A stretch of DNA of 48,271 bases, from contig JOAZ01000036.1 of the NCBI GenBank assembly GCA_000720535.1, positions 1 to 48,271 on the forward strand, in the 5' to 3' direction. Source of the stretch: Streptomyces halstedii. Lineage in GTDB: Bacteria > Actinomycetota > Actinomycetes > Streptomycetales > Streptomycetaceae. The position numbers and the translations under genes were made by a program. The notes beneath the pieces are model-generated. The model did no database searches, was not told where the DNA came from, and saw only the letters and a program-made list of their open reading frames with translations. This document shows positions 1 to 48,271 of the stretch, piece by piece; the first letter of the stretch is position 1, and each line of letters begins with the position of its first letter.

Positions 1-122
1 GGTCTGTACCACGCTGCGCGTGGTACAACCGGTGATCGGCTTCGCCGATCCCTTGACAGCGTTTCACGCTGTCTGCTATGGGCCCGCTTCGCGGGCCCTG
101 TGATCCGCTTCGCGGATCACAG
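1..122. repeat. Left telomere: five packed palindromes
   Basis: Five palindromes lie end to end: 6-26 (arms GTACCACGC and GCGTGGTAC), 34-50, 55-73 (GACAGC and GCTGTC), 80-98 and 98-122. Read on the minus strand, which would be the 3' overhang, their loops are GCGCAGC, GCGAAGC or GTGAAAC, the loop types known from Streptomyces telomeres. Positions 2-50 match the inverse of the right end (48222-48271) with few changes. The outermost bases do not match the archetypal CCCGCGGAGC telomere. Confidence 0.93.
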
Positions 123-159
123 CCTTTGTCTGCCGGTCGAGGGATGGATCTTGGTTACA

Positions 160-740
160 AACCGCCAAACGGTGCACCCCTGTGGACAACATCATTCCCG
201 CAGGTCAACCGCCGTTTTTCGATCATTCCTGCCCTCGAACCCCTTCCGAAGTGATCACCGTAACCGCCAAAACGTGCACCCCTTTTCCACACTTCGGAAA
301 TCGAACAGAAGGGGGGAGGTGCACCACTTGGCGGTTTCGGCCCTGACCAGCGGAAACGGCTACTTCGGCCACCCTCTTATTGAAAACCGTTTCCATCGGA
401 CTGTTCGAGTAAGGAGCGCCACCAAAGTTTGAACCCTTACCGACCTCCGTGCACCCCGTGGCGGTTTCGGTCACGTGGGGAGCGTTCCCCCTGGTCAACG
501 CCGAAACCGCCATGTGATGCACCCCTTTTCCACAAGTCGGACCCGGTGGCGAAACCCGCTGTGCGCCCCGTAGCGACGTCGGGGCGCGAGTGCGGACTCT
601 ACGCCGCGCGCAGCCGTTCGGCGCGGCAGACGGCCGTACGGGGCGCACAGCGGCCCCCTTGCGAGTGATCGCCACGGGTGCGATCGGACGCCGAGCGCGG
701 GCCGGTCCGGGGTGCCTGGAGTGCACCCGTGGCGGTTTCG
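160..740. repeat. Iteron cluster A (six copies, mixed orientation)
   Basis: The unit is GTGCACC, 3-5 variable bases, then TGGCGGTTTCGG. Copies on the minus strand lie at about 161-180, 262-282 and 501-526; plus-strand copies lie at about 319-340, 449-470 and 720-740. The GTGCAC core is itself palindromic, while the TGGCGGTTTCGG tail gives direction. Mixed orientation and a telomere-proximal position suggest a protein-binding array (centromere, telomere-associated or replication site) rather than coding sequence. Confidence 0.8.
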
Positions 741-789
741 GCCGAGGCCCGGAAGTGCCGGCCGCCGCGCGGGATGCGACTCGCAGACT

Positions 790-833
790 AACTTGTAACT
801 CAACTTGTAGTTGTGCTGAAAGTTGGCTAGTGT
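790..833 (+). promoter_or_regulatory. CTTGTAG-family promoter/operator, site A
   Basis: AACTTGTAA at 790 and AACTTGTAG at 802 are direct repeats with a 12-base period, followed by TTGTGCTGAAAG. TTGTAG (805-810) and TAGTGT (828-833) sit 17 bases apart like -35 and -10 hexamers. The element lies 60 bases upstream of the start at 894 and shares its architecture with six other sites on the plasmid. Confidence 0.72.
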
Positions 834-893
834 GGGGACCGCACCAACCGCCGGGGGAACAGCCCGGCGGGCCCAACCCGGAAGGAATCGCGC

Positions 894-3848
894 ATGACCA
901 CGAACGCACTCCCGATGCCCGTTGCCGAGGCACTGGCGAATGGCGCGCCCCGGAACCTGGGAGCGCTCGCCACCACCGCCACCCGTCGAGGTTGGGGCGC
1001 CATGGTCGAGCGGGACCAGGAGCGCGACGCGTGGACGCTGATCCTCGCCACCCCGTCCGACCGTCGGGCACTCCGGTACACGTGGCGCGCGGGCAAGTGG
1101 TCGGCCTCGAACGCGCACGGCTACCGCGAGACGCTCGCGTTCCACCGGTCCGAGGCCGCGGGCACCCCGGACGCCGAGGCCGCGCCGGTCAAGGTTCCGG
1201 CCGGTGACACCGAGGCCGCTACGGTCGCCGAGGCCGAGGCCGGTGTCATGGCTGCGGGTGCTGCCCTCGATGCAGTCAAGGCCGGTCGTAAGGCCGAGGA
1301 CGCACTCGCCGAGGCACGGAAGCACAAGGATGCGGCCGAGGGATTCCGGCACTCGGCCGAGGTGGCGCAGGAAGCGGCCGAGGCCGCGCGCACGTGGGCC
1401 GAGGCCGAGGCCGAGGCGGACCAGGCCGAGGCGGACGCGAAGGGAGCGGCCGAGGCGGTCGCCGAGTGCAAGCGCGCTTTCCAGCGGGCACAGCGTGCGG
1501 TCACTGAGTGCCGGAAGAGTGCCGAGGCCGCTACCGGCGCCCTGTACGAAACCGAGGCGGACCGCGCTTACGAGCTCGCGAAGGATGCGCGCGAGACTGC
1601 GCGGGAAACGCTCGGCACTGCCGAGGAGGCGGCCGAGGCTGCGAAGGAGGCGGCCGAGACTGCGCGCGCCACGGCTGACGACGAGTGCATGAAGTGCGGC
1701 GAGTGGCTGTGTGCCTGCCGAGAGATCATGTGCGCGATGCTCGCGCGGTGCGGCTCCGGTGTGGCGCGCACGGTCGACGCCGAGGCGGTCCGGATTGGCG
1801 AACTGATCATGTCGGACGACGAGGAGTTCCGCGCGGCCGGTCAAATGATGCTCGGTGGCGATTGGGCCGAGGCCGAGGAGACGCTCGCGCGTGCCGAGGA
1901 GGGACCGGCCGAGGCCGAGGCACGGCGCGCGGCAGTTCGCACGGCCGAGGCCGAGGCCGAGGCGGCGGCGGCCGAGCGTCCGGCGCCGGACGCCGAGCCG
2001 ACTTGCGAGGGTCGCACCGCGCGTCAGTGGGCCGATGTGGCAGACGCTCACGCGCAGCGCGCGGCCGAGGCGTACGAGCTCACGGAAACGGCCGTGCGGT
2101 ACCGCAGCAACATCTACGACGCGCGGCCCGTTGACCGGCTGGACGAGGCCGAGGGCAAGCGTGTGCGGGAAGCGTTCGCCCGGATTGACCGCCGCTCGCG
2201 GACCGCGTACGACTGTGAGCTTTCCGCGCGGCGTGACTGGTGGGACGGCGCAGAGATCACGGACCCTGCCCGTGCGCGTGACTGCGCCGAGCGTGCGCGG
2301 GTGCTGGCCGACGCGTGCGAGGCGGACGCGCGCATGGTTGCCGAGGCTTTCGCGTGGGCCGAGGCCGAGGCGGCGGCGGCGGCCGAGTTGCAGCGCGCGG
2401 AATGGTCGCTCGCGGACGCCGAGGAGCGCTACGAGGCTGCGCGCCGTCCGAACGCGTGGATCGGGGCGCAGGGTGTTGACCGGCGCATCGGAGAGACGAA
2501 CGCGCTTCGTCTCGTGTGGATCGCGCGGCAGGCTCTTGCGGCGGTCAACGGCGCGCCGTTCGTCGCGTACCCGACCCTGACCGACCGAGGGACCGTCAAG
2601 GGTTGGAACGTCGGTCACTGCACCGTGAGTCGGTACGCGGGTACGGCTGTGCGCATCGTCGACACGTCCACGGACCAGTACCGGGCCGAGGCAATCGCCG
2701 AGGACAAGAACCGTGAGCACGCCGCGCGGGTGCTGTGTGAGCGCATGGCCGGTGAACTGGTCATCATGCGGGCCCTGATGGACGACGCACGGCACGAGAA
2801 CACGAAGGTTCCGGGCGGTCGATACCGGCAGGCACGCGCGGCACTGGAGGCGGCCGAGGAGCTGCACGACCGTGCCGCGCGGGAGCGCGGGACCGGCGCG
2901 GCCGATCGCATCGCCCCCGTGGCTGACAAGGTGAGCGCGCTCGGTGCCACGGTGGCCGAGTACGCGCGGGACCGCGCGGTATGGGCGCAGCGTCAGGAGG
3001 CGGCCGAGGCCGCGCGGGTGGAGTCCGCTCCGGTGCCGGCCGAAACTGCGGTCGAGGAGGCGCCCCGGTATCAGTTCGGCCGCCGGGACGCCGAGGGACG
3101 CTATCCGGTGTCGGTCGACGGCGCGCCGGTCGGGCACGTCTACCGGACGCGCCGGACGTGGTGGGCCCGCGGCCTCGACGAGCGGCAGGCGACCGACCAC
3201 ACGAGCCGCGCGGCGGCGGCGGTCCGACTCGTTGGGTTGGTCGACGTCCGGGCCGCAGCCGAGGCGGACCGCACGCGCAGGATGCGGGCCCGCACGGTGG
3301 CGCCCGTCGGGTGGCGCTTCACCACGTGGGACGCCGTCGAGTCGGGGGACGTTGTCCGCACTCCGCGGCGGTGCGTGCCGGTATCCGCGGACGGCGGTCC
3401 CCTGTCCCCCGAAACGTGGGGCGCCCCGGTGACCTTGACCGGTGTCGAGCGTCTCGAAAACGGGTCGGTCGTGGCGCGCGGACAGGAGGGGGACGCGCCC
3501 GGATGGCTCGGCATGGGTGTTCTGTTGTCCACCCCCCGCTACGCCGAGGTTGGCCTCTTGGTGCCGGACGTCGAGCGTCCGGCCGAGGCGGCGGCCGAGG
3601 GGTGCCCGGCGGCGGCCGAGCGTCCGGCGGCGGCCGAGGCGGCGGTCGGTCGGCCCCTGTCGCGTCGGGCGCAGGCGGGGGGATCTCGGGGTGTTCGCGC
3701 AGGTCACAGCACGCGACAGGGCGCCGCGCGACAGGCCACGCGACAGGGCGCGCGACAGGCGTCCGGGGAGAATGGGAGGCGTCGGGAGCGGGGGCCGCCC
3801 CCTCCCCCGGCCCTGGGGGGCGGGTGCCGGCGCTTTCCTGAAACTTGA
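894..3848 (+). CDS. Giant Ala/Glu-rich coiled-coil protein, 984 aa
   Basis: I do not recognise a characterised family. The start ATG follows GGAAGGA with good spacing. Residues 1-90 are globular, with several Trp. From about residue 100 to 700 the protein is dominated by AEAEAE/AAEAA runs and charged residues and should form long helices or coiled coil, with a Cys-rich insert near 264-275 (CMKCGEWLCAC). Residues ~720-760 (YPVSVDGAPVGHVYRTRRTWWARG) resemble a small beta domain. The last ~60 residues are low complexity (TRQGAARQATRQGARQ) and overlap the GCGACAGG octamer array. It is the first gene inside the left telomere and has its own CTTGTAG promoter. A structural or DNA-end-associated role is only a guess. 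Confidence 0.8.
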   Translation: MTTNALPMPVAEALANGAPRNLGALATTATRRGWGAMVERDQERDAWTLILATPSDRRALRYTWRAGKWSASNAHGYRETLAFHRSEAAGTPDAEAAPVKVPAGDTEAATVAEAEAGVMAAGAALDAVKAGRKAEDALAEARKHKDAAEGFRHSAEVAQEAAEAARTWAEAEAEADQAEADAKGAAEAVAECKRAFQRAQRAVTECRKSAEAATGALYETEADRAYELAKDARETARETLGTAEEAAEAAKEAAETARATADDECMKCGEWLCACREIMCAMLARCGSGVARTVDAEAVRIGELIMSDDEEFRAAGQMMLGGDWAEAEETLARAEEGPAEAEARRAAVRTAEAEAEAAAAERPAPDAEPTCEGRTARQWADVADAHAQRAAEAYELTETAVRYRSNIYDARPVDRLDEAEGKRVREAFARIDRRSRTAYDCELSARRDWWDGAEITDPARARDCAERARVLADACEADARMVAEAFAWAEAEAAAAAELQRAEWSLADAEERYEAARRPNAWIGAQGVDRRIGETNALRLVWIARQALAAVNGAPFVAYPTLTDRGTVKGWNVGHCTVSRYAGTAVRIVDTSTDQYRAEAIAEDKNREHAARVLCERMAGELVIMRALMDDARHENTKVPGGRYRQARAALEAAEELHDRAARERGTGAADRIAPVADKVSALGATVAEYARDRAVWAQRQEAAEAARVESAPVPAETAVEEAPRYQFGRRDAEGRYPVSVDGAPVGHVYRTRRTWWARGLDERQATDHTSRAAAAVRLVGLVDVRAAAEADRTRRMRARTVAPVGWRFTTWDAVESGDVVRTPRRCVPVSADGGPLSPETWGAPVTLTGVERLENGSVVARGQEGDAPGWLGMGVLLSTPRYAEVGLLVPDVERPAEAAAEGCPAAAERPAAAEAAVGRPLSRRAQAGGSRGVRAGHSTRQGAARQATRQGARQASGENGRRRERGPPPPPALGGGCRRFPET
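3713..3759 (+). repeat. GCGACAGG octamer array, locus 1
   Basis: GCGACAGG occurs at 3713, 3728, 3740 and 3752 (spacings 15, 12, 12), preceded by CAGGTCACAG at 3700-3709. The same layout recurs at 34648 and, partly, at 10036. It falls in the 3' end of the coiled-coil gene. Confidence 0.75.
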
Positions 3849-3917
3849 CAGGGTCGCGTCAAAAGGGCATCACCCCCCGGGGCGGGAGGGGTCGAGATTC
3901 CCTGAAACTTGACAGGG
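3837..3917. repeat. 17 bp direct repeat pair, 64 bp apart
   Basis: CCTGAAACTTGACAGGG occurs at 3837-3853 and 3901-3917, each followed by a similar NCGCG stretch. The first copy includes the stop codon of the coiled-coil gene. In inverse orientation the unit begins TGTCAAGTTTCAGG, which recalls the TGTC...TTTCAG ends of Tn5053/Tn402-type elements. A tniQ gene starts 95 bases downstream. Confidence 0.7.
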
Positions 3918-4011
3918 ACGCGCCAAGTGCGCGACGCCGTCGAGGGCCTCGCCCGGGGCGGCGTTCCCCGTTCGTGGGCGCCCTGTCGGTGGGGTGTGCC
4001 ACGGTGCCGAC

Positions 4012-5100
4012 ATGAACCGCGCAGACCTCACCGCGGATGACCTCCCGATCCGCGTCCCGCTGATCCAGGGCGAGACCCTCGCCTCGTTCCTGATCCGCAC
4101 CTCGACCGCCAACGGCCTACCGGTCGAGACCCTCCTCGGGGCACTCGTCGAGCGTGCCCCCGAGCTCCCCGACGATGGCCTCATGCCGCAGCGCGAGGAG
4201 CTCCGCCTCCCCGCCGAGGGCCTCGCGCAGCTCGCCGCCCTGGTGGGCCGAGAGCCCGAGCAACTCGCACGGGCGTTGCCCGGCGTACGGCCCGGCGGCC
4301 TCGTTGACGCACCGAGCGTCGAGCCGTGGCCGAGGGACTTCGGCGCCCCTCCCCTGCCTGCCTGCCCGCTCTGCATGGAGCCCGGGGCATGGCTCGCCGC
4401 CGAGGGCCACCGGTGGCGCCCCTGCGGCTGCGGCCGTCGGTGGATGGCCGGGGATGACGGCGGGTACCTCGTCGACACCGGCCCCGTCCCGGACCTCGGT
4501 CGGGCCCTGGCCCGACACCGCGCGATGGTGCACCGCTTGGGCCCCGCCGCCGATGCGCTCGTGACGGACGCTCATCAGGTCACCCTTTGGTGGTGGGCGT
4601 CCGGACTCGTCGCCGAGGCATGGCGGGAGCGCGAGGACTCCCTCGACATGGCGCGGCACCGCCGCCGGGCGGCGCCCGTCGCTGTCTACCCCGAGGCCGT
4701 CGCCCTGGCCGAGCTCATGTGGAAGTGGGAGGAGCGGCGCAGGCGTCCGGGTGCCTCGCCCGAGCGGTGGCTCGACTCCGTCGCGCAGCTCGCCCCCGCC
4801 GGCACTCTCACCCGCCGGGAACGTGCCCCGCTGACCTACTGGCTAGAGCAGCACCGGCCCGAACCGCCGGGGAAGCCCTCGGGGCGCGGCGTCGCCGAAC
4901 GGCGCTGGAACCGCCTCCCCGCGCTGCACCACCGACCCCGCCCGGAGGAACACGGACCGCTGCGGGCACCCTCCTGCCTGATGTGGGTCTACGGCCTCCC
5001 GCTCACCTCGACCACGGGCGTATGCCCGCGCTGCAATGGGCGCGCGCCGAGCTGCCGATGGGTGCCCTACTCGGGGTGCACCGGCCTACCCCGGAAGTAG
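4012..5100 (+). CDS. TniQ-family protein
   Basis: Residues ~7-45 carry the TniQ-type opening (LPIRVPLIQGETLASFLIR then NGL), a family whose transposon members help choose integration targets in Tn7- and Tn5053-like elements. A zinc-binding segment follows near residue 115 (CPLC...CGCG), and a second CPRC...C pair lies near the C-terminus. I take ATG 4012 rather than the ATG 18 bases upstream, although neither has a strong ribosome binding site. No TniA/TniB or TnsA/B/C genes are present, so this TniQ is orphan. Two direct repeats resembling transposon end sites lie just upstream. It may be a domesticated remnant or a DNA-binding regulator. Confidence 0.78.
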   Translation: MNRADLTADDLPIRVPLIQGETLASFLIRTSTANGLPVETLLGALVERAPELPDDGLMPQREELRLPAEGLAQLAALVGREPEQLARALPGVRPGGLVDAPSVEPWPRDFGAPPLPACPLCMEPGAWLAAEGHRWRPCGCGRRWMAGDDGGYLVDTGPVPDLGRALARHRAMVHRLGPAADALVTDAHQVTLWWWASGLVAEAWREREDSLDMARHRRRAAPVAVYPEAVALAELMWKWEERRRRPGASPERWLDSVAQLAPAGTLTRRERAPLTYWLEQHRPEPPGKPSGRGVAERRWNRLPALHHRPRPEEHGPLRAPSCLMWVYGLPLTSTTGVCPRCNGRAPSCRWVPYSGCTGLPRK

Positions 5101-5126
5101 GGCGCCGCCTCCGTTCGCCCTCGACT

Positions 5127-5213
5127 GTCGGTGCCCTCCGCTACGGTTCTCCCGAGGGCGGGACCGCCGCCCATACCGCCGCCCGTGCGCCCACGCCGTG
5201 CCAGGGCACCGAC
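5127..5213. repeat. 11 bp inverted repeat between tniQ and next gene
   Basis: GTCGGTGCCCT (5127-5137) is exactly inverted at 5203-5213, enclosing about 65 bases with further CCCGAGGG/CCCTCGGG complementarity at the flanks. It lies in the 220-base gap after tniQ. It could be a weak terminator or an operator for the gene at 5321. Confidence 0.45.
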
Positions 5214-5320
5214 GGTAGAAGGTCCCTCGGGAAACCGGTCCGCAGGCAGTGAGCTGACGATCCGTTCCGTACCGGGCGGGTGGCGTGGGGACTGAGGCCC
5301 GGCACTGGGAGGGCATCGCC

Positions 5321-6220
5321 ATGCCGAAGCGTGACGCCGCACAGAAGCGGGCGCGAGAGATCCAAGACACCGAGGGCATCGGGTATCACGACGCGCTGAA
5401 CCGGGCGCGGGCCGAGCTCGCCGAAACCGCCACCGAGGGGGCGCCGGTACCCGCCCCGGCCGCCGTGGCGTACATCCTCGAACCGACCGCTGCCGAGGCC
5501 GAGCTCGGCATCACCGCCGAGGAGCTCGGCATCCGTGCACTGCCTGCCGACGCCTCCCCCGAGCGGCGGGCCCGCGCCGAGGCGGTATGGCGGCCCGAGC
5601 CGGACCCGGCCCGGCCGTGCCGGTGCTCCGGGCAGTGCCACCACGGCGACGACTGCGCCGAGGAGTTCACCACCGAAACGGGCGCCGCCGTCGACTGCGA
5701 GGGGCGCCTCGTCCACGTCGACCGCTTCCCCGGTTCGCTCTGGGGCATCACGTCATGGTGGGACACCTACCAGTGCGCCGAGTGCGGCGAGAGGGCCGAG
5801 GCGTCGGTCGAGCTCCCCGAGATCCCATGGGGAGAACAGCGCCCGAACCCCAACGGTGGCGACGGCTTCACGACGCTCGTCTACGACGGCGTACGGCATC
5901 CGAACTTCCCCGGGTTCGACGCCGACGAGGACGAGGAGGAGCTCGACCCCGCCGACTACCCCACGCCCGAGGATGACTACTACGGCGACGAGGACCAGGA
6001 GGACGAGGAGCCGCTCGCCGAGGAGGACCAGGAGCCCGAGCCCGACTATCTCGACGACGGCCCCGAGGGCGACGTCGACCCGCCCGAGGACTACGACGAC
6101 CAGCCCGGCGAGGACGAGCTCGGCCCGCCCTCGGAAGTGCCGGCCGTCGAGCTGCGGACCACGGCCGCCGACTGGTCCCCGGCTTTCGACCTCGACAACG
6201 CGCCGCCCTCCCAATGGTGA
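5321..6220 (+). CDS. Hypothetical protein with Cys cluster and acidic tail
   Basis: The 299-residue product starts at ATG 5321 behind GGGAGGG; an in-frame ATG upstream lacks a site. The N-terminus (residues 1-32, RAREIQDTEGIGYHDALNRA) is a short helical motif common in actinobacterial plasmid proteins. A middle segment has eight Cys/His ligands (CRCSGQCHHGDDC ... CAECGE) that probably bind zinc. From about residue 205 on it is almost entirely Asp/Glu/Pro, a DNA-mimic-like acidic tail. It overlaps the next gene by 7 bases. Function unknown. Confidence 0.72.
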   Translation: MPKRDAAQKRAREIQDTEGIGYHDALNRARAELAETATEGAPVPAPAAVAYILEPTAAEAELGITAEELGIRALPADASPERRARAEAVWRPEPDPARPCRCSGQCHHGDDCAEEFTTETGAAVDCEGRLVHVDRFPGSLWGITSWWDTYQCAECGERAEASVELPEIPWGEQRPNPNGGDGFTTLVYDGVRHPNFPGFDADEDEEELDPADYPTPEDDYYGDEDQEDEEPLAEEDQEPEPDYLDDGPEGDVDPPEDYDDQPGEDELGPPSEVPAVELRTTAADWSPAFDLDNAPPSQW

Positions 6221-6396
6221 GGCGCGGCCCCCTCGACCACGACGAGGAGTGCGAGCTCCTCATGTACGAGGGCGGGATCTGCACGTGTCCGGACGAGGAC
6301 GAACCGCCCCGGTGGGACACGTACGACGTCCCGGTGTACGGCGAGGAGCCGAGCACGCACGACGGCCGCCTCGCCGGTCCGGCGATTGATTGGTGA
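6214..6396 (+). CDS. Small acidic hypothetical protein, 60 aa
   Basis: The start ATG overlaps the stop of the upstream gene, indicating translational coupling. The product is acidic and aromatic with three Cys (ECELLMYEGGICTC), so a small metal-binding or partner protein of the upstream acidic protein is plausible. A strong terminator follows directly. No family recognised. Confidence 0.6.
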   Translation: MVRRGPLDHDEECELLMYEGGICTCPDEDEPPRWDTYDVPVYGEEPSTHDGRLAGPAIDW

Positions 6397-6410
6397 GCCG
6401 CGCATAGGCG

Positions 6411-6443
6411 AGGGCCCCGACGGGTGCGACCCGTCGGGGCCCT
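6411..6443 (+). terminator. Hairpin terminator
   Basis: AGGGCCCCGACGGGT and ACCCGTCGGGGCCCT form a perfect 15 bp stem around a 3-base loop, 15 bases after the stop codon at 6396. Confidence 0.85.
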
Positions 6444-6580
6444 CTGCGTGGGCCTCGAAAGACCTTGACTGCCGAACACGTCCGGCAGTGGTGCGCGTGC
6501 ACGCCTTGCGCGGTTACCGATTTTAGCGTTCTGCCCCTATCCGGGGTGTGCGTTTCGGCGGTCGCGCTACACCCCTGCGG

Positions 6581-6604
6581 ACAACTGCAAGTTGAGCTGC
6601 AACT
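6581..6604 (-). promoter_or_regulatory. CTTGTAG-family site B (minus strand)
   Basis: The inverse reads GTTGCAGCTCAACTTGCAG, almost the same as site G at 29508. No minus-strand gene follows it, so it may be an operator or decoy rather than a promoter. Confidence 0.5.
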
Positions 6605-6654
6605 CGGATTGAGCGTGGGGCCCGGCGGGACGGTTCGCGCGTGGCGGGTGGGCC

Positions 6655-6700
6655 GTATGTCCCCAGCTCACAGAACATGCGCACTCGTCATAACTCCTGT
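6655..6700 (+). promoter_or_regulatory. CCCCAG...GTCATAAC element, copy 1
   Basis: CCCCAGCTCACAGA, then ACATG, then CGTCATAACTCCTG, with exactly 34 bases from the first C of CCCCAG to the end of CATAAC, as in copies at 29425 and 37182. It probably binds a plasmid-encoded regulator. Confidence 0.7.
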
Positions 6701-6707
6701 TGGGAAG

Positions 6708-6847
6708 GGGGTGCATCGTTTGGCGGTTTCGGTTCCGAGGGGGTGCACCACTTGGCGGTTTCGGGGGTGACCTGCGGTTTCTCGGCGTCCCGGCAGGTTG
6801 GCGCGCGGCCTATCCGCACCCGGTGGCGGTTTCGGTGGCGGTTTCGG
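6708..6847 (+). repeat. Iteron cluster B (four plus-strand copies)
   Basis: Complete copies of GTGCAYC...TGGCGGTTTCGG lie at about 6710-6732 and 6742-6764. Partial copies lie at 6816-6835 and 6834-6847. Unlike cluster A they share one orientation. The cluster is 550 bases from the parB-like gene. Confidence 0.8.
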
Positions 6848-6872
6848 CGCCGGGAGCTTTATCGGCCGCCCG

Positions 6873-6917
6873 CAACTTGTAACCACACTTGCAATTCACC
6901 TACAACTCGTGCCAAGG
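6873..6917 (+). promoter_or_regulatory. CTTGTAG-family promoter/operator, site C
   Basis: ACTTGTAACCAC followed by ACTTGCAA shows the 12-base direct repeat; CTACAACTCGTGCCAAGG follows. It ends about 34 bases before the ATG at 6951. Confidence 0.65.
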
Positions 6918-6950
6918 TGGGGGCCCGCAGTAAACGAGGAGGGAACCGCT

Positions 6951-7298
6951 ATGGCCGACGCCGCAGACGTCGAGGCGCAGAACACGGCCCGCAAGGTCAT
7001 CAGTGAGGAGCGGTACGCCTCGGTCGTCGAGTCGACCCGCGACAGCCTCGGCAAATGGGCGCAAGCCATGGGCGAGGAAAAGGTCGAGGAGTTCGTGACG
7101 ACCGTCCTTGCGGGTGTCGGCTTCCTGCCGCCGCCGCCGGACCCCGAGCCGGGGCAGTGCAGTGCGATGTACCCCGACGAGGTCGGCGACTGGTGGCAGT
7201 GCCAGGAGGAGCCGGGCCACGACCCGGCCGACGGCCACGACTCGGGCGAATGGGGCTGGCCCAACGACCACCCGGAAGCGGTACCGCCTCGCGCGTGA
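6951..7298 (+). CDS. Small acidic hypothetical protein, 115 aa
   Basis: ATG 6951 follows GAGGAGGGA at ideal spacing. Residues 1-60 look helical (ARKVISEERYASVVESTRDS, then LGKWAQAMGEEKVEEF). The second half is Pro-rich with two Cys and several His and Asp (CSAMYPDEVGDWWQCQ, then EEPGHD), a pattern seen in many Streptomyces hypotheticals. It has its own CTTGTAG promoter and its own terminator, so it is monocistronic. Function unknown. Confidence 0.65.
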   Translation: MADAADVEAQNTARKVISEERYASVVESTRDSLGKWAQAMGEEKVEEFVTTVLAGVGFLPPPPDPEPGQCSAMYPDEVGDWWQCQEEPGHDPADGHDSGEWGWPNDHPEAVPPRA

Positions 7299-7320
7299 GA
7301 CATGCCGGCAGACGCACCGC

Positions 7321-7350
7321 GGCCCCGGAGCTCCTCGGAGCTCCGGGGCC
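7321..7350. terminator. Perfect 14 bp hairpin between convergent genes
   Basis: GGCCCCGGAGCTCC and its exact inverse are separated by two bases. It terminates the gene at 6951 and probably also the minus-strand parAB transcript. Confidence 0.85.
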
Positions 7351-7367
7351 GTCGCGGTTCCTGCGGT

Positions 7368-7383
7368 CTCTCCAATTGGAGAG
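7368..7383. repeat. CTCTCC...GGAGAG palindrome, copy 1
   Basis: CTCTCCAATTGGAGAG is a perfect 16 bp palindrome followed by AAACG. Near-identical copies lie at 7921 and 16732. This copy sits 13 bases beyond the stop of the parB-like gene. Candidate parS or regulator site. Confidence 0.65.
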
Positions 7384-7395
7384 AAACGGGCGGGG

Positions 7396-8625
7396 TCAGT
7401 CCCGCCAGATGCCGGGCGGGGTGTCCTCGGCCGGTAGGTGGTTGTCGCAGTAGAACGACGTCCCGCGCTTCTCGTCGTCAACCTTCCAGATCACGAGCTC
7501 GTCGCACGGCGGTGCGCTCGCACTCTCGGCCGGGGCCGTGCAGCGAGGCGCCCACCTCTTCGTGGCCGGGTGCCCCTTGAGACGCCGCTCGGCCGTCCGG
7601 ACAGACTTGGAGCGGGGCGAGGGCCGCCATTCGAACCGGTCCACGCCCCGGCTTATGTGTTCCGCGTGCTGCGCCTCGATCCGCTCCGAAAGGAGCTGGA
7701 GCGACGGCCCGCCGTTGCTCACGGCGAGCTCGACGGCGACGGCGAGCACGGCCGAGGAGTCGAGCGGCACCCGGTGCCCGAGTGAGAGGTATCCGGCCCA
7801 CTCTTCGAGCGTCGCCGCCACCGAGGCCGGGACGAGTGCCGAGACGCGGACGGGCGGCGGGTTGCTCGACTCGGAACCCTCGCCGCTCTGCTCCTGGTCC
7901 TCGTCGGCGCCCTCGGTCTTCTCTCCATTTGGAGAGGAATCCGCGGATGCCGGCGCCTTGGTCATGACGCGGCGTGCGGCCTCGCGCACAACGGCGACGG
8001 CCTCCTCGGCGTTCTCGGGGAGCTCGGCCGGGAGCTCCTTCCGGATCTCGACGAGCACGGCCCCGGTGACCTTCCGGCCGCCCTCCCCGGATGCTTTGTC
8101 CGCGCTGCGGTAGAGCTCGATCGCGGGACGCGTCCCGATCTCCTTCTCGATCTTCCGCAGGGGCCGGACGTGACCCTCGGGCGGTGTGCTCGACGTCGCG
8201 GCGGCCACCGCCAGGGCGAGGGGCGCGCCGTCCATCCATCGCCGGGCGTGCGCGGGCGACTTCCCGGTTTCAGCCCGTGCGTACTCGTCGAACGTCATGC
8301 CCTGGTCCCGGTGAAACTTGCCCTTGGCCGCCACCGTCAGGGCCTTGCCGATCACCCAGATTGCAGCGTCACCGGCCGCGAGGGCGGCGTGAATGACCCT
8401 CTCGGTTACGGCCCGCTGCCGGGCCTCGGTCTCGTCGAGCGGGGAACGGTCGTCCTCGGAGACCTCCCGGACGTCGTCGAGGTCGGGGAGCTGGTCGGCG
8501 AGCTCTGCCACGCCGGACACGGCCGACGTCAGGTCGGGCAGATGCGCGGCGGTGTTCTTGACTGCCCGGTTCCCCTTGCGGGCCCGGTTGAGGAGCTCGG
8601 CGCGGTTCGTCGTCTGCGCCGTCAC
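7396..8625 (-). CDS. ParB-like partition partner protein
   Basis: The gene overlaps parA by four bases (ATGA), the usual arrangement for a partition partner. The 409-residue product lacks a recognisable ParB/Srx motif. It has a helical N-terminal half with a possible HTH (about residues 110-140, MTFDEYARAETGKSPAHARR), an acidic Ser/Glu-rich linker near 240-270, and a C-terminal half ending in a Cys/His-containing segment. Function is inferred from position. A CTCTCC palindrome lies inside the gene and another just beyond it, consistent with a nearby centromere. Confidence 0.7.
   Translation of the reverse strand: MTAQTTNRAELLNRARKGNRAVKNTAAHLPDLTSAVSGVAELADQLPDLDDVREVSEDDRSPLDETEARQRAVTERVIHAALAAGDAAIWVIGKALTVAAKGKFHRDQGMTFDEYARAETGKSPAHARRWMDGAPLALAVAAATSSTPPEGHVRPLRKIEKEIGTRPAIELYRSADKASGEGGRKVTGAVLVEIRKELPAELPENAEEAVAVVREAARRVMTKAPASADSSPNGEKTEGADEDQEQSGEGSESSNPPPVRVSALVPASVAATLEEWAGYLSLGHRVPLDSSAVLAVAVELAVSNGGPSLQLLSERIEAQHAEHISRGVDRFEWRPSPRSKSVRTAERRLKGHPATKRWAPRCTAPAESASAPPCDELVIWKVDDEKRGTSFYCDNHLPAEDTPPGIWRD
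7921..7936. repeat. CTCTCC...GGAGAG palindrome, copy 2
   Basis: CTCTCCATTTGGAGAG lies inside the parB-like gene. On the minus strand it is followed by AAGAC, similar to the AAACG following the other copies. Confidence 0.6.
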
Positions 8626-9305
8626 GCGGCTGCCTCCTTGGCGAGCTCGACGGCGAGGAGGTCCATCGGTGAACCGGCGACGAGCCGGGGTTCGAGGCCG
8701 TACGACTGCCCGTAGCCGTCCTGCGCGTCCACGCGTGGAATGCGGGTCTTGAGCACAGTGAAACCGCCGCCGGTCAGGTCCCGGTACGTGTCCTCAGCGG
8801 CCTTGGCCGAGGCGTTCGTCAGCGTCAGGCAGATGACGAGGCGGGGGAAGTGCGCGCCGACCTCTTCAAGGTGGTCGATAGCGCCGAGGACGGAACCGGC
8901 GCGGTTCATCTCCATGCGGGTCGGGGGGAGCGTCAACACGGCGAGGTCGACGCCGCTCAACACGGCGAAGTGCATGTTCCCGGCCCTGCGGTTCCACGCT
9001 CCGGTGTCGACGGCCAGGAGGCCGCCCTCCGGGGTGTACTTCACGAGCTGGTCGCGGACCTTGGAGCGGTTCGGGGCCGGGTACACCGGTCCGCCGAGGT
9101 CGGCCTCGTCCGACCACTCCAGGAGGCTGCCCTTTTCCTCGTCGCCGGGCTCGTCGGCGTCCATGGCCGAGGCCGGGATACCGGCCGCGTTCCAGTGCTT
9201 GAGCATGTGGGCGATGATCGTGCTTTTGCCGGTGCCGCCCTTGCCGACGAACGCGATCCTGCGCCCCTGTTCGGGGATCACCACGGGGGGTGTGAGAGTC
9301 GTCAT
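8622..9305 (-). CDS. parA: ParA-family partition ATPase
   Basis: The 227-residue product has the deviant Walker A motif GKGGTGKST at residues 21-29, including the signature first lysine. A Walker A'/B-type LLAVDTGAW lies near 95-103, and LAVLTLPPTRMEMNRAGSVL sits where ParA proteins carry their third motif. It is short for a ParA and lacks an N-terminal HTH, like type Ib plasmid ParAs. It should hydrolyse ATP and move plasmid copies through a partner bound to a centromere. The ATG is at 9305; no strong ribosome binding site is visible, so translation may begin near the 5' end of the message. Confidence 0.88.
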   Translation of the reverse strand: MTTLTPPVVIPEQGRRIAFVGKGGTGKSTIIAHMLKHWNAAGIPASAMDADEPGDEEKGSLLEWSDEADLGGPVYPAPNRSKVRDQLVKYTPEGGLLAVDTGAWNRRAGNMHFAVLSGVDLAVLTLPPTRMEMNRAGSVLGAIDHLEEVGAHFPRLVICLTLTNASAKAAEDTYRDLTGGGFTVLKTRIPRVDAQDGYGQSYGLEPRLVAGSPMDLLAVELAKEAAA

Positions 9306-9394
9306 GCGATGACGTTAGCCCGTGATCAAGCCAGGGCGGCACGGGTTAACCGAGCGCGTCGGCGATCGGGCCGACCGGCAGGACTCCCCCGGCC

Positions 9395-9904
9395 TCAACC
9401 GCCGTACGTGTCACGGCACAACGCCGCGAGGCTCGGGTCGGTGACACCCTGCGCGGCCCGGCATACGTCCCTCATGCCGTACTCGGCCGAGCTCGGCGCC
9501 CGGTCCGGGGTGCGCGGCGCGGGGTGCGCAGGCCGCCGGACTGGCGCCGGGCGTTCCCGGCGAGGAGGTGCCGGCGGGCGGAACGCCCGGGGGACGGCGG
9601 GCCGGTGCTCGATCCGGGCCGAGGGCGGACCGGCGGGCGCACGGCGCTGCGGCCGGGGAGGGGCGGCGGACGCCGAGGAGGGCGCCGGGCCGGTCGTCAC
9701 GAGCGCCTCGACGGCCGGGGCCTGCCTGACCTCGACCGCGGTGAATGCGGGCGCCGGACCGGGCGCGGCGGGCCGGTAGCGCGGGGCGGGCGCCTTGCCG
9801 TCGGCCGGGGAGACGGACACGCACCCGGCAGTGGCCAGGAGGGCGAGGGCTGCGGCGGCGAGGCCGATCACGGGGCGGTGCACCCGCCCACCGTGCCCGA
9901 TCAC
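9395..9904 (-). CDS. Possible in-frame lipoprotein gene (alternative start)
   Basis: GTG 9904 follows a GAGG element by five bases and is in frame with the long gene upstream. Translation from it would give 169 residues with a short positive N-terminus, a hydrophobic core, a TAGC lipobox and a Pro-rich secreted body with two Cys near the end. If used, this is an exported lipoprotein and the upstream protein would carry it as a read-through tail. Evidence is the signal-peptide layout only. Confidence 0.4.
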   Translation of the reverse strand: MIGHGGRVHRPVIGLAAAALALLATAGCVSVSPADGKAPAPRYRPAAPGPAPAFTAVEVRQAPAVEALVTTGPAPSSASAAPPRPQRRAPAGPPSARIEHRPAVPRAFRPPAPPRRERPAPVRRPAHPAPRTPDRAPSSAEYGMRDVCRAAQGVTDPSLAALCRDTYGG

Positions 9905-11728
9905 CGGGGCCTCGTCGCCCCGCCGTGCTGCGTTCCACCAGTACGGGTGACAGGGCACCCCGCCGCCCTGTACGCCCCCCTGTCGCGCCCGCCGCAGGCT
10001 CGGGGAGACCGGGAAGTCTCCGCAGGTCACAGCACGCGACAGGGGGCCGCGCGACACGGTACGCGACACCGGCCACCCGGCCGCCCGGAAGTGCCGGCCG
10101 CGCCTCCTCGCAGGGGCCGGGGCAAGCTCGGCCGGACGCGCCAGGACCGGAGCGGCGAGGGCCTCGACCGACACCTCGGCCGGGGTGAGCTCGTCGGCCT
10201 GGTCCTCGACGAGCTGCACGACGGCGGCCTCGGCCGGAAGGCGGGCGGGATCGTAGATCGAGGCCAGACGCGCGAGCTGTTCGCCGATCCCCCGCGTACC
10301 GGCGAGCGGTGCGTCAAGGTCGGGGAACGCCTCGCGGGCGAGGTCGACGTACGCCCGGCCGCCGAGCACCGTCACGGCCGCCCCCGAGATCCCGAGCTCG
10401 TGCGCCTGCCTGCGGAGTGTCTCGCCGTCCACCGTGCCCGGGTCACCGGCCCGCAGCTCGTACGTGATGATCCACTCAGTGAGCTCGACGAGGCCGTGTT
10501 TCGCGGACAGGATCAGCACCCGCCCCGACCGGCCGCCGCGAGTGAGGACGTCGGCGGCACGCCGCGCGGCGCGGTGATAGCTCCCGACGTACATCTCACC
10601 GGCCGGGAGGACAGGAATCGGCTCGCCCTTGCGCGGGCCGTCGGTCCGCATCGCCTTGCGACCACCGCACGGAACGATCACGACGCGCTCACGCTCCTCG
10701 CGTGTCGCCCGCCGCCGCCCCGCCTCGGTGATCCGGACCGTGCCCGGGTTCGGCTTGAGCGAGTCGGCGATCCGGACGGGGCGGCCGTGGTTGTAGCGCG
10801 GTGCCCACTCGACGTATCCGGCGGCCTCAAGAGCCGCGAGCGTCCGCAGGTTGCAGCCGTTCGGGAAGTGCCCGGCGGGGTGCGCGGCGGCGGTGTGCAG
10901 CCAACGGCGCTGTACCCGGGTGAGGGGCGCCTCGACGAGCTCCTCGTCCTCCTGGTCCTCGGTGACGTCCTCGGCCGCGGCCTCCTCGACCGGCTCCTCG
11001 TCGGCGGGGAGCTCGTCGCCGTCGAGGGCGGCGAACAGGCGGGCGCGGCGCCGGGCCTGCGCGTCGTACAGCTCGCCGAGCTCGCGCTCGAACGCCACGG
11101 CGGCCGGGTCGGGCGTGCGGTCGGCGCGGGCGAGGATCTCCTCGGCCTCGGCCTGGTCGTGCATCGCGCGCAGCTCGACCGGACCCTCGGCCTTGACGAC
11201 GTCGTACGCCACGGCGCGCGCCTGGTCCCACATCGGGCGGGACGGGTCCAGCGGGCGGGGCGGCAGGCCCGTAATGCCGAGGTAGTCGGCCACGGCCGCG
11301 AACGCCTCGGCGCGGAACCGTGAGGCGTAGGAGCGGCGCCCGCCGGCATCGACGTATTCGAGCGCGTCCTCGGCGGCCACGCTGCGGGCCCACCGGCCGT
11401 AGACGCGGGCGGCCTTGGTGGCGAGGGCCTCGACGCGGGCGAGGTAGCGCGGGACGGCGGACAGGAAACGGGCGAGGCGCTCGGGATCGCCGGACAGTTC
11501 GAGGCACAGCTCGTCGGGCGTCGGCGCCGGGGCGTCAGGGCTCGCCGGGTTGTAGTGCAGCGTCCGCCAGGGGTGCCGGGCCGTCACGTTGTAGATGACC
11601 GCGAGGCGGCGGGCGGCGGCGGCGCGCGGCTTGCCCTTCCCGGCCGCGCGGGGAAAGTCGAGGCGAGCCTCTCCTCGGCCGTGGTGGTCGACGGCGATCC
11701 CGGTCCGGGTGGCGTACTCGGTAGGCAT
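9395..11728 (-). CDS. DUF6884-type protein with lipoprotein-like tail
   Basis: I start at ATG 11728 behind GAGGAG; an in-frame start at 11785 would overlap the CTTGTAG promoter. The ~777-residue frame begins with a helical region of about 330 residues, then a DUF6884-like domain (VVIVPCGGRKAM ... VGSYHRAARRAADVL ... LILSAKHGLVEL). A basic, poorly conserved stretch follows that coincides with octamer array locus 2. The last ~165 residues look like a separate lipoprotein: hydrophobic VIGLAAAALALLATAGC then a Pro/Ala-rich segment and a two-Cys end (DVCRAAQGVTDPSLAALC). No stop divides the parts, so it is either a fusion or two in-frame genes. Confidence 0.68.
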   Translation of the reverse strand: MPTEYATRTGIAVDHHGRGEARLDFPRAAGKGKPRAAAARRLAVIYNVTARHPWRTLHYNPASPDAPAPTPDELCLELSGDPERLARFLSAVPRYLARVEALATKAARVYGRWARSVAAEDALEYVDAGGRRSYASRFRAEAFAAVADYLGITGLPPRPLDPSRPMWDQARAVAYDVVKAEGPVELRAMHDQAEAEEILARADRTPDPAAVAFERELGELYDAQARRRARLFAALDGDELPADEEPVEEAAAEDVTEDQEDEELVEAPLTRVQRRWLHTAAAHPAGHFPNGCNLRTLAALEAAGYVEWAPRYNHGRPVRIADSLKPNPGTVRITEAGRRRATREERERVVIVPCGGRKAMRTDGPRKGEPIPVLPAGEMYVGSYHRAARRAADVLTRGGRSGRVLILSAKHGLVELTEWIITYELRAGDPGTVDGETLRRQAHELGISGAAVTVLGGRAYVDLAREAFPDLDAPLAGTRGIGEQLARLASIYDPARLPAEAAVVQLVEDQADELTPAEVSVEALAAPVLARPAELAPAPARRRGRHFRAAGWPVSRTVSRGPLSRAVTCGDFPVSPSLRRARQGGVQGGGVPCHPYWWNAARRGDEAPVIGHGGRVHRPVIGLAAAALALLATAGCVSVSPADGKAPAPRYRPAAPGPAPAFTAVEVRQAPAVEALVTTGPAPSSASAAPPRPQRRAPAGPPSARIEHRPAVPRAFRPPAPPRRERPAPVRRPAHPAPRTPDRAPSSAEYGMRDVCRAAQGVTDPSLAALCRDTYGG
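10036..10070 (+). repeat. GCGACAGG octamer array, locus 2 (degenerate)
   Basis: GCGACAGG at 10036, GCGACACG at 10051 and GCGACACC at 10063 keep the 15/12 spacing, with CAGGTCACAG at 10023-10032. It is antisense to the DUF6884 gene. Confidence 0.65.
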
Positions 11729-11781
11729 TCGGTGCGGCTCCTCGTCGGTGTGCGGTCCGATCACTCTCCCATACTCGAAAG

Positions 11782-11812
11782 TCAACTACAAGTCATGCTG
11801 CAAGTTGTGCTT
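11782..11812 (-). promoter_or_regulatory. CTTGTAG-family promoter/operator, site D
   Basis: On the minus strand, ACTTGCAGCATG is followed by ACTTGTAGTTG with the 12-base period. It lies about 55 bases upstream of the start at 11728. A clear -10 hexamer is not obvious. Confidence 0.6.
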
Positions 11813-11828
11813 AATCTTTGGGCGTGGA

Positions 11829-11873
11829 CAATGGGGCGGGGCCCGACGCATCGCGCCGGGCCCCGCCCCATTG
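11829..11873. terminator. 17 bp perfect hairpin downstream of tap
   Basis: CAATGGGGCGGGGCCCG pairs with its exact inverse around an 11-base loop. It lies just after the tap stop codon and before the promoter for the DUF6884 gene, so it separates two minus-strand units. Confidence 0.85.
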
Positions 11874-11882
11874 TGCAGATGA

Positions 11883-13604
11883 CTATTCGCCGTCGCGGAC
11901 GGCGTCGCGGCCCTCTTTGATGAACCGGCCGGGGTTCGCCCGCTTCGCGGTCATGTCCCGGTACCACTGCATGGGCTGCACGCCCTCTTGCTTCACGAAC
12001 CCGGGATTCGGGCCGAGGCGGAACGCGCCCGGGAGCGGACTCCCGTCCTCCTTGCGTGCCATCACGGCAAGGGCCGTCGGCTGCGCCGAGGGGTAGATCA
12101 CGCAGTCCGCCAGGACGGCGAGCGGGACCAGGCCGAGGGCGTTCCAGACCTTGACCATCTTCCGGTGCTGTCCGACGCGGGAGGCGCTGATCACGGCCGC
12201 GCGGATATCGGGCCGCCAGGTCGGGCGCTTGAGCGCCGCCCACGGGGCGTTGCGCCCCTCGCGCTTGGTGCTGCCCTGCGGCCTCTCGCGCATCTTGCCG
12301 ATGCCGCCCTTTGCCGTGGCCTTGATCGCAGACAGGAGCGCGACGGCCTCGGGATCACGGGCCTTGACCGTGGCCATAGCGTCGATGAACGCCGCCTCGT
12401 CCATGTCCTCGGTGATGCCGAGATCGGCGAGCGTGTCCATGTACGCCGCGCGCAGCCGGTTGTGCCACAGGTCGAGGTATCCGCCGGCATCCGGGCGCAG
12501 CCACGCCGCGAGCGGCCGGACCTCGATCCCGAGCTCTTGCGCGTACGCCAGGGTCGGCGTCGCGTACCAGGCCGGGCCGGACGGCGGCCGTCCGTCCGGG
12601 GTGAACGGCGAGGGGAAGTTTTCGGGGAGCTCGCGCCACTGCTTGGTGCGGAGATCCTTTGTGTGCAGCTTGGCACCGGACAGGTCGACCAGCCACGCGC
12701 CGGGGAGCTTCTTATCGAACACCGGGCCGTCGGTGTAGACCGCCTCGCCGAGTCCGACCGTGAGCCGGTTTGCTGCGGCGAGGAACGCCGTGTTCACGTC
12801 GAGGCCGACCACGTACGGGAGCGCGGCCTCCTCCTCGGTGGCCTCGCGGTACCAGTTGAGGGCCTCCTCGACGAGGACGTGAGCGGGGCTCTTGGACTCC
12901 TCGCGGGTGCGCTCGGCCGCGATCGGGTGCTCGTCGGGCGCCTCGGGCGGCGCGGGGTCCACAGCCTTGTGCAGCGAGCCGGGGACCGGGACGCGGCGCA
13001 TACGGCCGGTGCCTCGGTCGAACTTGGCCACCGTCGGCGGCCGTACGGCCGTCATCAGGGACAGGCTGCATCCGGCGGTCGAGCCGGTCGGGCTGATGAC
13101 CCGCTCGGCGTAGAGGCCGAGGGTGTACGCCAGGGCGCCGGGATCGGCGGCGACGAAATCCATGTCGCCCCATCGCATGTGGTCGCTGAACGCGCCCCAC
13201 GGGACCACGGCGACGTGCACCTCGGTCCGGTCGCGGAACAGGAAGGACCAGCCGCCGAGGCCCGCGCGGCTGAGCGTCCACCCGGCCTCGGTCAGAGCCT
13301 TGACGGCCGGATCGTCGTCGGGCACCCGCAGGCGCTTGCGGTCGTCGAGCCGGGGCGGGAGGCCGAGAAACTCGACGGCGGACTCGGTCAGGACCAGGAG
13401 GGGCCCGGTGTCCTCGCCGTACTGCGACAGCTTGGCCGCACCGAGGCCGTACCCGAGGGCCCAATCGGCGGCCGTCGCAAGGTCGGTGACCTCGCCCGGC
13501 AGGTCGATGCGCTGCACGTTCGGGAGGTCAGCGACGAGGGCGCCGTCGGCGGCGGAGAGGACGGCCAGGGGAGCGGTGTAGGTCTGCTCGGTCATGGTCG
13601 TCAT
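11883..13604 (-). CDS. tap: Telomere-associated protein Tap, short form
   Basis: The 573-residue product matches my recall of the Streptomyces Tap core along nearly its whole length: SLMTALRPPT, KAVDPAPPEAP, VGLDVNTAFLAAANRLTVGL, FTPDGRPPSGPAWYATPT, LSAIKATAKGGIGK, RPTWRPDIRAAVISA. Tap binds telomere overhangs and recruits the terminal protein. Chromosomal Tap is longer (over 700 residues) and opens with an XRE-type HTH. Here translation starts directly at the core and the HTH is missing. The gene overlaps tpg by four bases (ATGA) and follows it, whereas in the S. lividans archetype tap precedes tpg. Confidence 0.92.
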   Translation of the reverse strand: MTTMTEQTYTAPLAVLSAADGALVADLPNVQRIDLPGEVTDLATAADWALGYGLGAAKLSQYGEDTGPLLVLTESAVEFLGLPPRLDDRKRLRVPDDDPAVKALTEAGWTLSRAGLGGWSFLFRDRTEVHVAVVPWGAFSDHMRWGDMDFVAADPGALAYTLGLYAERVISPTGSTAGCSLSLMTAVRPPTVAKFDRGTGRMRRVPVPGSLHKAVDPAPPEAPDEHPIAAERTREESKSPAHVLVEEALNWYREATEEEAALPYVVGLDVNTAFLAAANRLTVGLGEAVYTDGPVFDKKLPGAWLVDLSGAKLHTKDLRTKQWRELPENFPSPFTPDGRPPSGPAWYATPTLAYAQELGIEVRPLAAWLRPDAGGYLDLWHNRLRAAYMDTLADLGITEDMDEAAFIDAMATVKARDPEAVALLSAIKATAKGGIGKMRERPQGSTKREGRNAPWAALKRPTWRPDIRAAVISASRVGQHRKMVKVWNALGLVPLAVLADCVIYPSAQPTALAVMARKEDGSPLPGAFRLGPNPGFVKQEGVQPMQWYRDMTAKRANPGRFIKEGRDAVRDGE

Positions 13605-14155
13605 CCCCTGAAATCAAACTCGACGTAGTCGATATCGGTGAGCTCGATCCCGAGCTCGTCCTCGTTGGCGGCCGTGCCGGGGGTGTAGAAGTACGGCGAC
13701 ACGGCCTTAGCCGCGAGCTCGTTGAGCTTGGCCTCGTCCCCGTTGCGCATGGCCTCGAACACCTCGGGAATCAGCTCGGGCGGAACCTCCTCGGTGAGGC
13801 GCCGCATCCGCGGGTCATCCGTCGTGCCGGCGTCCGACGTGAACCCCACCGCGGCCCGGGTCTCGATGACGAGGCCGCGCTCCTGGGCTTCCTTCTGTGC
13901 CTTGGCGGTGACGCGCGGCTGGTGGTCTTTGCGCACCTCGCTTTCGAGGCGGCCGAGGGTCTCGGGCTTGCTGTTCTCGATCTTCCGCTCGCCCTTGACG
14001 AGGCGCTGAACCTGACGTCGAGAGACGCCGAGACGCTCGGCGACCTTGGCCGTGTTGCCCTTCTCCCGGCGCAACAGGGCGTTGAACCGGCCCCGAGGAG
14101 TCTTGGGAATGTCGCGGGTCTGGAACTTGGCGCGCAGCGCGTTAAAAATCTTCAC
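13601..14155 (-). CDS. tpg: Telomere terminal protein Tpg
   Basis: At 184 residues it has the usual Tpg length. Family landmarks are present: an N-terminal HTH (VAERLGVSRRQVQRLVKGER, about residues 38-57), LESEVRKDHQPRV, RAAVGFTSDAGTTDDPRMR, and the C-terminal ELTDIDYVEFDF. Tpg is covalently attached to the 5' ends and primes filling-in of the terminal gap. The start is GTG 14155 behind GAGGAGAGGG. Its stop overlaps the tap start, so the two should be made together. Tpg with an intact HTH next to a Tap without one is unusual. Confidence 0.95.
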   Translation of the reverse strand: MKIFNALRAKFQTRDIPKTPRGRFNALLRREKGNTAKVAERLGVSRRQVQRLVKGERKIENSKPETLGRLESEVRKDHQPRVTAKAQKEAQERGLVIETRAAVGFTSDAGTTDDPRMRRLTEEVPPELIPEVFEAMRNGDEAKLNELAAKAVSPYFYTPGTAANEDELGIELTDIDYVEFDFRG

Positions 14156-14169
14156 TTTGCCCTCTCCTC

Positions 14170-15153
14170 TCAGGCCGAACGGTGCAGCGGACGGACGTCG
14201 CGGGTGTCGTGCTCGGAACCGGCCTCAAGGCAGACACCGCCGCCGCACAGCACGCGGTGACTCGCGGGCGCGGTCGTCCACGTCGTGTTGCGGCACACCG
14301 AGCACTCGGCGAGGCGCCGGTACCCCTCGCCCGTGACGGACTCCTGAGCCGGGATCAAGTAGCGCTGACCGCGCAGCTTGCCCAAGAGCTTGTGCAGGTA
14401 GCCGTTCGGGTTGAACGCGTGCCGGTCCTCGCTCGCGTCGAGGGCCTTGAGGATCGCCTCCTCGGGCCACCCGGCCCGCAGGACGAACCCGACGGCCGTC
14501 TCGGCGTTGAACCGCTCCTCGGGGGAGACGCCGACATACCAGCGGACGCGGTCGATGATCTGCGCCGCTCGCGCCGGGACGTGCGCGCGCTCCTCGTCGG
14601 TGAGAGGGCGGGCGTAGAACCCGCTCATCAGCTCGAACCGCGAGGGCTTGCGGCCCTTGAACTTCCCGGTGCCCTCGGTCGGCACGGTCGCGATGCGGAA
14701 CCGGACGTAGTCCCACTCGACGAGGTGGGGCCGGTGCCGCTCGATGGACCGCACCGACACCCCGGCGGCGGCGGCGAGCTCGGCCGGGTCGATCTGGCCG
14801 CGCCAGCCGAACCCCGCCAGGGCAACGAGGCACTTGGCGCACGTGGGGTCGGGAGCGAACATCGGGTCGGACTCGACGACGCTCCGGGCCCACTCGACCG
14901 CGCCGGGGAGCTGCGGTTGAGTGACGGCGGGAATGCCGGGGATGGGGGTCCGCCGGTCGGCGTCGATGCGCCCGCGCTGGAACAGGTGGGCGAGGTGGTT
15001 TTGCGTCGCCCTCTTCTTGAGGCCGACCAGGCTCCCGAGATCCTCGGTGGTGATCGGCGCCTCGGGGTCGGCTTTCTGTCGGTCCTCAAGTGCCGCAAAG
15101 ATCCTGCGGCACATGGGGCAGTTGTCCGGGCTGATCGCCCGATGTGGTGCCAC
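14170..15153 (-). CDS. Two-HTH DNA-binding protein, candidate replication initiator
   Basis: I start at GTG 15153, seven bases after GGAAAGG; a GTG at 15207 lacks a site. The ~327-residue product has CPMCRRI near the N-terminus and a first winged helix near residues 32-60 (ITTEDLGSLVGLKKRATQNH). A second HTH lies near 120-150 (IDPAELAAAAGVSVRSIERH). Cys pairs CAKC and CSVC...C in the middle and at the end suggest zinc. It lies 14 bases upstream of tpg in the same direction. Initiator function is inferred from its place beside the telomere genes and its double HTH; a transcription factor for tpg-tap is the alternative. Confidence 0.62.
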   Translation of the reverse strand: MAPHRAISPDNCPMCRRIFAALEDRQKADPEAPITTEDLGSLVGLKKRATQNHLAHLFQRGRIDADRRTPIPGIPAVTQPQLPGAVEWARSVVESDPMFAPDPTCAKCLVALAGFGWRGQIDPAELAAAAGVSVRSIERHRPHLVEWDYVRFRIATVPTEGTGKFKGRKPSRFELMSGFYARPLTDEERAHVPARAAQIIDRVRWYVGVSPEERFNAETAVGFVLRAGWPEEAILKALDASEDRHAFNPNGYLHKLLGKLRGQRYLIPAQESVTGEGYRRLAECSVCRNTTWTTAPASHRVLCGGGVCLEAGSEHDTRDVRPLHRSA

Positions 15154-15366
15154 GAATCGGCCTTTCCGGCCCGCTGCGGTGTGACCTCCGGGGAGGCGTG
15201 GGTACACTCGCAGAAGACCTAAGCGCGGTCATGCGGTAAGCCTCATCGGTCGGGAGCTGGTAACTCCCGAGTAGTCCGGTGGGGCTTTCCGCATTTGGTT
15301 CGGTTGTGTGTGGATTACAGGCTATGCCGGGCCCGTAGTGGCGCAGACACGGCATGTGACCAGCGG
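15154..15366 (-). other. Leader/intergenic region with rod-like RNA structure
   Basis: This 213-base gap upstream of the two-HTH gene has no gene I trust. Positions 15233-15292 fold into one long imperfect rod: GCGG and CCGC, AAGCC and GGCTT, CATCGG and CCGGTG, then TCGGGAG and CTCCCGA around a 7-base loop. A second hairpin (ATGCCG and CGGCAT, 15323-15352) follows the XRE stop and may terminate it. Confidence 0.6.
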
Positions 15367-15666
15367 CTAAGCCACGGTGAGGACGCTCTGAGTGCCGCCG
15401 ATTATGGCGGCGCGGCGAATGTGGGGGAGCTGTTCCACGGCGTGCGTCGGACCGCAAAGGAGGTCGGGCACCGGAACGCCGTAGTGCGCCGAGAGGCGGT
15501 CAATGTCGCCGAGCGACCATGCCGCCTTGCCGACCTGCTTCCGCGAGACCGCACCCTGAGTGATCCGCAGGCCACGCGCCAGCGAGGTCTGATTCTCACC
15601 CGTAGCGCGCATCAGTGCGGCCACGGTCACCCGTAGCGTCTCCTCGCTACTCATGCCCTTAGCCAT
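15367..15666 (-). CDS. XRE-family regulator, 99 aa
   Basis: ATG 15666 follows GAGGA by eight bases; upstream in-frame ATGs have no site. An XRE-type HTH occupies roughly residues 10-70 (LMRATGENQTSLARGLRITQ, then GAVSRKQVGKAAWSLGDIDR), followed by a short tail. It is divergent from the small HTH gene at 15821. A near-perfect palindrome (TATGACC GGT GGTCATA) lies 20 bases upstream of its start, a natural autoregulatory operator. It may control copy number or the divergent gene. Confidence 0.78.
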   Translation of the reverse strand: MAKGMSSEETLRVTVAALMRATGENQTSLARGLRITQGAVSRKQVGKAAWSLGDIDRLSAHYGVPVPDLLCGPTHAVEQLPHIRRAAIIGGTQSVLTVA

Positions 15667-15685
15667 ATGACGGTTCCTCACTGTG

Positions 15686-15702
15686 TATGACCGGTGGTCA
15701 TA
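15686..15702. promoter_or_regulatory. Palindromic operator of the XRE gene
   Basis: TATGACC and GGTCATA are exact inverses around GGT. It sits in the divergent region between 15666 and 15821. Confidence 0.7.
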
Positions 15703-15769
15703 GTGCCAGACAGAGAAGTGCGGCCACATGCGCCACACCGACGACCGACACTCTTCCATGCTTGCAGCA

Positions 15770-15814
15770 CATCTACAAGTCTTGCTTGTAGTGGATCTGC
15801 AAACGTGTCATCCT
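15770..15814 (+). promoter_or_regulatory. CTTGTAG-family promoter, site E (leaderless)
   Basis: TCTACAAG and CTTGTAG form an inverted pair. TTGTAG (15786-15791) and CATCCT (15809-15814) are exactly 17 bases apart, and the ATG at 15821 lies six bases beyond the -10, where transcription would begin. Confidence 0.72.
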
Positions 15815-15820
15815 GCCCCC

Positions 15821-16093
15821 ATGACCACCACACCCGATCTCGAAGCACTCCGTAAGAAGGCCGACCGGTCCGCCAAGACCGCCGAGGACGATAAGGCCGC
15901 GCTCCTCGACGCTGCGGTAAGGGCTGCGATCACGTCGAGCAAGTACGGCCATCTGTCCGCCGTCGCCCGCGAGGCCGGCATCACGAGTCAGTACCTCCGT
16001 GACCTCGTCGAGGCCGCCCACCCGGGATGGCTCGCCAAGGCGGCCGAGGAGCGCGAGGCGGCCAAGGCCGGACGGAAGGCCAAGGCCGCGTGA
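15821..16093 (+). CDS. Small HTH protein, probably leaderless
   Basis: The 90-residue product has a likely HTH in residues 35-70 (KYGHLSAVAREAGITSQYLR, then DLVEAA) and a basic Ala/Lys-rich tail (EEREAAKAGRKAKAA). There is no ribosome binding site and the promoter places the transcription start at the ATG, so the message is probably leaderless. It is the first gene of a run that continues with the toxin-antitoxin pair. It is a good candidate for the regulator of the CTTGTAG promoters. Confidence 0.72.
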   Translation: MTTTPDLEALRKKADRSAKTAEDDKAALLDAAVRAAITSSKYGHLSAVAREAGITSQYLRDLVEAAHPGWLAKAAEEREAAKAGRKAKAA

Positions 16094-16137
16094 CCGTGCC
16101 CGCAGCCGCTCGCCGCCTCAACCGATAGGAACCCCTC

Positions 16138-16458
16138 ATGAGTGCAGCCCCGGCCGAGAGGCCCGACCCTTACCGCACGCAGGCGCACGCGGGCCCGCGC
16201 ACCGTCACTCAGCTACGGGCCGCCCTCACCGCGGCGAGTGCTGCGGACCGCGAGGAGTTCGAGGCACAGCTCGGCGAGCTCGACCTCGACGACCCCGAGG
16301 AGTACGCCGCCCTCGTCCGCAGTTGGCGGCACCGGCTCGTCATGCGCACCCGGCCCGAGATCCTCGCCGCCGTCGCGGCGTCCACCGACCCCGCCGCCCG
16401 GCGCTGGACCTCGTCCGAGATCCTCGACGCCGACGGCCGCCAGGAGTCCAGCCGGTGA
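16138..16458 (+). CDS. Probable antitoxin (DUF6247-like), 106 aa
   Basis: ATG 16138 follows AGGAA. The product is acidic in the middle (AADREEFEAQLGELDLDDPEEY) with a helical core ending in WRHRLVMRTRPEI and a small C-terminal tail. This looks like proteins found beside RelE-type toxins in Streptomyces (DUF6247 by memory). It overlaps the next gene by four bases (GTGA), as expected for an antitoxin placed first. No DNA-binding domain is obvious. Confidence 0.65.
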   Translation: MSAAPAERPDPYRTQAHAGPRTVTQLRAALTAASAADREEFEAQLGELDLDDPEEYAALVRSWRHRLVMRTRPEILAAVAASTDPAARRWTSSEILDADGRQESSR

Positions 16459-16730
16459 CCGCCGGCACTCCCTGGTCTGTCGTCTACTCCGACACCGGCC
16501 GCGCCGGACTGGCCACGGCCACGGCCGAGGAACGCGCCGCCATCCTTGCGTTCGAGGCGCGGCTCGCCGCCGATCCGTACACAAACGGCGAGCTCTACCC
16601 GGACCGCGTCGGGGGCCTCTACACCGCCTTGCTTACGGTCGGCGGCCGGATGGCGTGGACGTCCGTTCTGTACCGCGTCGACGAGGCCGCCCGCGAGGTC
16701 CTCGTCGTGGCCCTGATCTCCGGGCCCTGA
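16455..16730 (+). CDS. Probable RelE/ParE-like toxin, 91 aa
   Basis: Starts at GTG 16455 overlapping the upstream stop. Size, the opening WSVVYSDTGRAG, the central Asp-Pro-rich loop and the hydrophobic closing strands (WTSVLYRVDEAAREVLVVAL) fit the RelE/ParE fold, in which the toxin cleaves ribosome-bound mRNA or poisons gyrase. I cannot assign catalytic residues with certainty. With the preceding gene it forms a two-gene addiction cassette, followed by a terminator. The fold call rests on pattern and context. Confidence 0.65.
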   Translation: MTAGTPWSVVYSDTGRAGLATATAEERAAILAFEARLAADPYTNGELYPDRVGGLYTALLTVGGRMAWTSVLYRVDEAAREVLVVALISGP

Positions 16731-16731
16731 C

Positions 16732-16747
16732 CTCTCCATTTGGAGAG
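16732..16747. repeat. CTCTCC...GGAGAG palindrome, copy 3
   Basis: CTCTCCATTTGGAGAG followed by AAACG, directly after the toxin stop codon; the downstream bases match copy 1 at 7368. Confidence 0.65.
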
Positions 16748-16756
16748 AAACGCCGA

Positions 16757-16788
16757 GCGCCCGACCCCTGGGGGGCCGGGCGCCTTTT
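16757..16788. terminator. Hairpin with T-run
   Basis: GCGCCCGACCCC and GGGGGCCGGGCGC pair and are followed by CTTTT. It lies between the toxin gene and the convergent UTRA gene. Confidence 0.85.
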
Positions 16789-16807
16789 GCTGTGCGCGAG
16801 CTGCGGG

Positions 16808-17368
16808 TCAGTCCAGCGGGGCCGCGTAGCGCAGCGTCCAGCCGGGGGCGAGCGTGTGCCGGGTGACCTCGACGACGCGCCCCTCGGCGGTCGCGCCGAT
16901 GTGCGTCACGGTCAGCAGGAGGGCGCCCTCCTCGACGCCGAGCGCGGCGGCCTGGTCGGCGGTGGCCGGACGCTGGTCGACGTCCTCGACGGCCTCGGCG
17001 CCCTGGTCGAACCCGGCCTCGCGCATCCGGGAGATGATCCCGCCCGCCCCGGTGTCGACCTGCTCGATACCGGCCGCCTCGGCGACATCGACCGGAATCC
17101 ACGTGTTGGCGAGCTGGACCAGGCGCCCGCCGTCGAACATCTTCCGGGCGCGGACGACGACCGGCCCCTCGGCGCCGAGGAGCTCGGCGACGTCGGCCGG
17201 GGCCTCGGCCCGGCTCACGGACACCTCGGCGCGCGGGGTGCCCCCGCTGCGGCGGGTCTCGCTCTCGTACGCGCCGTGCGCGCCGTCGGCCTCGCGCTGC
17301 GCGGTGCGGTAGCGGCTGCGGGCGTCGCGGATGATGCCGCCGGTCTCGGTGATCGTGTTCTGTGCCAT
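16808..17368 (-). CDS. Orphan UTRA-domain protein lacking an HTH
   Basis: The 186-residue product (ATG 17368 behind GGAAGGGA) aligns by eye with the C-terminal ligand-binding half of the adjacent GntR regulator: RSRYRTAQREADG against SRYVRARREEG, then LANTWIPVDVAEAAG against LATSYLPLEIAAG, and the IDTGPGG/VDTGAGG motif. The N-terminal winged helix that should bind DNA is absent. It probably arose by duplication of the neighbour with loss of the HTH. It could heterodimerise with the GntR protein or titrate its ligand. Confidence 0.8.
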   Translation of the reverse strand: MAQNTITETGGIIRDARSRYRTAQREADGAHGAYESETRRSGGTPRAEVSVSRAEAPADVAELLGAEGPVVVRARKMFDGGRLVQLANTWIPVDVAEAAGIEQVDTGAGGIISRMREAGFDQGAEAVEDVDQRPATADQAAALGVEEGALLLTVTHIGATAEGRVVEVTRHTLAPGWTLRYAAPLD

Positions 17369-17397
17369 GTGCAGTGGAGTCCCTTCCGTGTGGGTGG

Positions 17398-18177
17398 TCA
17401 GTGGGTGGGGCCGAGGGGCCAGGAGTAGGACAGGCGCCAAAGGTGGGTGGGCAGCACGTGAACGGTGACCTCGACGGCGCGGCCGTCCTCGGTCCGCCCG
17501 ATGTGGGCGATCTCGAAAACGCGCTGATCCTCCGCCATGTCGAGCGCCTCGACCTCCTCGGGTGTCGGTGTCCTGACCTCGATCTCTTCCGTGATCAGGG
17601 CTTGGGCGTGGCCTAGCTCGGCGAGCCTCGACTTAGAGCCGCCGGGCCCCGTGTCGATCTCTTCGAGCCGCGTCCCTGCGGCGATCTCCAGAGGGAGGTA
17701 CGACGTCGCGAGCTGTACCGGGACGTCGTCGGCGAGCATCCGCCGGACCCGGGCGAGCGTCGAGACACGGTTCGCGTCTACCCCGAGGAGGTCCGCCACC
17801 CATGCCGGCGGCTGCATGTGGTGGGTGGCGGTGACGGATGACGGGGTCAGGCCGAGTCCGCGGATCTCGGCCTCGAACGCGCCCCGGGCCTGGCCCTCCT
17901 CCCGGCGGGCGCGTACGTACCGAGAGGTCGAGTCCCGGAGGATCTTGGTCACGATCCGGTGCACGAACGCGCCCCGCCGGGACTTGTGAATCAGTCCCTC
18001 GGACGCGAGGAGGCGCAGGGCCTGCGCGGCGGTCCCCCTGTTTGTGCCGATCTGGTCGGCGAGCTCGCCCTCGGTGGGGAGCTTGGTACCAGGGGCGTAA
18101 GTGCCCCCCTTGATGCGCCCGCGCACCTCGTCGGCGACTGCGCGGAATGTCGCTCGGCGCGGCTCGTCCTCTTTCAT
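17398..18177 (-). CDS. GntR/HutC-family transcriptional regulator
   Basis: At 259 residues it has full family length. Residues ~10-75 form the GntR winged helix (GGTYAPGTKLPTEGELADQI, GTNRGTAAQALRLLASEGLI, then RGAFV), and residues ~100-250 form a UTRA effector domain. The start ATG 18177 follows AAGGTG. Plasmid-borne GntR proteins of this type (KorSA-like) repress transfer genes, and the divergent spread/transfer operon begins at 18434. An inverted repeat in the shared upstream region is the likely operator. Confidence 0.88.
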   Translation of the reverse strand: MKEDEPRRATFRAVADEVRGRIKGGTYAPGTKLPTEGELADQIGTNRGTAAQALRLLASEGLIHKSRRGAFVHRIVTKILRDSTSRYVRARREEGQARGAFEAEIRGLGLTPSSVTATHHMQPPAWVADLLGVDANRVSTLARVRRMLADDVPVQLATSYLPLEIAAGTRLEEIDTGPGGSKSRLAELGHAQALITEEIEVRTPTPEEVEALDMAEDQRVFEIAHIGRTEDGRAVEVTVHVLPTHLWRLSYSWPLGPTH

Positions 18178-18232
18178 GCGGTCACCTTATCTGCAACCCA
18201 TCCGGTCGTCTTCGGCTGCCAACACAGCATGG

Positions 18233-18264
18233 ATGGAATCCAAGACTATTGCAATGGATTCCAT
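18233..18264. promoter_or_regulatory. Inverted repeat operator between gntR and transfer operon
   Basis: ATGGAATCC (18233-18241) and its inverse GGATTCCAT (18256-18264) are exact 9 bp arms 14 bases apart, centred between divergent genes. A nested hairpin (GGACCAG...CTGGTCC, 18302-18340) lies further toward the plus-strand operon. Confidence 0.72.
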
Positions 18265-18433
18265 TCGGTGCTCTACTTCTGGTGTGCCGCACGGCACGGC
18301 AGGACCAGGGCCCACAAGGGCCCCGGAACTGCGCTGGTCCGCCACGCCTAAAACGGCGCGGCCCCGGTGCGTCTTGTCCACGCTCCGAGGCCGCTAGGCG
18401 GACACCCCGACTCTGCTCAAAGGAGTGATCCGC

Positions 18434-18754
18434 GTGCGCACCACCATGCCCGAAAGCGCCGGTGTCCTGCGAATCGGCACGACCGATTCCGCGGCCGGTA
18501 TCGCCCCCACCCGCATGGACCTGTCCACCGAGCTCGGCCTCGACATCGACCTCGTCCTCGGCCCGATCGGCGGCGAGAGCGAGCTCGACGAGTACGCCCG
18601 GCTGTACGCCCTCGTCGACATGGCCGACTCCGGTTACATCCCGCGCGACGCGTCCCTCGACGTCATCGCCGGAATCGTCGAGGAGATCGAGCGCGAGGAC
18701 GACGCGAAGGGCTACGAGCCCGAGGACGTGTTCGCCGGGGGGTGGGCCGCGTGA
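18434..18754 (+). CDS. Acidic hypothetical protein, first gene of spread/transfer operon
   Basis: GTG 18434 lies eight bases after AAAGGAG; the earlier in-frame GTG at 18425 is too close to that site. The 106-residue product is acidic and probably alpha/beta (MDLSTELGLDIDLVLGPIGG, then EEIEREDDAKGYEPEDVFAGG). It begins the operon and overlaps the next gene (GTGA). No family recognised; its position recalls small spdA-like genes of Streptomyces plasmids. Confidence 0.68.
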   Translation: MRTTMPESAGVLRIGTTDSAAGIAPTRMDLSTELGLDIDLVLGPIGGESELDEYARLYALVDMADSGYIPRDASLDVIAGIVEEIEREDDAKGYEPEDVFAGGWAA

Positions 18755-19023
18755 AGCTCGACCGCCGCACCATCGCCCGCGCCCTGCGCGACCTGACCGG
18801 CCGCGCCGACCGACTGCACCCGGCCGCCCTCCTGGCCCTGGTCCTCGTCCTGGTCGGCCTCGTCTACGCCGCCGCCCCCTTCCTGGTGACCCTCTTCACC
18901 GCCCTGGTGACCGCGCTCAAGGCCGCCGCGTTCCTCGCGGGCGCCGGCATCCTCGCCCGCCTCGCCATCCGGGCCGCCGTCACCTACCACCGCACCTCGG
19001 CCCCGACCGGACGCACGGCATGA
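18751..19023 (+). CDS. Small two-TM membrane protein (Spd-type)
   Basis: The 90-residue product has a basic N-terminus, a strongly hydrophobic segment at about residues 24-45 (LLALVLVLVGLVYAAAPFLV) and a second to about 70 (AAAFLAGAGILARLAIRAAV). Overlaps of four bases at both ends embed it in the operon. Its layout fits the small membrane spread proteins that help plasmid movement along hyphae. The family call is contextual. Confidence 0.65.
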   Translation: MKLDRRTIARALRDLTGRADRLHPAALLALVLVLVGLVYAAAPFLVTLFTALVTALKAAAFLAGAGILARLAIRAAVTYHRTSAPTGRTA

Positions 19024-19205
19024 GCGCCGCCGCCTGCGCCCTGGTCCGCGACGTCTCCCCCGAGACGCTCCGCGTCGCCAAGATCCGCACCAAGGCCGCC
19101 GCCCACCAGTCGGGCCGCTGCGCCGAGCTGTGGGCCGCCGAGCGCCGCCGCCGCGCCGACCGCGACCGCCTCGACGCCCTCGCCGACGAGGAGGCCACCC
19201 GATGA
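19020..19205 (+). CDS. Small basic hypothetical protein, 61 aa
   Basis: ATGA overlap with the previous gene and ATGA overlap with the next. The product is helical and Arg-rich (AAERRRRADRDRLDALADEE) with two Cys. No family recognised; inclusion rests on tight coupling. Confidence 0.55.
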   Translation: MSAAACALVRDVSPETLRVAKIRTKAAAHQSGRCAELWAAERRRRADRDRLDALADEEATR

Positions 19206-19483
19206 CCACCGCCACCGCGCGGCGCATCCTCGCCGTCTCGACCTGCGGAATCCTCGCCGCCGTCCACCACATCGCCACCGGGGCCCTGGTCCTCTTCCTG
19301 GCCGCTGACTGGTTCGTCGTCTCGCTCATCGCCGGACACGCCGGGCAGGCCATCACCGCCGCCGCCGTCGGGACGCTCCTCGCCGCCGAGGGCATCCGCG
19401 CCGACCGGATCGGCCGCCCCTTCCCCCACTGCCCCCTTTGCCTCCTCGCCCCCCGAGGCGCCCGTAAGGAGATCGCCAAGTGA
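19202..19483 (+). CDS. Small membrane protein with Cys-Cys tail, 93 aa
   Basis: Two hydrophobic segments (about residues 10-42 and 48-65) are followed by HCPLC, possibly a metal-binding pair. Coupled by 4-base overlaps to both neighbours. Spread-type function is inferred from context. Confidence 0.6.
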   Translation: MTTATARRILAVSTCGILAAVHHIATGALVLFLAADWFVVSLIAGHAGQAITAAAVGTLLAAEGIRADRIGRPFPHCPLCLLAPRGARKEIAK

Positions 19484-20754
19484 GTACGTCGTTCTACGAG
19501 GAGCGCCGCCTCGACCGGAAGACCGAGCGCGAGGAGGACCGCCGCGACCGCCTCGCCGAGGCCGAGGCCGCCCGCAAAGAGCGCCTTGCCGAGGCCGAGG
19601 CCGCCCGCATCCGGGACGAGGCCCGCGCCGAGCAGCAGCGCAAGGACGAGGAGGCCCGGCAGGAGGAGGAGCGCCGACTCCGCGCCGAGCGCAAGCGCGA
19701 GAAGGCCCGCCGCAAGGCCGAGCGGAAGAAAGCCCGCGGCGACCTGTTCGCCAAGCTCGGCACCGAGGGCGACACCGTCGGCGCCTTGCTCGTCATGGCC
19801 TGCGGCATCGTTCCCGCCCTCTATTTCCAGCTCCGCGCCCTCAACGGCGAGAGCCTCCCCAGCGTGATCTCCTTGTGCCTCGCCGTGATGCTGGAGGCCG
19901 GGGCGTGGGTGGCCACCGTGTCCGGCGAGCGGGCCAAGAAGGAGGGCCGCCCCGTCGGCCGCTTCCGGGTGGTCATGTGGGCCTGCGCGAGCTTCGCCGC
20001 CGTCATCAACTACAGCCACGCCCCCGAGTCGTCCGGCGGGTGGCTCGCATGGGTCCTCGCCGCCGCGAGCTATGCCGGCGTCTTCTTCTGGGAGGTCCGC
20101 GGTTGGGGCCGTCACGGAACCAAGTCGACCCGCACCAAGGCGCAGCGCCGGGAAGACCGCCGCCGCAAGCGCCACGACCGCAAGCGCCGCCGCCGCTTCC
20201 CCACGGTCTACAGCCGGTACACCGACATTCTCACCGCGCACCCCTTCGGCACGATCGACACCGAGGAAGCGTGGCGGACCGCATGGCGCGACGAGCACGG
20301 CGCCGAGCTCGCCACCACGGCCCGCGTCGTCGCCCGCCGGGGCCACGCCGACAAGGCACTCGCCGCAGCCCACGGCGTGGGGGTCGAAACCCTCGCCGTC
20401 GAGCAGCTCCTCGCGGACATTTTCCCGCCCGACGGGGGCGACGACGGACCGACCGCGCGCCGCTCCTCGGGCGGCCCCAACGGCGGACCGAGCAAGGGTG
20501 GTCGAACCGCGAAAACCCTTGGGCGCAAAGGGAAGCAAGCGATCGGCCGAGTCTCCGGCCGGACCGCTCCGAAGGTCCCCGACAAGCCCCTCGACGCCGC
20601 CCACATCGCGCAGGTGCGAGCCCTCGCCGACCTCCTCGGCGGCGCCGCGAACCTCTCCGTGAAGAACGTCCGGCAGACCATCGGCGGCGGTAACTACCGC
20701 TACGCGATGCGGCTCCGGGACCACGTCAAGGCCGAAAGGAAGAACGCCCGATGA
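19480..20754 (+). CDS. DUF2637/SpdB2-like membrane protein
   Basis: The 424-residue product opens with ~85 residues of Arg/Glu/Ala charged coiled coil, followed by four membrane segments (GALLVMACGIVPALYFQL; VISLCLAVMLEAGAWVATV; VVMWACASFAAVINY; WLAWVLAAASYAGVFFWEV). A very basic stretch and a soluble C-terminal domain follow, with a possible HTH at the end (VRALADLLGGAANLSVKNVR). DUF2637 proteins (SpdB2) are membrane partners of TraB in Streptomyces septal conjugation. The start is GTG 19480 in an overlap. Confidence 0.82.
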   Translation: MSTSFYEERRLDRKTEREEDRRDRLAEAEAARKERLAEAEAARIRDEARAEQQRKDEEARQEEERRLRAERKREKARRKAERKKARGDLFAKLGTEGDTVGALLVMACGIVPALYFQLRALNGESLPSVISLCLAVMLEAGAWVATVSGERAKKEGRPVGRFRVVMWACASFAAVINYSHAPESSGGWLAWVLAAASYAGVFFWEVRGWGRHGTKSTRTKAQRREDRRRKRHDRKRRRRFPTVYSRYTDILTAHPFGTIDTEEAWRTAWRDEHGAELATTARVVARRGHADKALAAAHGVGVETLAVEQLLADIFPPDGGDDGPTARRSSGGPNGGPSKGGRTAKTLGRKGKQAIGRVSGRTAPKVPDKPLDAAHIAQVRALADLLGGAANLSVKNVRQTIGGGNYRYAMRLRDHVKAERKNAR

Positions 20755-20990
20755 GCGCCGCCTCCCACACCCCGCCCCGCGCCCTGATCCTCGCGGCCCC
20801 CGCCGGAACGTACGTGATGATCCGCCTCGTCCCCGAGAACGGATGGGGCCCCGCCGCCCTCGTCGGCGCCCTCCTCCTGGCCCTCATCCTCTGGGGCCCC
20901 GCCCTCCTCCGGGCCGGTGCAAAGTCCCTCGCCGTCCGCAACGCCACCAAGAAGGCGGCCAAGGCCACCGCGAAGGAGGCCGCGAAGTGA
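20751..20990 (+). CDS. Small single-TM protein, 79 aa
   Basis: ATGA overlap with the DUF2637 gene. One to two hydrophobic segments (ALVGALLLALILWGPALL) precede a basic Lys/Ala tail (ATKKAAKATAKEAAK), predicting a cytoplasmic positively charged end. Likely an Spd-type accessory protein. Confidence 0.62.
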   Translation: MSAASHTPPRALILAAPAGTYVMIRLVPENGWGPAALVGALLLALILWGPALLRAGAKSLAVRNATKKAAKATAKEAAK

Positions 20991-21295
20991 TCACCACCGA
21001 CCGCAGCGTGTACCGCCAGATCGCCGCCGAGCTCGCCGACCAGGCCGACGCCGAGGCCGCCGCACATCACCCGCAGCTCGGCCGCGCCTGCGCCGAACTC
21101 GGCCTCGTCTACCTCGCGTTCGAGACGGCCCCCATGTCGAACGCCCACGTGGCCAAGGCGTGGCAGGCCGCCGAGGACGCCCGGCAGTCCCTCACCTACG
21201 GGACGGCCGTCGGCTGCGGATCGGACACCGCCCGTGCCCGGCTTCACCTCGCGCTCGCCGAGCTCGACGAGACCGACCTCGGCCCCACCACCTGA
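20987..21295 (+). CDS. Helical hypothetical protein, 102 aa
   Basis: GTG 20987 overlaps the previous stop. The product is all-helical and mildly acidic (YRQIAAELADQADAEAAAHH), with a conserved-looking LGLVYLAFETAPMSNAHVAK segment. Last gene before traB. No family recognised. Confidence 0.62.
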   Translation: MITTDRSVYRQIAAELADQADAEAAAHHPQLGRACAELGLVYLAFETAPMSNAHVAKAWQAAEDARQSLTYGTAVGCGSDTARARLHLALAELDETDLGPTT

Positions 21296-21370
21296 CACCG
21301 CGCTCCGCCCCACGCACCACGCCCGGCCGCCCTCCCCCGGCGGCCGGGCCCCGAGAAAGGAACACCCCGC

Positions 21371-23635
21371 ATGTCCACCACCGAGACCGAGCGCGGTATC
21401 GAGAACGAGGCGCAGCTCGTCGACCTCGCCCCCTACCGCGACGCCGAGACCCTCACCCGCATCGAGGAGGCCGCCCGCGACGCAGCCCGCACCACCCCGG
21501 CCGGACTCCCCGACCTGACCACCGGGACCGTGCGCCTCGACAAGGTCGACGCCCCCGCCGGCACCCCGGCTGAGGACGAGGCCGGTGTCCTCGAAATCCT
21601 CGACGAGCGCGACGGCTGGAACCTGCGGACCCTCGTCCCCGAGTCCCTCACCGACCCGGGCGTATGGCGGCAGCGCCGCGCCGAGTGGGTTAACGCCGCG
21701 CAGTTCCACGCCCTGCGCTCCCCGGTCTACCTGTGGCGCGTGGCCAAGGTGAGCGCCCTCGGCGCCCGCGTGGCCTCCCGTGACGCCTGGTCGTACCTCG
21801 GGGCCACCGAGTACGGCGATATCGCGGACAAGGTCAGGCGCACCAAGGCGGGCCCGGAGCACATCGCCGACCTGCGCGCCGACCGCCGCAAGGAGGCCAA
21901 GGCCCGCCGCCGTGAGCCGCTCACCGTCTACGGCCTGACCGGCTGCACCACCTACACCGCCGCCCTCCTGGCCCTCGGTGAGACCTGGGGATGGATCATG
22001 GCCGCGCCGGTCCTCCTGCCGGTGTTCGGCGTCCTGTACGCCCTCGGCCGCCGCGAGCTGATCCGCCGCCAGCCCGACGGGACGTTCGCCCTGATGGACG
22101 CCCCCGACTTCACCGGGGCCGGGGTCCTCACCGACGAGGGCCTGAACGCCGCACTGCGCGCCCGGAACGTCGGCATCCTCAAGGACGGCGAGGAGGTCAC
22201 CATTCGCGGGTTCATCGCCCGCGAGCCCGGTGATAAGGCGAGCGTCGTCCGGTTCGACCTCCCCCGGTCCGCGGGCAAGACCGCCAAGGAAGTTGCGGCC
22301 AAGCGCGAGCCCCTCGCCGCGGCCCTGGCCGTGGACGCGATTCAGCTCTCGATCCGCCAGGACGGGCACGAGGGCGGCGTATATATGCGCGTCGCCGACT
22401 CTCACCCGTTCGGCGGCGACCCGGTCCCCTCCCCGCTGGAGACCGCCGAGCGCTGGAACATCTGGGACGGCGCCCCGACGTTCGTGGACGAGACCGGCAG
22501 CATCACCGCGATCGAGCTCCTGTTCTTCGGCCTCCTGGTCGGCGCCATGCCCCGCCAGGGCAAGACCTTCACGGCCCGCGCGGCTGCGGCTGCGGCCGTC
22601 CTCGACCCGCTGTGCCGGATGATCGTCGCCGACGGCAAGGGCGGTAAGGACTGGTCCGCTACGGCCCTTCTCGCCGAGGCGTACATCCGGGGCGTCACCG
22701 AGCCCGCCGTCCGCCGCCTGACGCACGTCCTCGAAGACCTCGTAGGCGAAATGGAGGAGGGATACGACGCGCTGTTCGAGCTCCCCGACGAGGTGTGCCC
22801 CGAGGGAAAGCTCACGCCCGAGATCACCCGCGACCACAAGATTTACCCGGTCGTCCTGATCATCGACGAATTGCAGCGGTACTTGGAGGACGAGGGCAAG
22901 GAAGAGGAAGACGACAAGCTCACGTACGGAAAGCGCATCGAAAAGGCGCTCATCACCCTCGCCAAGGTTGGCCCGGCCGTCGGCCTGATTCCGATTCTCG
23001 CCTCGCAGAAGCCGACCGGCGACGCCGTCCCCTCGGCACTGCGCGACGCCATCCCGCAGCGCATCGCCCACCTGTGCGCCACGTACCAGATGAGCGACTC
23101 CGTCCTCGGCACCGGTTCGAGCGCGTCCGGCTGGAACGCAAAGGATCTCGCCCCCGCGTTCAAGGGCATGGGCATTCACGCCGACGAGACCGGCCTCCGC
23201 TTCATGCGCTCCCTGCTCATCAAGCTCCCCGGATTCCGGGCGATCTGCGAGCGCGGCCGGGCGCTGCGCATCGAGGCCGGCACTCTGGCCGGGGAAGCGG
23301 CGGGGCAGGCCGGACGGGCGGCCCGCGTCGGCGGCATCCTCGCCGACCTGATCGCCGTGTTCGAGGACCGGAAGAACCCCGAGCGCCTCGCCACGACCGA
23401 GATCCTCGACGGCCTCGCCGAGCTCGACCCGGCGACATGGGCGCCCGCCGCCCTCGGCGTCGGCGAGGAGGACCAGGCCACCTACGCCCGGACCGGCGGG
23501 ACGGCCCTGCGGAAGAGGCTCGACGAGGCCCTCGACGGCACCGACCGCACCCTCGCCGTCCGGAGCTGGACGAGCGGCGGAAGGGCGAATGGCTACTACC
23601 TGGCCGACCTCCGCAAGGCCGCCGGTATGGGCTGA
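21371..23635 (+). CDS. traB: TraB-type FtsK/SpoIIIE DNA translocase
   Basis: The 754-residue product has membrane segments at about 196-226 and a P-loop GAMPRQGKT at about 391-399. A Walker B strand VVLIIDEL lies near 494, and ILASQKPTGDAVPSALRDAI in the region where TraB/FtsK proteins carry their conserved QRP-like motif. The C-terminal ~75 residues (TALRKRLDEAL ... GGRANGYYLADLRKA) look like the DNA-binding winged helix. TraB moves double-stranded plasmid DNA through the septum. It follows DUF2637 and small membrane genes and has its own site (GAAAGGA). It differs strongly from the second FtsK-like gene at 32713. Confidence 0.87.
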   Translation: MSTTETERGIENEAQLVDLAPYRDAETLTRIEEAARDAARTTPAGLPDLTTGTVRLDKVDAPAGTPAEDEAGVLEILDERDGWNLRTLVPESLTDPGVWRQRRAEWVNAAQFHALRSPVYLWRVAKVSALGARVASRDAWSYLGATEYGDIADKVRRTKAGPEHIADLRADRRKEAKARRREPLTVYGLTGCTTYTAALLALGETWGWIMAAPVLLPVFGVLYALGRRELIRRQPDGTFALMDAPDFTGAGVLTDEGLNAALRARNVGILKDGEEVTIRGFIAREPGDKASVVRFDLPRSAGKTAKEVAAKREPLAAALAVDAIQLSIRQDGHEGGVYMRVADSHPFGGDPVPSPLETAERWNIWDGAPTFVDETGSITAIELLFFGLLVGAMPRQGKTFTARAAAAAAVLDPLCRMIVADGKGGKDWSATALLAEAYIRGVTEPAVRRLTHVLEDLVGEMEEGYDALFELPDEVCPEGKLTPEITRDHKIYPVVLIIDELQRYLEDEGKEEEDDKLTYGKRIEKALITLAKVGPAVGLIPILASQKPTGDAVPSALRDAIPQRIAHLCATYQMSDSVLGTGSSASGWNAKDLAPAFKGMGIHADETGLRFMRSLLIKLPGFRAICERGRALRIEAGTLAGEAAGQAGRAARVGGILADLIAVFEDRKNPERLATTEILDGLAELDPATWAPAALGVGEEDQATYARTGGTALRKRLDEALDGTDRTLAVRSWTSGGRANGYYLADLRKAAGMG

Positions 23636-23650
23636 TATGCCCCTCGGGAC

Positions 23651-23854
23651 GGGGTCCGTACGGATCGGAACGCCGCAGGTCAGCGCCCGGTACGCCGTAC
23701 GTACGGACCCCTCCCGGCCGGTACGCCAAACCGTCCCCCCGGCTCGCGTACCGGCCCCGTACGGGCCTCTGACCTGCGATAACCCGACCCAACCCGGCCC
23801 GTACTGACTTCACAAACCCACGCAAAGCGATCATGCCGAGGAGCGCCGCCGATC
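23651..23854. promoter_or_regulatory. GTACG-rich inverted repeat region after traB, candidate clt
   Basis: Two perfect inverted repeats interlock here: GGGGTCCGTAC (23651) with GTACGGACCCC (23701), and CGCAGGTCAG (23674) with CTGACCTGCG (23769). GTACG or its inverse occurs at least six times in about 110 bases. In related plasmids the cis-acting transfer locus lies beside traB, so this gap is the prime candidate. Confidence 0.6.
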
Positions 23855-24385
23855 ATGGAAAACACCGCCCGCGACTACGCCGAGGCCACCCACACGCGCG
23901 CCGAGGCCGTCACCCTCTACCGCCCCGAGCCGATGCAGGGTCACCCCGTCGCGTACCGTCCCGTCGCCGCCCCCGAGGCCATCCCGACCGTGGTTGAGGT
24001 CCGCACCCTCGACGGCCGCACGATCTACCACTACGCCGACGCTTCCGCCCCCGCCGGCACCGCGACCGCGGCCCCCGCCCCGGCCTCGACCGCCGTCCCC
24101 GCATGGGCCAAGACGACGGCGCTCCTCCTCGTCTCCGCGTCCGCCTCGTTCGCCCTGGCCGCCTACGCCCTCAAGTTCTTCGCCGAGGCCGCCGCCACCC
24201 TCGCCGCCGCCCTGGTCCTCCTCGCCAAGATCGCCGTCGTCCTCGCGTTCGTCTTCGCCCTGGTGGCCGCCGTCGCCAAGCGCGGCCGGGGCGGAAAGCA
24301 GACCGCCACCGCCACCGCCACGGCCACCGCCGGACTGTTCGGCCGCGCCAAGGCCACCGCCACCGCCACGATCAACAACCGATAG
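23855..24385 (+). CDS. SpdD-like membrane protein, 176 aa
   Basis: A ~75-residue hydrophilic N-terminus is followed by two long hydrophobic segments (about 80-105 and 110-140: FALAAYALKF; LAAALVLLAKIAVVLAFVFA) and a Thr/Ala repeat tail (TATATATATA). The AKAT/ATAT low complexity resembles SpdD-type proteins. It is the first gene after the clt-like region and is followed 11 bases later by the next gene. Confidence 0.65.
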   Translation: MENTARDYAEATHTRAEAVTLYRPEPMQGHPVAYRPVAAPEAIPTVVEVRTLDGRTIYHYADASAPAGTATAAPAPASTAVPAWAKTTALLLVSASASFALAAYALKFFAEAAATLAAALVLLAKIAVVLAFVFALVAAVAKRGRGGKQTATATATATAGLFGRAKATATATINNR

Positions 24386-24396
24386 GAGCCCCGCAC

Positions 24397-25047
24397 ATGA
24401 CCGCGCTCAAGATCCGCAAACTCACCGTCGGCGGCGCCCCGGTCCGGTGCCCGAGCCGGGGGGCGGGCAGCGTCCCGCGCGAGCTGACGCTCATCCCCTC
24501 GGGCGGCATCATCAACGCGACATGCGGCGAAATGCACGCCGACGCCTCGGGCAAGCGCCGCAGCCGGGCGCAGTGCTTCTTTCAGGTCGAGAACCTGACC
24601 ACGGCGCAGCTCCACACGCTCTCGCAGGCCGAGGAGGGCAAGCCGTTCCGCCTGGTCCTCAAGGCCGGAACCATCGAGGGCGTCCTCGTCGCCAAGGGCC
24701 AGGGCGCCGCGCAGTCCAAGGCCGCCCGCGCCGCCGCTGCCGCCGCCGCGAAGTCCGGCAAGACCGCCCCGGCCGGGCCCGCCAAGCCCGCCGGGCGCGC
24801 GACCGGCGGAAGCCTGGCCGCAGCATTCGGCGCCGTCGCCGCCGTGGCGGGAGCCGTCGGACAGACCGCCGCCGCTGCCGGACAGGTGGCCACCGCCGGG
24901 GCCTCGGCCGTCGGGTCGGTCGCCGACCTCGGCCGCGAGGGCATCGGCGCCGCCCGCGACGGCATCCGGGAGGCCGGGGCCGCAGGCGAACGACGGCACG
25001 AGCGCAAGATGCGCGGCGCCGGGGACAACGGTGGCGCCGAGGACTGA
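24397..25047 (+). CDS. Hypothetical transfer-module protein, 216 aa
   Basis: ATG 24397 follows ATAGGAG. Residues 1-100 look like a compact domain with two Cys (VRCPSRGAG ... INATCGEMHA ... CFFQVENLTTAQLHTL). Residues 110-190 are Ala/Gly-rich and could form amphipathic helices (AAAFGAVAAVAGAVGQTAAA). The end is charged and Gly-rich. Shares the operon with the SpdD-like gene. Family not recognised. Confidence 0.66.
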   Translation: MTALKIRKLTVGGAPVRCPSRGAGSVPRELTLIPSGGIINATCGEMHADASGKRRSRAQCFFQVENLTTAQLHTLSQAEEGKPFRLVLKAGTIEGVLVAKGQGAAQSKAARAAAAAAAKSGKTAPAGPAKPAGRATGGSLAAAFGAVAAVAGAVGQTAAAAGQVATAGASAVGSVADLGREGIGAARDGIREAGAAGERRHERKMRGAGDNGGAED

Positions 25048-25160
25048 CCAGGCCGCCACCCACCCGTGCGCGCCCCCGGGAGCCGCGAGACCGGGCCCGG
25101 GGGCGCCGGCATGTCCGGCGACGCATCCGAAAACCCTCGTAAGTTTCAAGCCAACTGACA

Positions 25161-25197
25161 GTTCTACTTGTAGTTGTGCTGCAACCTGTGTCATCGT
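25161..25197 (+). promoter_or_regulatory. CTTGTAG-family promoter/operator, site F
   Basis: TACTTGTAGTTGTGCTGCAA is followed by CATCGT 18 bases after TTGTAG. An ACTGACAG half-repeat lies 12 bases upstream. The site lies about 41 bases before ATG 25238. Confidence 0.72.
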
Positions 25198-25237
25198 GAG
25201 AACGCACCGACCACCGAACCCAACAGGGGGAAGACAG

Positions 25238-26038
25238 ATGACCGAGCAGACTCTCACCGCCACCGCCGCCGGGCCGATCCTCGCCGCCGTCCGCGCAGAC
25301 ATGGGCGAGGTGCTCGTCACGATCGACCCGGCCGCCACCGCCGCCCGCGTCGTCATCAGCACCGAGGACGCCGAGGGTCCGGCCGCCGACGCCGTCCGCC
25401 GCTCCCGCATCACGCAGGACGGGAACCGCCTGTCGATCACGGTCCCCGAGGTCGAGGGGTCCACCGTCGTCATGGGCAACATGAGCTTTCGCGGCGGCGG
25501 CGTGAACTTCGTCCAGAACGTGACCAGCGTCGGCCGAGGCCAGACCATGACCGGCGTGACGATCGTCAACGGGCGAGTCGTCTCCGGCGGGATCTCTGGC
25601 GGCGGCACCGTCGTGAGCGCGATCGAGGTCCGCGTCACCCTCCCCGCCGGTTCGGGCGTACAGATGAATGGGCGGAACGCCAACCTCACCGTGTCCGGTC
25701 CCCTGGCCGCCCTCGACTACAGCGGACACAACGGCAACGTCCGTACGGGAGTGGTCGGCCGGATCAAGGTCCGCACCCACAACGGAGACACCGACGTCGA
25801 GGCCGTCACCGAGTGGGCCGACGTCGAGGGCCACAACGGAGACACCGAAATCGGCTCGTACGGCGGCGGCGCCGCCCGCCTGATCACCCACAACGGGAAC
25901 GTCCGCCTCGCCGCCTCGCCCGCCGCCTCGGGCCAGATCGAGGCCCGTTCCTACAACGGGAACATCCGCCTGCACGGCACGAATCGGCCCGGCCTCGACG
26001 TCCAGACCTCGACCCGCAACGGCCGCGTCACCAAGTAG
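25238..26038 (+). CDS. DUF4097-like beta-repeat protein
   Basis: The 266-residue product carries a repeated turn motif HNGN or HNGDT (SGHNGNV, THNGDT, GHNGDT, THNGNV, SYNGNI, STRNGRV) at intervals of 20-25 residues in the second half. That is the signature of DUF4097-type right-handed beta-helix domains. The first half is a Gly/Val-rich beta region. No signal peptide is visible, so it is probably cytoplasmic. It starts a new unit under a CTTGTAG promoter. Confidence 0.8.
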   Translation: MTEQTLTATAAGPILAAVRADMGEVLVTIDPAATAARVVISTEDAEGPAADAVRRSRITQDGNRLSITVPEVEGSTVVMGNMSFRGGGVNFVQNVTSVGRGQTMTGVTIVNGRVVSGGISGGGTVVSAIEVRVTLPAGSGVQMNGRNANLTVSGPLAALDYSGHNGNVRTGVVGRIKVRTHNGDTDVEAVTEWADVEGHNGDTEIGSYGGGAARLITHNGNVRLAASPAASGQIEARSYNGNIRLHGTNRPGLDVQTSTRNGRVTK

Positions 26039-26074
26039 CGCCCGGCCTGCCGTCCTCCCGAAAGGACCCGCGCC

Positions 26075-26155
26075 ATGTCGCGCGCCTTGTGCCTCGTCGT
26101 GATGGTGGCCCTCCCCATCGTGACCGCCGTCCTCCTCCTGCACGGCCACGTCTGA
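26075..26155 (+). CDS. 26-residue membrane peptide
   Basis: ATG 26075 follows GAAAGGA. The peptide is one hydrophobic helix (LCLVVMVALPIVTAVLLLHG) with a basic start. It is too small for most gene finders but has a good site and sits in register with an operon of small genes. Confidence 0.5.
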   Translation: MSRALCLVVMVALPIVTAVLLLHGHV

Positions 26156-26231
26156 GCCGCTCACCCTTCCCCGCTCGACCGCCGGGCCTCGCCCGAGGCC
26201 CGGCCCCGACCACCGACCAAGGAGACACCCC

Positions 26232-26432
26232 ATGCCGCAGTTCAACGCAGGCGACGAGGTCGAGATCACCGCGTGTGCGGACGACCCCCGCGCGGTCGGC
26301 AGGACCGGCCGAATCGTGGACGAGGTCGAGCCCGGCCCGCTCACCGGGGGCCGGTGGACCGTGAACGGAATCGGCCTCCTGATCGGCCCCGTCCTGTGCC
26401 ACTCGCACGAGCTGACCAAGGCCGGGCGCTGA
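26232..26432 (+). CDS. Small SH3/KOW-like protein, 66 aa
   Basis: ATG follows AAGGAG at good spacing. The sequence reads as a small beta barrel (FNAGDEVEITA ... VGRTGRIVDEVEPG ... GGRWTVNGI) similar to SH3/KOW-type folds. No catalytic motif; probably a binding module. Confidence 0.65.
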   Translation: MPQFNAGDEVEITACADDPRAVGRTGRIVDEVEPGPLTGGRWTVNGIGLLIGPVLCHSHELTKAGR

Positions 26433-26477
26433 ACCCCCACCCATCCACAGCTGACCCGATCGGAAGGAACCGACCGC

Positions 26478-26879
26478 ATGAACACGTCCACCCGAAACAA
26501 CGTCGCCCACACCATCCCGGCGAACTCGGCCCGCCTCCTCCTCTTCATCGTCGGCGCTGTGCAGATGCTCGTTCCGGCCGCCGCCGCCCTCGCCGCCGCA
26601 TGGTTCATCGAGCAGCAGCTCGCCGACGACGTCCGCGGGTTCGCCCGCGTCGCGTGCATCGTCGTCGCCGGGATCGTCGCCCTGGCCGCCGTCGATCGCA
26701 CGGTGACCGACCTCACCGAGGGTGCGCACCGCCTCGCGTACGGACGGCTGAACGGCCCGCGCTCCTGGTCCTGCGAGGACTGCGGCCGGACGATCACCGC
26801 TCGCCTGTGGACGCCGTACGAGGCCGCCGCGTTCGAGGCCCACCTCGCGGACCCGAAGGCCCACGACTGCCCGAAGTAG
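26478..26879 (+). CDS. Two-TM protein with zinc-ribbon-like tail, 133 aa
   Basis: Hydrophobic segments at about residues 20-45 and 58-75 precede a soluble C-terminus with CEDC...H...DC (SWSCEDCGRTITARL ... HLADPKAHDCPK) that probably binds one zinc. Ribosome site GGAAGGA. It lies in the accessory operon downstream of the DUF4097 gene. Function unknown. Confidence 0.66.
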   Translation: MNTSTRNNVAHTIPANSARLLLFIVGAVQMLVPAAAALAAAWFIEQQLADDVRGFARVACIVVAGIVALAAVDRTVTDLTEGAHRLAYGRLNGPRSWSCEDCGRTITARLWTPYEAAAFEAHLADPKAHDCPK

Positions 26880-26955
26880 TGCCGGCACTCACCGCCCGAC
26901 CGACCGCCGGGGCCCCCGACCGGGGCCCCGGACCCACACCGGAAGGAACCGCCCC

Positions 26956-27384
26956 ATGTCCGTGAACCGCGCCGCCGCCTACCCCGCCGTGTACGCCCTC
27001 CTCCGCATCGCCGCCGACGTCGCCGACCACTGGGTACAGAGCGACCACCAGGCGCAGCACAAGGCCAAGCCGGGGGCCGAGGGTCACAAGGCCCTCGCGG
27101 GACACGTCGCCTCGTACGTGGCCACGCAGGGCGCCGCGCTTCTGGTGGGGAACCGCCTCCTCGGCCTCGGCCTGCGGCCCCGCAGCATCGCCGCCGCGCT
27201 CACCCTGTCCGGCGCCACCCACTACGTGATTGATCGCCGTTGGCCGGTCCGCAAGACGGCCGAGGTCACCGGCAAAGCCAACTTCTACGAGCTCGGCGGC
27301 CCGCTCGGCGGCGCCTACCTGCTTGACCAGGCAACACACCACCTCGCCGAGGGCCTCGCCGCGTACCTCGCCGTCCGGGACTGA
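26956..27384 (+). CDS. DUF3307-like protein, 142 aa
   Basis: The H-D-x-Q cluster (VADHWVQSDHQAQHK), the GHVASYVATQ segment and the later HYVIDRRWPVRK resemble DUF3307 proteins, small proteins with conserved His/Asp that are often phage- or plasmid-borne. A hydrophobic helix lies around residues 70-95. Ribosome site GGAAGGA. The role is not known for the family. Confidence 0.68.
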   Translation: MSVNRAAAYPAVYALLRIAADVADHWVQSDHQAQHKAKPGAEGHKALAGHVASYVATQGAALLVGNRLLGLGLRPRSIAAALTLSGATHYVIDRRWPVRKTAEVTGKANFYELGGPLGGAYLLDQATHHLAEGLAAYLAVRD

Positions 27385-27388
27385 TCCG

Positions 27389-27640
27389 GTGCCGCCCCGA
27401 CTCACCCCGAACCGGCTCGCCGCGCTGCGCATGGCCGCCGCGCACCCCAAAGGCAGCATCGACGCCCGCAGTGTCACCAAGGCCGACGAGCTCGCCCTCG
27501 AAGAACTCGGCCTCGCCGACTCGATCGACGATTGCGGCCACGTACAGGGAGCGCCGGACCCCGAGGGCGAGCACCGCGGACACCCGCACTTCTTCCGCAT
27601 CACCGAGGCAGGCCGGACCGCAGCCGCCGACGAGAGCTGA
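27389..27640 (+). CDS. Small winged-helix-like protein, 83 aa
   Basis: GTG 27389 starts two bases after the DUF3307 stop. Sequence layout (LTPNRLAALRMAAAHPKGSI ... LALEELGLADSIDD ... HFFRITEAGRTAA) resembles a winged helix ending in a LTEAG-type wing common in actinobacterial plasmid proteins. Probably binds DNA or nucleotides; evidence is pattern only. Confidence 0.62.
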   Translation: MPPRLTPNRLAALRMAAAHPKGSIDARSVTKADELALEELGLADSIDDCGHVQGAPDPEGEHRGHPHFFRITEAGRTAAADES

Positions 27641-27652
27641 GGACCCGACGCC

Positions 27653-28462
27653 ATGTTCCGTACCAGCAAGAGCCGCCGCGCCATACGCGCGGCGGCCGGG
27701 GGAGGACCCGAGAGCATGACCAAAGACACCGGCCTCGACACGTTCGACGCACTGCGCGAACTCGCCGAGCTACAGCGTGAGTCCGACCGGCTGCGCGTGG
27801 CCACCGCCGCCCGGATCACGTACGAGGAGGTCATCGCCCGGCATGACGAGCTCAAGGAGACGGGGCCGGGGACCAACCTGCGGGAATTCGCCGAGGTTCG
27901 CGAGGAAGCCGCCCCGTACCTCAGTGGCCGCAGGCCGGTCCCGCCGCCGGTCCCGTCGGCCGAGCTGATCGCCTACGCCCGGCGCCGGATCGAGGTGTTC
28001 GGCCGTCTCGCCGAGGCCGGGATCGAGGGCGCCGCCGAGGGTGTCACCGAGGCCGAGGCCGAGCTCGCCGAGGAGCTGCGCAAGGTTCCCGAGATCGAGC
28101 TCGTCAGCTTCGGATTCCTGCACGGCCCGGCTCCCGAGGCCGATCTCGTCGTCGACATGCGCCGGCACTTCCGCGATCCGCACGTGAACCCCGAGATGCG
28201 ACAGCTCACCGCCGAGCACGAACTCGTGACGCGCGCGGTGTTCAACACCGACGGCGTTCCCGAGCTTGCCCGCGCGATCCTGGCCGCCGTCGAATCCTTC
28301 CGTGCCGGGCCCTCGGCGGGAACGGTGCGCGTCGCCGTCGGATGCGCAGGAGGCCGCCACCGCTCGGCCGCGATGGTCAACTACCTCGCCATGCAGTACG
28401 GCGCCGAGGTCAAGGTGACCGCCGAGCACCGCGACATTCACCGGCCCGTCGTCGAGCGGTAG
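27653..28462 (+). CDS. Stand-alone RapZ C-terminal-domain protein
   Basis: Residues ~145-269 match the RapZ C-terminal domain: SFGFLHGPAPEADLVVDMRR, DPHVNPEMRQLT, and the signature GCAGGRHRSAAM followed by HRDIHR. In enterobacteria this domain binds the small RNAs GlmY/GlmZ and amino-sugar ligands. The P-loop kinase-like N-terminal domain of RapZ is absent; the first ~140 residues are helical and unrelated. ATG 27653 has a GAGGA site, but ATG 27716 behind GGGGGAGG is equally good. It closes the accessory operon. Its plasmid role is unknown. Confidence 0.82.
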   Translation: MFRTSKSRRAIRAAAGGGPESMTKDTGLDTFDALRELAELQRESDRLRVATAARITYEEVIARHDELKETGPGTNLREFAEVREEAAPYLSGRRPVPPPVPSAELIAYARRRIEVFGRLAEAGIEGAAEGVTEAEAELAEELRKVPEIELVSFGFLHGPAPEADLVVDMRRHFRDPHVNPEMRQLTAEHELVTRAVFNTDGVPELARAILAAVESFRAGPSAGTVRVAVGCAGGRHRSAAMVNYLAMQYGAEVKVTAEHRDIHRPVVER

Positions 28463-28488
28463 GACCGGCCTACAGCGGACAGACACAC

Positions 28489-28522
28489 GAGCGCCCGGCC
28501 CCTCAACAGGGGCCGGGCGCTC
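28489..28522. terminator. 15 bp perfect hairpin
   Basis: GAGCGCCCGGCCCCT and its exact inverse flank a 4-base loop after the RapZ-domain gene; it also faces the convergent minus-strand genes. Confidence 0.85.
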
Positions 28523-28545
28523 GCGCATGGACGGGGGAGGGAGCG

Positions 28546-28677
28546 CTACGAAGGCCCCCCGCCGCCGCGTGTGCCCCGTTCCTGTGCGATGGCCCGCCGT
28601 GTGGCCCGTACGGTGTCGACCGCTATCCGGAGCCGCTCGGCGCGCGCCCATAGCCGCTGTTGCTGGTCGCTGGTCAC
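28546..28677 (-). CDS. Short helical protein, 43 aa
   Basis: GTG 28677 overlaps the stop of the upstream gene (GTGA). The product is a single basic helix (QQQRLWARAERLRIAVDTVR) with a Gly-rich end. Inclusion rests on coupling; no family. Confidence 0.5.
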   Translation of the reverse strand: MTSDQQQRLWARAERLRIAVDTVRATRRAIAQERGTRGGGGPS

Positions 28678-28919
28678 TGCCACGCCCCCGGCTCCGCCTT
28701 GACGTAGTCCCACCGGGCCCGCCGGTAGAAGTCGTGACCCGTGTCCCGGGTGTGCTCGGCGATCCACCGCTCGACGGCGGCCTCGGTCTCCTGGTGGTCC
28801 GAGTCGGCGCCGCAGTCGGCGTCTTCGCCGGTCACGCACACCGCCTGATAGGTGGCAGGCGTGACCGGGTCGGCCGTGATCGTGTAGTCCCGCATCCGGT
28901 AGCGGGCGCGTACGGCCAT
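28674..28919 (-). CDS. DUF7848-like protein, 81 aa
   Basis: The pattern RYRMRDYTITADP ... CVTGEDADCGA ... VERWIAEHTRDTGHDFYRR ... VKAEPGAWQ is that of a small Streptomyces family (DUF7848 by memory) found with XRE regulators. It has two conserved Cys. It starts five bases after the preceding minus-strand gene ends. Confidence 0.72.
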   Translation of the reverse strand: MAVRARYRMRDYTITADPVTPATYQAVCVTGEDADCGADSDHQETEAAVERWIAEHTRDTGHDFYRRARWDYVKAEPGAWQ

Positions 28920-28923
28920 GCCG

Positions 28924-29355
28924 TCACCGCCGCCGGTCGGTGTGATGTGTGGAACCCCCGTACTCGCCGGTTGCCGGATCGCGCGAGCTGACGGTCATGG
29001 TGAGGTGCCACTCCCACATGCCCTCGACAGGCCCCGGCATCTTCGCCAGGGCGAGGGAGTGAGGTTCGAGGTTGGGTGCCTGCCGTGCTACCTCGGCGGC
29101 GGCTTGCAGGGCGTCGGCCGGGGTCGAGCCGGTGCACACGAGTGCGGTGAGCGCGCTCACCGAGACGTCGGCGGACGGACCGAGGGCAGGCAGTGCGCCG
29201 ACGGCCGTACGCGCCTCGTCGAGGCTGCGGACGAGGTCATGGGCGAACGCCGGGCCCTCGACTCGTACGGCCTCGGCCCGAAGTGCCGGCCGAAGGGTGG
29301 GCAGATGCTCGGGGCCCTGATCAGGGGGCGGGGAAGTGTGTTCAGAGTGCGCCAT
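28924..29355 (-). CDS. Hypothetical protein, 143 aa
   Basis: I take ATG 29355; a GTG nine bases upstream is possible and neither has a strong site. The product is mostly helical with a beta C-terminus (WEWHLTMTVSSRDPATGEYG). Its upstream region carries the GGCGCACAG palindrome, shared with the divergent regulator at 30758. Probable first gene of a three-gene minus-strand operon. Confidence 0.62.
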   Translation of the reverse strand: MAHSEHTSPPPDQGPEHLPTLRPALRAEAVRVEGPAFAHDLVRSLDEARTAVGALPALGPSADVSVSALTALVCTGSTPADALQAAAEVARQAPNLEPHSLALAKMPGPVEGMWEWHLTMTVSSRDPATGEYGGSTHHTDRRR

Positions 29356-29389
29356 GTCCGGCACCGTATGAGCGGATCGGCGCGCCTTG

Positions 29390-29408
29390 GGCGCACAGTG
29401 TGTACGCC
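29390..29408. promoter_or_regulatory. GGCGCACAG palindrome, copy 1
   Basis: GGCGCACAGTGTGTACGCC differs from a perfect palindrome by one pair and is followed by TTGTGCGGG. It lies 35 bases upstream of the minus-strand gene at 29355. Confidence 0.7.
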
Positions 29409-29424
29409 TTGTGCGGGTGACCCC

Positions 29425-29470
29425 GTATGCCCCCAGCTCACAAACAATGATTGTTCGTCATAACCCCTGT
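29425..29470 (+). promoter_or_regulatory. CCCCAG...GTCATAAC element, copy 2
   Basis: CCCCAGCTCACAAA, AATG, then CGTCATAACCCCTG with the same 34-base span as the other two copies. Confidence 0.7.
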
Positions 29471-29507
29471 TCGCGCCCCCGGTTGGGCGATGAATGACGT
29501 AAGTGAT

Positions 29508-29550
29508 ACTTGCAGCTCAACTTGTAGTTGAGTTGCAAGTGTGTAAGGGT
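29508..29550 (+). promoter_or_regulatory. CTTGTAG-family promoter/operator, site G
   Basis: ACTTGCAG (29508) and ACTTGTAG (29520) repeat with a 12-base period, then TTGAGTTGCAAG. TTGTAG and AAGGGT are 17 bases apart. ATG 29599 follows about 49 bases later. Confidence 0.72.
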
Positions 29551-29598
29551 GTGAGTGCGGCAGGAAGCCGCAAGAACACCCAAGGAAGGGACCGAAGA

Positions 29599-30000
29599 AT
29601 GCCGGTCATCGCTCCGTACCTCGCCGAGAACCTCCTCGCGAAGCCGTGGAACCAGAAGCGCAACGAGGAGAGCGCCGAGCGCGCGTTCGCCCGCCTCGCG
29701 GAAACCGCGTGGACGCCCCTCGCCGGATACCCCGGCAGTGACGTGCACTGGCTCGTTCGCTGCGAGCTCTGCGGCTGGGAAGGGCAGATGTTCTACAGCC
29801 ACATGCGCCGGGACCGCGTCCGTCACCGCGGCTGCCTGCCCGCCGCGCAGCGCCCCGAGGCCATCGCCGCATGGGTGACCCGCCAGGGCCAGGAAGCCGG
29901 AGAGGCGGCGGACGCGCAGCGCACCGAGGCGGCGGCCGTCGAGGGCGAGGCCCGCGCCGCCGAGGTCGACGTCGAGACCCGCCCGCCCAAGGCGGCGTGA
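29599..30000 (+). CDS. Zinc-ribbon-like hypothetical protein, 133 aa
   Basis: ATG 29599 with GGAAGGGA upstream. A core CELCGWEGQMFYSHMRRD then HRGCLP suggests a C2HC zinc site around residues 52-80; the C-terminus is Glu/Ala-rich. The gene is single, driven by site G plus the CCCCAG element, and ends in a set of hairpins. It is one of the most heavily regulated small genes here, but I cannot assign a function. Confidence 0.68.
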   Translation: MPVIAPYLAENLLAKPWNQKRNEESAERAFARLAETAWTPLAGYPGSDVHWLVRCELCGWEGQMFYSHMRRDRVRHRGCLPAAQRPEAIAAWVTRQGQEAGEAADAQRTEAAAVEGEARAAEVDVETRPPKAA

Positions 30001-30004
30001 AAAC

Positions 30005-30136
30005 GGCCGAGGTCCCCGGCGCTGGAATCGCCGGGGACCTCGGCCCACATCATCGCAGGGCGCCCGCTCCCACCCGGAGCGGGCGCCCTGCGGCATGAGA
30101 GGGCCCCCGGAGCAAGGCGCGAGCTCCGGGGGCCCT
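30005..30136. terminator. Three consecutive strong hairpins
   Basis: Perfect stems lie at 30005-30045 (16 bp), 30057-30090 (15 bp) and 30100-30136 (14 bp), between the convergent genes ending at 30000 and 30184. The stems have unrelated sequences. Confidence 0.8.
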
Positions 30137-30183
30137 CGGTGGCCGTGCGCAGCCCCCACGGGGGGGGAGGGCCGCACACGGGG

Positions 30184-30678
30184 TCAACAGGCGCGGGAGT
30201 GCTCCGCGCGTTCCGCCTCGGCGACGAGCACCGCATCGCGCAACGCGGCCGGGTCAACGTACCGCGCCATGCCCGCAGTTGGACGGCTCAGCCATGCGGC
30301 GTGATAGGCGCCCTGCGGCCCGAACGGGACGAGGAGGAACGTCGTTCCCGCCCGGAGTGCGCGCACGCCCTGGAGCTCGCCGAGCGGCCCGGCGGCGCCC
30401 GCCTCAACCAACACGATCAGCTCGCTTCGGCTGTGGTCGGCGATCACCGGGAATCCAGCGTCGAGCGGCACGCCGAGGCAGTCGAGCGCGGCGAGGCCCC
30501 GCGCGAGCGGCGCAATGGCGAGGGCCTCCCACCCTTCGGACACGGTGTCCCACGCCTGACCGACCGCCACCAGATCCGTAGCGGAGCGGCCGGCATATCG
30601 CAGGCGTTCGTACGTGTCGGCGTCGAGGTCGAGGAGCGCGGCCCAACCCGGTTGGGCGGTGTTTTGGGACTTGGCCAT
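30184..30678 (-). CDS. Hypothetical protein, 164 aa
   Basis: ATG 30678 has only a weak site. The product is a mixed alpha/beta protein (LIVLVEAGAAGPLGELQGVR ... FLLVPFGPQGAYHAAWLS). It is divergent from the XRE/TPR regulator with the perfect GGCGCACAG palindrome between them, so it is probably a direct target of that regulator. Family not recognised. Confidence 0.66.
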   Translation of the reverse strand: MAKSQNTAQPGWAALLDLDADTYERLRYAGRSATDLVAVGQAWDTVSEGWEALAIAPLARGLAALDCLGVPLDAGFPVIADHSRSELIVLVEAGAAGPLGELQGVRALRAGTTFLLVPFGPQGAYHAAWLSRPTAGMARYVDPAALRDAVLVAEAERAEHSRAC

Positions 30679-30711
30679 ATCCGGACGGTAGGGCGCGTAC
30701 AACGGAACGTA

Positions 30712-30730
30712 GGCGCACAGTCTGTGCGCC
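30712..30730. promoter_or_regulatory. GGCGCACAG palindrome, copy 2 (perfect)
   Basis: GGCGCACAGTCTGTGCGCC is a perfect 19 bp palindrome followed by TTGTTCG. It sits midway between the divergent starts at 30678 and 30758. Confidence 0.75.
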
Positions 30731-30757
30731 TTGTTCGCTCGGCCCGGAGTAGAGCCC

Positions 30758-32005
30758 ATGGACGCTCGGAAGGTCGGCCGCCGCATCGCGTATTGGCGAG
30801 AGCGCCGCCGGATCACACAAGTTGACTTCGCTGCCCTCATGGGCAAAACCCGCCGATGGGTGCAGCAACTCGAAAGCGGTGAGCGGCAGGCAGACCCCCG
30901 CCTCTCTGTGCTGGAGTCCGCCGTTCGAATCCTCGGGATCGACCTCGCCGACCTCCTCACCGACCGGCCCACTGTCGACTGTGTCGACGCGGTCGAGCTG
31001 GAACAGATCCGGGCCGCTCTCCAACGGCACGACGTGATCACGGGGACCGCCGACGCCGACGGCGCCGACCCCCTCGACGTCGAGACACTGCGCCGCCGCG
31101 TCGTCTACGGCTGGACCTCCTTCCAGTCCTCGGCGTTCGCCAGCCTCGGCCGCCTGGTCCCCGAGCTCCTCACCGAGGCCAACCGCGCCGCCGCCCGGCA
31201 CACGGGGGAGGACCAACTCGCCGCGTACCGCGCCCTGTCCATGGCCTTACAGCTCACCGAGGCCGCCGCGATCAAGTTCGGGTCCGGGGACCTCGCGCAC
31301 ATCGCCGGGCACCGCGCAGTGATCGCCGCCGAACGGTCCGGCGATCCGGTCATCATGGCGAGCGCCGCCCGGCACCTGGCCGACGCCATGACCAACCACG
31401 GACAGCCGCACGCCGCCGCCGACTTCGCCACGGCCGCCGCCGACCGCCTCGGCCCCGAGCTGATCCGCTCCGGAGCGTCCGGCTTGTCCACGCTCGGGAT
31501 GCTCTACCTCAAAGCCGCCATGGCCAAGGCGACGGCCGCCGACCGTGACGACGCCCGCGCCGCGCAGGCCGCCCGCACCGTCCCCGATCTCCTCGACCAG
31601 GCCGAGGAGCACGCCGACGAGCTCGGCGACGACGGCGACGGCAACGCACTGTGGACCGCATTCGGCCGGACGAACGTCGCGCTGTACCGCGTCGCCGCAC
31701 ACGTCCAGCTCGCCGAGGGCGCCGAGGCCGTCGCCGTCGCGCTGCGCATCCCCGAACCCGCCCGCGCAGACCTCCCGCGCGAGCGCCGCGCGCACCACCT
31801 CGCCGACCTCGCCCGCGCCTACACACAAGCCGGGAAGCGCGAGGAAGCCGTCGGGGTGCTCCTCGACGCCGAGCGAGAGGCCGAGGAAGAGGTTCACTGC
31901 CGACCGCGGACCCGCCAACTCGTCGACGACCTGCGCCTACTGGGGACCGGCAACGCCGAAGGGAGGTTGCGGGCGCTCGCCGCGCGCTGTGGACTGCCCG
32001 GGTGA
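30758..32005 (+). CDS. XRE-family regulator with TPR-like domain
   Basis: ATG 30758 follows GGAG. Residues ~5-62 form an XRE HTH (RERRRITQVDFAALMGKTRR, then WVQQLESGER). The remaining 350 residues are helical repeats of TPR type (AAYRALSMALQLTEAAA ... LADLARAYTQAGKREEAVGV). Large XRE-TPR regulators are common in Streptomyces. It is coupled by a 4-base overlap to a flavoprotein gene and faces a palindromic operator also found at 29390. Confidence 0.82.
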   Translation: MDARKVGRRIAYWRERRRITQVDFAALMGKTRRWVQQLESGERQADPRLSVLESAVRILGIDLADLLTDRPTVDCVDAVELEQIRAALQRHDVITGTADADGADPLDVETLRRRVVYGWTSFQSSAFASLGRLVPELLTEANRAAARHTGEDQLAAYRALSMALQLTEAAAIKFGSGDLAHIAGHRAVIAAERSGDPVIMASAARHLADAMTNHGQPHAAADFATAAADRLGPELIRSGASGLSTLGMLYLKAAMAKATAADRDDARAAQAARTVPDLLDQAEEHADELGDDGDGNALWTAFGRTNVALYRVAAHVQLAEGAEAVAVALRIPEPARADLPRERRAHHLADLARAYTQAGKREEAVGVLLDAEREAEEEVHCRPRTRQLVDDLRLLGTGNAEGRLRALAARCGLPG

Positions 32006-32568
32006 AAACCCTGTATCTGATCACCTGCGCCGCCCCGCCCGCCCGCCACGTCCGTACCGGCATCCGTGCCGCGCAGGCCCGAGGCTGGGACGTCTGCCTC
32101 ATCCTGACCCCCTCGGCGTACCGGTGGGCCACCGAGGACGCCGAGGGCGAGCTCAACGAGCTGCGCGAGGCCACCGGCCACCCGGTGCGCCACACGTACA
32201 AGCTCCCGAGTCAGGCCGACGCACTCCCGGCCGCCGACGCCCTCCTCGTCGCCCCCGCCACCTTCAACACCCTCAACAAGTGGGCCGCCGGCATAAGCGA
32301 CACGCTCGCCCTCGGCCTGGTCACCGAGGCAATCGGCCTCGACCTTCCCCTCGTCGCCCTCCCGTACCTCAACGCCGCGCAGGCCCGACACCCCGCGCTC
32401 GCCCGCAGCGTCGCGTTCCTGCGCGAGGCAGGGGTGAGGGTCCTCCTCGACGACGGCCAGGGCGGCGGCGAGGGCGGGTTCCGTCCCCACCGTCCGAAAC
32501 ACGGCAACGTCGAGGCGTATCCGTGGGAGCTCGCCCTCGACAACCTCCCGGCGCCTGACCCTTCCTGA
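32002..32568 (+). CDS. Flavoprotein (PPC-decarboxylase-like fold)
   Basis: GTG 32002 overlaps the regulator's stop. The 188-residue product shows the flavoprotein pattern: KTLYLITCAAPPA at the N-terminus, then DALLVAPATFNTLNKWAAGI near residue 85, the segment that binds FMN phosphate in this family, then LPLVALPYLN. Such genes are often paired with XRE-TPR regulators in Streptomyces. Substrate unknown; the usual decarboxylase motif is not evident. Confidence 0.78.
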   Translation: MKTLYLITCAAPPARHVRTGIRAAQARGWDVCLILTPSAYRWATEDAEGELNELREATGHPVRHTYKLPSQADALPAADALLVAPATFNTLNKWAAGISDTLALGLVTEAIGLDLPLVALPYLNAAQARHPALARSVAFLREAGVRVLLDDGQGGGEGGFRPHRPKHGNVEAYPWELALDNLPAPDPS

Positions 32569-32583
32569 CTCGCCCGCAGCCCT

Positions 32584-32611
32584 GCGCCCGGTCCCCGAGG
32601 GGCCGGGCGCG
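32584..32611 (+). terminator. Imperfect hairpin terminator
   Basis: GCGCCCGG and CCGGGCGC pair with an inner CCCC/GGGG, right after the flavoprotein gene. Confidence 0.7.
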
Positions 32612-32669
32612 CGTTGTGCCAGAGAACAGGGCGGCGCCCTGACACACCCGTGAGCGAGGATCAGTACGG

Positions 32670-32692
32670 CACGTCTGTACGACCGACGTGCG
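32670..32692. promoter_or_regulatory. Inverted repeat before the second FtsK-like gene
   Basis: GCACGTC and GACGTGC flank nine bases, 21 bases upstream of the start at 32713. Candidate operator. Confidence 0.5.
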
Positions 32693-32712
32693 AGACAGAG
32701 AGAGGGGGAGGA

Positions 32713-35007
32713 GTGCAAACCGCTCTACCGGAGCTCCCGGACGCCCGCGAGCTCCTCGACCACATCCCCGGCGGCGCGCTCGGCCTCGGCAGCGGCGGAC
32801 TGTTCGCCGTAATGGTCGTCGTCGCCGTGCTCGCCAACCAAGGGACACCGGCCGAACGCGCCGAGTTCAACCGGTCCATTGAACGGTTCTTCGGCAACGC
32901 CGCCGCAGGTATAGGCCGGTACGTGTCCGGCCGCGAGCTCAACGGAACCCCGCGCAGCGAGGCCACATGGTGGCGTGCCGGCGCCCCGCTCCCCGACGAC
33001 GAGAAGACCGAGACGCCCGTCGCCGAGCTCGGCGCCGCGTTGCGCAGCTCCTCGCCGACCGTGTCCCTCGGCAAGACCAGCCCGGCCCGGCGGACGGCCC
33101 GCGCGCTCACGGCTCCCGTCCGGGTGCTGTGGGGCGCCCTGCGGGGCGTGGGGCGAGTCCTCGCCGCATGGCACCGATGGCCGCGCGCTGCGCGCTCAGC
33201 GGCCCGCCTGGCGCCATTCCTGACGCTATACGGATGGTGGCGAGCGCCCCTCGTCACCGAGTGGGCCCTAATCGCCGTCGCGGGGGCGGCGATTGTCGCC
33301 GCTATCACCAGTCCGGCCGGACTCGGATGGTGGCGCGTAACGCCTGTGTGGACGGATCGACAAATCTACGGCCCCGGCGTGTGGGTGGCGGTCCGTCAGA
33401 TCCTCCGCATGGAGGAGACCGAACCCCGGGAACGGTGGCTCTCGGTGCCTGACGACATGACCGCCGACGGCGCCCGAATTGTGCTGCGCCTGCCCGCAAA
33501 ATGGATGGGAGGCCCCGAGGCCGTCACCGCCATTGAGCGCGTGATCGAGGAGCGCGTCCCCGGGGAATGGGTCTCCCGGTGGGAACGCACGACGAAAGAG
33601 CATTTCGCCGAGTGGACCCCCAAGCCGAAGCCCACACCGAAACCCGTACTCCCCGACTATGTCCCGTGGAAGTCGACCGGAGACCCGTTCCGGGTATTCG
33701 TCGGTCTGGCGATCGAAGGGGATTCGATCGTTGACGCCGTAATCCAGACGCAGACCGCCACCCCGCATTGGGGTGTGGCCGGTGACACGGGTTCCGGAAA
33801 ATCGACCGTCCTCTACATCCCTGTTGTGCATGGTCGGCAGAATGGCGAGCTTATCGACATTCTCGATACCAAGCGGAACAGTCTCAAAGAAGCCGAAGGG
33901 TTTTCAGGCGTACGCGTCCACAAAACGACGCGAGAGTGCATCTCGGCTTTCGCTGAATTCCTCGCCTCAATGATGGCGGCCGAGGCGGCGGCGGAAAAGG
34001 GAGCCGATCCGGCATTGCGGAGTCAGCTCGTATCCCGGACGCTAGTCGTCGACGAGTTGCCGACGCTCATCAAGCTCGCATATAGCTGGTGGCGATACGG
34101 AATAAAGGGAAAGGGGACGCCGCCCTTCCTTGACTGGCTCGCGATTATCCTCCTGCAAGGACGCTCCTCGAATCATCGCGTTGTCGTCGGCACGCAGCAA
34201 TTCGCGAACGCTTTCTTTGGTGGCACCATGGAGCGCGCGCAGATCGGAACGCGTATCGCGGTCGGTCAACAGGACCGCGTTTCCTGGAGCGTGGCATTCG
34301 GGCAGAGCACGCCCGTTCTTGGATTCGACTCGAAGATCAAGGGGCGCGGCGCCTACACGGACAAGCAAAAGGACCCCGACGCCGATTACCTGTATGTCCG
34401 AGAGATTCAGCCGAGTTACATCACGCCAGAAGTCGGGGCCCTCCTCGCGCAATGCCCGCCCGCGCCGGAATGGTTCGACCGTGGGGAAATGGCGCCGTGG
34501 ATCACGCCCGAGATCCTCGTCGAGGTGAACGCGACCGCGGCCACCGCGAAGTTCCTCCCCGGGGGCGAACACGGCCCCGTCGCGTTCGCCGGTGTCGCCT
34601 CCTCGGCACGGAAGGGGATCACGGGTAGTTCCCCCAGCTCACAGGGCACGACAGGGGCCCTCGCGACAGCAGGCGCGACAGGGGGCGCGACAGGTGCCGG
34701 CACCGGCCCGGCTCCCGAGCTCATTGAGGACCAGGAGGAGAAGCTCCCCGACACGTACAGCCTCGCCGAAGCCTACGAAAAGGGATTTCTCCCGTGGAAG
34801 GCGTCCACGGCCAGGACGTATTTCAAGCGAGGCGCCACGCGAGGGATTACACCCCCCGAAGGAATCACAGACGGGCAGACCTCCTACTACTCCGAGGAGG
34901 AGCTCGCGAAGTGGCTCGGCGAATGGAAAAAGTGGCAGGAAGAGAACAGCAAGAGTCCCCGAAAGGGAGCCGCAGAGGCGCAGCCGGAAGGGGCCAAGAA
35001 TGGGTGA
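32713..35007 (+). CDS. FtsK/VirD4-like ATPase, likely coupling protein
   Basis: I start at GTG 32713 after AGGGGGAGGA; longer forms lack a site. The ~764-residue product has membrane segments near 23-40 and 183-203, Walker A GDTGSGKST at 357-365 and Walker B TLVVDEL near 443. After a Gly/Ala/Thr linker, a C-terminal winged helix lies at about 680-740 (SLAEAYEKGFLPWKASTART). Placement ahead of the T4SS-like operon suggests it feeds DNA to that channel. The linker coincides exactly with octamer array locus 3. A-T content in the middle third is higher than in the neighbours. Confidence 0.85.
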   Translation: MQTALPELPDARELLDHIPGGALGLGSGGLFAVMVVVAVLANQGTPAERAEFNRSIERFFGNAAAGIGRYVSGRELNGTPRSEATWWRAGAPLPDDEKTETPVAELGAALRSSSPTVSLGKTSPARRTARALTAPVRVLWGALRGVGRVLAAWHRWPRAARSAARLAPFLTLYGWWRAPLVTEWALIAVAGAAIVAAITSPAGLGWWRVTPVWTDRQIYGPGVWVAVRQILRMEETEPRERWLSVPDDMTADGARIVLRLPAKWMGGPEAVTAIERVIEERVPGEWVSRWERTTKEHFAEWTPKPKPTPKPVLPDYVPWKSTGDPFRVFVGLAIEGDSIVDAVIQTQTATPHWGVAGDTGSGKSTVLYIPVVHGRQNGELIDILDTKRNSLKEAEGFSGVRVHKTTRECISAFAEFLASMMAAEAAAEKGADPALRSQLVSRTLVVDELPTLIKLAYSWWRYGIKGKGTPPFLDWLAIILLQGRSSNHRVVVGTQQFANAFFGGTMERAQIGTRIAVGQQDRVSWSVAFGQSTPVLGFDSKIKGRGAYTDKQKDPDADYLYVREIQPSYITPEVGALLAQCPPAPEWFDRGEMAPWITPEILVEVNATAATAKFLPGGEHGPVAFAGVASSARKGITGSSPSSQGTTGALATAGATGGATGAGTGPAPELIEDQEEKLPDTYSLAEAYEKGFLPWKASTARTYFKRGATRGITPPEGITDGQTSYYSEEELAKWLGEWKKWQEENSKSPRKGAAEAQPEGAKNG
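34648..34694 (+). repeat. GCGACAGG octamer array, locus 3
   Basis: Octamers start at 34648 (ACGACAGG), 34663 (GCGACAGC), 34675 and 34687 (GCGACAGG), with spacings 15, 12, 12 as at locus 1. CAGCTCACAG at 34635-34644 precedes it at the same offset. The reading frame differs from that at locus 1. Confidence 0.75.
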
Positions 35008-35386
35008 CCTGACCGCGATGGAGTTCCGTACGAAAACCCTCGCCGAGGGCGGTAAAGACCTCTCCGAAGGTAATGCCGCGTTCTTCTCCGTCGACCTACT
35101 ACACGGGACCGCGCGAATGTATGCGACGGAAGAATACGCCGAGACCGCGCCCGTACTGGTCGGCGCAGGATGGCACTACCGGGTTCCCGTTCCGCCCGTC
35201 GATAACGGGCAAGCTAATGCGCTCCTGCGAGACCTGGCCCCGCACGCTGAAAGCCTGTTCAAAATGACAGCTATCCGAGAGGACCCGCTCGGGGTCATCT
35301 ACTACGGCGGCGCCGGAACTGCGATGGATGCAATTCAGCGAAGGTGCGCCGCAGCGTGGCGCACTTATTGCGCGCCTAAGCGGTAG
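35000..35386 (+). CDS. Hypothetical protein, 128 aa
   Basis: ATG 35000 overlaps the end of the FtsK-like gene and follows GGAAGGGG. The product is a mixed alpha/beta protein (AAFFSVDLLHGTARMYATEE ... GVIYYGGAGTAMDAIQRR). Base composition is less GC-rich than the surroundings, like the end of the preceding gene. Probably works with the FtsK-like protein; no family recognised. Confidence 0.65.
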   Translation: MGDLTAMEFRTKTLAEGGKDLSEGNAAFFSVDLLHGTARMYATEEYAETAPVLVGAGWHYRVPVPPVDNGQANALLRDLAPHAESLFKMTAIREDPLGVIYYGGAGTAMDAIQRRCAAAWRTYCAPKR

Positions 35387-35411
35387 CGGAAGGGTTCAAC
35401 CCGAGCAAGGA

Positions 35412-35454
35412 AAGCGGCGGCGGTGCGGAATCAACTACCCGCACCGCCGCCGCT
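35412..35454. terminator. 17 bp bidirectional hairpin
   Basis: AAGCGGCGGCGGTGCGG and its exact inverse surround a 9-base loop between convergent genes and overlap the last codons of the minus-strand regulator. Confidence 0.85.
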
Positions 35455-35856
35455 TGCTTTATGGGAGTTAGGAGACAGACCTCGTACCAGACTCAAAGGG
35501 ACCGCGAAAGCACTTGCGATGATAGGAACCCACCGGCCGGGTAGGTTTCGCCTGCCGGTTTCGACGTCACAGTATGTCGAGGTAAGGACGCCGAGCATAT
35601 CGGCGATATCGCATTGACGCATACCGGCAACGGACCGCATAACTCTTAGGTCGAGGAAATCGACCTCGACAAGGTCGAATGCGGTGACGCCGAGAAGATC
35701 GGCGAGCGCGCGCAAGGTTGCCGGTCTAGGGGGGTGTCCGGTGGTTTCCCAAGTTGAAACCGTCGCCCGTGAACAGCCGAGGAACTCGGCCACATCCATT
35801 TGCGTCATCTGGCGCCGAGCGCGCAATTCGCGCAGCCGCTCGCGACGTATGCGCAC
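35431..35856 (-). CDS. Regulator with two XRE-type HTH domains, 141 aa
   Basis: The first HTH covers residues ~5-58 (RARRQMTQMDVAEFLGCSRA, then TVSTWETTG) and a second, more diverged one covers ~72-125 (MRSVAGMRQCDIADMLGVLT ... YCDVETGRRNL). The start is GTG 35856 with no clear ribosome site. It is divergent from the T4SS-like operon starting at 36053 and is the likely regulator of it. Confidence 0.78.
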   Translation of the reverse strand: MRIRRERLRELRARRQMTQMDVAEFLGCSRATVSTWETTGHPPRPATLRALADLLGVTAFDLVEVDFLDLRVMRSVAGMRQCDIADMLGVLTSTYCDVETGRRNLPGRWVPIIASAFAVPLSLVRGLSPNSHKASGGGAGS

Positions 35857-36052
35857 CCGTCATGCCCCCCCGATCGTTCTCAACATGGGGCCGCACTCTA
35901 GCGGCCCGTGATCACTCCCGCTGGCCACATGTCACAGGACTGCCACAGCCGGGGCATGTGCCATGCGAATTTCTTTGACGCTTTGATCACCCTCGGCATA
36001 GGGTCGATCACCAATGCGCTCAATGCGCCCTGACTTGGGGGAGGTTGCGGGG

Positions 36053-37174
36053 ATGCCGTCGCTTGGGACCATGCTCCGGAAGGCCGCAGGGCTACCGGAG
36101 CCCACGCCGGACCAGAGCAAGAAAGCGCCGGCACCCGTGCCCTCGCAGACACAGCAAGCCCGGCCCTCGAACCCGTGGGAGAGTGCCGGCGCCGAGCTCG
36201 CCGCGCAGCACAAGAGCACCACCTCGGCCCCGGCCGCCGAGCCCGCCGGGAGGGCCGGGCCCCGCACGCCGTGGGTTCCTCAAGAGGAGCGCAGCGGGAC
36301 CGTGTTCGCCCGCCGTCTCGGCCGCGGCCTCGTGTGGGGAGTGCTGATCCTCGCCGCCGTGACTGGCGTCCGCGCGTGGTTCATCCCGCCCAAGGTCGAC
36401 GTTCCGCCCGCGCCCAAGGTGACGGCCGGGCCGACCTACCCGAACGCCGAGGCGCAGGCCGTCGCCGCCCGATTCAGCCGGGCCTACCTCGCGTGGGACC
36501 AGGACAAGCCCGAGGACCGCGCCGCGCTCCTGGCCGCCGTGATGCCCGAGAACTCGGATACCTCGATCGGATGGGACGGGCGCGGCCGTCAGGACGTGCT
36601 AGCCGTCCAGCCGGGCGCCGTCACGACTGGCAGTCAGCACCAGGCCCGCGTACGGGTGGACGTCCTGATCAAGACCGAGGCGCCCGCGCCGACCGGCAAG
36701 GACAAAAAGAAGACGGCGGCGCCCGAGTCGCCCGCCCGATGGGTGGGCCTCGACGTGCCGGTTGTGGAGACGTCCGGGCGGGTCATCGTCACCGGGGAGC
36801 CGGGCCTCGTCGGTATCCCGGCCAAGGGCCCCAAGGCCCCCGACCTCAACACCACCAAGACCGATCAGGAGCTCGCGGCGTCGACCGAGGGCACCGTCGA
36901 ACAGTTCTTCCGCGCCTACGCGGGCGGCGACACAGACGCCGTCACCGCCCCCGGCGCGAGCGTCCCGCCGCTCCCCGAGGGCGTCGAGTACAAGGGCCTC
37001 GTTACGTGGTCCATCGACGAGGGGACCGGCGACGACAGGACCGGTACCGCTCGCGTCTCTTGGACGCTCGGCGAGGGCACGGTCGAGCAGACCTACCGCG
37101 TAGAGCTCACCCGGGTGTCGAGCGCCGACGCCGCGCGGTGGCAAGTCGCCGACGTGCACGGCGGCACTCTCTGA
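36053..37174 (+). CDS. TcpC/VirB8-like conjugation protein
   Basis: ATG 36053 follows GGGGGAGG by eight bases, better than the ATG 39 bases upstream. The 373-residue product has a disordered N-terminus and one membrane segment near 97-115 (LVWGVLILAAVTGVRAWF). Two extracellular NTF2-like domains follow (AVAARFSRAYLAWD near 140; TVEQFFRAYAGGD near 285). That is the layout of Gram-positive TcpC, the scaffold of the conjugation channel. It heads the T4SS-like cluster. Confidence 0.83.
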   Translation: MPSLGTMLRKAAGLPEPTPDQSKKAPAPVPSQTQQARPSNPWESAGAELAAQHKSTTSAPAAEPAGRAGPRTPWVPQEERSGTVFARRLGRGLVWGVLILAAVTGVRAWFIPPKVDVPPAPKVTAGPTYPNAEAQAVAARFSRAYLAWDQDKPEDRAALLAAVMPENSDTSIGWDGRGRQDVLAVQPGAVTTGSQHQARVRVDVLIKTEAPAPTGKDKKKTAAPESPARWVGLDVPVVETSGRVIVTGEPGLVGIPAKGPKAPDLNTTKTDQELAASTEGTVEQFFRAYAGGDTDAVTAPGASVPPLPEGVEYKGLVTWSIDEGTGDDRTGTARVSWTLGEGTVEQTYRVELTRVSSADAARWQVADVHGGTL

Positions 37175-37181
37175 CGGGTGC

Positions 37182-37226
37182 TATGTCCCCAGATCACAAA
37201 ACATGACCACCCGTCATAACTCCTGG
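37182..37226 (+). promoter_or_regulatory. CCCCAG...GTCATAAC element, copy 3
   Basis: CCCCAGATCACAAA, ACATG, then CGTCATAACTCCTG with the 34-base span. It contains ATGAC and GTCAT as an inverted pair. It is 33 bases upstream of the GTG at 37259 and immediately after the TcpC-like stop. Confidence 0.72.
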
Positions 37227-37258
37227 TCAGCCTGCCAATTACTCAAGGGGGAACACCC

Positions 37259-37531
37259 GTGGCACACCGCATCCCACCCGTAGCGCACGAAATCTTGGCG
37301 GCCCCGCTCACGACGGGCGCCGAACTCAAAGACTGGATCTTGATTGTCGTCGGGAACCTGTTCGCGGCGTTCCTCGCGATCCGGGCCGTCGGCTTCTTCA
37401 TCAAAGACGAGTGGGGGAAGATGATCACTCTCGCCGTCGGCGCCGTATTCGTCGGCGCGATCATCTGGGCACCCGACGCCGTACAGGGCTTCCTGACTGG
37501 CGTATGGGGCAAGGTCAGCGGGACCGCCTGA
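37259..37531 (+). CDS. Two-TM small conjugation protein (TcpD/VirB2-like position)
   Basis: GTG 37259 follows AGGGGGAA. The 90-residue product has two membrane segments (ILIVVGNLFAAFLAIRAVGF at 27-46; ITLAVGAVFVGAIIWAPDAV at 55-74). Size, topology and place before the VirB3/VirB4-like genes match the small membrane subunit of Gram-positive T4SS. Pilin function is not implied. Confidence 0.73.
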   Translation: MAHRIPPVAHEILAAPLTTGAELKDWILIVVGNLFAAFLAIRAVGFFIKDEWGKMITLAVGAVFVGAIIWAPDAVQGFLTGVWGKVSGTA

Positions 37532-38094
37532 TGCGGCGAGGCCACACCTACACCGACCATTTCAGCCTCGACACCCGGCAACACGAACTCCTCGGGATGG
37601 ACCTCGGCGAGGGCATCCCGCGCCGCGCCCTCCTCCTCGGCCTGTCCCTCTACATCGTGTGGACCGGCGCCCTGTTGCTCGTGTTCGGCCTGCCCTCGCG
37701 GATCACGTTCACGGTGTACTTTCTGCCGCCGCTCCTGACCGTGGTCTACGGCACGCAGCGCAGCCGCCGCACCGACCGGCGATGGAACATCACCAACTGG
37801 TCGATCTCGATTCGGTACCTCGTCCTCGGACACCGGCCGATCATCTGCGGCGGGCGCCGGGCCGCCACCCGAAGCGAGTGGATCAGCCGCCGGGCCCGAT
37901 GGGGCGGGAAGGTCGACACCCTCGCCGCCTCCTCGGTACTCGGCGGCGCCGTCGAGCGGTGGCTCGGTGACGACGACGTTCCGCAAGGTGCCGGCGGGCC
38001 GCTGCGCCTCAACGCGAGGCCGCGCCTGTACGGCCCCGATGCCGTGGTGAAAGCCCACGGCCGCAAAGCACTACAGCACAAGGGGGAAGCATGA
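37531..38094 (+). CDS. VirB3/TcpE-like membrane protein
   Basis: ATG 37531 overlaps the preceding stop by one base. The 187-residue product has two adjacent membrane segments near residues 33-75 (LLGLSLYIVWTGALLLVFGL; FTVYFLPPLLTVVYG) and a basic cytoplasmic tail. It overlaps the VirB4-like gene by four bases. This is the typical VirB3 arrangement, where the protein anchors the ATPase to the membrane. Confidence 0.78.
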   Translation: MRRGHTYTDHFSLDTRQHELLGMDLGEGIPRRALLLGLSLYIVWTGALLLVFGLPSRITFTVYFLPPLLTVVYGTQRSRRTDRRWNITNWSISIRYLVLGHRPIICGGRRAATRSEWISRRARWGGKVDTLAASSVLGGAVERWLGDDDVPQGAGGPLRLNARPRLYGPDAVVKAHGRKALQHKGEA

Positions 38095-40634
38095 AGATCG
38101 CGCAGAGGATCGGGACGTTCCTCGGCGTAGGCGGCGACCGCTCGGCCGCCCCGCCGCAATACGTCGCCCTCGCCGACGGCCTGGTCGTGACCGACAGCCA
38201 CGCCGAAGCCTGGTACGTCCTGGCGAGCTCGAACACCGACCTCATGTCGAGCGTGGCCCGTGACGGCGAGCTCGACCAGGCCGACAGTGCCCTCGCGCGG
38301 ACCCTTGCCGGGTACGACTGCCACCTCCGCGTGATGTGGTCCCCGCTGCACGCCGAGGACTACGCCGCCGAGGCCGAGGAGATGTTCACCGCGGGTAACT
38401 GGCGCGCGTGGGCAGACCTGCGAGTGCAGCGCCTCGACCAAATCGGGCTGGACTCCCGTCACCTCCTCCTCGGCGTCCGGATCACCGACCGCACCGGACA
38501 GGCCGCCAAACTCAGCCGCCGAGGCGTGCAGGAAGGTCTAGGGATCGCCTCCTCGGCCGTCAGCTCCAAGGAGCTCGCCAAGCTCGACGCGACGATGCGC
38601 CGCCTCGGCCGCCGCCTCGAATCGAGCCCGTGGAAAGCGCAGCCCGCATCGGTCGAAATGCTCGCGTGGATGATCTCGCGCGAGCAGCACCGCGCCGCAC
38701 CCCTGCCCGCAGCGAACGCCGGCATCATCAGCGGCGCCAAGCTCGCCGCTCTGACGAGGGGCCGCATCCTCCCGTTCCCCGATCACCTGCGCGTGGTCGA
38801 CGCAACCGGCGACGTCACGGCGTGGGTGTCCGTCCTGTCCATGTCCGGATTCCCGGCCGTCATGGAGAGCCCCGGCAGTGGGGAATGGTTGCGCGTCCTC
38901 TCCGAGATCAACTACGTGCCCGACCTCGACGACGAGGAACTCGGTGACCTCGACGCCTCGTCGCTGATACTCCCTGTCTCTCCCGAGGCAAGCGTCCGGT
39001 TCAAAGTGCTGCCCAAGCGGGAGGCCCTCAAGAAAGTCGACGACGCGCGCAAGCTCGCCAAGGAACAGCGCCGGTCGGCGGCCAACGCCAGCGCCGAGGA
39101 ACCCGGCCTCGATATCGAGACGACCGAAGGCGCCATGGCCGAACTCAAGTTCGCCATGGGCCGCGAGGACGTGACCCTCGTCGAGGATCACCCCCGCCTC
39201 GTCATCACCAGTACCAAGGGCCTCGACGATCTGCGGGCCCGCGTGGACGCCGTCGTTGCCCACTACGGCGGGTTCGGGATCGAGGTCACCGTCGGCGAGG
39301 AGGAACAGCGCGAACTCTGGCTCGAAACGCAGCCGGGCGACCAACTCCGCGTGCCGGACCTCGGCCACACCCGCGACGTCACCGCCCTGTCCGGCTCCTG
39401 GTTCTGGGGTGGCGCGCACGTCGGCGACGACTCCGGCCCCATCGTCGGGTACCTGACCGGCTCGACGCCCGGAGTCTTCCGGAATGACGTCACCGCTGGA
39501 TCGGACCGCGGCGACGCGACGACGACCGCCTACATCGGGCGCTCGGGCCGAGGCAAGACAACGGCGATGATGCTCTCGATGCTCGACGCGGGATTCCGCG
39601 GCGGGTACTGCCTCGCGCTCGACTTCAAGGGCGATCTAGGCGGCGTCGTCTCGGCGGCCAAGGCGTTCGGACTGAACGCGCACCTCGTCGAGACCGGCCC
39701 GAGGTTCGCCGGGTTCGCCGACCTGTTCAAGCTCCTCGCCAAGGAGGGCGCCGAGGTCGCACAGGTCGAGGTGCCGGCGCAGCTCAGCATTGCCGTACCG
39801 CCGCACCTGCGGGCCCGGGGCGCCGAGACGCCGATCACCCGCGCCACAAACGAGGTGATCGCCAAAGGCGACCCCGCCACGTGGAAGGTGATCGAGTACC
39901 TCCGCCAGGACGAGGACGAGCTCGCCCGGGAGACCGGCGAGGCCCTCTACGAGCTCAGCCGGAACGCGATCGGCGCCCCGTTCATGGGCCGCCCGACCGG
40001 CGAGACGGAACCGCTGACCCCCTCGGCCGGAATCTGGGTGGTGCAGATGCCGGGCCTGTCGCTGCCCGGCGCCGAGTCGCCGCGCGAGGAGTGGAACCCA
40101 CTCCAGCGGCTCTCTGTCGCCCTCATGCATTCGATGTTGGCCTACGGAGTCACCACCGCAGGCCGCCGGGACCTGCGCGGCCTGCGCAAGGCCGTGTGCG
40201 TCCCCGAGGTGCACGTCCTCACCGCCACCCGGCAAGGCGCCTCGTTCCTGTCCTACATCGCCCGAGTGGGCCGCGCCCTTGCGACGTCGCTCCTCCTGGA
40301 CACACAGGACCCCGAGAGCCTCGTTCAACTCGTCGGCGTAGTCGAGCAGTTGACCACGGTTGCGGGTTTCCAGCTCACCACCAAAGACCAGCAAGACGCG
40401 TTGGCCGAGCTCCTCGGCCTCCCGAAGAACGACCACACCCGGGCCCTGATTCAGTCCGTCGGCCTCCTGCCCGACGGCGAGATCCGGCACGGTCACTGCA
40501 TCATCCGAGACCGCCGTTTCTCCTGCGCAACCGTCCAATGGGACGTGCCGAGCCTCGAACTCCTCAAGCTCCTCGACACCTCGCCCAAGGCCACCGCACA
40601 GGACGGCGTCGACATGGAGAAGGGGGCCGCATGA
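38091..40634 (+). CDS. VirB4-like conjugation ATPase
   Basis: The 847-residue product (ATG 38091) has an N-terminal half resembling the SCO6880-type VirB4 domain, then Walker A GRSGRGKTT at about 482-490. Later come AGIWVVQMPGLSLPG near 648 and VCVPEVHVL near 702, followed by the VirB4-type IARVGRALATSLLLDTQDPE. In VirB4 the last segment usually reads DEAW/DEAH; here the Walker B Asp appears to be Pro, which deserves note. It would power assembly or substrate transfer. It is embedded by 4-base overlaps between the VirB3-like and lipoprotein genes. Confidence 0.85.
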   Translation: MKIAQRIGTFLGVGGDRSAAPPQYVALADGLVVTDSHAEAWYVLASSNTDLMSSVARDGELDQADSALARTLAGYDCHLRVMWSPLHAEDYAAEAEEMFTAGNWRAWADLRVQRLDQIGLDSRHLLLGVRITDRTGQAAKLSRRGVQEGLGIASSAVSSKELAKLDATMRRLGRRLESSPWKAQPASVEMLAWMISREQHRAAPLPAANAGIISGAKLAALTRGRILPFPDHLRVVDATGDVTAWVSVLSMSGFPAVMESPGSGEWLRVLSEINYVPDLDDEELGDLDASSLILPVSPEASVRFKVLPKREALKKVDDARKLAKEQRRSAANASAEEPGLDIETTEGAMAELKFAMGREDVTLVEDHPRLVITSTKGLDDLRARVDAVVAHYGGFGIEVTVGEEEQRELWLETQPGDQLRVPDLGHTRDVTALSGSWFWGGAHVGDDSGPIVGYLTGSTPGVFRNDVTAGSDRGDATTTAYIGRSGRGKTTAMMLSMLDAGFRGGYCLALDFKGDLGGVVSAAKAFGLNAHLVETGPRFAGFADLFKLLAKEGAEVAQVEVPAQLSIAVPPHLRARGAETPITRATNEVIAKGDPATWKVIEYLRQDEDELARETGEALYELSRNAIGAPFMGRPTGETEPLTPSAGIWVVQMPGLSLPGAESPREEWNPLQRLSVALMHSMLAYGVTTAGRRDLRGLRKAVCVPEVHVLTATRQGASFLSYIARVGRALATSLLLDTQDPESLVQLVGVVEQLTTVAGFQLTTKDQQDALAELLGLPKNDHTRALIQSVGLLPDGEIRHGHCIIRDRRFSCATVQWDVPSLELLKLLDTSPKATAQDGVDMEKGAA

Positions 40635-41239
40635 AGCGGGCCGCGGCGGTACTGATGACGGCCGGTGTTCTGGCGCTCGCCGGGTGCTCCTCGGACGGCG
40701 GTAAGGACGAGGGAGGGAACAAGACGCCGGCAGACCCGACGGACGCCGTCCTCAAGGTGGCCCGCTCCTACCAGGAGGCCAAGAACCGGCAGGACTGGCG
40801 CCCCTGGTGTGAGATGAGCTCGGCACGGCTGCGCGGCGGCACCGTCGCCGAGTGCGTCGCCGAGAACACCCCGAGCTCGCCCTCGCCGACGCCCGAGGAG
40901 TCGAGCCCCTCGCCCGACTACTCCCCGCCCACCTACGCCGACGGCTCGACGCCGACGCCACGGGCGAGGCCCTCGTCGAGCGGACCCGAGCGGGCCGACA
41001 CCGGCCCCGTGTCCGCCTCGGACGTCGTCGAGGTACCGGCCGCCGAGGATCACCCGGCGGGGTACGGCGTCCTGATCACCTACACCGTGAAGTGGCCCGG
41101 CAAGGAGGCCACCACAACGCGCCGCGCGCTGCGCCTGGTCCGCGAGGGCGGTTCCTGGCTGGTCGACCAGCACGAGGACGTACAAGCGGGGGATATGGGC
41201 CACGGTTCACCGGTCCGTACCGCCCTGTCGGGGGGGTAA
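40631..41239 (+). CDS. Lipoprotein of the conjugation operon, 202 aa
   Basis: A classical lipoprotein signal is present: KRAAAVLMTAGVLALAGC with the lipobox LAGC at residues 16-19. A Ser/Pro-rich linker (residues ~80-125) joins two parts, and the second half resembles an NTF2-type strand-rich domain (GVLITYTVKWPGKEATTTRR). It overlaps the VirB4-like gene by four bases and abuts the VirB6-like gene. Possibly an outer scaffold of the channel. Confidence 0.78.
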   Translation: MKRAAAVLMTAGVLALAGCSSDGGKDEGGNKTPADPTDAVLKVARSYQEAKNRQDWRPWCEMSSARLRGGTVAECVAENTPSSPSPTPEESSPSPDYSPPTYADGSTPTPRARPSSSGPERADTGPVSASDVVEVPAAEDHPAGYGVLITYTVKWPGKEATTTRRALRLVREGGSWLVDQHEDVQAGDMGHGSPVRTALSGG

Positions 41240-43264
41240 ATGCTCGTCACCGTTCCGCGTATGCGGACCGTACTCATTCCATTGATGTTCGCTTTCACCA
41301 CACTCATGGTGTTCGCCGGGCACGCGCACGCCGCCGATATTGACCCTGTCGGAATCGGCGATCTCATGCCGTCGCCAGATTCCAAAGTCCCCAAGGGTGA
41401 AGGGACGTTGTACGAGACGTACAGCAATCCCAACCTGTGGCAACTCGACTCCGATTTCGGGAAGTGGGACATCCTCGATCCGATGGCCGAGGCCATCGCG
41501 GATATCTGCATGGCCCTAATCGCCGTGATCGGCACGGCGTGCGTCGTCATCGTGCAGTGGATTTTCCAACTGACCTCGATCCCGCCGCTTCAGGACGCCA
41601 TTACCAAGAGCATCGGCGGCGCCGCTAAGGGCATGACGGAGACGCTCCTCCCGAGCGCGCTCGCCGTCGGGGCCCTCGTCGCGTTCGCCAAGAACCGCCA
41701 AGGGGGCGGCGAGGGCGGCCTCTCCCAAATCGCATGGGTGATGATTTCCGGAGTCGTCTCGATCTCCCTCCTGACCAGCCCTGGCACATGGGTGAGCGGC
41801 ATCGACACCGCCCGCACCGTCGGCGCGAGCGTCACCATGGATGCCGCATCCGCCGGCATCGGGGACGGCTCGGCCGACTTCCCGTTCGAGCTGGACCACG
41901 AGCCGAAGTTCACCGGCAACGGCCGTGATGACATGCTCCGAAAGAGCTCGGATGCCGTGTGGCGCTCATATGTCGCCACGCCGTGGTGTGTGGCGAACTT
42001 CGGCTCGTTCGAGGTGTGCGAGAAGTACGGCGACGAGCTCCTCAAGCAAGGCGCCGACAAGGACAAGCGGAAAGAGTGGCTGCAAGACAACGTCGATGAC
42101 GAGGCAGTCGGCGGCGACTCGGTGACCTGGCGTCAGGGTCATTCACCAGTGGGCCGAATCATGGTGACGCTGCCCGCGCTCATTTCCGTGATCCTGTTCG
42201 CGGCCCTGGTCCTCATGCTTGCCTTTACCTCACTGGCGAGCCTCCTCGGGGCCCTAATGCTCCTGCTAACCGGGGTGTTCTTCGCCTGCCTCTGGGTGAT
42301 CCCCGGACGCCCCCGGCAATGGGGCCTCGCCTGGTTCGATCAGGTCCTCGCGCGAACCCTCGAAAGCATCATCGCGACCCTTGTCCTCGGCGCGGTGCTA
42401 TCCGTGCAAGCGGCGTGCACCGCCATGTTCAACGAATACGGATGGCTCCCGACCTCGGGCCTCTCGATCGCCGCCGCCATCGTTGCGATGAAGTTCCGCG
42501 CCGTCATTGCGCAGATCGTCGGCGTGAGCGGAACCAGCGGCGGCGCCATGGCCGGGTTCCTCGCCGCGAAGGCACTCGGCGGCGGGAACAGCAGCCGAGG
42601 CCGCCGACGCGGCAGTGATTTCGACCATCAGCCCGTCACCACCCGCCGCCGCCCGAGCGGCAGTGGAGGCGGCGGCGGTGGGGGCGGTGGTGGTGGCGGC
42701 GGCGGCCCCGCGCTCCCGCCCGGCGGCGGTGGGACAGCAGACGACTACGGCGTGATCCTCACTCGCGTACCGCGGCGCCCACCCGCTCCCCGGCCGCTCC
42801 CGGCCGACCCGGGCCCGGCCCTTCCCGCCGGCACCGGCCGGACCGACACCGGCCCCGTGATCACCCTCGACCGGGACCAGCCCGCGCCGTCCGGCAAGGG
42901 TGCCGCCGCTATCCCGCCCTCGCCCGCCTCCCGGCCCCGTCCGGCCCTTCCGGCAGGCACGGGGGGAACCGGCGGCACGGCGGCAGGCACGGCGGGAGGC
43001 AGGGCGCCGAGCGCCGTCCTGCGGCCCGAGACGGGCACTGCGCCCACTCCCGGGAGCTTCCGGCAGGCCCTCCCGCCGTCGGCGCCCTCGGCATCCGGCG
43101 ACGGCCCGAAGGTGATTCAGGCGACCGTCATCCGCAGCACGCCCAACGGGCCACCCCCAAGGCCCGCGGCGGCCCGGCCCGCCAGGAGCACGACAGCGCC
43201 GCCCAAGGCCGTAGCGCCCCCTCGGCGCCCGGCGGTTCCCGCCCCACGAACCCCGAAGGGGTGA
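41240..43264 (+). CDS. VirB6/TrbL-like polytopic membrane protein
   Basis: A signal-peptide-like start (LIPLMFAFTTLMVFAGHAHA) leads to a first pair of membrane segments near 90-110 and 135-150. A ~150-residue extracellular loop with two Cys (WCVANFGSFEVC) follows, then four or five membrane segments (about 305-450). The last ~220 residues are cytoplasmic or secreted low complexity: a Gly run near residue 478 and Pro/Ala/Thr repeats. The position after VirB4 and the topology support VirB6/TrbL. An ATG 21 bases downstream is an alternative start. Confidence 0.82.
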   Translation: MLVTVPRMRTVLIPLMFAFTTLMVFAGHAHAADIDPVGIGDLMPSPDSKVPKGEGTLYETYSNPNLWQLDSDFGKWDILDPMAEAIADICMALIAVIGTACVVIVQWIFQLTSIPPLQDAITKSIGGAAKGMTETLLPSALAVGALVAFAKNRQGGGEGGLSQIAWVMISGVVSISLLTSPGTWVSGIDTARTVGASVTMDAASAGIGDGSADFPFELDHEPKFTGNGRDDMLRKSSDAVWRSYVATPWCVANFGSFEVCEKYGDELLKQGADKDKRKEWLQDNVDDEAVGGDSVTWRQGHSPVGRIMVTLPALISVILFAALVLMLAFTSLASLLGALMLLLTGVFFACLWVIPGRPRQWGLAWFDQVLARTLESIIATLVLGAVLSVQAACTAMFNEYGWLPTSGLSIAAAIVAMKFRAVIAQIVGVSGTSGGAMAGFLAAKALGGGNSSRGRRRGSDFDHQPVTTRRRPSGSGGGGGGGGGGGGGGPALPPGGGGTADDYGVILTRVPRRPPAPRPLPADPGPALPAGTGRTDTGPVITLDRDQPAPSGKGAAAIPPSPASRPRPALPAGTGGTGGTAAGTAGGRAPSAVLRPETGTAPTPGSFRQALPPSAPSASGDGPKVIQATVIRSTPNGPPPRPAAARPARSTTAPPKAVAPPRRPAVPAPRTPKG

Positions 43265-43267
43265 CGC

Positions 43268-44050
43268 ATGACCAAGAACGACGACCGCACCCCCCAGGAG
43301 TGGCGCGAGATTCTGCGCTCGTGGGACTACCCCGAGGAGGCCGAGACCGGCCGCCGCCGTGAACGCCGCCGTGCCAGGAAGGCCCACCGCACCGCCGCCC
43401 GCCGCCGCACCACACAGTGGGTGCGCGAGGAACGCCGCCGAGACCCGATCAAGCCGACGGCCGCCCTGGTGATCGTCGCCCTGATCCTCGGACTCGGCGC
43501 GGGCGCCCGGTGGTTGTGGCCCGGCCTGACCGGTGGGGGAGACCGGCCCGCCGCCTCGGTGAGCGCGAGCCCCACCCCGGCCGTGCAGGACGACAAGCCG
43601 GGCACGGACGAGACGACGAGCTCGCCGAGCTCCTCGCCGAGCCCGTCCTCGGCCGTCGACCTGGCCGACGCCGACCACGTCGCCGAGGAGGCGATCCGCC
43701 GATACCTCACCCGCAACCCACCGGCCGACGGAGACCACACCGCCCCCGTCCTGCGGGCCGCCCCCTACATGACGCCGGCACTCGTCGAGAACCTCGCCTC
43801 GTCGAGCGATCCGGCATGGGACAAGCTCGTCAGCCGGGGCGGGGTGGCCACCGTGACCACGATCAAGGCCGTCCCGAGCCCTGAAAAGGAGGGCCTCCCC
43901 GTAGACACCCCGCTCAGGGTGTGGCGGCAGGTCACCGCGAAAGTCCACGTCGAGGGATACACCAACTACGACGAACAGCGCGTTCTACAGGTCGAGTTGA
44001 CCAGCCCCGGCGGCACCGAGTGGCGCGTCTCCCGGATTCTGGGGCTGTAG
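43268..44050 (+). CDS. Second VirB8-like protein, 260 aa
   Basis: A very basic, Arg-rich cytoplasmic N-terminus (~65 residues), one membrane segment near 62-78 (AALVIVALILGLGAGARWLW), a Ser/Pro linker and a C-terminal NTF2-like domain (EEAIRRYLTRNPPADG ... RVLQVELTSPGGTEWRVSR). This is the single-domain VirB8 layout, distinct from the two-domain TcpC-like protein at 36053. It starts three bases after the VirB6-like gene and overlaps the hydrolase gene by one base. Confidence 0.75.
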   Translation: MTKNDDRTPQEWREILRSWDYPEEAETGRRRERRRARKAHRTAARRRTTQWVREERRRDPIKPTAALVIVALILGLGAGARWLWPGLTGGGDRPAASVSASPTPAVQDDKPGTDETTSSPSSSPSPSSAVDLADADHVAEEAIRRYLTRNPPADGDHTAPVLRAAPYMTPALVENLASSSDPAWDKLVSRGGVATVTTIKAVPSPEKEGLPVDTPLRVWRQVTAKVHVEGYTNYDEQRVLQVELTSPGGTEWRVSRILGL

Positions 44051-45270
44051 TGGACGGACGCGACGCGCTCGGCGCCCTGGCCAAGGTGGCGGGCCGCGGC
44101 TTCGCCCTCAAGGCCGGGGCCGTCGGCGCCGTGGGGTTCCTCATCTTCCTTCTGCTCGTCGGCATCTTCGGCGCCGGCATCGGAGGGAAGGCATACGCCG
44201 ACAGTTGCGGCGGCCGTGGAACCCCCGGCGTCGACCTCGGCGACGACGGCGAGGGAACCGCACAGAACCCCGGCAGCGCCAACTACCGCAAAGATCAAAT
44301 AGCCAACGCCAAGATCATTGATCAGGTGGCCGCAGACGGCGGCCTGTCCGGACGCGCAACCCTTATCGCTCTGATGACGGCGCTACAGGAGTCGACGCTC
44401 CTCAACTTGGATCACGGCCACCTCGACTCGGTCGGCCTGTTCCAGCAACGCCCCTCGCAGGGGTGGGGCACAAAGACGCAGATCATGCAGCCGAAGTACG
44501 CGGCCGGCATGTTCCTCTTCGGCGACGACCCCAAGTCAACCCGTGGAATCCACGGCCTGACGGACATACAGGGGTGGCAGACCATGGACCTCGGCACCGC
44601 CGCCCAGAAGGTCCAGCGGTCAGCACACCCCGACCTCTACGCGGGACAGGAGGACGCCGCCCGCGAGATCGCCGAAAAGGCCGACATCGACCTCGACCGC
44701 AAGGGCGAGGCAGGCGCCAACGACGGGGACCAGGACCAGGGCCAGGACGACGCCGCCAACGGCGACGACCAGGCCGACGGGCCCGAGGAGTGCTACACCG
44801 ACAACGAGGGAGCCGGGAAGCCCGGCGAGCCGGGCGAACCGTTCCATGACGGAGACGCTCCCTGGCCCCACCAAGTGAAGAACCCCCGCAGCACCGAGGC
44901 GGCGATCAAGTGGGCCAGGAACGAGGCAGAGAACGGTTCCGGTGAGTGGTACCGCGCTTGCCTCGCGTTCGTTGCCAAGGTGTACGGCTGGAACTTCTCC
45001 GGAGTCCCGTACGCGATTGACCACTACAAGGAAATGCCACCCGCCCTCAAGCATGACAAGGACAGGAACCCACCCCCCGGCGCCCTGATGTATTGGGACA
45101 CCGGATCTCGGGCGGGGCATGTCGCCGTATATCTCGGTGGCGGGAAAATCGCCAGTAACGATATTGTGCGTCCCGGCTATATCGACGTGGTCGACGCAAC
45201 AGATATCGAAACCAAGTGGGGCGCTACCTATCTCGGATGGGCCCCGCCCTATTTCCCCAAGGGTGGATAG
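44050..45270 (+). CDS. VirB1-like cell-wall hydrolase (two domains)
   Basis: GTG 44050 overlaps the upstream stop. A membrane segment lies near residues 27-47 (GFLIFLLLVGIFGAGIGG). A lysozyme/transglycosylase-like domain follows at ~95-200, with Glu in LMTALQEST and LDSVGLFQQRPSQGWG. After an acidic Asp/Gln linker, an NlpC/P60- or CHAP-like domain lies at ~290-400 (WYRACLAFVAKVYGW with the probable catalytic Cys, then AGHVAVYLGGG with His). It opens peptidoglycan for the conjugation channel. Confidence 0.85.
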   Translation: MDGRDALGALAKVAGRGFALKAGAVGAVGFLIFLLLVGIFGAGIGGKAYADSCGGRGTPGVDLGDDGEGTAQNPGSANYRKDQIANAKIIDQVAADGGLSGRATLIALMTALQESTLLNLDHGHLDSVGLFQQRPSQGWGTKTQIMQPKYAAGMFLFGDDPKSTRGIHGLTDIQGWQTMDLGTAAQKVQRSAHPDLYAGQEDAAREIAEKADIDLDRKGEAGANDGDQDQGQDDAANGDDQADGPEECYTDNEGAGKPGEPGEPFHDGDAPWPHQVKNPRSTEAAIKWARNEAENGSGEWYRACLAFVAKVYGWNFSGVPYAIDHYKEMPPALKHDKDRNPPPGALMYWDTGSRAGHVAVYLGGGKIASNDIVRPGYIDVVDATDIETKWGATYLGWAPPYFPKGG

Positions 45271-45286
45271 GCGGAGAAAGAAGACC

Positions 45287-46186
45287 ATGAGTACCGACCC
45301 CGACCAGATCCCTCCGACCCCGGTTTACACGATCATGCTCAGCTCGTCCGGCACGGCCACAGTCGACGGCGAGGAGATCACCAGCGGTGGCGGTGACGTC
45401 AACGCCGCGCGCCTCGCCGCCCTCGCCGAGGTACGCATCAAGGCTGCGCTACACGGCCGCCCGGTCCGCGCCGTGGCCAAGGAACAGGACGGGTCGGCCT
45501 GGCCCCTCATCGTGGCCGTAGATGGCACCGTGACGACTCTCGACCGCCCGCACCCCACACCGGCACCGATGCCCGCCTCGGTGCCGGTACAGGCACCCCC
45601 AGCGCCCCCCACCGTGCCCCCGGCCCCCGCCGTCCAGCGGGCGCAGCAAACCGCCGCCACCCGGCCCGCCACCGCGGCCGAGGCAACCGGCGCAGCCGCG
45701 GCGCGCCCCGACATGTCTCCGGAGTGGGCCGCCCTCCTGCCGGCCGAATACTCCGGTGCGTGGAGTGAGCTCGTCGCGTACGAAAAGGCCGGCAGGTTGG
45801 CCGAGGCCATCATCACCGCCGACCGCATCGAGACCGCGCTCACCGGGCAGTACGGCCCGCTGCACCCGTACACCGTCAACGTGCTGACCGTCCGGGCCGC
45901 GCTCACCGTGCGGCAGTCGCCGCAGTCCGGAGAGTGGGCCGAGGTGACCGAGCTCCTCCTCGACACCGCCGAGCGCCGCCAGGAGGCCAAGGCGCAGCCC
46001 GAGACGGACAACGAGCGAGCGATCCGCAACGCTCACGCCGCATGGCGCTACCTGCGGAGCGAGGACGCCGAGACCGCCCTCGAACTCTCCGAGCGTCTCC
46101 TCGGCCTCCTCGACGGCGACGAGCTGCGCGCCCGCGACGTCGTCCAGTGGGTGGCGAGCGGCGCAGCACGGCACGGCGCGGCGTAG
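45287..46186 (+). CDS. TPR-like hypothetical protein closing the operon
   Basis: The 299-residue product has a small N-terminal domain (YTIMLSSSGTATVDGEEITS), a long Pro/Ala linker (~90-135) and a helical C-terminal part with tetratricopeptide character (WSELVAYEKAGRLAEAIITA ... YTVNVLTVRAALT). The hydrolase gene ends 16 bases upstream and a strong terminator follows, so it is the last gene of the T4SS-like unit. Possibly a cytoplasmic accessory factor. Confidence 0.68.
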   Translation: MSTDPDQIPPTPVYTIMLSSSGTATVDGEEITSGGGDVNAARLAALAEVRIKAALHGRPVRAVAKEQDGSAWPLIVAVDGTVTTLDRPHPTPAPMPASVPVQAPPAPPTVPPAPAVQRAQQTAATRPATAAEATGAAAARPDMSPEWAALLPAEYSGAWSELVAYEKAGRLAEAIITADRIETALTGQYGPLHPYTVNVLTVRAALTVRQSPQSGEWAEVTELLLDTAERRQEAKAQPETDNERAIRNAHAAWRYLRSEDAETALELSERLLGLLDGDELRARDVVQWVASGAARHGAA

Positions 46187-46200
46187 CACCGCAGAACACC

Positions 46201-46239
46201 CGAGGACCCCCCTCCCGTAGGCCGGGAGGGGGGTCCTCG
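46201..46239 (+). terminator. 16 bp perfect hairpin
   Basis: CGAGGACCCCCCTCCC and its inverse flank a 7-base loop, 15 bases after the operon's last stop. Confidence 0.88.
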
Positions 46240-46317
46240 CATGTTCGGGGCGCAGCACGGCGGGGGCGGGCGCAGCAGGGCGCAGCGAGGCCCTTGAGCG
46301 GCCCTACGGGCCCTTTT

Positions 46318-46566
46318 CTTCCGTGGCGGTGCCCAGGCTGCCACACGGCGCCCCGAGGGCCGCCCTCCGGGCCCTAGCGGGCCCTGCGGGTGAATCGCGG
46401 GCGCCTTCGGCGCGTTCACCGCGATTCAGTCCGCGCAAGCGCGGACCGCTTTTCCGGGCGCCTTCGGCGCGTTCACCGGAAAAGTTTTTGGCCCTGCGCC
46501 TACGGCGCGCACCGGGCCAAAAAGCACACGGGGCGCCGCGTGGCTTCCTGGTCACCGCCACGGAAG
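46318..46566. repeat. Structured element: inverted repeats around four hairpins
   Basis: About 40 bases at 46319-46358 are repeated inverted at 46527-46566 with about five mismatches. Between them lie hairpins at 46391-46428, 46430-46445, 46450-46483 and 46485-46523. Three of these share the inner core GCGCCTTCGGCGCGTTCA (or a close variant) but have unrelated perfectly paired outer arms. No gene is present in this 46240-46588 gap. It could be a small non-autonomous mobile element or a fold-back array like that at the right end. Confidence 0.7.
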
Positions 46567-46588
46567 ATCAACCCCGAAAGGTGACCCC

Positions 46589-47146
46589 ATGGTGACAATC
46601 ATCTGTGCCTCATGCGCAGAATCCCCGTTCGGCATTCAGGCCGACGGAATGTTCAAGTGCATTGGATGCGGTGAACTCCTCGCCGTCTCCGATATCGACC
46701 TCGACGGCACCGACGTATGGGCCGTGGGAGCCGACGGAACCCTCGGCTACGTCTCGGACCCCGCCGCCGCCCTCGCGGACCTTATGGAGGCGGTAGAGGA
46801 ATTCCTCACCTCCGACCAGTGCCCGAACGCCGAATACGCCCGGATCATTTCGCAGATCAGCGCGACGGAAGCCCTCGGCCGGTACATCGACGCACGCCGC
46901 GCAGGAATTGCCATCCCGCATTTCGGTTTCACCGAGGAGCAAATCCGCACCGCTGTAAATCAGGGTGCTGACATGGTCCTCGGATCAATCAGCATCGGCG
47001 AGCCCGAAGAGGACGCAATCAACCTCGTCGTAAACGCGGCGCTTACATGCCTCGCAAAGCCCGGCGCCTCGTTCGCGGAAATGGTCGAGGAGAACTACGG
47101 CGAGACCGTCGAGGAAATCGGCTCTTGGTGGGGGTGGAACAAGTGA
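46589..47146 (+). CDS. Zinc-ribbon hypothetical protein, 185 aa
   Basis: ATG 46589 follows AAAGGTGA. An N-terminal four-Cys ribbon (ICASC ... KCIGC, residues 6-27) precedes a mostly helical acidic body ending EEIGSWWGWNK. It is the first of three genes joined by GTGA overlaps near the right telomere. Family not recognised. Confidence 0.7.
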   Translation: MVTIICASCAESPFGIQADGMFKCIGCGELLAVSDIDLDGTDVWAVGADGTLGYVSDPAAALADLMEAVEEFLTSDQCPNAEYARIISQISATEALGRYIDARRAGIAIPHFGFTEEQIRTAVNQGADMVLGSISIGEPEEDAINLVVNAALTCLAKPGASFAEMVEENYGETVEEIGSWWGWNK

Positions 47147-47415
47147 CCAGCATCTACGACGACGGCCCCGAAGAGGCCAACCGCACCCGCGCCCATTGGG
47201 CGCTGATGGCCCTTGAAGCCTTCGGGAAGGAGACAGGACAGAACTACTTCGACGGCACTCTCAACGTCGGCGAGGACGAGCTCAGGGAGGTTGGCGGGGA
47301 CCTCCTCGCGGACCTGTTCCACCTCGCCCGGATCAACGACGTCGAGCCGGAACTCCTCGTCGCAGCCGGATACATGCACTACGAGGCCGAAGTCGCCGAG
47401 GAGGGCGAGGAGTGA
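47143..47415 (+). CDS. Small acidic helical protein, 90 aa
   Basis: GTG 47143 overlaps the upstream stop. Helical, acidic (TRAHWALMALEAFGKETGQN ... DLLADLFHLARINDVEPELL). Likely a partner of its neighbours; no family recognised. Confidence 0.66.
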   Translation: MTSIYDDGPEEANRTRAHWALMALEAFGKETGQNYFDGTLNVGEDELREVGGDLLADLFHLARINDVEPELLVAAGYMHYEAEVAEEGEE

Positions 47416-47546
47416 CCGACCGCGCCGAGATCATCGCCGAGGCGGCCGAGCACGGGATCGAGCTCACGCCGCAGGACATCGGCCCCGAGGGAACGCTCGA
47501 CGGCATGGAAGCGGCCGAATGGCTCGCCGCTATGACCATGGACTAA
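47412..47546 (+). CDS. Small acidic protein, 44 aa
   Basis: GTG 47412 overlaps the upstream stop; the frame ends at TAA 47546. The product is helical and acidic (DRAEIIAEAAEHGIELTPQD). Supported by coupling to the two genes upstream. Confidence 0.58.
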   Translation: MTDRAEIIAEAAEHGIELTPQDIGPEGTLDGMEAAEWLAAMTMD

Positions 47547-47583
47547 CGCAAGGAGAGACGGCCTAGATAACAACTAGGCAACA

Positions 47584-47618
47584 GAAAAAGGGTGGCGCTG
47601 GAATCGCCACCCTTTTTC
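47584..47618 (+). terminator. Hairpin with A/T flanks
   Basis: AAAAAGGGTGGCG and CGCCACCCTTTTT form a 13 bp stem with a 7-base loop and T-run, the last terminator before the right telomere. Confidence 0.9.
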
Positions 47619-47639
47619 CATGCCCAAAATGCGCGGCCA

Positions 47640-47910
47640 ATCGACAGCCCTTCGGGCTGGTCCGCCCCTAAAGTGCCCTTCGGGCACGGGCGGACGTGTC
47701 CCCGCTTCGCGGGTCCATAGGGGAAGCCCGCCCCCCTATGTGGCCTTCGGCCACGGGGCGGAAAAGACCCTGCCCTAAAGGGCAGCCGCTAGCGCGGTGG
47801 GCCCCTCTAAAAGGCGCTTCGCGCCTTGGGGCCCGCCCCTGCGGGGCAAATGGAATCGACCTTTGGTCGATAAGAATAACCCCTCTTTGGGTTATTCGAA
47901 TAAGCCTCGA
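47640..47910. repeat. Right subtelomeric palindrome array, inner part
   Basis: At least nine short-loop palindromes follow one another, several nested. Examples are 47643-47658, GTGCCCTTCGGGCAC inside GTCCGCCC/GGGCGGAC (47660-47695), CCCGCTTCGCGGG (47701-47713), TGGCCTTCGGCCA, TGCCCTAAAGGGCA, AGGCGCTTCGCGCCT and TCGACCTTTGGTCGA. No gene is present. The left end has no equivalent array. Confidence 0.85.
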
Positions 47911-48069
47911 TAAAGGCACCCATAAAGAGGCGACCACCCCCCTTGCTAAACAATGCAAGATAGGCTATGTTGGGGCAACAACAGAAAAGCGAGAGAGGAA
48001 AGCGGGTTTATCGGTTGCCAGTTCGAGCCGAAACGGAACGGCAGACCCCCACCCGCCCCCTCGCTGCCA

Positions 48070-48271
48070 GCCTCGCCGCGAAGCGGCGGCGCTTAGCCGC
48101 GAAGCGGCAAAAGCGCAGGTCAGAGGCCGTGAAACGGCCTCTCGGGCGTCTTCCCGCCCTCGTGAAACGAGGGCCGGGCTCCGCGAAGCGGAGCCCGCAG
48201 ACGGCGTGAAACGCCGTCGAGTGATCGGCGAAGCCGATCACCGGTTGTAGCACGCGCAGCGTGCTACAGAC
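48070..48271. repeat. Right telomere palindromes
   Basis: Palindromes at 48075-48087, 48096-48108, 48122-48142, 48156-48174, 48176-48196, 48200-48218, 48222-48240 and 48247-48267 are packed with almost no spacers. On the plus strand, which ends 3' here, loops are GCGAAGC, GTGAAAC or, outermost, GCGCAGC. The last ~50 bases are an inverted copy of the left end with paired changes in the stems. Confidence 0.93.

Follow-up and report, generated by a model that had tools for sequence, protein, structure and literature searches.

A polar octamer array in dispersed copies on a Streptomyces linear plasmid: a candidate conjugal-transfer recognition site for a type IV coupling protein

Introduction

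By what means does a conjugative linear plasmid single out its own DNA for transfer when it has type IV secretion system (T4SS) genes but lacks a recognised relaxase? We address this question through an array of short octamers that an earlier note on this DNA had described as a possible recognition array of the kind read by TraB proteins in Streptomyces conjugation. The window, by which we mean the whole stretch of 48,271 bp that was analysed, is contig C36 of a Streptomyces genome totalling 7,740,838 bases.

Results

The left terminal inverted repeat of the window (2–76) pairs with positions 48197–48271 over 75 nt at 92%, and the minus strand carries tap, encoding a telomere-associated protein (11883–13604, NF047542), and tpg, encoding a terminal protein (13601–14155, NF047541). 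On the plus strand, structure-profile matches and the annotation of relatives identify a coupling protein gene at 32614–35007, which we take to be of the tcpA type and whose product we call TcpA. A TcpC-type conjugation protein (36014–37174, PF12642) and a VirB4-like ATPase (AAA_10; 38091–40634, PF12846) are encoded on the same strand, both with matches above cut-off, and a CHAP match in the T4SS-type genes lies below its Pfam cut-off. Because it combines terminal inverted repeats, tap and tpg, and T4SS-type genes, the window is a linear plasmid. The window ORFs that were put through Pfam gave no relaxase match, and the two closest plasmids are typed non-mobilizable in PLSDB. Other genes relevant to the sites described below are a TniQ-domain gene (3994–5100), which comes after site A, and a gene for a ParA-like ATPase near site B (8622–9305, minus strand), whose match to NF041546 (E 6.7e-10) reaches 38.8 bits where the curated cut-off is 180. 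An identical region is also present in contigs of S. diastatochromogenes.

The octamers belong to an element of about 100 bp that occurs three times in the window, as copies A (3657–3759), B (9980–10070) and C (34592–34694), all on the plus strand. Each copy consists of an inverted octamer, a core, CAGSTCACAG, that starts 43 bp further on, and then three or four direct octamers of the type CGCGACAG, whose starts are spaced 15/12/12 bp. At site A the inverted octamer (3657–3664, minus strand, CTGTCGCG on the plus strand) precedes by 43 bp the core CAGGTCACAG (3700–3709), which leads into four direct octamers at 3713, 3728, 3740 and 3752 (3713–3759). Site B has the same inverted octamer (9980–9987, minus strand, again CTGTCGCG on the plus strand) at the same distance from the same core CAGGTCACAG (10023–10032), with three direct octamers at 10036, 10051 and 10063 (10036–10070). 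Site C lies within tcpA, and has a degenerate inverted octamer (34592–34599, minus strand, GTGTCGCC on the plus strand) that matches the local octamer in 6/8 positions, the core CAGCTCACAG (34635–34644), and four direct octamers at 34648, 34663, 34675 and 34687 (34648–34694). The prefix CAGNTCACAG begins 13 bases ahead of the first octamer at all three sites. Thus the positions, spacings, common prefix and shared strand given in the earlier note hold throughout, and the array that it described is real; it had missed the inverted octamer, the constant core and the extent of the unit. Its octamer sequence also applies to only part of the array, since the units at 34648 (ACGACAGG) and 34663 (GCGACAGC) and the last two of site B (GCGACACG and GCGACACC) differ from GCGACAGG.

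It is the arrangement of the array, rather than the number of octamers, that exceeds chance. Counted alone on both strands, GCGACAGG is mildly enriched (10 occurrences, against a mean of 4.28 and a maximum of 9 in 60 dinucleotide shuffles), while the exact prefixed two-octamer pattern had one match against 0.00 expected from 100 shuffles. A looser three-repeat pattern matched three times in the whole 7.7-Mb genome, each time within the window, and the reversed-pattern control gave none.

The three sites also differ in their relation to coding sequence. The first base of site A falls on codon position 3 in ORF 894–3848, that of site C falls on codon position 1 in ORF 32614–35007, and site B is antisense to ORF 9395–11785. 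Within tcpA we compared four-fold degenerate third bases among the window gene and those of L005, L006 and G402, which were chosen by protein rather than by their C array. Third bases agreed at 66 of 77 comparisons within array C, against 1106 of 2053 elsewhere, and 1 of 679 gene windows was as high. With the window gene left out, the figures were 32/37 against 484/978, with none of 668 gene windows as high; the comparison of L005 with L006 alone is weak (13/15 against 159/336, 13 of 645 as high). The DNA of array C is under selection within tcpA, as the earlier note had proposed for the octamers from their different reading frames.

Relatives of the plasmid carry the element in corresponding places. 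The complete linear plasmids NZ_CP109237 (51 kb) and NZ_CP108634 (60 kb) have three copies each, positioned as in the window: at the 3' end of a large left-end gene ahead of the TniQ-domain gene, in the region of the ParA-like and DUF6884 genes, and in tcpA. No listed gene covers site B of NZ_CP108634, and the description of this site as intergenic is provisional because the PLSDB gene tables are incomplete. Three copies are also present on the draft contigs G402:C37 and G403:C194, the latter with changed octamers and with CTGTTGC inverted copies at all three of its sites. A pattern scan of genome contigs returned 45 stretches; 32 show the architecture by eye, all of them from Streptomyces or Kitasatospora and one (L048) without the inverted copy. 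The remaining 13, namely 12 from other taxa and L027, lack the architecture and look like chance matches. We regard G077 as a real variant of the element, and G323 is without its architecture. Some relatives are spaced 15/13/12 or 14/13/13, and in A3 the search pattern itself is partly responsible for the invariance of the CGACA and TCACA columns. Copies lie on one strand on all 10 contigs with at least two strict matches, although synteny and common descent make these contigs far from independent. Viral contigs gave no exact pattern match, the literature matches listed contain no description of the element, and the listed matches to the octamer string include none on Streptomyces plasmids.

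Neither a structured RNA nor a second conserved element emerged from these comparisons. RNAalifold on 37 copies gave −3.35 kcal/mol and nine pairs, six of them joining the inverted copy to the first octamer, and we rejected an RNA reading; Rfam covariance models did not match the element. Close to the Kitasatospora-type copies a segment of about 600 bp is also conserved; we set it aside because it resembles the 3' portion of a gene in decay.

To follow the octamers across plasmids we assembled 16 tcpA genes of the window clade: the window gene, 12 of the 17 plasmid records with TcpA matches (L005 and L006 among them; H56, H63, H66, H68 and H69 were left out), L109, G402 and G403:C194. In 14 of the 16, window included, a 15/12/12 array in the last 620 nt of the gene scored above all 100 dinucleotide shuffles, although L139 did so only just (34 against 33); L135 and L143 did not (1 and 15 of 100 shuffles, respectively). 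Absence of the array from plasmids with the same ATPase would have told against the earlier proposal, and in these 14 the array is present; by eye it is placed in the linker ahead of the C-terminal domain.

The layout is kept in these genes while the octamer changes, with at least seven kinds among the 16. CGCGACAG/CACGACAG is found in the window, L005, L006, L109 and G402, and GGTAACAG/GGTAACCG in L138, L141 and L142; CGCAACAG occurs in G403:C194, CGTGGCAG in L134, TGCCACAG in L136, TGTGACAG in L137 and CGGGACAG in L140, and the octamers are degenerate in L135 and L143 and irregular in L139. The inverted 8-mer exactly 43 bp ahead of the core follows these changes. It equals the gene's own octamer at 8/8 positions in G403:C194, L134, L136, L141 and L142, at 7/8 in L109, L137, L138 and L140, at 6/8 in the window, L005, L006, G402 and L135, and at 4/8 in L143. 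With L139 set aside, the inverted 8-mer agrees with the gene's own octamer in at least seven positions in eight of the ten genes whose octamer has changed, compared with a mean match of 4.4–5.8 for the octamers of other genes. Because the octamer varies among plasmids while the layout stays fixed and the inverted copy changes to match, the reader of the element is likely to be plasmid-encoded.

TcpA is the natural candidate for this reader, since array and reader would share one gene. Two solved structures match its profile, 6o1w (E 5.6e-5), described as a "DNA translocase coupling protein", and the FtsK structure 2ius (E 9.7e-4), and its relatives bear the annotation "type IV secretory system conjugative DNA transfer family protein". 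The reading would be done by a predicted C-terminal helix-turn-helix domain (34750–34932, plus strand), with its second helix at about residues 730–742. AlphaFold predicts the last 89 residues as strand-helix-turn-helix-strand-helix with a wing (pLDDT 86–92, taken by blocks, over residues 11–70 of this tail). In Foldseek searches with the tail, MerR-type DNA-binding domains rank at the top but are insignificant, with none at E≤0.001, and TraN of Enterococcus is a weak match; Pfam returned no HTH family and nothing convincing for the tail. In each of the five CGCGACAG/CACGACAG genes the second helix contains RTYFKRG; the remaining eleven genes all have something else there. In a partial Mantel scan, this helix ranked 5, 11, 23 and 4 of 736 windows in four subsets (permutation p 0.0002–0.0006; L139 was left out of three runs and read by eye in one). 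It was never the top window, and the result is support rather than proof, because other TcpA segments ranked higher every time.

The earlier note had offered two ATPases as readers, the protein encoded at 21371 and that of the tcpA gene. The second, as a T4SS coupling protein with the array inside its own gene, is the better candidate, and the first is no longer favoured. This FtsK-like 21371 protein shares 46% identity with its two best relatives, and the array sits elsewhere.

Discussion

We estimate a probability of roughly 60% that the element is a conjugal-transfer recognition site, similar to clt or TRS, read by the T4SS coupling protein TcpA (32614–35007). The interpretation as an address label draws on two observations, that the letters of the label change in relatives while the layout is kept, and that one copy lies within the gene of the motor. 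The earlier proposal of a TRS-like array read by an FtsK-like conjugation ATPase is thereby strengthened in outline: the octamer varies, the geometry is fixed, the inverted copy follows in 8/10 genes and the array recurs in 14/16. We infer TcpA as reader, transfer as function and polarity as the determinant of direction. In such a mechanism, the C-terminal winged helix of TcpA would bind the direct octamers, the inverted copy 43 bp ahead of the core would close or orient the complex, and the constant core might bind a shared factor. The polar array could then load a ring-shaped motor in one direction, and the copy inside tcpA would keep reader and address linked through plasmid recombination.

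Evidence that counts against TcpA comes from the element-bearing genomes and records, of which 9/23 have no TcpA at E≤1e-8; the TcpA tail domain matched none of 11 genomes and records of the TcpA-less type at E≤0.01. In pRL2-like plasmids of 15–18 kb the element is just upstream of parA. Their tcpA-like genes (L106, L112 and L113) contain repeats of another kind, GTGACA-like by eye; none of these three genes scores above all shuffles, and their tails do not match the TcpA tail profile. The TcpA search of plasmid records also misses L112 and L113, so that the lack of a TcpA match in L130–L133 does not establish absence of TcpA.

Partition remains the main rival to the transfer reading, although we consider it unlikely. 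Under it, the element would be a centromere (parS/parC-like) array whose octamers are bound by the DNA-binding partner of ParA while ParA moves the plasmid, several copies raising the dose. Site B is about 700 bp from the ParA-like gene, and in NZ_CP108466, NZ_CP108050, L105 and L106 a single element is found upstream of parA, at a distance of <100 to about 900 bp. The gene after parA there encodes a small protein that looks by eye like a ribbon-helix-helix type; Pfam gave no family for it and solved structures gave no credible match. Such a small protein was found in 4 of 18 genomes and records (a fifth hit is a 36-residue match, E 8.6e-4), which does not amount to a conserved cognate partner, and the proteins encoded after parA differ among plasmid types. 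When six plasmids with related ParA (of 42 records) were examined by their parA region, the element was upstream of parA in L128 and L129 but was not found in L130–L133. Sites A and C and those of L134, L136 and NZ_CP108405 are not beside parA, whereas site B and those of the pRL2-like plasmids are. The only core-anchored array found in L134 and L136 is inside tcpA, and in NZ_CP108405 the element is at 4.7 kb and the ParA/ParB genes are at 92–94 kb. Nor would partition lead one to expect the array at a fixed place in tcpA. The parS centromeres of SCP1, three per system (PMC13245405), and of SCP2, inside parT (PMC12260392), are likewise specific sites in or near par genes, but they are inverted repeats of 13, 19 and 18 bp, unlike a polar array with a core (PMC13245405, PMC12260392).

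The remaining alternatives are weaker still. It seems quite improbable that a chromosomal protein binds the arms of linear replicons, to replicate or associate their ends or to transfer them end first, and that plasmids exploit it. In L096, L103 and L104, Kitasatospora-type copies do lie at 1.6–1.8 kb from a contig end and their flanks are partly conserved; the NZ_CP108405 copy, which has a helicase with HA domains nearby, is 4.7 kb from the end, and such copies are present in genomes without a TcpA match. A single host protein would hardly allow an octamer that changes among plasmids and stays self-consistent, though, and one chromosomal copy pair is 974 kb from the start of the chromosome record; the left contig end of L096 is not a true telomere, as the same region is internal in L114. 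A Tn7-like transposon end or target, bound by TnsB or TniQ, is suggested by the TniQ-domain gene after site A and by tnsABC-tniQ genes near the element in L096, L110 and L114. Yet 3 of 16 genomes and records have no TniQ match, several have TniQ far off or on another contig, and between L096 and L108 the gene cluster changes sides relative to the element. We rejected this very improbable idea, as the element does not regularly flank tns genes. A common peptide repeat could account for spacings (15/12/12) that are all divisible by three and for the Thr/Ala/Gly linker that site C encodes, but such a repeat is excluded by the third-base conservation and the different frames or strands of A, B and C, and together with the non-triplet spacings of relatives these findings refute a peptide repeat or chance, to which we give next to no weight. 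The earlier note had named a common protein repeat as a possible refutation, which thus falls away.

The conjugal-transfer reading finds its closest parallels in Streptomyces itself. According to PMC3583192, TraB of pSVH1 reads repeated 8-bp motifs via helix 3 of a C-terminal winged HTH, and clt of pWTY27 comprises 16 bp of traA and 159 bp beside it, with four 7-bp repeats. In the TRS/clt systems covered there (pSVH1, pIJ101, pJV1 and TraA/clt of pWTY27), direct repeats of 5–9 bp are located within or next to the gene for an FtsK-like transfer ATPase (PMC3583192). The element likewise has short direct repeats inside a transfer-ATPase gene, in several copies, and a repeat sequence that is plasmid-specific. 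It differs in that the ATPase here carries a T4SS coupling protein annotation and has TcpC- and VirB4-like genes as neighbours, and in its fixed 15/12/12 geometry, constant core and inverted copy 43 bp away. Its three dispersed, co-oriented copies on a linear plasmid are a further difference, and its octamers are unlike the repeats quoted in PMC3583192. On paper, the element would work much as these sites do, as a variant linked to a T4SS-type coupling protein.

The KOPS and SRS sequences of FtsK and SpoIIIE are also polar octamers, and serve ring translocases whose C-terminus forms a winged helix, whereas the element is a clustered array, present in few copies per replicon and varying among plasmids. 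On T4SS plasmids, oriT-side arrays place plasmid-specific repeats by a conserved core and are bound by a dedicated accessory DNA-binding protein; unlike them, the element is accompanied by no relaxase in the scanned ORFs and no known nic site, and its repeats lie within the coupling-protein gene.

A bolder version of the conjugal-transfer reading is possible, if doubtful: a self-addressed export motor, in which the T4SS coupling protein gene holds a polar address read by its own C-terminal domain. Octamer and recognition helix would co-evolve, each linear plasmid would export only itself, and dispersed co-oriented copies would start directional, relaxase-free transfer of linear DNA. Specificity swaps can test these proposals, since the site is resolved to single bases, its octamer varies naturally among plasmids and a candidate reader is named. 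The element also offers a rule by which to look for transfer sites on linear replicons of Streptomyces, and if the reading is true, TraB-type octamer recognition would extend to T4SS coupling proteins.

Additional repeats and gene neighborhoods

Examination of the window revealed a second repeat family, TATGYCCCCAGNTCACA..AACATG..CGTCATAACYCCTG and its variants, whose three copies (6656-6699, 29426-29469 and 37182-37225) all lie on the plus strand. These repeats lack the octamers of the element and have the core CCCCAGNTCACA in common with site C, the copy of the element within tcpA; perhaps one factor binds the core at both. The family also had a weak match (E 0.4) near position 8624 of L122, another compared record. 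Toward the left end, several GGTGCACC/GGCGGTTTCGG repeats that occur in either orientation (150-530, 720-745 and 6740-6777) are possible iterons, and the ACTTGTAGTTG repeats at 800-853, 11762-11805, 25163-25216 and 29508-29570 perhaps represent an operator family.

The left-end coiled-coil gene (894-3848) matched the first 95 residues and a near-end stretch of a 2328-aa protein of the linear plasmid NZ_CP108634, and two stretches of a DNA cytosine methyltransferase protein of NZ_CP109237. Because the matches are confined to these stretches, much of the gene's middle part seems unrelated.

In the Kitasatospora replicons, Tn7-like tnsABC-tniQ clusters lie near the element (L096, 2386-9202; L110, 10554-16615; L114, 18253-24364), on a side that varies among them.

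In L131-L133, plasmids that encode a related ParA and lack the element, GCTAGC/GCTGGCAAGC-like repeats, unlike those of the element, were read by eye immediately upstream of parA, and may be the centromere for that ParA family.
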